64,000 nt of DNA from Rhodamnia argentea (Eukaryota > Streptophyta > Magnoliopsida > Myrtales > Myrtaceae): assembly GCF_020921035.1 (NCBI RefSeq), contig NC_063157.1, forward strand, positions 14,829,777 through 14,893,776, written 5' to 3'. Made by a program: the position numbers and the translations under genes. Below, piece after piece: positions 1 through 64,000 of the stretch. The number at the start of each line of letters is the position of its first letter. The stretch's first letter is position 1. Below the pieces are notes generated by a model. That model was not told where the DNA came from. It made no database searches and saw only the letters and a list, made by a program, of their open reading frames with translations.

Positions 1-364
1 GCTAGTGATTTTCGAAAAAAAAAATTGGGACAGAATCGGATAGTAATTTTTTAAGGAATCGAACCGATTTCATGATCGTTGAAATTCTAGGTTATGAATA
101 TGCAAGCCTTGACATACATTTTTTATTTTTATTTTTATTTTTTTTAGCCTCGACATATATAAGCACAACAAAAATACAGTATCGATAGTAGCATATAATG
201 ATAATTGTTTTCATTTTCCAAGTGCCACGCCACACAGGATGATTTCATCTCCTGCTCAGCCGCCTTATTGTACTGCGATATGTAAACATCTTTTACATCG
301 AAAGGCCCAACGGGCCGAACAATTTCACAAGAACACTCGAAACGGGCCTCAAGAGAAAGCCCAA

Positions 365-1117
365 TTACAATTTCGACCCGGCCTTATCCGCCACCTTCGT
401 GACGGTCTCATCGTATCTGACGGCCTCCAGCACCTCCCGCAGCACCACCCTCCGATTCCCAGCGTACACGTGTCCGTCCCACTTCCGCGCGACCAACGCC
501 TCCCCCAGCTCGGCCGCCGCCGCCACCGTCGCCTCCGCGCCGTCGTGGGCCGAGTCGACCACCCCGATCCTCACCCCGTCCTCCGCCGTCAGCTTCGCCG
601 CCCTCATCACGGCCTCGCGCCGGGCCCTCGGGTCGCCGATCTTGGACCTCATCAGGGCCATGAACCAATTGGGGATCACGAGCCCGATGTCCACCTCGCT
701 CATGTAGAGGAAGCCCCGGTCGCGCCGCATGACCACATAGTCATGGCTGAGGGCGAGCATCATTCCGGCAGCCGAGGCGTGGCCGGTCACGGCGGCGATG
801 GTCGGCATGGGGAGGCAGATGAGGTCGTGGACGAGGGAGCGGAGGGAGGAGGACATGAGCTGAAGGCGGGGCTCGGAGGACTGGGCCCAGTCGAGGTCGA
901 AGCCGTTGGAGAAGAACTTGCCGTGGGCGGTGGTGATGAGGGCGGAGGCGGAGGAGGCGGAGGGGTCGGACTGAAGGCGGGAGAGGGCTGATCGGAGGGA
1001 GGAGATGAGGTTGGGGTTGAGGCGGTGCTCGCCGGCGCCGGTGAGGGTGAGGAAGAAGAGGTTGCCGCGCTTCTCGAGGGTGCATAGCTGCTCCTCGCCG
1101 TGCTTCTTGTCCTCCAT
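365..1117 (-). CDS. Peroxisomal enoyl-CoA delta-isomerase/hydratase family protein (ECI-like)
   Basis: Single-exon 250-residue protein of the crotonase superfamily. The plant ECI proteins move or handle double bonds in unsaturated fatty acyl-CoAs during peroxisomal beta-oxidation; one member (IBR10) also acts in indole-butyrate conversion. Visible features: the KFFSNGFDLDW oxyanion-hole segment near residues 67-77, the GHASAAGMMLALSHDY segment at 112-127, and SEVDIGL around Glu141, the likely catalytic acid position by family analogy. The last three residues are SKL, a canonical PTS1 peroxisome signal. Length and intronless structure match Arabidopsis ECI genes. The ATG at 1117 gives a full-length family N terminus (EDKKHGEEQLCTLEKRG). 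Coding DNA is far more GC-rich than its surroundings. The long plus-strand frame at 239-991 is its antisense shadow. Which ECI paralogue it is, I cannot say. Confidence 0.9.
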   Translation of the reverse strand: MEDKKHGEEQLCTLEKRGNLFFLTLTGAGEHRLNPNLISSLRSALSRLQSDPSASSASALITTAHGKFFSNGFDLDWAQSSEPRLQLMSSSLRSLVHDLICLPMPTIAAVTGHASAAGMMLALSHDYVVMRRDRGFLYMSEVDIGLVIPNWFMALMRSKIGDPRARREAVMRAAKLTAEDGVRIGVVDSAHDGAEATVAAAAELGEALVARKWDGHVYAGNRRVVLREVLEAVRYDETVTKVADKAGSKL

Positions 1118-1189
1118 GAGAATGGTCAGATTGCTTCAGCGTGGGCAACAGAGAGAGAGAGACAGAGATGCAACGGAGGAAAGTCAACT

Positions 1190-2620
1190 GAAGGGGGGAG
1201 ACGAACGATGATTATTGTTAAAATTAAAATAACAAACATTGATTTTGACATTAGCTAAAATGAATGGGGCATGGGGAGGAAATTAAACGCGGTTCCATTT
1301 GGCTTTAACCTATTTGTATCACAAAGGGCCCTTACTTAGGTTAATCCCGCTTGCTAAAACATAAATTAACGCGTCTTAAGTGAACCCGTTAAAAGTTTTA
1401 TAAGGTAATGCTCATTTTTAAGAGAACAATGAGTAAAACAAAAGTCATATTTAGAGTAACTATAGCCATAGGACCAAAAAAAAAAAAAAAAAAAAACTAA
1501 ACATATAACGCACTCTAGATGTAACAAATAGTAAGATTATCTACAACGATGACATTTTTTATAATCATGATAATCGAGTCGTGTCTCATGACCCACTTTA
1601 TCACATATGTACTTATGTCGAAGCGGTTTGATATGTATACGAAATGTATATGTATAGCCATATTTGTGTACCCCAATTCCAGTGCACCATGATCAACACG
1701 ACACAACACAGATTACCAACTCTAAGCATGTTTGGTTACCATTTGCGGTCTCATTCGGGCATAACTACTATTATAGTAAAACAATGTGTAAAGTGAAGTC
1801 AAACTGGAGTGGGAGACGAATGATAATTAGTGCTAAAATTAAAATAAAAAAAAATCAATTTTGAATTAACCGAAAAGAATGTGGTGACTGAAGATTGATT
1901 GATGAAGGCCTCTCCTATTCAATTGAATGCTTTGGGGGCACTTCTTCTCAAGTCGGAAAACCTTCATTGCATTGACCATTTTTGGGGGAACCGACGCCGA
2001 GTCGCAACTCTTCCTCGTAGAAAGCTCCGCTCTTAGGTCGAGCAGTAAGTGTCGGAGAAGGGCAATCAATTTTTAGGAAATTAAACAAGTTTGAATTTCT
2101 AGACCACAACAAAAAAAAAGTTTGAATTTAGCATAAATCGATCCGTATCACAAAAATCGTACCTTGCTCAAGTTAACCCGCTTGTTAAAACACGAATTGA
2201 CGCGTCTTAAGTGAACTTCTCATCTTTTTATACTATACGATAAGCATGTATCCTATTCTATTCAATCGTTAAAAGTTTTATAAAGGCAATACTCATTTTC
2301 AAGAGAGCAAGTAGTTAAACAAAAACATAATATAGAGTAACAAAGCCCATAGGAGAGAAATACTAACACACTTCATTCGTAACAAATAGTCATATTGTCT
2401 ATTACGATGACATATTTGATAACCATGATAGTCGAGTCGTGTCTTATTATCCACTTTATCATGCATGTATTTGTGTCGGACCAGTTGAACACGTACATGA
2501 AAACGCATCGGGTAAGAATTAGCTATCTTCATGCACCCCTATTTCAACACAAACACAACACAAAACGAATTATCAGCTCTAAGCATGTTTCTTCTCTCTT
2601 GGAAAAAGATGAAGGGGGGG
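1190..2620. repeat. Diverged tandem direct duplication upstream of the ECI gene
   Basis: Two consecutive blocks, about 1190-1800 and 1801-2620, share a long series of collinear motifs: 'gagacgaa.gat.atta', 'cccgcttg.taaaaca', 'acgcgtcttaagtgaac', 'gttaaaagttttataa', 'gtcgagtcgtgtct' and 'tctaagcatgttt'. They are clearly diverged copies in the same orientation, the second longer by small insertions. No coding capacity is visible. The motif set resembles common dispersed repeat remnants in eudicots, but I cannot name the family. The block lies 5' of the ECI gene and may include its upstream regulatory DNA. Confidence 0.7.
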
Positions 2621-2820
2621 TGCATCAGCCGGCTCATCCAGGCACAACTTTGATTGAAATTATAGTTTAAAAATAAGAGGATTTTGTTAAGGAGGTTAAT
2701 CATACTTGGAGAAATATTTTTTTAAGACGAACTACATCTAACATGAGGATGAAAGAAAAAGCACTTGTTAATCAAATCCTTGTGGATAAAGGGAAAACAC
2801 ATAATGTATGCAAACACGAG

Positions 2821-3196
2821 AGGGATAATTGTCTAAAAGTCCTAATCTTGTTATATACTTTCTAATTTGTCAATTTAGTTGTAAATATTTTGACAATTTT
2901 TCAATATAGTTCTTTAGTTAATCTTGGTGAGGTCTGGCCATCAGCGCCGGCAAAGGGAAATAGAAAAAACAAGAGAAATGGAAAAGGTTAGAAAAGTAAC
3001 TGAAAAAAAAAAAGAGAAAAAATTCTGAATATTTTAGAAATTTTGCAAAAATCGCCTGTGTCTTCCACTAAAATTAGCATGAAGGACTACATTGGCAAAT
3101 AGTAAAAATTTCTATGACTAAATTGATAAGTTAAAAAATTAGGTTTGAATTGACTCATTGTACATCGGATTTATGACTTTTTGGATAATTTTTCTC
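2821..3196. mobile_element. Foldback MITE-like remnant
   Basis: The left end 'ggataattgtctaaaagtcc' pairs imperfectly with the reverse complement of the right end, which reads 'aaattatccaaaaagtcata'. The interior repeats phrases such as 'aatttagttgtaaatatttt' and 'actaaattgataagtt' in opposite orientations. This is the layout of Mutator-type foldback MITEs seen elsewhere in the window. I found no clear target duplication, so the ends are approximate. Confidence 0.45.
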
Positions 3197-3346
3197 AATG
3201 TCAAAAATTGCAACCCCAATTCTTCAACGGGCCGGTTCCGAAACTTATGGAATCGTGGGCCCGGTCAACGGGCCGGTTCCGGGCCCACGGTTTCAAATGA
3301 CCACCTCTAACATCGAGCATAATTTAGGGTTTTTGGTGGCTTTTTT

Positions 3347-3589
3347 TCAAAAATAAATTATAATAGTGAGGAAAGCACGGGTCATTCTTCCTTGTGCTGG
3401 TTGCGATAGATAAATCTCTTTTGAGAGCATGACGTCACCTCCTCTCGCGTACTCGGGTGAGACTAGTGCATTGCCTAAGTAACAATACTGTGGCTTTGAT
3501 GGAGACAAATTGTTCATTACTTTCCATGCTAATACACTAGCTTGCGTCAATTCAAACAGATTGATTACATCTGACGTCGTTTTAGCCAA
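3347..3589 (-). other. Unrecognised open frame, possible exon or gene fragment
   Basis: An 80-residue frame with ordinary-looking protein composition (for example FELTQASVLAWKVMNNL and CYLGNALVSPEYARGGDVM), unlike the low-complexity shadow frames around it. The frame stays open upstream for about seven more codons. It ends in the hydrophobic run FLTIIIYF in AT-rich DNA. I do not recognise the family. No neighbouring frame continues it convincingly, so it is more likely a captured or decayed exon than a complete gene. Confidence 0.25.
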
Positions 3590-3678
3590 ATTAGCTTCTA
3601 GCCAGAAGTTAATTTATAGAGTAAAAGTATTGCCATGTGTGCCCTAAGAGATAGAAAAGAACAAAATAAAAAGCTAAG

Positions 3679-4356
3679 AGTCCGTTTGACAATGATTCTG
3701 ATTCTCCGATTTTGTTCTTTTGAACAAAAAAAGGATGAGAAACGTGTTTGGTAACTTAAATGGTTCTGACTTTGATTCTGTTTTCGGGAGCAGTTTTGGA
3801 GCAAAAACAAGAATAAAAAATAATTGGTTTTGGAAAAAAGAATCACTTTTAAGAATCACAAAATATAACAAAATCTTAGTTCTTTTAAAAGATTAAGTCC
3901 ACCTGGACTTCTGAACTTAAAAAAATTAAAATTAAAATTAGAATTGAAAATTTACTAACAACTAATTTACTAAATGAATTTTTTAAAATTAAATCTAAAA
4001 ATAAGCTTTAAAATTTAACAAAAAAGCTAAAAATTTTAGAAGGGGGGATTAGAAAATTAAAGAAAATTAAAAAATATTTAAGAAAATAAGAAAATAAAAA
4101 TAATAAAAATGGGGGATTAATAAAATTTACATTTTTTGAAAAATTATAAAAAGTTAAAAAACATTTTAATCTTTAAAAAAAAAGATGAAAATTTTTAAAA
4201 GAACAATTCTCGCCACTTTGTTGTTTTGGGGACATAAATTTTGTGCATTTATCAAACGCGATCTAATTCTCTAAAAATCATCTAGAGAATAGAATCGGAA
4301 AATATGATTATAATAAGAATTACTTTTTTGGATCAGAATAGTTGCCAAACGGACCT
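3679..4356. mobile_element. MITE-like element with 'gtccgtttg' inverted termini
   Basis: The left end 'agtccgtttgacaatgattc' matches the reverse complement of the right end, 'aggtccgtttggcaactatt'. The 'gtccgtttgRcaa' terminus is typical of hAT-like MITEs in plants. The AT-rich interior (about 680 bp) has no coding potential. The flanks share 'agctaa' (left 'aaaagctaag', right 'aaatagctaat'), a possible degenerate target duplication. Confidence 0.5.
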
Positions 4357-5037
4357 AAATAGCTAATATGCTCAATCATCAGAGCAAAGACTATATAGCT
4401 CCTATCTATATGTAATTCTAAGATTAGCTTATGCAACAAAAAAAGAAAAAACTATAAGATATGAAAATGAAGGGTTGAATAACGTCTAATTTGGTGAAAA
4501 TTTTTGGTTTAAATGTGAAAGAAAAAAAAATTGGGAAATATCGAAACGTGAAGTACAAGAAACCCATATATATTTTGGAAAGAGTTTTGCTAGCATAACA
4601 ATGGACTATGATAGTAATTTTGAGGCACAAATTCTTGAAGGAGTGGACTCCATAATAATTTTTAATTATTTATTATTCATTATTTTGTGACTTGTAATAT
4701 CTTGCTAATCTCATAGTGAATTAAGGATAGCCATCTAATCATTTATTTTTTGAAAAAAATCCACGAGAGGGAAAAAGAAGAATAAATCTACTGTTACTTC
4801 GCGTATATTATTTCAGGAAATATCTTATAGATAATTAAACAGAAGATAGTAAAGATGTTTCAAGTAATAGGTGGAAATATTGTGGCCTATATCTATATAA
4901 TATGAATTTCTCTTTCTAAGTAGAAGAGTGCCCAATAATCTAGATAAATACAAAGGTTTTTTCAATTTGCACAAGATTCTCTATTCAAATTTTTGCGATG
5001 CAAGATTGAAATTAGCCGAAGATGACATGTCTATTGA
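4357..5037. other. AT-rich spacer, nothing recognised
   Basis: I see no coding, RNA or terminal-repeat signal here. The short frames are translations of poly-A/T tracts. Confidence 0.5.
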
Positions 5038-5100
5038 AACCCGATAATAAAAACATGATATACACGGAACTTTGAAATGCAATGTTTTTATTATCGGGTT
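5038..5100. repeat. Perfect 19-bp stem palindrome
   Basis: 'aacccgataataaaaacat' at 5038-5056 is the exact reverse complement of 5082-5100, separated by a 25-base loop. It sits about 320 bp upstream of the methionyl-tRNA synthetase start. It may be a tiny foldback remnant. Confidence 0.7.
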
Positions 5101-5273
5101 ATGTCTCTGATTATGGTTTTTATGTTTGAGAATTTTACAGTTTTACTCTCTAATCAGAATTTTGCGAGCTCGAGTTGACGGACACATATCGGCTCTAATT
5201 AAACCGGATTTGAATTTCGCCCAAAAAAAAAACCGGATTTGAATTTAGAGAAGTCAAGAATAAAAGATTTTGA

Positions 5274-12146
<6,873 letters not shown>

Positions 12147-13069
12147 AGGAACCACAATTCAGTAGTGAACGATCTTAGAGACCACTAAGCAGATGGGCAT
12201 AATCTTGCTCGCAGGGGCATTTTGAATTAGATCATTTTTCACACCTGCGAGATAAGCGCGATCTGTTTTACAGTTGTACTATCTCATAGAGGTATCTGGT
12301 CGAAAGACTGCAGTTTCTTGTAATGTAAGCAATGAGGCGGGTGTAGGAAAATTTGTAGAACTACATAAGACCTTGGCAATGCCACACCAAGCAGAGTTGA
12401 ATAAGTTGCATAACTTTTTATGCTATGTGAAGATTGGTCGTGTAATGTGATAATCTCTTTTGGGAGCCTTCGATTTGATTTCCATTCAACCCCGATAAGT
12501 GAAAAGAGTGAGCAAACTTCAGATCAACGGTTTTTCAGCTGATGCTATTTCTGCTTTTTGAGAAGCTTACCGCCAAAAAAGAAAAGGGAAAAGAGCAAAT
12601 CAATGGGTGCGATCTTGAGATCTAAGACAACAATAGAACGCTTGTGTTATTGAACATTAAAATTGTTCAAACGAATCATAAATCGAAACTCTTGCATGAA
12701 AGAAATTGACTTTTGCTGATGCAAATTGGAAACTTGCACAATTATAATGAACCCTCGTATTGCTAGAAGATGAGGACAAACTGGTGCAGGCAAATAATCA
12801 CAAAACTGGATACAAGCAGCTCTTTTCATTTTTGCCGAACTGAAGCTAGTGCCTCACAGGTCCTTTCAGTTCCAATCGAATAGAAAGAGTAATATAAAGG
12901 ACACCTTCCCCTCACATTGTCCCTACACATAGATTAACCACCTAGCAATGATACTTGTTCTATAAAATGCATGACCAAATTAAGGGTGTTGAAGCCAGCC
13001 AGAGAATTTGTATTTCGTGTTGGCTTTCACATTTTGCCCACGAACATCCATTATTTCAGCCGAAGAGGT
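12147..13069. other. Convergent 3' intergenic region
   Basis: Holds the 3' UTRs of the synthetase (plus) and the decarboxylase (minus), whose stop codons are 923 bp apart. No further gene or structured RNA is visible. The short frames here lack any recognisable similarity. Confidence 0.6.
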
Positions 13070-16000
13070 TCAATTCTTTCCGGGTTTACCGAGCCTCTGT
13101 CGGAAATCGTCCTCCATCAGCGGAAGGCCATCTCGCAGCTTGACCTTGGGTTCCCATCCAAGCAATTCATTGGCTTTTGTGATGTCCGGTTTCCTCTGAC
13201 GCGGATCATCCGGGGTGTTCTCCACCATGGTGATCTCCACATCAGGATTAATGAGCTACAGTGTTACATTGCAGTCATGTCATTTTGTTGTTTGTGTATA
13301 TGTCTGGTTGTTTCTGATGTACTTCTTAAGTTTATGTACATGAGTAATGATTAAATAGGGCTGCCGTCCTTTAAAACAAAAACACTTCCTAAGTTCCTAC
13401 AATGCCATCCATAAAATCTCATCAAGTGAGCTGTGCTTATGTAATTTTTCACACTAATAGCATCGTGATTCAGGGTTATATTAAGGTATTTGTCCTTAAA
13501 ATTTAATCACTGCATCAGATGAGAAGTGAAAGTATCAAAGACCAAATACAGTTTGCAGAGTGAATTTGGAACTGTATGCATCATCATAACCTAATGCTCG
13601 CAGTCATGACTAACGAATGATGCATCAAGAGAGAGCAAATACCTCCTTAACAGTCTCAGCAAGCTCGATCATTGTAAATTCACCTGAAGGTTTGTATAAA
13701 AGCCTCATTAGGACCGAGGGAAAATAATCCATTTCCAAACTCATGCATCAGGATCTTTAATATTAACCTGGATTCCCAATGTTAATTGGCCCAGTGTTCT
13801 CCCCTTCCATGAGCGAATGAGGCCATCAACCTTCAGTGTTATGATGAAGAGGTACTCACTCCAGAAACTCAGAATTAAAGATAATCATCCGCATCCCAAA
13901 TACCCACAAAAGAAAGAGAGAGGAAAAAAGATTTTACCATGTCAGAAACATAACAGAAGCTTCGAGTTTGTGTTCCAGGAGATTGAACAGTAAGCGGCTC
14001 ACCACTGTTGATTGATTATGAAAATATACAAATGGTCATGAGAATCATACAAAGAGCAGCTTTGCAATTGTCCGGACGAAATTCTGACATTACATTAGAA
14101 ACTTACCGCACAGCTTGGGCTATGAAATTACTCACAACACGACCATCATCAATGTTCATTCGAGGGCCATAGGTATTGAAAATTCTAGCAACCCTTATCT
14201 CTGTTATAGAATAAATTGGCGTGGAGTAAATTTAGTTTAGTACGAGAAACCTAAAACAAAGTTAACATCAACCAAATACTAAGAGGATGGAGCAGAAGGC
14301 ACTTTACCTATACCGTGTTGCCTGTGATAATCAAACATCAAGGTTTCTGCCACTCGCTTCCCCTCATCATAGCAACTTCTAACCCCTGAAGAAAATTAAT
14401 GGCTGTATAAATAAGTTGCAAGCAATATGATAGAAGTCTCTGCAAATACTGACTCCTGGTTCTAAAAGAGGATCGGACAGGGTAAACGGTCTGGCGGGCC
14501 TTACCTTTCCACCTACATACATTCTGTTTAGAGTGCCATTACTTCCAAAAAGATTTTCAAAACTTCTCAAAACAATCGATTTTAGCATATTTATATAAGT
14601 AGATTTCCGACTTCTCACACGGATTTCATAAAGTTCTAGAAGCCAAATATAGATGTCCAATCAGCACACGCTAATCTTTCACAAACTGTACCTGCTAAGA
14701 GAGGCATTAATATGTCTACACAACCACTATATCCATCTATTTATAATAATAACTAGTCAGCAAAACAGTTGAGTAGACTTACCAATTGGGTTGACATTTC
14801 CCCAATAGCTTTCATTTTGAGGATGCACCAGAGGATCCCCATACACCTCTGAGGTAGATGTCAGCAAAATCCTGCAGCCATAGTTATTCAATGAGAAAAG
14901 CAGCCAATTAATGGAAGATACCTCAGTAAAAAAGGTGTTGAAGGTACGAACCTTGCTCCAACTCGCTTGGCGAGCCCCAACATGTTCAGAGTTCCAATCA
15001 CATTAGTCTTTATGGTCTGTGTATGAGACGGTTAAAACCTCAGATCAGTGATACTATGCCACATTGAAGAGGAGAGAGAGAGAGAGAATACACTTGACAA
15101 GATATTAACATAAAGATGAATGGAAAACTACTAACTCAAATCCCAGGAGGTTACCGATGGTCAAGACAAATTTACACACCTTTACAGGATTATATTTGTA
15201 AAAAATTGGAGATGCAGGGCAGGCAAGATGGTAAATTTGATCAACCTCAACTAGCAATGGCTCTGTCACATCTGCATTAAAACAAAGCCTCATAAAATGG
15301 AATCTTCAAATAACCTCAATTGTCAAATAGGGATCACCACAATCCACTTTATTAAGTAGAATACTACGATCGCTAAGCCCATGTCTCAGAATTGCAATAG
15401 CCTATCGCTCACTAAGGAACTTATTGCCGGGATGAAAGGTAAAGAAATTGGCAAAAGTCGGTGCTTAAATCACTTTTAAGCGCTAAACTTTTAAACGTAT
15501 GAAGTATTTTCTTTCGCTTTTCTCAGGCTATGTCATTCTCAGTCCTTCAATGCACAAGGACATTGTAAACAAGGTGAGTAGAAAACAAGGAGATAGTGCA
15601 ACTTGCTGGGTTAAAAATGCTTTTTCCCCACTGTGAACAAACCGGTTTGACTTTAAAATGACATTATATGATTTTATTATACACATGCAGTGGCAGCATA
15701 TCATATATGAGAGCACTTTTCTTAGTCTGAAGTACAACATAGCGGACACCAACAATGCAACTGCGGCCCATAGACCTATGAAATCCAGCAGAAGACATAC
15801 CATGACGAATAAGCTCAAATCTTGGATGACCGATCCATTTCTTAAGGTTTTCTTTCGAGCCAGTGAAGAAGTTGTCAGCCACAATAACCTGAACCATAAA
15901 AGCATGTGCTCGATTAAAAACTCAATAAGATCTGAATAATAATGTTGGTCCTTATAAATGTAAGGTTGCACTTTAGTTGCTGAAAGTAATCACCTCATTC

Positions 16001-16985
16001 TTTTCATTTTCCATCAACTTGTCCACTAAGTGAGAGCCTATAAATCCAGCTCCTCCAGTAACCAGAATCCTCATATTGGGCTGCACACCAAAAACCCCGC
16101 AGATTCAGCAAAAGATGAAATATACCATAATGACCAAAAAGCATTTGGTTTATAAATAGCTAGTCTAGCCCAAAAACACATACACCTGAACACAAGTTAC
16201 TAAGAGAAAATCACAGAGAAAAACTTCAGAACAAAAGCAGCCCGATATAAACAAGAGACATGGCAGACAAAAAGCCAATTACTAACTTTAAGCAACAATA
16301 CCATCCTGGACATACCAAGTAAACAGCACTGTGCAGTGATTTTCAAGGTAAACCAAAGTTAGTAAATGATGAAGATCAATTCCAGAATGCCACGTTTCTA
16401 AAAAGCCCCCATGTGGATCATTCACTTTGTCCTGCAGGGAGAACAGTTTCACCATTTCTCTAAAAGCCAAAAACAAACTCAACCACTGAAAACTATTTCA
16501 GATAGGACAAATTTATGCCACCAATTCTAATATCATGAAAACGTGGATATATTCAAAACTCTGAAGAACTAGAAGCCATTTCAAAATAGAAGCCAATTGA
16601 CTTCAAATTGCAGCTTTCAGATGCAAGAAAAGAAAGCAGTTCATCCACCAAGATCCAATCTTGGCAAGGAGAGCAGGCGGGAACCTTACTTTTGAAAAAT
16701 ATGCGAATGTTCTACTTGTGATGCAAAAAATTTAGGAGATAGACAAAGTCTAAAGATGCCCAAAAAACAAAAACAAAAAAGACAGAACAGTAACATATTG
16801 CACTGGCACATTCCACGGCCACAAAAACCTCATGGTGAAGAGTAACGACGAACTCAATGCGAGGAAATCCCATACTGGCCCATCACTACAATTACCTGGA
16901 AAAACTTGGAGAAACGCAGTGGAGACGGAGTCGGAGGTGGCTTTGCAGCCGAGTGGTTCTCACCGTTGGAAACTTGCTTAGCCAT
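13070..16985 (-). CDS. UXS: UDP-glucuronic acid decarboxylase, cytosolic type (UDP-xylose synthase)
   Basis: Converts UDP-glucuronate to UDP-xylose, the xylose donor for cell-wall xylan and xyloglucan. Extended SDR fold. Twelve exons in transcript order: 16896-16985, 15994-16080, 15801-15888, 15180-15271, 14952-15016, 14783-14871, 14308-14385, 14107-14200, 13938-14004, 13768-13830, 13643-13683, 13070-13255; all have GT-AG borders. The protein is about 346 residues, matching cytosolic UXS3/5/6 and lacking the N-terminal membrane anchor of the Golgi forms. Seen: the NAD-binding TGGAGFIG at 38-45, [11 protein letters not shown], catalytic Tyr176 and Lys180 in [18 protein letters not shown], and the C-terminal [13 protein letters not shown]. 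The start is [15 protein letters not shown]. Exon 10 is 63 bases where the frame needs 64: around 13812 the gene reads CGCTCATGG where the family's Leu-Met-Glu codons need one more C. As everything else is intact, I read this as a sequence error. The exact paralogue number is not assignable. Confidence 0.93.
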
Positions 16986-17605
16986 TCTTCGGGTTCTTCT
17001 GCTCTGCTACTTCAAGCTCTGCAGCAACAAACAATTCAAATTCAAGGCTAAGCCACTGCAGATCACTCTTCTCACTCAAAGGAAAAGAAACACATGAAAC
17101 ACATCCAAGCAAACGAAATGCGCAATCACAAGAAAAATCATTTCTCGCAATTGAGAAGCGACAGAACCTACGACGAGGCCTCTCCAAATGGTTTACAGAT
17201 ATTCAGGTTCTTGTCATCAAACCAACACAGCTGAACGACTACTTTATAAGCAGATCGAAACAGGAATTAGTTCGCACATCGCCGATTCACCACCAAACGA
17301 CACCAAACCTCCGGTTAGCTAGGGAGTTGACAATGAACACGAGGTTTCCAAACGCACGATAAAGAAAAAAAAGAAAGAGACAGCGAACGCCGAAAGCGCC
17401 ACCGCAACGATGCCGAAGCCACCAAACCCAATAATTCGAGATCGGAAACCTCGCGAAACACAAGAAATTCAGCGAGCTGCAGCGCGAATCGCCCACCTTC
17501 GAGAGATCGGGGGAAGACGATGGGCGAACCGGGTCGCGGTTCGAGACAGAGATTTTGCGAGATTCGGGGAAGACGAGCGACGAGACGAGACCGCGACTCG
17601 GAGCT

Positions 17606-17613
17606 TATTTATA
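17606..17613 (-). promoter_or_regulatory. TATA box of the UDP-glucuronate decarboxylase gene
   Basis: Reads TATAAATA on the minus strand in a GC-rich context, followed by a C/T- and G-rich leader. A transcript starting about 30 bp downstream would have a 5' UTR. That UTR probably contains an intron, with a donor-like CGCGAG|GTTTCC near 17449 and an acceptor-like TTGCTGCAG near 17030. The leader intron is inferred, not proven. Confidence 0.55.
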
Positions 17614-17859
17614 CTCTGTGATCGACAGAGATATATCTCCTTTATTTTTTTCTTTTTTTGCTCTTTTGGGTCCTTCCTTCCTCTTGCGTGACGACATGGA
17701 GCGGGCGAATCGCAGCCGTGTAATGTGGGGACGCGTCCGCGTGTTCTGAGGTGATCCGACGGTGAGAAATGCCGTTTCATTTGATCAAGGGAGAGAGCCT
17801 TCGTCTATCGATGAACAGCGGATTTATATTCACCCCGACAGACACGTCATGGACCTATC

Positions 17860-17990
17860 CGACTTCAAGTGCCTCCCCATGCATGGCGTATTCTTCTCGA
17901 AAGTGTCGCCGTTAGGAAGACAATCCAAACGACCGCCCCAAACAAAAAAAAAAAAAAAGACAAAAGAAACTAATTAATATGATATATTTA
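17860..17990. repeat. Segmental-duplication edge (copy A), paralogous to 36234-36370
   Basis: 'caagtgcctccccatgca', 'aagacaatccaaa' and 'ttaat.tgatatat' recur in the same order and orientation at 36240-36345. With the flotillin paralogy further right, this marks the left part of a tandem duplication of the locus. Confidence 0.55.
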
Positions 17991-20245
17991 TCAAAAAATT
18001 CCGAAAAAAACGCTCAAGTGCTCTCATTTTCTAATAAAAAAAAGAACATAAAGTGCACTTTATTTCAAATAAAGGTCTCAAATCCCTTTTTTATTTGAAA
18101 AAAAAACCTAAATAAAGATATTTTCGTCTTTTTATTTTTTTAAATTTTTTTCCATTTTCCTTTCTTTTTTCTCTTTTTCTTTTCCTTTTCTTTTTTTTTT
18201 CTCCTTTAGTCATTGTAGGTGGTAGGAGTATCAATGGTTAGGTTCGGTTCGGTTTTTAAGAAAATCGAACGGAATTGAACTATTAGGATACACACAAGAA
18301 TTGGACCAAATCTCAGGCTGAATCGAAGGTTAACCGAAACAAAAATCCTGTTCGGTTCGGTTTTCGGTTTTTCCTTCCTCTGTATCTCACATTCTGTAGA
18401 GCTCGAGTCCTCGGCTCTTCCTCCGATTTTTTTCCTTCTCTTTTCTCTGTTTCCCAGTCTCATTTCCCTCTCATGACTTTCTTTTGGTTTTGATCTCTTG
18501 CCCACCCACAATCTCACAGAGAAAATTCCATTTCTTCAATTTTTTTTTTCTCCGGATCTCTCTGTCTTTCTCTCAATCTTGGTTCGAAGACAACCCAGCA
18601 ATGATAGACAAACGGATGGTTCCGAACCGAACCGATTCAAAATTCGAATCCACACAACCGAGAATCCCGTGAATCACCCCTGAAATCAAGCCCTAGGGCT
18701 CGGTTTTCACGTCCTCGAACCGCTTACTGCGGCCACCGTCCGAGGGATTAGGGAAAGAAATCCATCCCTCAACAATCGATTTCGGAGCAAATAGAGAAAG
18801 AGGGAGGCGAGCGTGACGAACTAAGGTAGTGAGACAGCTCTTGGATTTCTACGTGACGAAGAAGAGAGAAAGAGAAAACAGAGAAAGGATGGATATTTCC
18901 AGAAGAAGAGGGAGATTGTGTAATGTAAAACTAAAAGGAATAATGGTCTCTCTTTTTTTTTTTTTTTTTGGTTCGGTTAATTTTTTAGTTTGAACCGAAC
19001 TTATCTGAAATAAATCGGACTGAAAAAATAACGATTATTTTCCCATTAAGCGAATCAAAAACTGAATCGAATCGAAATGCATCCCTCGGTAGGGATATTT
19101 TTGTCTTTATATATATTTTTTAATCTTTTCCCATTTTCCTTTCCTTTTTCTCCTTGTTTTTCTTTTCTTTTGCTGTCCTTTTCCATTTTCCTTTTCCCTT
19201 TTTTCCCCTTCCTCCATTGCGGGTCGTCCCCGTCTTCTTCTTCTTCCTCCTCCTCCAATTCTTATTCTGAGCTGAGAATCTATGGAGTCCGCCATCTCTC
19301 TCTCTACGCTCTCTCCTCCTCCTTCTCCTTCCTCCTCTTCCTCCACCAACCTCGGCTCCTCCTCTCTCGGCAAGTCTACGTCAACAACAAGCGGGTCGCC
19401 TGCGACGTCACCATCAACGACAACTTCACCGAGGGCTTCGCCTGCAACGGCCTCCGCAACTCCTGCGCTTTTACGTCACCTTCCGATCCACCCCCTTCTA
19501 CGCCTCCCTCGTCTCTATCTCCTACCTCCTCAACTCCCAGCCAACCACAACCTCCACGATAAGAATAAGAAAGCCCTCCAGTTCATCGAGGATGTCACGG
19601 CCGCAGATGAGGTCCGGAGGAGGGTTGTCGAGACCCTCTGTTGGAATGCTTGCATCGAGTACGTGTGCCGCCAAGGCCTCAATGGCCAAACCAATCGCGA
19701 GTTGTTCAAGAAGACCATGCCCGTGATCACCTATGCGGGCAAGAAGTCTCCGATCCTCTGCTCTCACCCCATTTCGGAGTTCCTCACCAAGTACAGAACA
19801 TGGGGGTTTTCTTCCCGGTTCTTGATTTTTCCAGTAGGCATGGGCCGCTTTTTCGGGTCAAATGGGCAAAAAATGGGTGGTTCTTGCTTCTTGTCAAACA
19901 TTTGCCGGGTCTTTGCTAAGTTGGGTCCATTCTTGATTTGGTACAGCTCATGGACGTCCGGAGGAGAGAGCAGGCTGATGCCCACCATTAAAGAGAAGAT
20001 GAGGCCGGCGATGGGTGGGAGAGGGAAGAGAAAAAAGAAAAAGAATAGGAAAACAGAAAAGAAAAGGAAAACAGAAAAATAAAAAGGAGAACAAATTTTA
20101 AAAAAAAAAAGATAAAAATATTCTACGATCAATGCCCTTTTGAGAAACAAAGAGGTCACTTCAAACTTTTATTTGAAACAATGTCTATTTCGGGCTTTTT
20201 TTGAGAAATTGAGAACACTTGGGGCCCTTTCTTGAAATTTTTCCT
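17990..20245. mobile_element. Pack-MULE-like element with imperfect terminal inverted repeats
   Basis: The segment at about 17990-18130 ('aaaaaattccgaaaaaaacg', 'aagtgctctcattttct', 'tttcaaataaa', 'aaagatattttcgtc') pairs with the reverse complement of about 20100-20245 ('gaaaaatttcaagaaagggc', 'aagtgttctcaatttctc', 'tttcaaataaa', 'agaatatttttatc'). This style of end is common in Mutator-like elements. The 2.2-kb interior has no transposase. It holds GC-richer, partly protein-like sequence (19282-19800) and CT-rich tracts. The paralogous region at 36330-36370 reads through the equivalent position without the insert. Flanks 'gatatattta' and 'tatatctat' could be a decayed target duplication. 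Confidence 0.55.
19282..19800 (+). pseudogene. Unrecognised captured coding fragment inside the Pack-MULE
   Basis: In alternating frames this stretch reads protein-like segments: VYVNNKRVACDVTINDNF with FACNGLRNSCAF, then YVTFRSTPFYASLVSISYLL after a frame change, then KKALQFIEDVTAADEVRRR followed by WNACIEYVCRQGLNGQTN and KKTMPVITYAGKKSPILC. Base composition is GC-rich and codon-like, unlike the flanks. The first ~30 codons (MESAISLSTLSPPPSPSSS) are low-complexity. I do not recognise the parent gene. It looks like exons of a host gene picked up by the element and decayed by at least one frameshift. Confidence 0.4.
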
Positions 20246-20249
20246 ATAT

Positions 20250-21040
20250 CTATCTATGCTTTTCCCCAAATCTCCCTAAAATGATAAAGAAAAAAAATGA
20301 ATCACTACCCTCGCTAATTTTTCTCCGATGAAGGGATAATGTGACATTTGTGAAAATTCATTTTTCAGAAAATGATAATACTTTTCGATATTTGGTTGAG
20401 ACTTGAATATAAATTGAAAAATATTTTTTGTGGTTTGGAAAGGAAAATCTAATTTGACTTTTTCCTTCTCATTTGGTTGAAAATTGCTGATGTAGACACT
20501 GGCCGTCCTACGTTATAGGGCCGACATTGGGGTGAACAATTTTGTGTAATTTATTAAAAAAAGTTAATTTAATGCATAATTAGTCTGTTTTATTTTTATT
20601 TTTTTATTCTTTTTCCTTCTTCCTCAACCGCAATCCCCCGGCGGCGGCCACATGCGAGGCTGCGGCTCGCGGACCTCTAGCAAAGCTCACTTTTGCCGAC
20701 AACCGGCCAAGAAAGAAGGAAAAAAAAGAGAAAAAAAAAGAAAGTTAATAAAAATAATAAAAATAATTATAAAGAAAAAGAATGTGAAGGAGCGAGAGAA
20801 AAAAGATGAGAAAAAAATGACTTTCTATTTTTTGAAAAGAGGAAATCATTTTCCCATTTTTGAAGGTATTTTTTCATTGGTGGAAAATGTTTCATTGACA
20901 AGTCTATTTTCTGTGAACCCTAATGCCAAAAAATCTGAAAACAAATTTGGTCCACGTTATTTTCCGTTAAACAAACAGAATCTCTATTTGTTTTGCGGAA
21001 AACAACTTTCAGAATTTTTTTTTTCTAATTTTTTGGAAAT
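20250..21040. other. AT-rich spacer with foldback remnants
   Basis: Contains 'gctgatgtagacactggccg', a phrase shared with MITE interiors elsewhere in the window, and poly-A/T runs. No gene is seen; the Lys-rich frame at 20652-21044 is low complexity. Confidence 0.4.
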
Positions 21041-21044
21041 CTAA

Positions 21045-22237
21045 TTATTTGATCATCAAGTAATCCCCGAGGGCGGCGTAGTTGCCCCTCGGTGCCTCGA
21101 GCGAGGTTAGCGGATACGTGCCTTGGGCTTGGACCAATGCCACAAGCGCCTCAGCCTCTCTCTTCTTGGCGTACAACTCCGCGTCGGCGAGCTGCTGCCT
21201 CGCGTAGAAGTCGGCTTCGGCGGTCGCCTTACGGGCCTCCTTCTCCTTCTCGTACAGGACCGCCTCCACGGCTTTACGCTTCCCATAGAGCTCCCAGTTC
21301 GCTTCTTTTACCAGAGAGAGTTCAATCATAACCAAAATTTCCATTCACTCGGTGAAGATAGAGCAGCGGGGTTTACCTTGGTTTCGTATTCTACACTAGC
21401 TTGGCTCAGAAACTCAGCCTTGAGCTTCTCCGTCCGCGTCGGGGCATTCATCCTCTCGACCTCCTTCTGCAGCACGGCCTGCCTCGGTACCACCGACTTG
21501 GCAGCTCGGCCTCCTTCGTCCGGCCCGCCTTCTTCTTGGCTAGCTCCGCGTTGGCCTCCGCCACCTTGGCCTCTCTTTCATTCTCGTAGACCTTCACTTG
21601 CGTCCTCACCTTGATCTCCTCCTTCTGCCCCTCCCCCCGTGTCTGCGTCACGATGATCTTCGTCTCCACATCAATCTTCGCCGCGTTTTGCAGCATCTGC
21701 CCTTCCCTAAGCTTGGCCCCGACCTCGCCCTTCATCCTAGCCTCCGACACGTCCACCTTGGCCCGGTTAGCCGCCTCCATCTGCGTCTTCTGGCCCGGGT
21801 AAGAGAAGTACTCGTGCCCCGGGACATCCACCGGTTGCTTCACGTTTGCATTGTAGATCAGCAGTGAGCCAAACCGGTTAAGCTCGAGCTGGACCTTCTC
21901 GAACACCTCCTGCTTGAACTCCTTGGTGCCCCGGAACACCTCCTCCATGGTCATCGAGGCCGCGAGGACGCGGGTCTCCCCCTCGATGATCCCACGGACG
22001 AGCTCCTTGACGTGGTTAGACGGCTTGTCGTGCGGGGAGATGAGCTTGGCATACTTGAGGAGGGCGACGTCGTTGTCGACCCGGGGGCCGATGGTGAACA
22101 CCGCGGGGAGGACGAAGGGGAGCTTCTCGGTGCTCATGGCCTGGACCTCAAAGGTGTAGTTCACCGGGGACACGTCAAAGATGATGTCGGAGATGCCGAC
22201 GCCAGTGATCACCAAGTACTCCGAGGCGCTTGTGAGG
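21045..22237 (-). pseudogene. Flotillin-like pseudogene (copy A of the tandem duplication)
   Basis: Close paralogue of the intact flotillin gene at 54810-56351, same strand. It keeps the intron (about 21313-21373), so it arose by DNA duplication, not retroposition. Lesions: the MYRVA start is lost (the equivalent bases read agattaagcctca); a 45-base in-frame deletion removes most of [16 protein letters not shown] after GVGISDI; a further deletion near 21500 shifts the frame after [11 protein letters not shown]; the intron acceptor AG is changed (ctctctg before GTAAAAGAAGC); and the C terminus stops at DYLMIK, about 75 residues short. The 5' flank still resembles the intact copy, including a 'tatataaaccc' TATA-like site near 22296. 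The flank is interrupted at 22378 by the Mutator-like element. Confidence 0.9.
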
Positions 22238-22369
22238 CTTAATCTTAGGTCGTGTGAAGTGGTTGCCTTGCGGTTGCGGGTTGTGGATTAGGGTTTATAT
22301 AGAACATGTTCACTCCCACTTTGTTGATCCCCAGTAGAAAATGGAATATCGGTTGACCTTGGCATCGGA

Positions 22370-22378
22370 TTCCTCATC
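22370..22378. repeat. Left 9-bp target site duplication of the Mutator-like element
   Basis: TTCCTCATC immediately precedes the GGG terminus. It is identical to 33492-33500. Confidence 0.92.
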
Positions 22379-22500
22379 GGGCTTTTTTTCAAATTGCATA
22401 CAAAAAAAAATTTATTTACCAAATAAGGGGAAAAAAAAGGAATTTACCGTTTAGGGGTCCGCTCGGGAGTCTTACTCCCGAGCGGACCCGCTCGACGGTC
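22379..22500 (+). repeat. Left terminal inverted repeat of the Mutator-like element
   Basis: Pairs with 33405-33491 on the opposite strand. Shared blocks include gggctttttttcaaattgca and accgtttaggggtccgctcg. Beyond about 90 bp the arms keep only the theme of 'gccgagcgg' words. Confidence 0.85.
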
Positions 22501-22980
22501 CCTCTGCCGAGCGGGTATCCCGCTCGGTGTCCTTAGTGCCAAGCAAGACAGCAAGCACGCAGAGAGCAAAACTGCTCTCTCTGCACGTTTTTTTTTTTTT
22601 TTCGCACGCTTTAGTGCGAGCAGAAATTCTGCTCTCGCACTAAAGCGTGCGATCTGCAGAGTCTGCACTACGCTCTCTCTCTCTCCACTAAAGCGTGCAG
22701 AGCACTTGGAGAGAGAGAGAGAGAGAGAGCAGAGTGCAGAGCACTTGGAGAGAGAGAGAGAGAGAGAGCAGAGTTCTGCTCTCTCTCTCTCCACGATCGG
22801 TCTTGCTCGGCACTCACGGTGCCAGAGCAAGAAAAAGGGCATGCAGAGAGAGCGGACTTCTCTCTCTGCATGCCGGCCCCTCTGACGCCGGCGCCTTTAA
22901 TCGGGCGCTAGCAGATGACGTGACCTTTCACGAGTGCTACAGAGCCTTCGGCTACGCTTTAAGCAAAGCCGAAGGCTCTC
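22440..22980. repeat. Cluster of strong hairpins in the left arm
   Basis: A run of near-perfect inverted repeats. 22603-22651 has an 18-bp stem (cgcacgctttagtgcgag and its complement) extended by cagaa/ttctg. 22839-22873 has a 14-bp stem (gcatgcagagagag). 22941-22979 has a 13-bp stem (agagccttcggct). There is also 'cgctcgggagt..actcccgagcg' near 22458-22487, and two copies of a gagcacttggagagagag unit at about 22697-22770. No coding role is apparent. Confidence 0.75.
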
Positions 22981-23810
22981 CGTTGATAAGCTCATCCACA
23001 GAAGCTTCATTCTCTGCATTTCGCTCCTCCAAGGAAGTTCATCGCTCCTTTGCATTTTTGCGTTTCGCCTCTCAGAAACTCATCTCTTTCTACAAATCGC
23101 CTCCTCTCAGAAGCTCATCTCTCCTCTGCATTTCGCCTCTCCACAAAAGCTCAACTTTCCACTACATTTCACCTCTCCACAAAACCTCATCCCTCTTTTG
23201 CTGAAGCCTCCTTCACGGAATCTACGATTTTAAGTGATCTGGATATTAAGTGAACAGAGTGTGGAGTCCGCCGGGAGCCCTCCCCTCGCTTTGATTAACT
23301 TCGGCGAGATTTGTTCTTAATATCCCGATCAAGTTTTAATCGGATTCTCTAAGACGTCATTTCTTGTTTTCTTCTATATAGCTCACGAAGATTTTCTCAT
23401 ATCCCCCTCTCCTCGGGTGCCTTTATTGATATTAGGGTTTTATTTTATTGCAAATATTTTTGTCATGTTTAAATTAAATTGGGACTTTTTTATTTTTGCG
23501 GGAAGTGAGAGAAAGGCAAAGCCGACCTTCTTACTAGTTTGAGGTAAACCTTGTTATAGTTATTTTTTGCAGTTTCGTAAGTATTGTTTTATTTATTTAA
23601 TTATTATTTGTAGACTGAATAGTTGTAATGTTTACGATTTGTGGTAAATAAAAAAAATGACCATAATCTCATAAGAACAAATTTTGAGGACTCATTTTTG
23701 CAACTACGTCCACATATTTATTTTGACGATTTTCAAATTTTAAAAAAGAAAATTAGGAGTGTGAAATGATTTTTTGGACAGATTACATAGTTAGAGATTG
23801 GCTTCTTTTT

Positions 23811-23935
23811 GGGGCTTTTTTCAAGATTGCATAAAAAAAAATTTTTATTTACCAAATAAGGGGAAAAAAAACTTAATTACCTTTTAGGGGTATGCTCGGT
23901 AGTCTAGGTGCCGATCCGAAAATTTTTTTTTCGGA
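23811..23935 (+). repeat. Second, internal copy of the element's terminus
   Basis: 'ggggcttttttcaagattgc' and 'tttatttaccaaataagggg', then 'ccttttaggggtatgctcgg', repeat the left terminus in the same orientation 1.43 kb inside the element. What follows (GC-rich spacer, then the ~127-bp array) is collinear with the right arm. The true partner of the right terminus may once have been here. Confidence 0.75.
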
Positions 23936-24109
23936 CCGAGAAGCGGGGGCGGGGTTTGACCCGGCTTGAAAAATATTTTTTTAATAATTTCAAAATTCGG
24001 ATAATAGAAAATTACAAAATACAAAATGGATTAAAAATAAAGAAAAATCATAAAGACTTTCAAAAAAATGAAGGAAAAAAATATTAAGAAATTTGAGAAA
24101 ATGGGAAAA

Positions 24110-25490
24110 TAGCCACAATGAAGTGGCCATAGATTATTTTGGCCGGTGATTTAAAAAAATGACGATTTTGCCTTTCTGGCAAATTGTCTCCCAAAAAATT
24201 CAAAAAAAATCTCAAAAATTAGGAAATGGCCACAATCAACTTGCCATGGACGATTGACGGCATTTTGGCCGAGGAATTTTGAAAAATGACGATTTTGCCC
24301 TTCCGGCAAATTGTCTCCCAAAAAATTCAAAAAAAATCTCAAAAATTAGGAAATGACCACAATCAACTGGCCATGGACGATTGACGGCATTTTGGCCGAG
24401 GAATTTTGAAAAATGACGATTTTGCCCTTCCGGCAAATTGTCTCCCAAAAAATTCAAAAAAAATCTCAAAAAATTAGGAAATGGCCACAATCAAGTGGCC
24501 ATGGACGATTGACGGCATTTTGGCCGACGAATTTTGAAAAATGACGATTTTGCCCTTCCGGCAAATTGTCTCCCAAAAAAATTCAAAAAAATCTCAAAAA
24601 TTAGGAAATGGCCACAATCAATTGCCATGGACGATTGACGGCATTTTCGCCGAGGAATTTTGAAAAATGACGATTTTGCCCCTTCGGCAAATTGTCTCCC
24701 AAAAAATTCAAAAAAAATCTCAAAAATTAGGAAATAGCCACAATCAAGCGGCCATGTACGATTGACGGCATTTTGGCCGAGGAATTTTGAAAAATGACGA
24801 TTTTGCCCTTCTGGCAAATTGTCTCCCAAAAAATTCAAAAAAAATCTCAAAAATTAGGAAATGGCCACAATCAACTTGCCATGGACGATTGACGGCCTTT
24901 TGGCTGAGGAATTTTGAAAAATGACGATTTTGCCCTTCCGGCAAATTGTCTCCCAAAAAATTCAAAAAAAATCTCAAAAATTAGGAAATGACCACAATCA
25001 AGCGGCTATGGACGATTGACGGCATTTTGGCCGACGAATTTTGAAAAATGACGATTTTGCCCTTCTGGCAAATTGTCTCCCAAAAAATTCAAAAATAATC
25101 TAAAAAATTAGGAAATGGCCACAATCAATCGGCCATGGACGATTGACGGCATTTTGGCCGACGAATTTTGAAAAATGACGATTTTTGCCTTCTGGCAAAT
25201 TGTCTCCCAAAAAATTCAAGAATAATCTCAAAAATTAGGAAATGGCCACAATCAAGCGGCCATGGACGATTGACGGCATTTTGGCCGACGAATTTTGAAA
25301 AATGACGATTTTGCCCTTCTGGCAAATTGTCTCCCAAAAAATTCAAAAAAAATCTCAAAAATTAGGAAATGGCCACAATCAACTGGCCATGGACGATTGA
25401 TGGCATTTTGGCCGATGAATTTTGAAAAATGACGTTTTTGCCCTTCTGGCAAATTGTCTCCCAAAATGACGATTTCGCCCTTCTAGCAAC
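24110..25490 (-). repeat. Left-arm tandem array, about 11 copies of a ~127-bp unit
   Basis: The landmark 'gacgattttgcccttc' recurs near 24161, 24288, 24415, 24543, 24669, 24796, 24923, 25050, 25178, 25304 and 25431 (period 126-128). On the minus strand it reads as open frames containing GDNLPEGQNRHFSKF. That is a by-product of a period near a multiple of three, not a protein family. The same unit, inverted, forms 31140-33220. Confidence 0.92.
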
Positions 25491-25626
25491 TAGCCCTTAG
25501 GCCTATACTAAGACATTTATTTCATTTGATATATTGATAGTGGGTATGTTAATTTGATAACGTATATGGGACAATATTTAGGAAATTGTAGTTTAGAAAT
25601 AATTTCTAATTTATTTAAATCTCGGA

Positions 25627-28256
25627 ATGTTGTCTACATCTTTTGCGATTGTGCACTGGGGAGGCACAATAGTACGAACTGAATATGGAATTGATTACGA
25701 AGGCGGACAATCTACCATGTTCGGGATGGCAAATATATCGACATTTGATGAGTTACGTGTGTCGATTGAGAGCGCTTTGAATATAACAGGAAACCAGTAT
25801 ATTCAAACGGTGGTGTATAGATATCCGTATGTAACACGCAATTGTGTTACATATGACATTACGGAGGTGCATGATGATGCCACATTCACGATGATTCAGC
25901 AATTTGCACTTCAGTTTGGTGGTACGGGGTTCTTGCGGTTCTATGCAAGCGTAGCAGAACATCAATTGAGAGATGATTTCGCGGAGGAAGCTTCGAATGT
26001 TGGTGAAGATGATGATGGTCTGCATAATCGGTGCGTGCGGGCCGATGATAATGCCGATAATGCTGCTGATGATGATGATGATGATAATGCGATAATCTTT
26101 GCTGCGATAATGATATAATGCTTGATAATCTTTTGATGATGATAATAATGCGATAATCTTTGCTGCTAGCTGGTGATGATGATGATGGTGATGAAGAAGA
26201 TGATCCTTGGATGGACTCCGATGACAATGACGAAGAAGATGTCGGATGTGAGAATATGGAGGCTTACTATAATACGCGATGCAACAATCCCATTTTGCCG
26301 TTGGTACATCCACCGCCTTATTCAAAGATCGACTTTGACATGATGCAAGACGACACAAGAGCCAAGCCGGGCCGTATGCTATTTGATCCATCAAAAGAAT
26401 TTGATGTTGGCATGTTGTTTCCATCACGGGACGCGGTGCGGTTGGCTGCGAAAGAGTACTCCCTTAGGAGAAATCAAAATTTTCGCAGTTATTTGACAAA
26501 GAAAGACGAATATGTGATAAGGTGTGGCAATTCAAATGGACCGTGTGGTTGGAGGCTCCGCGCGATTGCTAAATCGGGTGGCATGTTTTGGAAAATAAGT
26601 AAATATAATGGGCCACATACATGCAGTTCTCCGCAAATGTCACGGGATCATCGGCACCTTGACCAAAAGTACCTCTGCAGCCAAATAGAAGCAATGGTCG
26701 TTGCCCAACCAGATATCAAAATCAAGCCACTGATGGCGGAGATTCAAGATAAGCTGCAATTCGAACCTACTTACCGTAAACCTGGAAGGCCAAACAAATG
26801 GCAATCGCCGGACAATTTGGAGATTGGGATGAATCATACAGTAGGTTGAGACGTGGATGATCGAAATGAAGAGTCGGAATCCAGGTTCACATTTTGTGAT
26901 CGATGATCATATCAACCTAGATCAGGGCTGCACGGTTTTGAACCGGATGTTTTGGACTTTCAAGCGGACGATTGAAGGCTTCACAAGTTGTCGTCCTGTG
27001 ATTTTTGTTGATGGTACATTTTTGTACGAAAAATACGAAGGAACCCTCCTTTGTGCGGCCTCCCTTGATGGAAATAATCATATTTTCCCGCTGGCATTTC
27101 CTGTAGTCCATCGGGAAAATGTTGATAATTGGACTTGGTTTATGAATACATTGCGGAGATATGTCACTAGGAGAGATAATATTTGTGTAATATCAGACAG
27201 ACATATCGGTATTCAACGAGCAATGGAGACAGCACGGTGGCGTCCTCCACATGCCCACCATAGATATTGCATTTGGCACATTGCCAGCAACTACAACAAA
27301 CATTTCAAAAATGCCGAAGGGAAAAAACTTATTCGGACGGCGAGTAAATTCTCGAATTTGTAAATTTTAAGAAAATACGTATGGAAAAATTTGAGTACAA
27401 AGTACTAATTAATGTTGTCTTGTACAGCTTACGCGAACCAACGACGAAAGTTCGACCAATTCATGAGCCAAATTAGGGAGTTTGATCCGGCCACAGCTGC
27501 ATGGTGCGATCGGATTCCAAGAGAAAAATGGACAAAGGCTTATGATGAAGGGAGGAGATATGGATCGATGACGACAAATTTAGTCGAATCGGTCAACGGG
27601 ATCTTGAAGGGTTTCCGTGGTCTACCAATAGCAGCCATGGTCGACAAGATATTCTATCGGTTGGTGCACTATTTTGATACGAGAAGAACAATGTATAGGA
27701 TGCAGAAAGACAACCGGTGGAAATATACGGAATTTACCGGTGTCACGCTCCGGAAGAACAGTCAAAAAGCAAATAGGCATGTCGTCACGTGTTTCGACTA
27801 CGATAGAGGCGTTTTCGAAGTGACAACTGGACGTGACGGATCCGGAGGTTCAGGGGGCCACAAACACATAGTGCGCCTACACTTGAGAACGTGCACATGT
27901 GGGAAATTTGAAAGATTGAAAATCCCATGTTCACACGTCATGGCAGCATGTCAAGCGTATGGCATTGATTACGAACCATACGTAGATGAATTCTATACTT
28001 TAGAGAAAACCCTTCGGTGCTATCGGTATATGTTTAATCCGTTGGGGCATCTTCATTACGAGCTTGAACCTGAAGAAGCGCCATTAGTGCCGGACCAGTC
28101 GTATTCGGAAGAAAGGAAGGCCCCGTACATCACGGATCCGGAATGAGATGGACTGGAGAAGCGCGAGCGATAGCTCTTCGCGAAATCATTGCACACACTG
28201 CGGAAAATTAGGGCACAATAGGAAAACTTGTGCACATAGATCGGCCGGAGAGTAGA
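25627..28256 (+). pseudogene. MURA-like Mutator transposase (MULE domain, SWIM, zinc knuckle), with frame breaks
   Basis: DDE transposase that excises and inserts the element. In order: a PB1-like N-terminal region (VHWGGTIVRTEYG at 25650 to GFLRFYASVAEH), an acidic Asp-rich linker with imperfect repeats (26040-26215), the MuDR DNA-binding region (FPSRDAVRLAAKEYSLRRNQ; CGNSNGPCGWRLRA; GPHTCSS), the MULE catalytic domain with first Asp in FVDGTF, second in VISDRH and Glu in NLVESVNG, a SWIM finger (CTCGKFERLKIPCSHV) and a CCHC knuckle (CTHCGKLGHNRKTC near 28190). One 84-bp intron at 27344-27427 has GT-AG ends. One-base breaks lie near 26780 (after YRK), near 26853 and near 28090 (before the KKGRP motif). 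The first two look like one missing base in a short homopolymer. It is either a lightly damaged gene or an intact one with sequence errors. Confidence 0.88.
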
Positions 28257-28615
28257 TCATACTTGCTCGATCCTTATGTATTTCGTTCCTATGCGTTGTA
28301 ATGATGATCGTATTTCTATGTTATACAATCTCTTTGTCTTCTGAAGTCATCAAATGAATATCTTCATATGGGAAAAAAATTGTATCATGAAATAATTTCT
28401 ATGTTATAAAATAATTTCTATCGTTGTGTCGATCCTGGGAAATCAACGAATAACGGATGTTGGCGCGTAAAAAAGACATGGGGCGTGACAAGTATCATGA
28501 ATTTTTGTAATGTTATAATATCACAATTGCACGATATTTATTCGGTTTATGTGTTCCATGTTATATATACATATGGGAATTTGTTGTAATGTTATAATAT
28601 CATAATTGTGTAGAT
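28257..28615. other. Spacer between transposase and PMD genes
   Basis: AT-rich. Contains two copies of 'gtaatgttataatatca' (about 28507 and 28585). Should hold the transposase 3' end and the PMD promoter; no clear signal is seen. Confidence 0.5.
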
Positions 28616-30960
28616 ATGGCACAGAGTACTTACATTCAGCCGAGCCCGGAGGATGATTCACTACTTACTGGGCAAGCCCGACATAGATCTCGAGCTATAT
28701 GGGACGCTAAGGTAATTGAAGATTTTTCGGTTGATCTGTACTTTGTAACAATATCATCAAAATTGCCACTAACTGTTCATGTTACATGTCACAGATACCT
28801 CCGACAGAAGCCCTTCGATGTCGGCGAGCGATGCTACACGTAGGTGATCTTGATCCGCGGATAGTCCCGTATCTGCAAGCTTCAGGATTTTTTGGCGATT
28901 ATTTGATGGGATTCGTGCAGCTGGATTGGCACTTAATTCTTGCATTGGTCGAGCGGTGGAGGCCCGAGACCCACACCTTCCATATGCCGGAAGGTGAATG
29001 CACTATCACGCTGCAGGATATTGCGGTCTTGACAGGCCTTCCTATAGATGGACGTGCAGATTCTGGCCCCAGTGTTCTGAATTGGGCCACTGTATGTGAC
29101 GATCTACTCGGTGCTCACCCGGCCCGGTTGCGGGGCACACAGATCGGTTTGAGTTGGTTGAGACGGCGCTTTGAAGAGCTTCCGCCGGACGTCGATGACG
29201 TCGCCATAGTGCAGCATTCCCGGGCTTTCATTTTCCGTCCGCTAGAAGGATCTATTTTCTCGGACAAATCGGGTGCCCGAGTTAGTTTGTTGTTTCTTCC
29301 ATTATTGGCGAACCTTAACGTCCCTACGCAGTATAGTTGGGGTTCAGCAGCACTTGCATGGTTGTACCGAGAGTTATGTCGTGCAACCGACCTAGAGACG
29401 AAGCAAATGGGCGGTGCCTTACATATCTTGCAGCTTTGGGCGTGGGAGCTCTTCGGATGTGTCTCCCCATCCCCGACGGTTGAGGTTCCTTTAGGACTTG
29501 CACCTTTCGGTAGTCGGTATGTGATCTATTATATTTTTAGTTCGTGCGTTATTAATTCCTTCCAGTGCGTATAATATAAGAAAATTGAATGTTTTTTGTT
29601 TATGCGGTTGGAGTCACGGTCGAAGTACGACGGAGATCCCCACGCATACGTTGGTACATCTGCGCTACCAACTTGATAGATTGGCATCCGAAGATGTAAG
29701 TAATGATAGCAACGAATGAGTTTAATATAATGTTAGCTTTTAAATTAATTCTTCATTTAATTTCATATGTTTTATTATGATAACAGATTATTTGGGAGCC
29801 CTATGGTGGCGACATTCTGGAGAATGTACCGGCTTACTGCTTGCGGGGACAAGATATTTGGAGGGCTCGTGTGCCACTCATCTGTTTTTGGATAGTTGAG
29901 TGGCATTATCCAGATCGAGTACTTCGCCGGTTTGGTATGCAGCGATCGATACCTACTCCTCCCCGCGATCACACAGGCTTGCATGATATTGACAATAGGC
30001 CACCCGGGAAGGATTGAGCGACTAAACACGGACGATAGATCGCTTTGTGGGACAGACGTACCGAATATGTAGTCCATGCTGATCCCGCCACGGAGGAACT
30101 CAACTTTCACTCGGGATATATGGAGTGGTTCCTTGGACATACACGGAAGTGGATTTCTATTACGGGAGCTGCAATGGGTTCAATGGTTCGTGCAAATACT
30201 TTCAATTTAATTCATTAACTATATTTTTACTAACATAAGTTATTGTAATTTTATAACATTTGTTGCTTGTCATATCATTACCAGGGTGATGGCGTGGAAC
30301 AAATTTTACGTATATTAAATTCACGTCCATCTCGTCAGACTTGGGGAGATGTGGGGAGGATAGCTAAGGCAATGCTATACGCCCGGCATGAGGAGAGGCG
30401 TCTCACGATGATGCCACCACCCCAACCAGCAACTACAGCGGCAACCGTTGGCCCTCACGATGATGATCCGCTTGAACCTGTTCGGTCGACCCGGAGGGCT
30501 CCTCGAGGTCATGTAGTTGGCGATGCCGTCCCTTACACCTTCGAGTATCATACGACGGATTTCGCTTCGGGTTTCGCTCCAGGATTAGACCAGACAGGTT
30601 TCAATGTTGGATTCACCCATTTTGCCGCCCCATTTCCCGAGGGATCTACTTTTGCATTTCCCGATCCGGAGACTCCGGCTCCTTCTCCTACTCCGTATGT
30701 ACCCGATTTCCCTCCTTTTTATTCAACCTTCTCTCGAGAAGGATATGTACCGTCCAGGCGGGGCATATTTTCACAAGATATGCCTTCATCATCTACACAT
30801 CCTCCTCGGTCGGATCCTCCTCCTCGGCCTCCTCCTCGTCCGTACAATACTAGATGCCGCGAGCACCGAAGAGAGCCACGTTGCGGAACGAGGAGGTCAT
30901 GTAGGAAGACGACATCGTTAGTACATGTAATTGCGACAATCCGATTATTATCTATTATGA
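28616..30960 (+). pseudogene. Plant mobile domain (PMD) protein gene carried by the Mutator-like element
   Basis: MAIN-like protein of the 'aminotransferase-like, plant mobile domain' family, found both in host silencing or genome-stability factors and inside plant transposons. Probable exons: 28616-28711, 28795-29516, about 29608-29695, 29787-30185, and 30285 onward. Domain landmarks: YLQASGFFGDYLMGFVQLDW, HTFHMPEGECTITLQDIAVL, TGLPIDGRADSG, SWLRRRFEELPPD, YRELCRATD, IWEPYGGDIL, ADPATEELNFHSGYMEWF. The C-terminal region is Pro-rich and ends near RREPRCGTRR, typical of the family. Lesions: stops TGA at 30015 and TAG at 30036 interrupt exon 4 within conserved sequence, and the acceptor before 29608 lacks AG. 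The gene is parallel to and 360 bp downstream of the transposase. Its role in transposition is unknown. Confidence 0.85.
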
Positions 30961-31019
30961 AAATAGCATGTTTTTCATATATCTCAAAGCACTTTCATTT
31001 TATCAATATTCCGAATTAA

Positions 31020-31140
31020 TTACACTAATAAAATAAGCTTCAAAAGAAACAATTTATAAATAAAATAATAATTATTAAAAACTTAACAAAAATTATGATT
31101 TCCTTTTTAAAAAACGCCGAAGCGAGAACAAAACGCCCGA
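31020..31140. other. Short AT-rich spacer before the right array
   Basis: No signal beyond poly-A/T words. Confidence 0.5.
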
Positions 31141-33220
31141 ATCGTCCATGGCCGAGTTGATTGTGGCAATTTTCTTTTTACAATTTTTTGGGAGACAATT
31201 TCTTTGGAAGGAAAAATCGTCATTTTCTAAAAGTCGTCGGCCAAAATACCCTCAATCGTCCATGGCCGGTCGATTATTGTCATTTACTAATTTTTGAGAT
31301 TTTTTACAATTTTTTTGAAAGACAAATTGCCACAAGGGCAAAACCGTCATTTTCTAAAAGTCGTCGGCCAAAATAACCTGAATCGTCCATGGCCGATCGA
31401 TTATGGTCATTTACTAATTTTTGAGATTTTTTATAATTTTTTTGAAAGACAAATTGCCGGAAGGGCAAAACCGTCATTTTCTAAAAGTCGTCGGCCAAAA
31501 TACCCCCAATCGTCCATGCCAGTTGATTATGGTCATTTACTAATTTTTGAGATTTTTTATAATTTTTTTGAAAGACAATTTGCCAGAAGGGCAAAACCGT
31601 CATTTTCTAAAAGTCGTCGACCAAAATACTCCCAATCGTCCATGGCCGATTGATTATGGTCATTTACTAATTTTTGAGATTTTTTATAATTTTTTTAAAA
31701 GACAATTTGCCGGAAGGGCAAAATCGTCATTTTCAAAAGTCGTCGGCCAAAATACCCCCAATCGTCCATGCCAGTTGATTATGGTCATTTACTAATTTTT
31801 GAGATTTTTTATAATTTTTTTGAAAGACAATTTGCCGGAAGGGCAAAACCGTCATTTTCTAAAAGTCGTCGACCAAAATACCCCCAATCGTCCATGGCCA
31901 GTTGATTATGGTCATTTACTAATTTTTGAGATTTTTTATAATTTTTTTAAAAGACAATTTGCCGGAAGGGAAAAATCGTCATTTTCAAAAGTCGTCGGCC
32001 AAAATACCCCCAATCGTCCATGCCAGTTGATTATGGTCATTTACTAATTTTTGAGATTTTTTATAATTTTTTTAAAAGACAATTTGCCAGAAGGGAAAAA
32101 CCGTCATTTTCTAAAAGTCGTCGGCCAAAATACCCCCAATCGTCCATGGCCGATTGATTATGGTCATTTACTAATTTTTGAGATTTTTTATAATTTTTTT
32201 AAAAGACAATTTGCCGGAAGGGCAAAATCGTCATTTTCAAAAGTCGTCGGCCAAAATACCCCCAATCGTCCATGCCAATTGATTATGGTCATTTACTAAT
32301 TTTTGAGATTTTTTATAATTTTTTTGAAAGACAAATTGCCGGAAGGGCAAAACCGTCATTTTCTAAAAGTCATCGGCCAAAATACCCCCAATCGTCCATG
32401 GCCAATTGATTATGGTCATTTACTAATTTTTGAGATTTTTTATAAATTTTTTGAAAGACAATTTGCCGGAAGGGCAAAATCGTCATTTTCAAAAGTCGTC
32501 GGCCAAAATACCCCCAATCGTCCATGCCAGTTGATTATGGTCATTTACTAATTTTTGAGATTTTTTATAATTTTTTTAAAAGACAATTTGCCGGAAGGGC
32601 AAAATCGTCATTTTCAAAAGTCGTCGGCCAAAATACCATAAATCGTATATGGCCGGTTGATTGTGGCCATTTACTAATTTTTAAGATTTTTTACAATTTT
32701 TTTGAAAGGCAATTTGCCGGAAGGGCAAAACCGTCATTTTCTAAAAGTCGTCGGCCAAAATACCCCCAATCGTCCATGGCCGATTGATTATGGTCATTTA
32801 CTAATTTTTGAGATTTTTTACAATTTTTTTTGAAGACAATTTGCCACAAGGGCAAAATCGTCATTTTCTAAAAGTCATCGGCCAAAATACCCCGCATCAT
32901 CTATGGTCAGTTGATTGTGGCCATTTATTAATTTTTGAGATTTTTTACAATTTTTTTGCAGACAATTTTCCAGAATGGTAAAACTATTATTTTCTAAAAG
33001 TCATTGGTCAAAATACCCTGAATCGTGCATGACATGTTCATTATGGCCATTTTTGACATTTTTTTCAATTTTTTTCGAAGACAATTTGCCATAAGGGCAA
33101 AATCGTCATTTTCAAAAATCGTCGGCGAAAATACCCTGAATTGTCTATGGCTAGTTCAATGTTGCCATTTACTAATTTTTCCGAGCTTTCATAATTTTTT
33201 TAGAAAATAATTTCTTACGA
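31140..33220 (+). repeat. Right-arm tandem array, about 16 copies of a ~126-bp unit with a 252-bp higher-order repeat
   Basis: Unit landmarks: 'gaaagacaatttgccggaag', 'gtcattttctaaaagtcgtc', 'cccaatcgtccatggccgat'. From about 31547 to 32551, pairs of units repeat with a 252-bp period: alternate units differ in 'ttttctaaaagtcg' versus 'ttttcaaaagtcg', and 'catggcc' versus 'catgcc'. The array is the inverted counterpart of 24110-25490, and the last copies toward 33220 are the most diverged. The open frames it creates are not genes. Confidence 0.92.
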
Positions 33221-33235
33221 GGACGAAATCGCCGG

Positions 33236-33420
33236 GTCGGGATCGGGGCGGGGGGGGGGAGGGGCGGCGGGGAAGGGGGAGGGGCGGAGGGGCGGGGGGG
33301 GCCGGTGGCCGGGCCGGCCCCGCTCGGCGGTTAAGCTGCCGAGCCAGTGCCCGCTCGGCAGATATAGCGCCGAGCGAGTGCCCTGGCTCTGGCTGTTAAA
33401 CCGCCGAGCGGACCCCTAAA
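33236..33420. repeat. GC-rich G-run block and 'gccgagcgg' palindromes of the right arm
   Basis: About 33238-33310 is nearly all G on the plus strand, with many runs of three or more (quadruplex-capable). Then come nested 'ccgctcggcggtt..ccgagc' words leading into the terminus. It is the positional counterpart of the GC-rich segments in the left arm. Confidence 0.7.
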
Positions 33421-33491
33421 CGGCAAATAACTTTTCTCTCCCCTAAAATGGTAAATAAAAATATTTTTGTATGCAATTTGAAAAAAAGCCC

Positions 33492-33500
33492 TTCCTCATC
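33492..33500. repeat. Right 9-bp target site duplication of the Mutator-like element
   Basis: TTCCTCATC directly follows the CCC terminus and is identical to 22370-22378. Confidence 0.92.
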
Positions 33501-34650
33501 CTTGCGATGATGACCTTGTTATCTCCGGCAATGTTAAAAGAATCCGACCCTTTCCTTTTATGGTAATTTTGAGATTTCATGTGTCAAGTTCATTGTCGAG
33601 AAACAAATCATTAGTCCGAACAAAATCCTTAAAGAAATTTCAGTGCATCTTTCGAAACACGCAATGGATTCAATTAAATGATTATGATAAGATCTATTTC
33701 ATGTCTACGTCACCCATGGCGTTCCCAACCGCTTCCGCACCTTGTTTTCCTCGATCCTCATAAGGGAAATGAGGAGTTCACATGGCATCACCACCCCTAG
33801 TTTTCAAGGATATCCCCGACCTAAATTTATTACACTTTTATCAATTCTATTCTAAATCTTTTCACGTTCCGTCAATTGAGTTCACTCGGCTAATTTTGAT
33901 CAAAAATCGCTGATACGTGGACGTCGGTCATTCTATATAGCGGGACCGGTGCTGACGTTGATAATTTTTATAATTCTTATCGAATTATTCGTTTAATTTT
34001 TTTCTCTTTTTCATATTTTGCTTTTCTTTTCTTTTCCTTTTTTTTCTTTTTTAATGGCCGGCAAGGGCCCGACAACCCTTACCCAGTGGCCGGCGAGGGC
34101 TTGGTGGCAACCCAAAAAAGTATCCAAAAATAACAAAAAATTATTGAAAGTACTCCATATCGGCACTGGCCGTGCCACGTAGGATACCTGTCGTCCACGT
34201 CAAATCTCATGTCCTTTAAATACAAAGGAAGGAAAAAGAAGAAGAGGAATTTCACTTTCATTCAAAGTGGAGAGAACTAGTTTAATTTCGATATGGATGG
34301 AAACACTCCCATTAAAATCATTATTACCATTGTATTTAATTCTTGAATTAAAATTGAAGGTGTCAGAGTTTTATTTAGCAGACTGTTAACGGCATGGATG
34401 CGGATTACCCAAAAATTCACTGCAAATAATGAACATTAAAAAAAAAAAACCCTCGGTAACGGAAGACTGATAGGAACTATATTGGCGAGATCCGACGATA
34501 AGCGGCCGCCGCCCATGAAAAAAAAAAAAGAAAGAAAGAAGAAGAACCACCGGAAAGTCCTAAAACCTTCAATAGCATAGCGTCCAGTACTTCATTTATG
34601 CATTGACTTGAGGAATTTGCACGGAAAGCGAACTTACTTGTAGAACCACC
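33492..34650. repeat. Duplicated flotillin 5' flank (copy A), paralogous to 56500-58560
   Basis: Collinear matches to the flank of the intact flotillin gene: 'cgcaatggatt', 'gcaccttgttttcctcgatc', 'aaatgaggagttcaca', 'gaactagtttaatttcgata', 'gaattaaaattgaaggtgtc', 'ggcgagatccgac', 'aaaccttcaatagcatag', 'atgcattgacttgaggaa'. It includes a shared decayed MITE (about 33835-34200) whose interior carries 'ggccggcgagggcttggtgg'. No gene is visible. Confidence 0.85.
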
Positions 34651-34973
34651 TATCGGGTGTCGGGTTCATCTGGTAGGGCTGGTTAAGAACTGTCCTCCCA
34701 GCTTCAATGTGAAATAGTTGAGCATTTGCTGCAGATAGGAAACGCAAATTCCGGTCAACCTACATCCTTATCCTTCGTAAACTCTGATCGACCCACTTTG
34801 AACACAAGGCAGTTTTTTTTTTTTTTTGGTCGAAAAACATACGGCATTTTGAACATCCGGAATTGTCAAAATTTTCTAGTCCCATGATATATCGATGCCG
34901 CGCAATTATGATTTTGAATAAAATCCGCATCAAAAGACATTTGGATCGAATCAAAATAACCGATCCCGCATCA
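34651..34973. other. Spacer, nothing recognised
   Basis: Low-complexity, no supported gene. Confidence 0.4.
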
Positions 34974-34983
34974 CCAAGACGGA

Positions 34984-35630
34984 GGGAAAAGTGTCAAAAA
35001 AGTCCTAAACATATGGCATTAGTGCCAATTCAGTTCTAAATCTTTTTTTTTTTGTGTCAATTCAGTCTAAACCTTTTGTATTGGTGCCATTTAAGTCATA
35101 AATCTTTTATTAATGCCAATTCAGTCCTAAACCTTTTATAATATTGTCAATTTAGTTCTAAAAATTTTGCATTTATACCAATTGAGTTAACTTGGCCAAT
35201 TTTGATTGGAAATCACTGGCATGGACGTCAATTATCCTACGTGGCACGGTTAGCGCTAACGTGGATAATTTTTAAATATTTTTTTGATATTTTAAATAAT
35301 TTTTAAAAATAATTTTGAAAAAACCCAAAAAAAATGCTTATAAAATTATTTAAAATATTAAAATAATATTAAAAAAATGTCCAGGTTAGCGCTAGCCATG
35401 CCATGTAGGACAATCGATGTCCACGTCAGCGATTTTCGATCAAAATTGGCCGGATTAACTCAATTTGTATAAATATAAAAGATTTAGGACTGAATTAGCA
35501 ACAATACATAAGGTTTAGGACTAAATTAGCACCAATAAAAGGTTTATGACTTAATTGACACCAATGCAAAAGGTTTAAGACTGAATTGGCATTAATGCAA
35601 TAGGTTTAGGACTTTTTTGACACTTCTCCC
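34984..35630. mobile_element. Mutator-type foldback MITE with perfect 10-bp flanking duplication
   Basis: The ends gggaaaagtgtcaaaaaagt (left) and the reverse complement of the right end (gggagaagtgtcaaaaaagt) match. The whole 647-bp element is a long imperfect palindrome of 'ttgcaccaattcagtccta'-like phrases around a centre near 35310. The flanks are both ccaagacgga (34974-34983 and 35631-35640). No coding capacity. Confidence 0.88.
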
Positions 35631-35640
35631 CCAAGACGGA

Positions 35641-36233
35641 TGGCATAACTGAGACATTGTTTAGCGCATGGTACAAGTGAGAATTTCCAGCATTTGACAC
35701 TTCTCATTCGGCCAATTAGTTTTCTCTGTTTCAGCCCCAAAAAAAAAAAAAAAAGACAGTATAAAGGACCAAACACCAAACCTAGATATCATGAAATATG
35801 TTTTTACTGTTCCCAAATCTACATAAAAAATGTGATTCAAAGAATTCACTACAATCGCGACGCTTGACGAAGAAGAAGGAGGAGGACGCACGGGCAAAGA
35901 ACAGGAGAGCTTGAAGAAGAAGAAGAAGCAGACTCCACGAACAAGGAACAGAACTCGAGAACGAAGTTAGGGCTCGGAAATTTGGGGCAAACCTCAAACG
36001 ACGTCGTTTTTGCACACGTGGACCTCTTCATTTGATCCCTACGTCACGTAGGAGAGAGAAATGAATAAAAAATACCACGTCAGTAATTTTTCGTTAGCCA
36101 AATTTAATGGAGTTAATAGAAAGACTCAGTTGCACTAATTTGACAAGTTTTAAGATTCGATTGCACTTTTTATAAATTTTAGGACTTAATTGCACTTTCG
36201 TGACAACTTTTAAGTCTTCTAGTGAACATATCC
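35641..36233. other. Spacer with foldback remnants
   Basis: Phrases such as 'ttgcactttcgtgacaactt' near 36190 match the element at 58903-59227, suggesting a decayed relative. The Ser-rich minus frame at 35849-36031 is low complexity and I do not support it as a gene. Confidence 0.4.
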
Positions 36234-36370
36234 AATTTTCCAAGTGCTTCCCCATGCACGGTATATTATTCTTGGCAGTATCGTGATTAGCAAGACAATC
36301 CAAAAGAAAATGAAAAGACAAAGGAAGTTAATTGATATATATACACTTTCGACCAAATTTACATAAAATG
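36234..36370. repeat. Segmental-duplication edge (copy B), empty-site counterpart of the Pack-MULE
   Basis: Matches 17860-17990 and then 20250-20290 ('ataaaatgat'), without the 2.2-kb insert found between those in copy A. Confidence 0.5.
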
Positions 36371-36449
36371 ATCAAGAAAAAATTGAATTATCTTCTTATC
36401 TCTAATAAAAAAAGCCCTATCGGGGGCTTGCTTAAGAATAAGAAAATCT

Positions 36450-37336
36450 GGAGTGCCAATATTTATGTATGACGGTCATTTTAATTTCAATATTTTTTTG
36501 GATCACTTATGTGTCATATCGGAGAAAAAACGATTACTTAAGTGCCAATTCCGACTAAAAACGACCACTTAGATGCAAATTTCGGCCAAACAGCACACAT
36601 GGCTTTTATTAATTTTTTAATATTATGTGGAATTTTTTTTTTTTAAAAAGTCAGTTCGCGTGGCAATTTAAAAAAAAAATCAGTCCACATGGACGCCACA
36701 TGTAATATATTTTTACAAAATAAGCTAAAATAATTTTAAACAATTAAATTTAATTTAAAAAATTAGCTAAATAACTAAAAAAAAAAATAGAAATTGATAC
36801 ATTGCGGCGACGAGTGGCCAGCATGGGTGCAAGGCCTTACCATCATATATCCGGGTGAGGCTCAACCTCCCCTAGTTTTGCAAGGACCAGCCTCATCGTG
36901 GCCGGGTGAGGCCGACCTCACCCGGCAATAGTGAGGCCTCGCCCTTGCCGGGAACGGGCGAGGCTTAGTCGTCGCCGGGCGAGGTACGCCTCACCCAACC
37001 ACGGTGAGGTTGGACCTCGCAGGGCCGGGCAAGGCCTCACTGTTCCTAGCTCGGCCTCGCCTGCACCCCTGTAGACCATCCCCACCCTCGCCGGCCATTG
37101 TCGGCAATGGTGGGCGGTAGCATTAGCCATTGCAACATAGTTTTTCTTTTATTTTTTTAGCTTATTTTTTATTTTTTTAACTTTTGAATTTTTTTTATTG
37201 CTGACTTGGAAGGCTAGCGAGCCACGTAAATGCCATGTCAGATTTCTAGCAAAACTCATCGGAGTTGGCACCGAAATAACCGTTCTTCAAAAATATTGGC
37301 ACTTAAGTGAGCGCCCTGCACAAATATTAGCACTCC
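36450..37336. mobile_element. Foldback MITE-like element with GC-rich core
   Basis: The left end ggagtgccaatatttatgta matches the reverse complement of the right end, ggagtgctaatatttgtgca. Inner blocks 'cacttaagtg' and 'gccacgtaaatgcc' also pair. The core (36800-37110) is a GC-rich series of 'gccgggcgaggc' words in both orientations. The flanks (agaaaatct / tagtaatct) share only a partial match, so a target duplication is unproven. Confidence 0.55.
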
Positions 37337-37679
37337 TAGTAATCTTTTGCCTAAAAAAAAAAGATAACATTATCAATATTCAGGCCCCATTTATTTCGCG
37401 AAAAATAAATTATTTGCAAAGCATCATCTTAAAAACAATCTCTTGTATCTCTTGAATTAATTTATCGGTGAAAATAATTATCATTGTCGACAATAATTTA
37501 TGCTTATACATTTTCATTATTAAAGAAATATTTTTTTTGTATTCATTTTTATAAATGATACAAGCGATCATTTTTTCAAACTTTTTTTTTTCAAATCATT
37601 CGTATTTTGAGAAGCAAATGTAGCCTTAAGTAATTTCTTACCAAAAATAAATGACACTCGTTGTTGTTGAGATTCCTCG

Positions 37680-38811
37680 AGGCTACGTTGGATAGTCAGC
37701 ATAAAAGTTTGTATAAGATAAATTTTATCCTATCCTGTGTTTGGTTCCTATTCGGGATAGAATACGGGAGATATGAGAGGGATATAGTCCGGATATAATT
37801 ATCCCATAGGGGAGGTGGGATAAAGGTGGATAAGATTTCTTTTGTTCATGGTTTAAAAACTATTTTTCTAACTAACAAACTTCTTTTGACCAAAAAAAAA
37901 AACTAACAAACTTCTTATATAATAAAAATAAAATAATAATTATATTTAAATATATTTGAATTCTAATGTTTAAAAAAAAAACTCAAAATAAAATAAAAAA
38001 ATTTCATTTTCATTTTCTTCTTTATAATACATAGTTTATTTGTGTGTGTATATACATATCTCCTAGTATCTATATCATTACATATTTTAAGTATAATTGT
38101 ATAGTTTATTATTTAATGAAAAATTTTATTAAGAAATAATGGAAATGAATCAAAATAATCATAAAAAAGAGATTTATAATTAAAAATAAGTAAAAATGAG
38201 TAGAAGAACCCAGATTTTAAGTGAATATATTCAAACTTGAAAATGACTTTTCTAATTCTTGAAGAATGAGGAACAATGAAATTTCTGAAAAAAAACTTGC
38301 ATCTCCATTTTCTTCTCCTCTATTTCTTTAGTTATTGTGAAAGTTTCATGACTGTTTTGTAATTTTTTAGTTCAAGATCAAGCTCTACGAAAATAGCGAG
38401 AGAGTTGAAACTTCTTCTCTTTCATAGCTTCCCAGTTCACATCAAAAGTCTAAGAAAAATAGAAAAAGAGTCAAACCTCCTTATTCTCCGTACTTTGTAT
38501 TTCATATTGAAGTTTAACGAATATAGCAAGGGAGGAAAAAATTTTCAGTCAAAAAGATGAACAGTAAGATTTTCTTTTTCTCACCAAATTTGGCAGTAAA
38601 TTGTGAGATATTCTTACGGTTTGTTTGCATATTTTCAAATTCATTTACATTGATATATTGTAATTATCAAACAATGAACATGATATGATATGAACATATC
38701 CGGCTTTATTATTGCGATTCACCAAATACTAGATAGGATAAGGCAAAATTCCTGGATTTCATATTCAATCCTAGCCCGACTAGAAATTCGGACGACCAAA
38801 CGCACCCTAAT
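37680..38811. mobile_element. MITE-like element with 'gcgtttggt' type inverted ends
   Basis: The left end aggctacgttggatagtcag resembles the reverse complement of the right end, agggtgcgtttggtcgtccg. Internal phrases ('gataggataag', 'ggataaaatg') recur inverted. The interior is AT-rich without coding potential. A second related fragment follows to about 39010 ('tccggataggataacac', 'cggataaaatgtcggataag'). Superfamily is uncertain (hAT or PIF-like). Confidence 0.45.
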
Positions 38812-39926
38812 TGTCTTTACAATGCGATAGCCAACTTTGCGTGTGAACAATGTCGAAGGGTTAAAAAAGGGAATTTGGTGGTCCGGATTTGAGTCCGGAT
38901 AGGATAACACAATATCACATCCGGTGTTTGGCGACGTCCTCCGGATTGGATAAACCCGGATACATCCGGATAAAATGTCGGATAAGAGATATAGGATAGG
39001 GATGAGATAAAACCGGATTAAATAAAAAAAAAGTTAGAAAAATATAACTTGACAAAACGAAAAATAGGCATAACCCCTGCTCTGCATTTTGTTCCTGTCG
39101 AAAATCAGAGAGAGGGAGAAGTCCGACCAAAAACAGGGGAAAAAAAATTGAACAGATTCCGAAATCGCATGGTTGCTCTCACCTGTCAATTCCAATCCGT
39201 CATAGTTTGAACAAATTCCGAACTCGCAATCGCAAGGTTGCTCTCATCACTTCGATTCCAATTCGTCACCGATTGATACCTCGATTCCGACCCTCCAATC
39301 TTTGCGTAACTGCTGAGAGTTCCAACCAAATCCATCACTATTGTCTGATAATTTCACTTTCTTTTCCTTCGTAGGTATTGGAGTTACTTGCGAACATTCA
39401 ATGAGGGCTTTGCACGAGGGACAATCGAATTGGGTTGTTGGAGGCATTATTAGCGAGGATGAGCAAGTCGGACGGAACCGGAAACCACCCGGATCGGACC
39501 GACGGTGGAGTTCTCGGTTCAGAGGGCAGGGGTTTAGTTCTCGATCGTTAGAATTGGACTGGTGTTCGAGCGGTCCGGTTCTCGATTCCAGGATACAAGA
39601 CCGGATCGGAGAGCCCGAATCAAAATAATTTTTTTTATTTCTTAAAAGTAACCTATTCTTTCTTTTCCAGCCCTCTTCTTCCCCCGGCCTCTCTGAGACT
39701 CTCATCTCATTGCTCGTTTTCCCTCCCTCGGACTTGCGGTGGGTCGCAGAGCCTCCATGACAGAGACTAGAGAGAGAAATAGGAGAGGAGGGGAGAGGGA
39801 GGGAAAAGCTGAGTCAGAGAGGCATGGAGTAAACGGGCATTGAGCTAAGGAAAACGTCAAAGTGGAGCTTCAAGACTCTGCAATTCTATCTTCCGAGAAA
39901 GAGGAAGACATACAGCAAGAGCGGGA
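38812..39926. other. Spacer; low-confidence open frame at 39247-39705 (minus)
   Basis: The 152-residue minus frame contains PPTTQFDCPSCKALIECSQ, which looks somewhat protein-like, inside otherwise repetitive Arg/Ser-rich sequence. I do not recognise it and see no introns or promoter that would complete it. The rest is CT- or GA-rich. Confidence 0.3.
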
Positions 39927-41384
39927 TGTCGCGACCTAAAAAATAAACGAAGTTAATTTTCGGGCTAATGGATTATCAGGTTAATTAATTAACTAACCTA
40001 ACTCGGACTCTCCCAAGTCCATACCAAATCGCAACTTATGGTTCATGTGATTATCTTGCAAAAGATTTTTCATTTTTTGGAGCCGCCACTAATCATTTTT
40101 GGTAGGTTGATTAGAAACCTAAATAAAATAGCGGGAGAAAACTATCTTATTTCCGCGAACCAGAGATTTTGAATTCGGGGATTTGGTTACGTCAGATTTC
40201 TCTAACGCCCTTTCGGTACCATTTTCATGAAAAATATTTGATTTGGCTATTTTGATGGATTTTGCTTGAAATTCAAAGATGCAATTTTTTTTGTTTTTTC
40301 TTCTTTTTTATGGGGATGTAAAACATTGAACTTTGTACGATATACACCATGGATGATTTAGAAAGAAAGAAAACGCAGCCAATCACGAGTATTTACAGAA
40401 ATAAATTAACATGTAATAATGCTAAAATTTGGAACACGTGGCATGTCTAAAATAAACAAACGAATGTTCACACCAAACGATTACATTTTTGTAGATCGAG
40501 ATGGAAAGGATTACCTTCTATTATACAAAATCTTACTCACATACACGTTATAGTTCCCTTCAAGATCTCGAGTTTGGAAGAACGCGGCTGTCGTCGAAAA
40601 TGGCAAGCAATGGCGTTGTTGGGTTGCAAGGGGCGAAATATGTGTCGGGACTCGTCGAAGATGATGCTCGACTAAAACTCTTTTCTTCACTCTCGAATTT
40701 TCTCTTCTGATTTTTCTCAAGAACTCTCTTTTTCCTCTCTAAAAATTCCTTTCAAAAACTCTCTCAAAACTCTCTCAATTCTCTTCCACTCTTCCTAAAA
40801 AAACTCTCTCAATTCTCTTCTACTCTCTCTCTCAATTCTCTTCCACTTCCCCCTTCTAAAAACTCTTCTCAAGAGCTCTCTCTTTTATAGGCAAAGTTCT
40901 TCATCCTTCATTCTTCACCTTCATTTCTTCACCTTCCATCTTCATCTTCTCTTCTTCATCTTCATTTCTTCACCTTCCATTTTCATCTTCCCTTCTTCAT
41001 CTTCATTTCTTCACCTTCCATTTTCATCTTCCCTTCATTATCTTCCCTTCATCATCTTCCCTTCTTCATCTTCTTTTCATTATCTTCCCTTCATCATCTT
41101 CCCTTCTTCATCTTCTTTTGGTATTTGCAATACGGTCCCTGAAGTTCTAAGTATTTGCAATACGGTCCCTGAAATTTTAAGTATTTGCAATACAGTCCTT
41201 GAAGTTTCAAATCTTCTCGGTGTATTTTTCCATCCCGTGCCTAGTCTAGACGCATGCTAAATTAAGTGTTCTCGCTTGCCCGATTATATGCCAATGCAAT
41301 GTACGCTAAAAATAAATATGTGAGATGATTTTTTTTTATAATTTTTATGCAAAAAATAGATTAATCAAAATTTAGGCGTCAACA
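39927..41384 (-). repeat. 3' LTR
   Basis: Plus-strand limits are TGTCGCGACC and GGCGTCAACA, so the minus strand also runs TG to CA. Contains CT-rich tandem words (cttcatcttcccttcatta, about 40910-41120). It differs from the other LTR at roughly a dozen positions, mostly single-base changes. Confidence 0.95.
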
Positions 41385-41397
41385 TTTGCCCCTCTTT
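41385..41397 (-). promoter_or_regulatory. Polypurine tract of the LTR retrotransposon
   Basis: Minus strand reads AAAGAGGGGCAAA, directly abutting the 3' LTR start TGTTGACGCC. Used for plus-strand DNA priming in this class. Confidence 0.75.
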
Positions 41398-41749
41398 GAG
41401 TGGAGGCTCGTAGAGGTTCCGCTCAAAGACAAAATTGAATCCTAAATTTTGACAGTGCAAATTATGGATGAACTTTTTGGCGGGAGTTTTAATCCCATTT
41501 TTTATGTAATGAAGTGATGCATGATATGCAAGACTGTAAATAACATGTGTCATAATTTCCCTTTTTCATGTTAGAGAAACCTGCACATGGATCGCATACA
41601 AGAATACCTGTTTTACCAAATTTCTCGTAAGCTAATGGTTCTCTTAATTTCCAAGCTTCTTTTTGCAGATGCAAGGATTTTAAGGTACCGGTGCCTTATC
41701 CGTTACCAGAGACTTCTCCCTAATGCAAGACAGCGCAAGATATGTGTGT

Positions 41750-42290
41750 CGTTTGAGATCACAAGAGTTACGTCGTTGTGAGTCGAAAGAAGTGAAATCA
41801 AGTTCACAAGAGCTACGTCGTTGTGAGTTGATTAAATGTTGAAATCGCCAGTGCATATGTCTTCACGATTCGACAAAGGGGAACCAAAATCATAAGAGCT
41901 ACGTCGTTATGATTTGGTTTGGATTAAAATCATGGGTGCTTATGTCTTCATGATTTGATAAAGGAGCCGAAAATCATAAGAGCTATGTCATTATGAGCCG
42001 ACTAAAGGTCAAGATCACCGGTGCATACGTCTTCGTGATTCGATACCGAAATCATAAGAGCTACGTCGTTATGATTTGATGAGATGTCAAGATCGCCGGT
42101 GCATATGTCTTCACGTCCTGAGATTGAAACCATAAGAGCTACGTCGTTATGATTTGATAAGATGTCAAGATCGCCAGTGCATATGTCTTCACGTCCCGAG
42201 ATTGAAACCATAAGAGCTACGTCGTTATGATTTGATAAGATGTCAAGATCGCCAGTGCATATGTCTACACGACTTGACGGAAGAGGCATA
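41750..42290. repeat. Minisatellite of ~75-88-bp units in the element's 3' region
   Basis: 'agagctacgtcgttatgat' and 'catatgtcttcac' recur about seven times (near 41767, 41811, 41899, 41982, 42056, 42134, 42211). The minus-strand frame through it shows the periodic peptide CTGDLDILSNHNDVALM, which I regard as repeat translation. Tandem repeats at this position are a known habit of Ogre/Tat elements. Confidence 0.8.
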
Positions 42291-42299
42291 TTGCCCGAA

Positions 42300-44890
42300 T
42301 TGAACAATATTTGATAGGAGCACCATCGAATGGAATCGATAAGTACAAAAGGGGCATATTGCTCGAATTGAATCATAACAACTATCATGAGAAGAGTTGT
42401 TAATTTGAAAAGGGGTTCAGAAAACTTACCCGGGTTCTCCAAACGATTAATCAAGGAACGAAGCGGATCATCGTATCGTACACGGTAGGCATTTGCCAGC
42501 AAAACTTGCTCATTCAATAATCCTTGGATGAATTTCGAGACCTTGGGAGGGAACTCGAACATCGGGAATGTATTACCTATCATAGAATGTCGGAGGTAAC
42601 ACACACAAACATATTCAACAATGAGTATAATGCAATCACTCATACTATGGTTCATGCATAACCATTCATCAAGTTTGCATTACCAATTTTGTCCAGGGAG
42701 GTTCTCACATTACGAATACCTCGAATGTGAGCTGAATGGGGGACTTCGGTCCGAAAGGGCTTTCTCTCACTCTCGAGAAAAGCTATTTATCCTGTCTGTA
42801 GGATTCAAGAGAAATCACTCAATCTTTCCATCATCGCATTCGATAAGGATCCAAGTAATCTCGCAATTGATACGACCGAGTCGATCCGGAGGTCTTGATT
42901 AGGACCGTAATGAGAGCTAGGTCAAAGGTTTACAAAGGGGACTCCGGTTGAGTCAAGGCTGCTGAAATGAATTTCTTCATCATCTCGCTCCGGATTTACA
43001 AGTCAAGAATCCCTGCAAAAATGAGAGAGAAATAATCTTGCTCGAACTTCTTCGAGTGATGCTTAAAATCATTTAACTCTACGTTAACTCAAGTGCCCTA
43101 ATCGGAAGAGACTTTGGAGGGTTATAACGTAGGCTAGGATTGGGGAGCGAGGAACGAAAAGGCTCGTTTTGGCTCGGAAATTAAATGAGAAGGGGCTTGA
43201 CGTTGGTGATCATCGCCGACTAGTCACCGATCTTGGTCTTTTGGAAATGTCTTGAAAGAATACCATCATTGAATGAGGGATGGTAGTTTTCTACTGAAAA
43301 TTGCACTTTACAAACCGATTTCTTGGGGAGTCTTCTTCACAACAAGTGTACATCAAGGATTTGCAAGAGACACAATGCAAACATGTACATGGAATTTACA
43401 ACTTAACATGCAAAAATGTACATTCAAAATTCAGAAGTACTTTACAAATGAATGTGCATTGGCCTTACTTTTGGTAGGCACTTTGCTTTTCCTATGCTTG
43501 AAATTTTCATATGAGATCGGCCTTTGCTTTTCTTACTCCCGACTCTCATTTTTCTTTTTTTCTTCTTTTTTTTTTCGAGAAGAGATTTCTTTTCCTTTTT
43601 CTTTGAGAGCTCTTCGACATCTCTTTATTTTACTTTTTTTTTTGTTGTTTTTTTTTTTTTTGAGAGCGGGCCCTTCTCCTTTAAGCTGAGTTTGCCTCTC
43701 CTTTTTTTACAATCCCATGATTTTGAACCGGGAATTACAACAAACATAAACATTTACAAAGAAAAATTATGTAAACATAAAAAATCTAGCATACAAGAAA
43801 TGAGTCCATTCGGGAATTGTCTGTTGACCCGACCATCTCCAATTCTAATCCTTGGGAAAATGCTATCTTCGTCTTTGGAATGAGCAAATGATCACCAACA
43901 AGGGTTTAAGAAATGAATTTGCAGGCTCAAGTGGGCTATGCAAAGAATGAAGTGTATAGGATAGAGAAGTGAATGCTCTTCATCATCCTAAGGCACTTGA
44001 ATTAAAATTCGAGTATAAATGCAAAGAAACACCCGAAGATTAATGTTAGTCCCAGCAAGAAAATTTCTAACCATTTACCTCGTGTTGCCGCTGGAATTAA
44101 CTCGTCCGGACCCCGATGTGGGGTGGTTCTTGACAGGGGTAAAGAAATGAAACCACCGCTCAAAAGGGGTAATCAATGGATCACCTGTAGTGTTTGGGAT
44201 AGAGAATTGAATGCCTCTGTCATTTCGGCTAACGTACCTTTCGCGAGAAAACTCTTTACCTCGGGAATGCGGAACTTAGCCACCGTTCAACTCGCCTGAA
44301 AAAATGGGACGTGTTTGGAAAAAGATTGCCTTTCATCATCCTGTCTTGCCCCATTCCATACATTTGGTGTATCTTATGTAGTTCATGTTCCTTATTCAGA
44401 GTTGATAAATTAAACATGAGGAACAATCATGCACAAACTATGCAATGTATGAGTGTTTTCGAGCATATAAAATGCAGCAACTTTTTATCTTGGTGGATAG
44501 AATTTGCAAGCACATAAGAAACTTCTTAGGGGCGTGGATCGTGAGTTGCCCCCGCTCATGCAAATGAGTTGCAAAACTTCATTATTTAGTTCGAGACATG
44601 AGATTTGTCAAAGGCTCAGGGAATTTCTCATTTCATTAATTTCTCGGGGAGAAGGGATACTTCCGTATCTGGAAAGGCGGTGACCCCTGTAAAAATCAAA
44701 AGGGAAAGCATCAATGTACGTTCTCATGTTCTAAACGAGTTGAAACGATACCGCTTTACCCTTGTACGAATTTCTTGTGAACTTTGAATTGAAAGGATCA
44801 ACTCATCTGGATTGGATTGTATGTCCGGGATGTTATCTCTCTGGTCTTGTAACCATCTGGGCTGAGTTTCAATCGGCATTGAACTGCGAA
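42300..44890. other. Retrotransposon interior, 3' region without recognised genes
   Basis: Mixed sequence with T-rich tracts (43550-43680). Short frames here are not convincing. It may hold further decayed captured DNA, but I cannot identify it. Confidence 0.4.
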
Positions 44891-44896
44891 GCAAAA

Positions 44897-44995
44897 AGGT
44901 TTTTATTAATCTTTGTACATTGATGCCAAATCCCGGGATCGAACCTGGGATGCCTCGGACCACTGTCATTCCCCCAACCACTAGGCTGTAGTGAT
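44897..44995 (-). mobile_element. tRNA-derived SINE-like fragment
   Basis: On the minus strand an A-box-like TAGTGGTTGGGG (44972-44983) is followed about 27 bases later by a B box GGTTCGATCCC (44935-44945). The unit then runs into 'attaataaaaacctttttgc'. This is the internal RNA polymerase III promoter of tRNA-derived SINEs. No complete tRNA cloverleaf forms, so it is not a tRNA gene. Confidence 0.6.
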
Positions 44996-45687
44996 GTTGG
45001 CGTCCACGGTTGGTTCGCTTTTTGCTATATTGTTCTCAAAACAGGTTGGCAATCCCTGTCGAGAATAAAATAAGCATAATTTAGAGTTTGAAATGATCGA
45101 GAGCCAATTGGGACGATACGGAGTTACCCATCTTTGAGTCCGCTTGGCCTTTTACTCGTATTCTCCCAAGTAAGGCTATTCGGAATCTCTCTTTACGGGC
45201 GTTCAGGGGCGTCGTCCACAAATTGATTTTCTACAGGCCTAGCTTAACAAGGAACTCACGCATTTGATAAGGGAGGAGAAAATTCGCCCTTTAACTCTAG
45301 GCAAATTCTAGACAGCTAGAAAGTAAAAAAAATATCCCACGCGGGGAACTATACATGGAATCAAAGAAGTATTCATGCGAGATTGGTTCCACCTCTCTTG
45401 CTTGGCCATTCCAATGATCGATCGATTTTGTCTTGGATTATACACCAACGATCGTTGTTCAAGGATCCATAATCACTTGCTTCGGATCACAACTCGGGAG
45501 GTCCTTCGGCTCCGAACCGGGCGATCAATGTGGTGAGCTCATCATCAAAGTAATCTTCTGATTGATACTCGAATTGGGTAGTGTTACTTGCTAACACTAG
45601 CGACGGATTTCCCACTTTGTTTTCACCGTGAGCGATCGACCCCTTGAGCTTGAACTTCCGCCGTTGCTCGGAAACTTGTAGGGATGA

Positions 45688-46460
45688 TCAACCCGGTCTG
45701 CTGCTAGAACCACCAGCGGAAGGTTGGTATGACATGTATTCTTGATTGGGAAGTGGCCGAGTACCTTTTGCTCGGTAGATTTTCCCGGTATTGATCTTCC
45801 AATCAACTTTGGTCCTGTCGTGTTGGTCCCAACCTGCATCGTGCTTCCTCGGCTTATCTCTAACCCTTTGAAGGTGATTCGTGACACTTTGCATGGTGAG
45901 TCCGTCTATATTCATTATTCTGTGTACAGCCATTGGTCGTCTTGAATTGATTCCTAGTTGTCGAACCGCCTCAATGAATATAGAATGAAGCTTGGCGGAC
46001 CAAAGGGGCCTTTTCTTTTGGACAAAATCGTCGTCATCAGCTTGGTCGTAGTTTTTTTGTTCGAGTAATTGCTTCCTTACAGCATGCTGCCAAATGTTTT
46101 GGAGCATTCGAACGCAGATCAGGCCAGTAGGACGTCTCGAGCACCATGCAATGTGGCCCTCGTTATGAGCTGCTGATCATTACTTGCTGATACTACGATG
46201 ACTCGTATGTCTAACTCGGAATCAATGATCTTTAAGAGACTGAAACCGTCCATATTGATCCCTACCACGGCTGTGACGACGATGTCAAACTCTTCTTTGT
46301 ACCGCCTCAGCACTTCTAAGGCATCCGTTGCCTTCGCATAAGCAAAAACCCTGTACATGCAACTTCTTAGCATAGCAACGAGGATTGAGAGGGAAACGGG
46401 GTTGCCATCAATGGCCATGACTCGCAGATCCTCGGGATAGGAAGGTTCCCATACTTCCGC
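45688..46460 (-). pseudogene. Captured type-B response regulator fragment (receiver plus GARP/Myb-like domain)
   Basis: Type-B ARRs are cytokinin-pathway transcription factors. The receiver part runs from YPEDLRVMAIDGNPVSL through FDIVVTAVVGINMDGFSLL to TRATLHGARDVLL. A one-base frame break near 46118 separates it from MLQNIWQHAVRK and then a GARP domain: KKRPLWSAKLHSIFIEAVRQ through NIDGLTMQSVTNHLQRVRDK. The acidic pocket DD is reduced to DG, the phosphoacceptor Asp of the usual SDVHMPDMDGF motif is Ala (TAVVGINMDGF), and the conserved Lys after YLL is lost. It lies inside an LTR retrotransposon, on the element's own strand, and appears intronless over the receiver-GARP stretch. I infer capture of a spliced or exon-rich host segment. 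It is not a functional phosphorelay protein as it stands. Confidence 0.8.
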
Positions 46461-46841
46461 TTGGAATGAACGTGTTTTTCTTTTAAAACCTTCCATATGT
46501 AGACCGAAAATGGCTGTTTCGACTAGAGAATGAGCTTTAGATGTTCTTGGGCTTGCAAAAACAAATTGCCCGAAAATCACAAAAGCGATGATGGCCTTTC
46601 GTGACGGATTCTGAAGGTCGCTAGGTGTATGGAGACTTCAAGTTCTTTATAAACTTCCTCTCTCTTTTTTTTATTAGTCTTGCAGACGGGTTTTCGCTTT
46701 CTCTACGAAAGAGGACAGCTTTTTCTCTCCTTTTCGGTCTTAGTGCCTTGGATCCGTTTCGTAATAACTCTCATCTCTCACTCCATCTATCATCTTCTTC
46801 CTTTTCCGATATGGAGGAGCCCTCAAATCTTTTCACTTTCT

Positions 46842-46982
46842 CTACAAACGAGGCGATTACTTCCCTCCTCAAATCTTTTCGCTCCCTCCTACGAGCGAGG
46901 CGGTTATTTCCCTCTTCAAATCTTTCCGCTTTCTCCTACGAACGAGGCGGTTATTTCCCTCCTCAAATCTTTTTGCATCTAC
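46842..46982. repeat. 47-bp minisatellite, three copies
   Basis: Unit 'ctacgaacgaggcggttatt' + 'tccctcctcaaatcttt' is repeated three times head to tail, with partial copies upstream. It lies between the two captured gene fragments. Confidence 0.8.
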
Positions 46983-47289
46983 CTATGTGAAGGCTTTTAA
47001 TGCTTTTTCTTTCGGCGTTCGGTCAAATCGACAAAGAATTCACGCATTTAAGCATGACGATATTTGCGGATAGTCTTGTTCTTTGCCCCTTGATTATCTC
47101 TAGGCGTAAAAGGAAGAATGTCTCGCATGGGGACTTTGTAACAAACAAGTACATTCATTCACGCATGTCTCTACTTCTCTTGAGAATTCATAAGGGCTAG
47201 CTAGTAATGCTCAAAAGAGTGATATTTTGAAAGCCCATAATAAAAACTCAAGCTTCATGTAGGCTCTGATTCGGAGTTTCATCGTTGTT

Positions 47290-47795
47290 GAATTGGCCGT
47301 CGTGACATCGGGAAACTCCAATTGTAGTGATGCATGTCACTTCCCTCGAAGGGCATCGGTTACGCCTCCGCAAGGCCGACTTTGCGGGATGTATCCCCAA
47401 CGAAATCCGATTGTGCGGGAACTTGCTCGGGAGGATGAATCGATAAATGAGCATTTTCAATGCTCGGATGTGGCTCATCAAGGAACATGCCACCAAAGGT
47501 GATGGGGTTGCTGCGAGACATGGCAAATAGCGATGTTAAGAGTATCCCTATACCTCTTGATCTCCTGCTCGAAGCTCTTCATTTTCTTCCTTTAGAGACG
47601 CAAGTTCATGACTTTCACTTCGAACCTTCACTCGGGCCCGCTTGTTTTGAAACCAAAACCTGACCTTCAAGGGCTCCATTCCTAGCTTCCGGCTCAACTC
47701 ATTTTTCGTTTCCCGTTCACGTAAGGGCACTCCTTGAAGGCAGCTTCGAGCTCTTTGATTTGATGTTTTCTTTTTCGGGGTTGACTACTACGGTC
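47290..47795 (-). pseudogene. Captured HD-ZIP class IV fragment (homeodomain and leucine-zipper-loop region)
   Basis: HD-ZIP IV proteins (GL2/ANL2/PDF2 group) are epidermal transcription factors. Minus-strand segments in order: [19 protein letters not shown], a frame break within the next ~15 codons, [20 protein letters not shown] with RARVKVR (homeodomain helix 3), [14 protein letters not shown] (zipper), [13 protein letters not shown], then GGMFLDEPHPSIENAHL, which matches the loop following the zipper. The homeodomain carries the WFQNKR recognition core. The CxxC pair of the loop is degraded. There are no START domain and no start codon. It sits in the same strand and region as the response-regulator fragment. 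Confidence 0.8.
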
Positions 47796-48456
47796 TGCTT
47801 TTGCTGCTATTGTTGTTTTGCTGTTATCGAGATCTTGAACTTCACCGCCAAGGGAGTTGGGTTTTACGGCTTCTCATTTGGATCGGCCTCGAAATTCAGC
47901 AGTTCATTCTCGGGGATGTCTAGGTTGGTTGCCTCCGGTAAGTGCTTTGGTAGCCTCCAAACATGTTGGATTGAAATACTTCTTACTTCCTTTTGTTCAC
48001 TCTACTCTCCATTTGTATGCTTACTCTCTCCAAATTCTTCGAGTAAACATGCATGTTCCGGAGTCTCCCTTTTAACGTGGATGAAAACCACCAAGCGGTG
48101 CTTCTCCCAAGATTTCATGTTTCCCGCTTCTGTCTTCTTCATTTCCTTCGACATCTTGGGACCCTCAAATCTTTTCTGCAGTATGCTTGTCCCTCTTTTA
48201 ATATGGCGAGACCTTTAAGTCATTTCGCAACTTTTTCGAATTGGTGAGCCTCGAGATGGTAGATCCGTGATTCACGGACGAAACGTCCGTAGTTTTGCCC
48301 GGATAATTAACTCGGCCCCCACAATAATTATTGCTATAACTTTTTCTGCCATTTAAATTAGGATTTAACGCCGAGACGATTATCGCTTTCATATCTTCAT
48401 CTCCAACCTTCTAAGCACTCTTTCGCATCCACTCTTTTTTAGCAGCTTCAGCAACA

Positions 48457-49188
48457 ATGGCCTCCCTCCCCGCACGCGTCTTCTCGGCTGAAGTTTTGGC
48501 CAAATGGGAGAAACTTTATAATCTCTTAGGCCAGGGCTACTCTTATATAGCCAACCATCCGGAGGTCGAAACCGAAATCCGTCTCATGTTTACGGATATG
48601 GACACCGTTTCTATTCAAGGTACCGAGTTAGAAAAGGAATATAGGATCTTCCCTACCCTCTTCACTAACTTCCTGGAGGCTTACCATCTTGCTCATCAAG
48701 ATGTTACTTTGGCTCATCTTGTGAGAGCTCGCTATCGGGATCGGTCGGACAGCTTGGTGTTGGCCGGTCTTGTAGCCGACAATCATAAGAAGGCCATTGA
48801 CTATGGTAATGAACAAGTCTCGCTGCTGATTCGTGAGAGGGGGAACTTGGTGGAACGTTTGGCCATGTCCCGGACCATCTTCGAGCGCGATCCGCTCGAT
48901 ATCGTTTTGAAATTCCAATGCACATGGCTGGAAGAAAGGCTGGACGATCGACCCTGGATATAGCCCAGCGGGAGAATGCTGATCCATGACTTGGAATCTG
49001 CTGCCGAGTATCACGAGGACAGGGTGGCCAAGCTTAAAGAGAAATGTGAGCTCCTCCTCTTTAAGCTGGCGGATCTTGATTCTCGGAGCGATCGGTGTAG
49101 GCGGGGTATCAACTGTATGGAGAGTCGGTTGAACTCCTTTGTGATGCTCATTAGGGCTCGGTTTGGCTTTACGTTCCCACCCCGCTGA
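48457..49188 (+). CDS. Antisense ORF of the retrotransposon, with one internal stop
   Basis: Two consecutive in-frame segments, 48457-48963 (168 residues) and 48964-49188, are separated only by a TAG at 48961-48963. Read together they would give about 243 residues. It starts MASLPARVFSAEVLAKWEKL and is rich in charged, helix-forming sequence (YHEDRVAKLKEKCELLLFKL), suggesting coiled coil. It opposes gag-pol and lies between the end of pol and the 3' LTR, where many Tat-lineage elements carry an antisense additional ORF of unknown function. Codon-like composition over more than 700 bp suggests it was recently under selection. Confidence 0.65.
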
Positions 49189-49502
49189 TCCGTTTGTAAG
49201 GTTTTCCGCTGAATGAAATGGATGCAAGTTTTTGCTCATTCGCATGTTGCTTTCGCATTATTCCATCTTCCATATCTTTGATGATTTTATCTTGGTCGTC
49301 ATATTTTTTTTTGCAAGATAACCCCTTTACTTTGTGGATATGTAAATCTCACGCTCCCGATGGTCAATTCAATTGGGCCGGAGAAACCCCCATTTGAAAC
49401 AATCTCTCAGCAAACGAATGCCCGAATGTGAACAACTCGTGAATCTGTCTTAATATTATAACTCGATTATGAAAACATGAGAGTAAATCAAGTATAATAT
49501 TT

Positions 49503-49840
49503 TTTTTTTAAAGCATCAGAACCGGCTGGGTTGGTAAGGACACGACCATCCATCTCGGCCATAATCAAAGCACCACCGGGGAGCACCTTCTTTACTATAT
49601 ATGGACCACCATAGTTTGGAGCGAATTTCCCTTCTGGGAGTGGGACTATTGGCAATAATTTTCTCAAGACCGGGTCATTGATCCGAAAATATCGAGGCCG
49701 AACTTTTTTGTTGAATGATTTAGCAACCCTTTGCTGATAGCACTTGGCTATGACATACTGACCTTTAGTCTCTTTTCGTCGATCGATTCAATTGGCTCGC
49801 CCTTTCTTTGGATCCATTCGGCTTGGTCATCGGCTTGAGA
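49503..49840 (-). pseudogene. Decayed C-terminal part of the retrotransposon pol
   Basis: Continues the integrase C-terminal region in broken frames: YLSQADDQAEWIQRKGEP, then KVRPRYFRINDPVLRKLL and FAPNYGGPYIVKKVLPGGAL with LTNPAGSDALKK. At least two frame breaks (near 49840 and 49755) separate it from the upstream frame. Confidence 0.75.
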
Positions 49841-50927
49841 CAAGTATACGTAAGGAAGGAATTTCCACTTCAATCGGTAGAACAGCCTCCACTCCATATA
49901 CAAGAGAATACGGGGTTGCCCCGGTAGATGTCCGGATCGAGGTCCGATACGCCATAAGTGCAAATGGCAACCTCTCATGCCAATCGCGATAATTTTCAGC
50001 GGTCTTCGCTAAGATTTTCTTAATGTTCTTATTGGCGGCTTCTACTGCTCCATTCATCTGAGGACGATATGGGGAAGAGTTCAAATGCTTGATCTTGAAT
50101 TCCTTGAACAATTCGTCCATTAGCTTGTTGTTCAAGTTTGAGCCATTGTTAGTGATTATGGCTTCGGGTGAACCATATCGAGCGATGATATCTCGACGGA
50201 TAAATTTCACGATATTTCGTGCTGTGACCGCTAAATAAGATGCGGCTTCGATCCATTTAGAGAAATAGTCAATTGCTACCAAGATGAATCGATGCCCATT
50301 AGATGCTTTAGGATTGATAGGGCCGATAACATCAATGCCCCACATAGAAAACGGCCATGGTTCGGATAATCGATGCAACTCATTTGGAGGGACATTAATC
50401 TTGTCACCATGAATCTGACATTTGTGACAACTTCGGACATGCTGAACCGGGTTGGAAGTCCCATCATACTTCTCGAAGTCGGGCATCTTGAACTTCTCTC
50501 GCACTGTGACCTTTGAAAAGATAGATAGGTCAATCTGGGGTATGTTGTGAGTCCCCTCAACCTCTCGGATCCTCTGTTCCATTTGGGCCAACAGCTTGGC
50601 CGCATCACCATTCAATCCGGGGGTCACGGGGCTGGCTTGAGGGATTGGGACTACGGGTGGCGTGCTCGAGTTCATGCCTGTGATGATCACATCTTCTAGC
50701 GGCATTATCTGATAGGGAGCAGCTTCCAGGGCTTTACCGGAGTTATCCGCATGAGGAATTCGAGCAGGAATGATTAGCAGCGGGCTGGAGGTGGATGATT
50801 GCAGTTTGGTGGTGAAGGCGGCCATCATTTCCTCCATCTTTCGGGACATCATCCCTTCAAAGCGCTCGGTCAATGAGTTAAGTTTCTCGTCCAGGGCAGC
50901 ACCGATAGTGGCGTTAATGTCGGCCAT
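49827..50927 (-). pseudogene. Gag-integrase in-frame fusion of the retrotransposon (internally deleted polyprotein)
   Basis: A 366-residue frame. Residues 1 to about 165 are the gag N-terminal region (MADINATIGAALDEKLNSL; MPDFEKYDGTSNPVQHV). The next residues are already the integrase zinc region (CHKCQ) and catalytic core, with the DDE motif context WGIDVIGP (first Asp), ITNNGSN (the usual second Asp is Asn here) and NGAVEAANKN (Glu). Nucleocapsid, protease, reverse transcriptase and RNase H are missing, and the reading frame is kept across the junction. The element could move only with help from intact relatives. Confidence 0.88.
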
Positions 50928-52239
50928 CCTCTTTGCGGCTGATCGAGTAATATGTGGAGGATCCGTGATAAATTACCTGTACACGGTAACAAACCCAAAA
51001 TTAGTACGGGGAGCAAGAATAGTGAGTCGGCCCATGGCATCCCTCTAGACTCAAATGAACAAAGTGATTATGACCAAAGGATTGAAACATGTAATTTTCA
51101 GTTTGTCCGCTTTTACGAAAAAATTCGTATTAATTCGTACGTTGATCAAAACATGTCCAAATTTTACGAGCTTATAGTTGAGAAGATGATGAACAACTTT
51201 TATGTTGGCCAATCGGACTAGAAATGCATGGATCAAATCAGTTTAATGTGTCTTTCCAAAAAAATCACGTTCAGAAAACTGTTATAACCGCATGTTGTTG
51301 AAAAAACGAAGGGCCATCTTAAAATATGAATTTAATTCTGAAATTTTGCAAGATATTAGTTGAAACATAGATCTACAACTTTCGTGTTTGGCACTTACTC
51401 AAAGCTCGATCGTAGAATTTAGTAAAAATCGTACAACAGGAATAAGCCAAATCAGAATTGAGGACAACTGATGAAATTGTAAAAGCTACGGAAGCAAAGT
51501 GCGAAATTGGAAATAAGACAATGAAACTTCTAAACAATCAACCTAAACCATGGACCGGCCCAAAATAAAAATGAGATAACAGGGTACAAGAGACAAGAAA
51601 TTACCTCTCATACGAAGAAAATGTCAATCACAAAGACATGCGCATGAATTGTGAGTTTAAATCTTATTCTATCTATCCAAAAGGCTTTTGCAAAGTGAAA
51701 TGATGAACGAAACGACATGTCGCAGCCTCGCGCACAGTCATCATGACTAGTCGCAACCTCGCGTACAATAGTCATGACTAGTCGGGTCCAATCACTTCGG
51801 CTTGGTTCGGTCGACAAGGGCAATTATCATGCATCGTAGCCTCACGTGCATGAGAACAACCCTTGAGCCATTTTTTGAAAAAATTTTCGGGATCCGGATG
51901 GGATAACCTTTAGCGAAACCTTACCGCCAAGGTTAAAGAACCATCTAAATACCATCTTAAAACTATTAGTGTGACCCGGGTCCGGTCACGGGTTGTGTGC
52001 GGTGTAGTGAAAATACGATAAATCATGCACAACAATTAAAGGCAAACACCGCTTCAATGATTCAAAAGTTAAATCACAATTCCAATTCACCAAGCACGCA
52101 AAACAAAGGGTTAGCCGATCACTCCTCCCCTTATAACTCCCAATCTGCAAAAACATTTAACACCTAAGAATGAGAATTCAACCAAAGTTTACCAAATCAA
52201 GTGATTTCTTTTTCATGAAATTATCCGGCCTAAGTCCTC
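50928..52239. other. Retrotransposon 5' leader between PBS and gag
   Basis: About 1.3 kb without a convincing frame, as expected for a long untranslated leader or the remains of an upstream ORF. Contains 'tcgcagcctcgcgcacagtcatcatgacta' type short tandem words near 51720-51840. Confidence 0.55.
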
Positions 52240-52242
52240 TTT

Positions 52243-52266
52243 GAAGTCCCCAATGAGTCGCCAAGC
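52243..52266 (-). promoter_or_regulatory. Primer binding site candidate of the LTR retrotransposon
   Basis: Just inside the 5' LTR the minus strand reads gcTTGGCGACTCATTGGGGA. The TGGCGACTC..GGGGA core resembles the tRNA-Arg-type PBS I recall for Ogre/Tat elements. The tRNA identity is from memory and unverified. Confidence 0.6.
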
Positions 52267-53723
52267 TGTCGCGACCTTCAAAAATAAACGAAGTTAATTT
52301 TCGGGCTAATGGATTATCAGGTTAATTAATTAACTAACCTAACTCGGACTCTCCCAAGTCCATACCAAATCGCAACTTATGGTTCATGTGATTATCTTGC
52401 AAAAGATTTTTCATTTTTGGAGCCGCCACTAATCATTTTTGGTAGGTTGATTAGAAACCTAAATAAAATAGCGGGAGAAAACTATCTTATTTCCGCGAAC
52501 CGGAGATTTTGAATTCGGGGGATTTGGTTACGTCGATTTCTCTAACGCCCTTTCGGTACCATTTTCATGAAAAATATTTGATTTGGCTATTTTGATGGAT
52601 TTTGCTTGAAATTCAAAGATGCAATTTTTTTGTTTTTTCTTCTTTTTTATGGGGATGTAAAACATTGAACTTTGTACGATATACACCATGGATGATTTAG
52701 AAAGAAAGAAAACGCAGCCAATCACGAGTATTTACAGAAATAAATTAACATGTAATAATGCTAAAATTTGGAACACGTGGCATGTCTAAAATAAACAAAC
52801 GAATGTTCACACCAAACGATTACATTTTTGTAGATCGAGATGGAAAGGATTACCTTCTATTATACAAAATCTTACTCACATACACGTTATAGTTCCCTTC
52901 AAGATCTCGGATTTGGAAGAACGCGTTTGTCGTCGAAAATGGCAAGCAATGGCGTTGTTGGGTTGCAAGGGGCGAAATATGTGTCGGGACTCGTCGAAGA
53001 TGATGCTCGACTAAAACTCTTTTCTTCACTCTCGAATTTTCTCTTCTGATTTTTCTCAAGAACTCTCTTTTTCCTCTCTAAAAATTCCTTTCAAAAACTC
53101 TCTCAAAACTCTCTCAATTCTCTTCCACTCTTCCTAAAAAAACTCTCTCAATTCTCTTCTACTCTCTCTCTCAATTCTCTTCCACTTCCCCCTTCTAAAA
53201 ACTCTTCTCAAGAGCTCTCTCTTTTATAGGCAAAGTTCTTCATCCTTCATTCTTCACCTTCATTTCTTCACCTTCCATCTTCATCTTCTCTTCTTCATCT
53301 TCATTTCTTCACCTTCCATTTTCATCTTCCCTTCTTCATCTTCATTTCTTCACCTTCCATTTTCATCTTCCCTTCATTATCTTCCCTTCATCATCTTCCC
53401 TTCTTCATCTTCTTTTCATTATCTTCCCTTCATCATCTTCCCTTCTTCATCTTCTTTTGGTATTTGCAATACGGTCCCCGAAGTTCCAAGTATTTGCAAT
53501 ACGAGTCCCTGAAATTTTAAGTATTTGCAATACAGTCCTTGAAGTTTCAAATCTTCTCGGTGTATTTTTCCATCCCGTGCCTAGTCTAGACGCATGCTAA
53601 ATTAAGTGTTCCGCTTGCCCGATTATATGCCAATGCAATGTACGCTAAAAATAAATATGTGAGATGATTTTTTTTTATAATTTTTATGCAAAAAATAGAT
53701 TAATCAAAATTTAGGCGTCAACA
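52267..53723 (-). repeat. 5' LTR
   Basis: Near-identical to 39927-41384, with the same TG..CA limits. Differences are scattered single bases and one-base indels (for example near 52277, 52517, 52536, 52910 and 53480-53610), implying a recent insertion. Confidence 0.95.
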
Positions 53724-54809
53724 CAGGGAAAAGAGTTTGCTCTTGTGGGATTTGGTGAGGAGGAGAGGACTCAGCATTCGTCTCTGTCTCCCTCTCTTTT
53801 CTAAGTAAGGATGGGCGCATTTAGCAAGTAAGAGTCGCCCTACTCTTTCGAGTGATGGTGCAGTAGGGGGAAAAAGGTGCATTATGTCGACGAATGCACC
53901 ACGTGGCACCTTCACGCGTGGTGTAACCGATCAATCAAAAGTGAAACCTATCGCAAACATGGTACCGAGTACCAGTAGGATGAGATTCATAGCACGAGGA
54001 CGGTGGCGATTGGCCCGGCCAAGTCTCGCCGTGGTGTTCTTGATCGCGTGGAATACTTCTCGTGGCAACGAGGACTACCTTGACAAACAAGCAAGCCCTC
54101 CGGTTATAAGGGGGAGAAAAGGTTAAAATCTCAGGTTAATGCTGTCGCATGTCACTCTGCCTGACTTCAGAGGGGATTTATTCAGACAAAGGCAGCAGGA
54201 CTCTACTGCTACTACAACAATCAGAAATACACCCGATCGACGGCCAGGGGCGGCAAGCCGGGCTGAATTTTTTAGGCCCGGTCAGTGGGCGGGACCGTGC
54301 TTCGGCAAGGGCCTTGCTGCCCGGCTCGGCCACGAGAGTAAATAATTTTTTTTGTAATACTCCATTTGTAATTTTTGTTTGGGCTCCAATAGGTCCTTGC
54401 CAGAATAAGATTATTGGTCCTGACGTAAAGGGAATCAATTCTCAGGAATCCTGTCGAACAGAACGAGGAACAGTTACACAAGGCATGACCTTTTTGAATT
54501 GGATTGGATGGAGGCATCGGACAATTAGCAGGGGACAATATTCCTAGGAAAGCTTCGAGGGTATCTCTTATTTTTCACAAAACGTGATCATTGTTGGTCG
54601 AAAAATAAATTCGTGAAAGCTTTTCAAGCAATAGAATTTTGAAAAGGATAGTGGGCAAAAAACAAAAAAATATTCCATCGATATGTTCTAAGGAGTAAGT
54701 ACTTCACAAAACCAGAAGACCAAACTAACACTCGTAACAAATTTAAGTAATAATTCGCGTCAGACGGCGCCTAAGCAGCATGGCCTCTTGGCCTTCGATT
54801 GGCTCCCGC
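53724..54809. other. Spacer between the LTR element and the flotillin gene
   Basis: Contains moderate-GC stretches with short frames in several directions (53884-54126, 54139-54547), none recognised. The last ~70 bp should be the flotillin 3' UTR. Confidence 0.4.
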
Positions 54810-56351
54810 CTAATTTGAATCGGACCGACCCGACGAGTTGGTCAACATACCCATCCACGCCGGCGGGAGCATCCCGGTCTGCTCCTCCACAGTCTTGAAT
54901 AGCGGCGGCAGCATCCGGTAAACCCCGGCCACGTCCTTCATCGCGTCGCCGGTGCCGGTCCCGCTCCTGTCCCCCTCTTCGCTGCCCCCGTTGGTCCAGA
55001 TGCTGATCTTCGGCTGCAGCCCCTGGATGGCCTGCGCGTTCACCTTCGCCATCTCTTGGAACAGGCCGTTGTTGATCATCAAGTAATCCCTGAGGGCCGC
55101 GTAGTTGCCCCCCAGCGCATCCAGCAGGGTCCGCAGGTACGTGCCCTGGGCATGGGCCAATGCCACGAGCGCCTCGGCCTCTCTCTTCTTGGCATAGAAC
55201 TCCGCGTCGGCGAGCTGTTGCCTCGCGTAGAAGCCGGCCTCGGCAGTCGCCTTCTGGGCCTCCGCCTCCTTCTCCTTCTCATACAGGACTGCCTCCGCGA
55301 TTTTCTGTTTCCTGTAAAGCTCCCAGTTCGCTTCTTGCACCTGAGATTTAGGTTCAGAAACGTAAGTATCTTCTGAGAGAGTCTAACTAAAAAAGGGGTC
55401 GGGTTATCGGGTCAATTGGTGTACCTTGGTTTCGTATTCTACGCTGGCTTCGCTCAGAAACTCGGCCTTGAGCTTCTCCGTCCGCGTCAGGGCGTTCATC
55501 CTCTCGACCTCCCTCTGCAGCTCAGCCTCCCTCAGCGCCACCGACTTGGCGGCCTCCACCTGCGCCACCTCTGCCTCCTTAGTCCAACCCGCCTTCTTCT
55601 TGGCCAACTCCGCGTTGGCCTCCGCCACCTCGGCCTCCCTTTCGTTCTCGTAGACCTTCACTTGCGTCCTCACCTTGATCTCCTCCTTCTTCCCATCCCC
55701 TTGCCTCTGCGTCGCGATGATCTTGGTCTCTGCGTCAATCTTCGCCGCGTTTTGCAGAGTCTGCCCTTCCCTGAGCTTGGCCCCAACCTCGCCCTTCATC
55801 CTGGCCTCAGACACGTCCACCTTCGCCTGGTTCGCCGCCTCCATCTGCGTCTTCTGGCCCAAGTAAGAGAAGTACTCGTGCCCCGGGACATCCACCAGTT
55901 GCTTCACGTTCGCGTTGTAGATCAGCAGGCCAAACTGGTTGAGCTCGAGCTGGACCTTCTCGAACACCTCCTGCTTGAACTCCTTGGTGCCCCGGAACAC
56001 CTCCTCCATGGTCATCGAGGCCGCGAGGACGCGGGTCTCCCCCTCGATGATCCCCTGGACGAGCTCCTTGACGTGGTTAGACAGCTTGTCGTGCGGGGAG
56101 ATGAGCTTGGCATACTTGAGGAGGCTGGCGTCGTCGTCGACCCGGGGACCGATGGTGAACACCGCGGGGAGGATGAAGGGGAGCTTCTCGGCGCTCATGG
56201 CCTGGACCTCGAAGGTGTAGTTCACCGGGGAAACGTCGAAGACGGCGCAGGACTGGCCGGGGAGGACCCATCCCTTCTTCACAATCTTGATGTCGGAGAT
56301 GCCGACGCCGGTGATCACCAAGTACTCCGACGCGCTCGCCACTCTATACAT
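54810..56351 (-). CDS. FLOT: Flotillin-like protein, intact copy
   Basis: Membrane-microdomain scaffold of the SPFH/prohibitin superfamily. Plant flotillin-like proteins act at the plasma membrane in endocytosis and in symbiotic or defence signalling. Exon 1 is 55425-56351 (309 codons) and exon 2 is 54810-55340; the intron 55341-55424 has GT-AG ends. The protein is 485 residues, the usual length. It starts [20 protein letters not shown], the conserved plant flotillin N terminus, followed by [20 protein letters not shown] and the SPFH domain to about residue 190. A long Glu/Ala-rich coiled coil follows ([20 protein letters not shown] to [15 protein letters not shown]), with C-terminal [20 protein letters not shown] and a Gly/Ser-rich stretch. 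I chose MYRVA rather than the in-frame upstream ATG because family members begin there. The 321-residue plus-strand frame is its antisense shadow. Confidence 0.95.
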
Positions 56352-58560
56352 GGTTTCTCGCCGGGCTCGAAAACAAGTTAAACAGAGGCTCAATCGCAGG
56401 ATGTCTGAAGTGGTTGCAGGTTCTTACGGGTTGGGCTTATTTATATGGAACAGATGAGAAGGAAGACGATGAGATTCACTCCACATTGTTGATATCTTCG
56501 ACAAAATCTCAAACGAATCTGACCCTTCCTTCTTTAGGTAATTCTTCAAACTTCGATGATGGATTTGCGCAAAAGTCCTTAATTTTTCAAATTTCAAACA
56601 CACAATGGATATTGCCAATTAAGTAACATCATCATCTAGCTTGATAAAATATATTTTCCATATCTTATCTAGAATATACGAATCTGAGTGAAATTAGCCC
56701 CTGTCGATTCTAATCTCGTGGACGAAGATGTGCAAGGACCTAAGTAAATTACGAGATCAATCTTAGGCAGCACGAGTCAATTTTTTTAAATTTTGTTTTT
56801 GGCCGGAGTACAATGACCGCAATTTAAAAGCAGGGTTGAATAACTTGAATCATTCATAAATATCTTATTATTATTTGGGTATTATCTCTTGAATCCGTTT
56901 CTTTAAATAGAAACGAAAAAAGAAAAAAGGGAGGAGAATGAATTTTGTATTGCTCGAATATTACTACTTATGACTTGTTTCCTTACATAAACTAGGGAAA
57001 GATAAGGATCCGACGTCCGATCGCGTGGCTCTTACAATATTAAAAACTTGTGGTCGAGACAGCACCGTTACAAATTCTGCCGAAGTCCATGCTCAAAATT
57101 TTTGAAAATTCTCTGAAAGGAATAAGTCAAGATTATTATTATTATTATTATTATTGTTATTTTTAAACCGTTGAAAGCGACAAGGAAATTTCGTCGCAAG
57201 GATGAGCAGATCGATGCCCGCGTCAACTGATATTCCCTTCTTGTTAATGAAAAGATGTTAGAATATTAAGGGGATTAAACCATGTCTTCATTTAAAATAA
57301 ATATTATGAGCATTACAATGAATTCGACTCCGACTTTCACATCTGTGCAGTTGGAAGTGAGATTTGGTGCAACTGCATTAGTGCGTTGTGCGTTAATTGC
57401 ACCACCGAAAAGATAAACCATGTTTGGGATTACGGAACTCCAACGCATGTCTCCCGCACCTTGTTTTCCTCGATCCGCACAACGGAAATGAGGAGTTCAC
57501 ACGGGCTCTCCACCGCACTTTTATCAATTTCGTTCTAAATATTTTTACATTCAATTATTTTTGACTGAAAATTACTGACGTGAACGTTTGCCATTTTACG
57601 TGGCACGACCGTTGTTGATGTTGATAATTTTTTTTTATTTCATAATTCTTATTGGATTATTTATTTATTTATTTTTTCTTTTTCATGTTTTTTTTTTTTC
57701 TTTACTATGGTCGGCAAGGGCCCGATGACCCTCGCCCAGCGATCGGCAAGGGCCTTGTGGCAACCCTCGCCGGCCATAGTAAAAAAGATAAAGAAGGAGA
57801 AAAGAAGAATAGAAAAAAAAAAGGAAAAAAATAAAAAGTAAAACTTAATAATAAAATTAATTCAAAAAATTCAAAAAAATATTAAAAATTCACCATATTG
57901 ACATCGGCTATGTCACGTAGGATGGCCAATGTTCACGTCAACGATTCCGGCCAAAATTGGCTAGATAGACTCGATTGGTAAAATGTAAAAATGCTAAGAA
58001 CTCAATTGGCACAATCAAAAAAATTAAAACTGAATTGACAAAAGTACAATAGGTTTAGAAATTTTTAGACAATTTAAAATCGAAATTGGAAACTCCCTCT
58101 TGGTGAGATCTCTTCCAATCTCACGTCCATTAAATTCAAAGGAAAGAAACAAGAAGAGAAATTTCACTTCCATTCAAAGTGGAGGGAACTAGTTTAATTT
58201 CGATATAGATGGAAGCACACTCTCATAAAAATCTTTATCATCATTTCATTTAATTTTTGAATTAAAATTGAAGGTGTCCGGATTTTATTTATCAGACCGT
58301 TAACAGCATGGAAGCGGATTACCCAAAAATTCCCTGCAAATAATGAACATAAAAGGAAAAAAAAAAAAAAAAAGATATCTCGGCAACGAAGACTATTAGG
58401 GACTATATTGGCGAGATCCGACAAAGAGCGGCCGCCGGCAAAAAAAGAAAGAAAAGGAAACTGCTCGGAAAGTCTTAAAACCTTCAATAGCATAGAGCCA
58501 ACAGACTCAACACTTCATTCATGCATTGACTTGAGGAACTTGCAGGGAAAGCTCCCATGG
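56352..58560. repeat. Flotillin 5' flank and duplicated segment (copy B)
   Basis: A TATAAATA box on the minus strand at 56438-56445 lies 87 bp from the start codon. Beyond it, sequence collinear with 22250-22370 and 33500-34650 of copy A continues to about 58560. About 56640-57440 is extra relative to copy A. It includes a decayed MITE (about 57500-58080) with 'ggccggcgagggttgcc' words, also present in copy A, so that insertion predates the duplication. Confidence 0.8.
56438..56445 (-). promoter_or_regulatory. TATA box of the flotillin gene
   Basis: TATAAATA on the minus strand, 87 bp upstream of the ATG. The pseudogene copy keeps a weaker 'tatataaa' at the equivalent place. Confidence 0.6.
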
Positions 58561-58902
58561 CCATGGGCATCATTTAAATTTCCAAATACGCGTGCTGCGT
58601 GCACATTCAATCTTATGTCTTTTTATAGGAGGGAACATTTTAATGATACCCCCTCACCGGACATACTTACGCACCATAAATAGCCAGCTAACAACTGGAC
58701 GCAAGTAAAAGAAAAGAGGCTGCGAACGAGTCTCGGACTTCAAGCAAATCCACAAATTGTAATTCAACAATGACCTTTTCCTTTCCATGGAAATTGTACC
58801 GCCTTCATCCCTTTTTTGCAGAACTTTCTTTATTTCAGGGAAGACACACCAACAAATCAAAGTGCACAAAACTGTAATTCACCAACTCATCGTTACGATC
58901 GC

Positions 58903-59227
58903 GGGATAAATGCGTTTAAAGTCCTATAACCTTATTAGGAAAGTGCAATCGAGTCCTAATTTTTTTTTTCAAAAACAAGTGCAATAAAGCCCGAAAATTT
59001 GTCAAAAAATGCAATTGAATCTTAAAACTTTTAAAAAATGCAATCAAATTTTAGAACTTGTCAAATTAATAAAGTCAAATCATTCCGTTGATTGCATTAT
59101 TTAAAAGCTCTGGGACTCGATTGCATTTTCGCGACGAGTTTCAGACTTAATTGCACTTTTCAAAAAGAAATTTAAAACTCAATTGCACTTTCGTGACAAG
59201 TTTTAGGATATCCAGTGCATTTATCCC
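58903..59227. mobile_element. Foldback MITE-like element
   Basis: Termini gggataaatgc and its reverse complement. The interior is a palindromic series of 'gcaattgagtcctaaaactt'-like phrases. No matching flanking duplication (tacgatcgc / taaaatcat). Confidence 0.5.
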
Positions 59228-59895
59228 TAAAATCATTGTAACATCAGGCTTGATTGGCAAACTATGTAGGCAGATCATTCTAATAGGTGTTATCTGCGTT
59301 GAGAGATATCCTTTCAGGGTTACAAACGAGGTAATAATATCCATAAATTATTTCATGTACATCAGCACTTCATGCCTAAGTAAACTAAACGGTCCACCAC
59401 ATAACACAAGAAACGAAACACAGGCAACCATTAAATTTTGGACATGATTCATAAACTATAACATAATTTCGAAGCACCTCGTAAACACATCCTCGGTATC
59501 ACCACTTCAGACTCAAAAACTCCAAAGTAGACCACGTTCAATCATTATGCTTGGTATTCCATTGTAACTGGGGCCATCCAGAACGACGAGATTTTACCCG
59601 AGACATTAATTAACAACCACCAAGGCAAAACTTAATTGATCATGAAATGTTTCCAAAAAAGATCACAGTGAAACCGACACAACGAGCAAAGTCACGATTA
59701 GACAAACACGAATTCTCCACTGTCATAAAATTTGTGGGTTCAGCCAAAAGTAAACCAAAAATCAATAATTAAAGAGGTAGAACATCAGACAAAAATTTGA
59801 TACTCAACTAAAGATTGAACCACAGTAAATTTCAAGTAGAGTACATCTAGTATCTTCTCTCAACATGCAACACCAAAATGTAAAAACTAACTCAA
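59228..59895. other. Spacer and RPS11 3' flank
   Basis: AT-rich with no supported gene. The stretch nearest 59896 should be the RPS11 3' UTR. Confidence 0.5.
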
Positions 59896-62365
59896 TTACA
59901 GTCCAGTGAAGGCCTTCTTCCCGCCGCCGCCTGATGATCCCGCTGGAATCACCTTCAATACATTAAACCTCACAGTCTTTGACAAGGGCCTGACATAGAA
60001 AGATGTAGTTAGAGAAAAGGCCCCCTGCTTTAATGTTAGCAGAACATACTAATTGCACAAAGAAAGAAACCTGCACTGGCCAATAATAACGTGATCGCCC
60101 TCCTTCACACGGAAACATGGAGATATGTGAGCTGGAATGTTTGAATGCCTCTTCTCATATCTACACAACAACAGAATAAACCCCATCAATCAATCAACAA
60201 GTTACATTGTCTTATTCTATCCACACAAGCATGCAAACACAAAGAATGAAAATACTGGGATTTCTTAGCATCTTCTCAGGCCACTAGACAAGATAAAAAC
60301 AATTGGATAACTAATAGCAGTTGCTTCCTACCTCTGATACTTCTTAACAAAATGAAGGTAATTTCTGCGAACAATTATTGTCCTCATCATCTTGGCACTG
60401 TGGCAAGTACCAGCCAGTATACGGCCCCTTATTGAAACATTGCCAGTGAAAGGGCATTTCTTGTCAATGTAGGCACCTGCAACCATGTAAAGCCAAACAG
60501 ACTGCTTCAACCAACGCAAATCAAGGAAGAAAAGTAAGGTGCAGGAGAATTGGCTGATGGAGAAGCATGAGAAGCGCATACAAAGTCATTAAAAGAATTT
60601 GTTACATTACAATTTCAACAGCTTTATAAACCAAACTAAATCCAAAAATAACATAGAAATGGCACAGATAAGAAGTATTAAAATCGAAAAGAAATTAGCA
60701 AGTGAACAGTCGATAATGTCACATGCAGCAAGGGTATCAGAAACTACAAAAGCTTCACGATAATTCAGCTAAAGTTCCATTTTACACCTGTACCAAAGGG
60801 ATTCCATGAACCAAACATCCAATAGACTACTCAACATCTTAGAATTTGCATCCTTCATTATCGTCCCCTTATTACCCATTTTGTATAAAAGTCCCATATC
60901 ACAGACTGAAAGTCTGAAATAACCATGTACTCCTAAAGACCGACAATTTTGGTCAAACTCATTTCTTCATTCCTCTCAACTTGTTAACTCACTCTTCACA
61001 CAGTCCCTCTGTTCCACAACCTTCTCTCTCCTACACACACTTTCAAAGTGTTGATGAAAATGATATGGCAGGCAGAAAATAAGCATTCCAATAAAAAATA
61101 TTCTGGATATCGTAAATAATTGTTACAACTATATGACCAGGAAGGAAAAATTCTATCATGGAACCTAACTATGGAGATCACCACAACTCTTGCAGTAAAG
61201 AAGACGCACAATAGATGGCTTAAAACAAATGTCAGTGACAAGTATATAACACCAAAACGACAAAATAAAACCAAGCAGATTCTTCCATAGTCAAGACTAT
61301 GTATTACATGATTCATGTACAAGATCAAGTTCAGAGTACCAGAAGAACATTCAGTGATCTGGGAGTCAATATGTTCTACAAAACCAAAGCTGTAACAGCT
61401 GATTCAGCCGAATACTTTTGACCTGGTGGTTTTGTAACCAGCAAACCAGGTGCAACAAACATGTCCATCCAAAAAACATGCATACTTAACCACTACAAAT
61501 TCACACCTGATGCTTCTAGATCATGAATAAAGTGCCTAGGTTCACAATTCAGTTGTCTTCAATATCATTTATGCACGAAAGAGTAAAGAAAAACCATTCA
61601 AACGAATCCCATTTATGGAGATAATTATACCTTCAATTGCCTCTCTAGGTGTCTTGAATCCCAACCCAACGCTCTTGTAATAACGGTTCCCACCCTTTCC
61701 AGGCCTCTTACCCTTGCCTGACTTCTTTGAGCTGCAAAATTCCCATGAAATAAGTTAACGGATAACTATCACTAACTTAAACAACAGTACTCGCAGACAT
61801 TTGGTTGCCACAAACGGTTCGATGCTCCATTTTATTTGTAACGAGTGCAAAAAATGATCAACCAATTAAGACAACTTGAGCTAACTAATCAACAAGCCCC
61901 TCCCGATCTATGATTTTCATCCAACCCTATAAACTGTACGTATCTACAAAAATGCAAAAGCAGCCGTCCCTTTTCTCAAGTACAAGTAACAAAGCACCCG
62001 AGAAACCGTCCATACAATGTGGCACCAGTTTTTCCATCGAAACCCTTGTTCCTGAGCTTCAACCTACCCACCCCTCTTCGTCTCCGTAAACAAAAGATCA
62101 GCAATTCACTCTCTAGGGACTAGTAATGGAGCCTTACTTACCAGAGGAACACCTTCGGCTGCTTCAGAAACGCCTTCTCCGTCTGTAAAGGAGTGAAATG
62201 GAAAGGGTTTCAATTCACCAATGCAAACTCCATACAATTCGAATAACTTGCAACTGTGCAAGTTAGTGAACTAAATCAAGCGACCCCATGCGCGCGCATA
62301 ATGATCGAGTGTATCCCCACGAGTAACCCAAGAGAGAGAGAGAGGGGGGGGACCTGTGCATCCAT
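59896..62365 (-). CDS. RPS11: 40S ribosomal protein S11 (uS17)
   Basis: Structural protein of the cytosolic small ribosomal subunit that binds 18S rRNA. Six exons in transcript order: 62354-62365, 62142-62182, 61631-61731, 60332-60476, 60071-60160, 59896-59989, all GT-AG. Total 483 bases encode 160 residues, the normal eukaryotic S11 length. Exon 1 holds only MDAQ, a pattern common in plant ribosomal protein genes where the first intron follows the start at once. Landmarks: [93 protein letters not shown] and the C-terminal [10 protein letters not shown]. No lesion is seen. The 1.15-kb intron 3 could house a snoRNA, but I found no clear C/D box pair. Confidence 0.96.
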
Positions 62366-62430
62366 TTTCAGGGCTTCCGAGCTCGAGCAGGCGGAGGAAG
62401 GACGCGCGACGGCCGAGGTTGATGAAGCCG

Positions 62431-62439
62431 AAACCCTAA
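62431..62439 (+). promoter_or_regulatory. Telo-box in the RPS11 leader
   Basis: AAACCCTAA (either orientation acts in plants), 66 bp upstream of the start codon. It is a known marker of ribosomal-protein and translation genes active in cycling cells. Confidence 0.75.
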
Positions 62440-62466
62440 TTCACTGGGGAATGACGCGGTGGAGCG

Positions 62467-62475
62467 TTTTATATG
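62467..62475 (-). promoter_or_regulatory. TATA-like box of RPS11
   Basis: CATATAAAA on the minus strand, about 100 bp upstream of the ATG, placing the expected start close to the telo-box. Confidence 0.55.
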
Positions 62476-62567
62476 TTCCGCGATGAGCCATGATGTTGCT
62501 TTGCTGCAACCATACTGGATCGTGGCCTCCGGTCCAACCGGTCTTACAGGCCCGGTTCATCAGCAAA

Positions 62568-62590
62568 TGGGCCTCGCCCTGTTTGGGCCT
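62568..62590. promoter_or_regulatory. Paired site II (TGGGCC) elements of RPS11
   Basis: TGGGCC at 62568-62573 and TGGGCCT at 62584-62590, with a further 'aggccc' at 62548-62553. Site II plus telo-box is the standard TCP-bound promoter architecture of plant ribosomal protein genes. Confidence 0.75.
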
Positions 62591-62599
62591 CCTAATCAA

Positions 62600-63440
62600 T
62601 GAGAGAGGAATAAAAAGAGAAATTTCACGAATTTTATTTTGGTCCTCAAGTTGAAAGTTAACAACTTGGAAATAGACTGACGAGAGAGTACTGTAGAATC
62701 CAAAAGATTAACAATTCAACTCTTTAAAAGCATGTCTTAGGAAATTTCACACATCATCATCATCCTAATAAATCCAATTTTGGAAGGCAATGGTTTTAAA
62801 TGGTTTAAATACACCATTAACTGATATGAGGATATGATAGAGTTTTAATACACTAATATCAAATACACCATTAACTGATATGAGGATATGATAGTGTTTA
62901 AGACACTAATATCATGCAACATTTTTCTTGAGAATAGATTATTAACTTGGATCTTGTGCTAATGTTCTTTTCAAACTATTGAGTAAATCAATAAGCGAAA
63001 CAGGTTTACGAACACAATTCTAGCATTTAGGGGTCCGAGATAGTCATGTTAAAATCTCGAAATTGGTTACGAGCGTGATTCCAGCATATAGGGTCATTTG
63101 GATAGTACCCATATAGGTGTAATTGTAATCAAGAATACGGGTACCGAGTGATGTCATTCTGCCGCAACAAGCAATCCTTTTCTACGAATTGCTATAAAAT
63201 AAATATGGGTGTATCGTTGTTGTATCCGTCAACAATAAACTGTGGGATGAATCTGAAGTATAACAAAATGTTCTATCTGAGTAGAAGGGACTTGATGCTG
63301 ATCAAATCTATTCAATTGGACGCTCTCCTTAACTTCTTTGGGGTTCTATCAAATGAGTTGTTTGTATAAACTTCGTGGGTGAGAAAGAGGAAGGTATAGC
63401 AAAGGTGGAATATGGATTTATAAGTGGAATAGAAGTATTG
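62600..63440. other. AT-rich spacer with a 54-bp tandem duplication
   Basis: 62809-62862 and 62863-62914 are direct copies ('acaccattaactgatatgag', 'gatatgatag'). Otherwise nothing recognised. Confidence 0.6.
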
Positions 63441-64000
63441 TTTTTTTTTTTTTATCGAAAAAGATGTAATTCATTAAACTAACTCAAAAAGTTCGAGTAC
63501 AAAGACTTGATTCACAAACAAGTAAGGCCCATAGGGCTTCAGGTGGGCTAGCGAGCCAATTTTGAGGTAGGAATCTATTCCGTCGCGCTTTAGCAATTCA
63601 ATCCACTATCTTATTGGATTCTCTGCTGCAGTGGGTCAATCTCGGATTTGGAAAGCCCATAATAAGAGTTTTGGCCTTAGCGATAAGTACGTCCGCTTCC
63701 CACGCGAAGTGATCTGCTCCTTGAAGGGTCTTCACAAGAGTTAAGTTGTCCGACTCAACCAGAAGACTCTCGTTCAAACTAGACCCAGTGGTGAAATAGT
63801 AATTTGTAATGCAGGGTCCGACCAAACACTACGCGTCCAGGGACATAGTAAAAAGAGGTGTTCCAAGGTCTCTGTGTTCTGCTCGCACAGTTCGCAGGTA
63901 TCTTCTTCACAAATTCCTCTTCTAGCCAAGTTTTCCTTTGTGGGCAGAGCATTTTGGCAAATTCCCCATAAGAAAAACTTAATCTTTGGGCTTGTATTAG
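63441..64000 (-). mobile_element. 3' end of an L1-type LINE (zf-RVT and RNase H fragments), truncated by the window
   Basis: A T13 run at 63441-63453 is the poly-A tail on the minus strand. Upstream come an RNase H-like fragment (LLVESDNLTLVKTLQGADHF; WEADVLIAKAKTLI; RLTHCSRESNKIVD) and, at 63850-64000, a zf-RVT domain (FFLWGICQNALPTKENLARR, then TCELCEQNTETLEHLFLLCP). The two domains are joined by a much shortened linker, so the copy is internally deleted. It enters the window from the right; the reverse transcriptase itself is outside. Confidence 0.85.

Follow-up and report, generated by a model that had tools for sequence, protein, structure and literature searches.

What occupies positions 22379-33491 of this 64-kb stretch of Rhodamnia argentea DNA (the whole stretch analysed, hereafter the window), and do the second gene and the repeats found there belong to the biology of a mobile element? 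As a whole, the locus is very probably best explained as one copy of a multicopy, cut-and-paste family of two-gene Mutator-like elements (MULEs), in which a plant mobile domain (PMD) gene is kept by selection as an accessory (table 1).

Table 1. Features of the element and its target site (positions in the window).
Feature	Position	Strand	Basis
Left 9-bp target site duplication, TTCCTCATC	22370..22378	.	Sequence match, end alignment, sister pairs
Terminal inverted repeat at the left end; matches the right end exactly for 28 bp, with GC-rich hairpins beyond	22379..22527	+	End alignment
39-bp tandem repeat, 2.1 copies	22695..22774	+	Tandem repeat search
36-bp tandem repeat, 3.8 copies	23063..23195	+	Tandem repeat search; similar arrays in other copies
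Internal direct copy of terminal repeat, 85% to outer one	23812..23905	+	Self-alignment, copies
Left 127-bp array (10.5 units)	24136..25466	+	Tandem repeats, comparison of copies
Transposase first part: N-terminal part, acidic repeat, DBD_Tnp_Mut, MULE catalytic domain	25603..27343	+	ORFs, Pfam, copies
Predicted 84-nt phase-1 GT-AG intron	27344..27427	+	Comparison of copies
Final transposase exon, encoding the SWIM zinc finger	27428..28146	+	ORFs, Pfam
PMD gene, several exons	28634..30164	+	Pfam, relatives
ORF, family-conserved	30249..31019	+	ORF list, copies; no Pfam match
Right 127-bp array (16 units), in opposite orientation to the left one	31175..33213	-	Self-alignment, copies
31-bp GC-rich tandem repeat, adjoining and within right end	33319..33410	+	Tandem repeat search
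Right terminal inverted repeat	33339..33491	-	End alignment
Right 9-bp target site duplication, TTCCTCATC	33492..33500	.	Sequence match, end alignment, sister pairs

An earlier note on this DNA had described identical flanks and exactly reverse-complementary ends, and both observations hold. Indeed, TTCCTCATC occurs in the window, searched on both strands, only at the two borders of the element; the ends are exact reverse complements over 28 bp, and the left end aligns with the reverse-complemented right end over approximately 150 bp. The 23-mer GGGCTTTTTTTCAAATTGCATAC has two matches, solely at both ends, and hairpins at 22379-22560 are strongly stabilized (z of -8.0; as stable in none of 200 shuffles). 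Searching the 347-Mb genome of the plant itself for facing ends, chosen by spacing alone, gave 13 end pairs, the present copy included. All 13 are flanked by a perfect duplication at exactly the same borders (9 bp in ten, 10 bp in three), and a 14th copy, on C10, shows these borders with a perfect 9-bp duplication, all of these duplications being different. Other genomic copies with these exact ends, for which the earlier note proposed a search, therefore exist. That the matching ends and flanks arose by chance or by an assembly artefact is practically excluded, as two end matches were never reached in 100 shuffles and the duplications at 13/13 pairs refute an artefact for practical purposes.

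Both genes are present in ten of the 13 pairs, PMD lying between the ends, and the C10 copy carries PMD as well (11 two-gene copies read in all). The two-gene pairs span 8.3-11.3 kb, so that the size for which the earlier note called the element ‘giant’ is usual within its family.

Membership of the Mutator superfamily is confirmed by long terminal inverted repeats, by a mobile multicopy family with distinct duplications and by the DBD_Tnp_Mut, MULE, Transposase_mut and SWIM domains detected by Pfam within 26157-28146 (PF10551, 6e-21; PF00872, 9e-6; PF03108, 3e-6; SWIM, 1e-8). Target duplications in this superfamily usually measure 8-11 bp. The assignment is made because transposase domains are present: the length of the duplication, taken as diagnostic at 9 bp in the earlier note, is not so by itself, three of the pairs having 10 bp. 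By analogy with the superfamily, the element would have been excised by a MURA-like DDE transposase bound to its terminal repeats, and inserted by the same enzyme at a 9-bp staggered break.

The first part of the transposase is delimited as an open stretch, with a provisional start codon position. Two stops separating the catalytic and SWIM parts could be mistaken for damage; they recur in 11/11 copies compared within an 84-nt GT-AG stretch, which we therefore read as an intron. Genuine damage exists elsewhere. Compared with sister copies, the first part of the transposase has at least two frame shifts, and the last PMD span contains two stops, for which reasons this copy is probably dead, and an intact transposase or PMD protein is unlikely to be made from it now. 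Stops also occur in the PMD or the transposase of several sister copies. The description ‘structurally complete’ consequently stands for the anatomy of the element but not for its reading frames, broken in both genes.

The insertion lies upstream of a flotillin gene, as previously noted: when joined, the sequences on either side of the element align with the region 5′ of a flotillin paralogue at approximately 56.4 kb, which lacks such an insertion, and the element would have inserted approximately 0.15 kb upstream of where the start codon of the paralogue aligns. The paralogue does represent the insertion-free state, but it does not give the borders to the base, as a gap of 36 bp separates the homologies of the two flanks in it; that of the right flank is only modestly above shuffles (44 versus a maximum of 37 in 300).

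The second gene, left unnamed in the earlier note, encodes a PMD protein (PF10536, 1e-48, at 28735-29574). Spans matched to relatives are located at approximately 28634-28711, 28735-29574, 29609-29698 and 29784-30164, with approximate exon borders. The ORF that follows, in which the Pfam scan found no domain match, is probably the C-terminal part of the same protein.

MULEs carrying PMD are already known in plants, namely in the MUDR, MUDRAVI2, MDR, MULE-Monocots and MULE-Solanaceae_1 groups, with PMD reported in both sense and antisense (Dupeyron 2019, PMC6446971; Ikeda 2017, PMC5418596; both consulted in part). The element at 22379-33491 is a somewhat unusual member of this well-known class. 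It shares with the class a SWIM-finger MULE transposase, a 9-bp duplication and PMD as an additional protein; unlike the elements described in the portions consulted, it has PMD as a separate downstream sense gene, together with inverted 127-bp arrays and an internal terminal repeat that go unmentioned in those portions.

Captured genes are frequent in MULEs, and Ikeda 2017 (PMC5418596, in the part consulted) argue that MULEs captured PMD-C. PMD might accordingly be a passenger host gene, recently captured as in Pack-MULEs and devoid of any role in the element. We consider this very unlikely on the linkage and divergence of the two genes. Of the 150 transposase cores listed for this genome, 102 are accompanied by a listed PMD match no more than 6 kb away (85 downstream in sense, 17 upstream in antisense), and the other 48 have none listed nearby; in the band of at least 84% identity, the figure reaches 31/36, all sense. 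Synonymous divergence (dS, transposase/PMD) of our copy from three antisense sister elements is similar in the two genes (0.73/0.75, 0.67/0.71 and 0.80/0.70), these elements being mutually close and their values not independent. Co-inheritance is less clear for one sense element, C3 (0.53/0.75), because, measured against it, PMD dS exceeds transposase dS in 4/4 family copies tested (0.75-0.80 versus 0.53-0.57), an inequality that would suit a passenger. Between families, dN/dS is 0.21-0.37 for the transposase and 0.22-0.36 for PMD, and both genes are under purifying selection; within the family, medians are approximately 0.5 for both (ranges 0.25-1.34 for the transposase and 0.09-0.93 for PMD), as expected if many copies are decaying. 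In one sister clade, PMD lies in the opposite orientation. Judged by a synonymous divergence mostly similar to that of the transposase, PMD is old cargo. Nor is the element a Pack-MULE in the sense of a captured host fragment with no transposase of its own, as a transposase is present and PMD is linked to it in the long term.

Two features go beyond the earlier note: 127-bp arrays in inverted orientation, and a copy of the terminal repeat inside the element. This internal repeat is found in all ten two-gene copies among the 13 pairs and was not detected in the C10 copy; the bases preceding it do not repeat the target duplication. Such an internal extra repeat with an outer duplication only resembles the MULEs with tandem or solo additional terminal repeats of Ferguson and Jiang 2012 (PMC3310237). 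However, the part of that work consulted describes 12 distinct solo elements in tomato, one with another copy, and a single, degenerate coding example, whereas here the solo repeat recurs in 10/10 copies.

The matches listed do not support reading the 127-bp unit as a general genome satellite: 35 of 40 array clusters have at least one of the 150 listed cores within 9 kb. The listing is itself a lower bound, obtained with a left-type query and covering 150 of 217 matches, with 40 of 805 candidates scored. Of these 35, 32 are on the same strand as the core (31 of them 1.8-2.8 kb upstream) and three on the opposite one, while five clusters have no listed core. Units on the same side of different elements are 0.88-0.89 similar, left and right units 0.83; the two sides are thus distinct types common to the copies, and both arrays are therefore older than the dispersal of the copies read. 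In the single sense sister element read, a homologous unit of 134-136 bp is present in only approximately five copies, all on the left; the single antisense element read whole has no detectable unit of this kind.

What the arrays do is less certain. VANDAL21 and VANDAL6 (PMC5735166, PMC10398659, in part) similarly combine fast-changing non-coding tandem repeats with extra genes, and by this likeness PMD or the arrays may have a counter-silencing role. Unlike these elements with their VANC anti-silencing proteins, ours has a 127-bp unit in two inverted arrays. The VANC domains are given as DUF1985/DUF287 in the part of PMC5735166 consulted; a Pfam scan of six ORFs at E 0.1, short exons excepted, gave only DBD, MULE, Transposase_mut, SWIM and PMD, and no VANC-like domain. 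A specific version, which we regard as improbable, is a VANC-independent two-part system in which PMD (or the transposase) would recognize the arrays in each arm and thereby hold the entire element in an open state, arrays changing with the protein between families. The family array states cited for it are none, a few left-only 135-bp units and two inverted 127-bp arrays. Among the titles and abstract openings listed for MULE tandem arrays, VANC and PMD-MULEs, none reports inverted arrays of this type.

Somewhat more plausible, yet still unlikely, is that the arrays are subterminal repeats that bind the transposase or enhance transposition, outside any anti-silencing system. Other MULEs also have tandem repeats near their ends, such as the nine copies of a 12-bp unit in Muta1 of Aedes aegypti (PMC5225508, in part), which has a duplication of 8-9 bp; unlike here, its units lie inside a 145-bp terminal repeat of a 3.2-kb element for which a single transposase gene is described. 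The 12-bp repeats of Muta1 might have a role of this kind as well. The inverted placement in both arms and a 17-bp dyad with 6-bp arms in the unit consensus would fit; against this, the arrays stand approximately 0.2-2.1 kb from the ends, two derivatives have an array on a single side, and an array-free 411-bp derivative retains the family ends and a perfect 9-bp duplication, although this single copy could have lost its array after inserting.

The strongest competitor, to which we give a little less than an even chance, is that the arrays are passive, a minisatellite growing by slippage and unequal exchange and perhaps even giving rise to small RNAs that silence. Unit counts range freely across the 11 two-gene copies, from 1 to 12 on the transposase side and from 6 to 16 on the other, and the sister elements with left-only or no units point the same way. 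Nevertheless, all 11 copies keep units in both arms, ten with at least four per arm, and the commonest base averages a share of 0.90 per column over 209 units, these having been picked by similarity to our own unit.

In the two-gene family that we favour, the arrays would be element-specific regulatory DNA, perhaps bound by an element protein, and PMD an accessory maintained by selection, whose most likely action would be to oppose silencing by the host. The gene is related to plant silencing factors: host MAIN/MAIL1 proteins, which are PMD proteins too, silence transposons. Ikeda 2017 (PMC5418596, in part) speculate that PMD proteins encoded by MULEs might counter host silencing. The approximately 100 linked transposase-PMD matches listed, in two gene orders and with or without arrays, are natural contrasts for this idea, as families that have arrays could be set against families that lack them, and PMD-bearing copies against PMD-free ones, in maps of methylation and small RNAs.

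The element (22379-33491) is bounded as the earlier note had proposed, with TTCCTCATC (9 bases, with no other occurrence in the window) on either side and ends that are exact reverse complements over 28 bp, their alignment extending over approximately 150 bp. Within the window, the 23-bp end has two matches, a number that none of 100 shuffles reached. When the left 322 bp were searched against the genome of R. argentea (346.7 Mb, 74 contigs), at least 76 matches were found, from which 13 facing pairs, the window's own copy included, were chosen by spacing only, unpaired end matches being left out. A perfect duplication at identical GGGC...GCCC borders was present in all 13 (10 of 9 bp, 3 of 10 bp), so that other copies with the same ends and 9-bp flanks indeed exist; the copy in contig C10, found via its transposase, has a 9-bp duplication too. 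The paired copies range from 411 bp to 11.3 kb.

The flotillin paralogue (55404-56423; of the 120 matches listed, the one with the highest identity is from Syzygium oleosum, at 94% across 92% of the query) had been put forward as a pre-insertion reference. This holds in that it is free of the insertion and aligns with both flanks (left score 49 versus a shuffle maximum of 28, right 44 versus 37; 0/300 as good on either side), and falls short at the nine bases themselves, which are not resolved, homology stopping at 56452 for the left flank and starting at 56489 for the right. Compared with this paralogue, the flotillin copy adjoining the element (21448-22287, minus strand) is 45 bp short in its coding sequence and has no start-codon region, and is probably a pseudogene. 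Foldbacks (34984-35630 and 58903-59227; their inverted repeats 77% and 71% identical) lie to the right of, hence upstream of, the two flotillin copies. Between the latter, 39927-53723 is, judging from sequence, a young LTR retrotransposon, with direct repeats (39927-41384 and 52267-53723; 98.97% identical over 1461 bp, TG...CA ends) around an integrase-core ORF (49827-50972); a comparison of the bases flanking the two LTRs gave no match. The stretch bounded by the LTRs also holds a short tandem repeat within an ORF (41780-42278, repeated peptide motif EDICTGDLDILSNHNDVALM) and, on the minus strand at 45688-46637, ORFs with a response-regulator receiver and a weak Myb-like match, which we take to be type-B response regulator-like: either a host gene would have been caught in the retrotransposon, or the bounding LTRs would come from two elements.

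Transposase and second gene, that of the plant mobile domain (PMD), lie in one unit, as first claimed.

Features of the window's copy, from left to right
Feature	Position	Description
Terminal repeat, left		Strong GC-rich hairpins (z -8.0)
39-bp and 36-bp short repeats		Between left terminal repeat and internal terminal repeat
Internal terminal-repeat copy	23812	Direct orientation
Left 127-bp array	24136-25466	10.5 copies
Transposase	about 25603-28146	Predicted 84-nt intron
PMD gene	about 28634-30164	Several exons
Conserved ORF after PMD gene	to 31019	
Right 127-bp array	31175-33213	16 copies, inverted orientation
Terminal repeat, right		Last part, after right 127-bp array

Of the 13 pairs, 10 carry both genes (among them C1:21853201, from which most of the transposase catalytic part is absent), as does the C10 copy. 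All 11 two-gene copies have 127-bp units in both arms, the transposase-side arm of C9:24552008 being reduced to approximately two; the internal terminal repeat was found in the 10/10 from pairs, whereas a search of the C10 copy at E 1e-3 did not detect it. The window's transposase has at least two frame changes, and its PMD exon 29784-30164 has two stops absent there from the sister copy C2:23231202; thus, this copy is probably dead. A single frame is kept through the corresponding transposase parts in 4 of 11 copies (own included, truncated C1:21853201 left out), and several sister copies have stops in PMD or transposase.

The PMD is most likely an old cargo. Among the matches listed, 102 of 150 transposase cores have a PMD within 6 kb, the nearest being downstream and in sense for 85 of them and upstream and in antisense for 17; the other 48 have none listed. 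These listings are lower bounds: the C1:8024845 element was scored without PMD, yet direct reading reveals one. One antisense case, C3:29053851, has a sense match on the opposite side too. Where identity is 84% or higher, 31 of 36 listed cores have a PMD nearby, always in sense. The comparison with other families drew on the partial or complete reading of four elements. Between the window's copy and three antisense elements, which are mutually close (dS 0.07-0.19) and not independent, transposase/PMD dS values are 0.73/0.75, 0.67/0.71 and 0.80/0.70. By these estimates, agreement is poorer against the sense element C3:6424944 (0.53/0.75), PMD exceeding transposase in 4/4 family copies tested (0.75-0.80 versus 0.53-0.57). 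Between families, dN/dS is 0.21-0.37 for the transposase and 0.22-0.36 for the PMD, against 0.42-0.54 inside the antisense clade and medians of approximately 0.5 for both genes inside the window's family. Taken together, genome-wide linkage, dS and dN/dS indicate that the PMD most likely predates the parting of the families and was most likely kept by selection, its place or orientation being altered at least once.

The 127-bp unit formed 40 clusters from the 150 matches listed (of 217; 40 of 805 candidates scored, which does not prove scarcity elsewhere in the genome). Among these, 35 lie within 9 kb of a listed core: 32 on its strand, of which 31 lie 1.8-2.8 kb upstream and one is at 6.1 kb, and three oppositely oriented at approximately 4.5 kb, fitting right arrays; one of the remaining five is C1:21853201, its core deleted. 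Over 209 units, identity is 0.88-0.89 for the same side of different elements and 0.83 for left versus right; the two arrays would therefore have been separate before the copies read had spread. The C3 sense element, with ends GGGTTTTTTTCC and a 9-bp duplication, carries approximately five copies of a homologous unit of 134-136 bp, on the left only (alignment score 103 versus a maximum of 48 in 300 shuffles), and two internal terminal-repeat copies. Both of the latter, in direct orientation, lie inside a 454-bp tandem repeat (loci L034+L031+L035, C3:6418500-6434500) and are preceded by ATTTTGC, which also closes the outer target duplication GCATTTTGC. The C1 antisense element (L027+L028, C1:8018345-8033345), a 12.6-kb related MULE with PMD upstream in antisense, TIRs of approximately 250 bp and a perfect 9-bp duplication (GTCATTTGT), was read whole, and the unit was not detectable in it (best score 46). 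Judging from one element of each kind, the sense lineage seems to be where the arrays grew.

MULE transposases move elements by cut-and-paste, and from its family membership this element would have been mobilized likewise. The arrays might be required as transposase sites; the 411-bp derivative, array-free and with its own target duplication, counts mildly against this.

MULEs, 9-bp duplications, PMD cargo and additional TIRs have each been described before; PMDs in MULEs, sense and antisense, appear in the available Table 1 of PMC6446971. In the available portions of the literature searched on tandem arrays in MULEs, family-wide inverted 127-bp arrays were not found. The additional-TIR MULEs of tomato, as the accessible text describes them (PMC3310237), differ from the present case, in which a solo internal TIR is kept in an amplified coding family. 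According to the passages available, host MAIN and MAIL1 act in transposon silencing (PMC5418596; PMC8616336), which a MULE-borne PMD has been speculated to counter (Ikeda 2017, PMC5418596), and the VANC proteins of VANDAL MULEs bind short motifs in non-coding tandem repeats and strip methylation (PMC5735166, PMC10398659). A VANC domain was not found in the six ORFs scanned here. In anatomy, the element nevertheless resembles the VANDAL/VANC system, in that it combines a selected extra gene with element-specific, changeable arrays.
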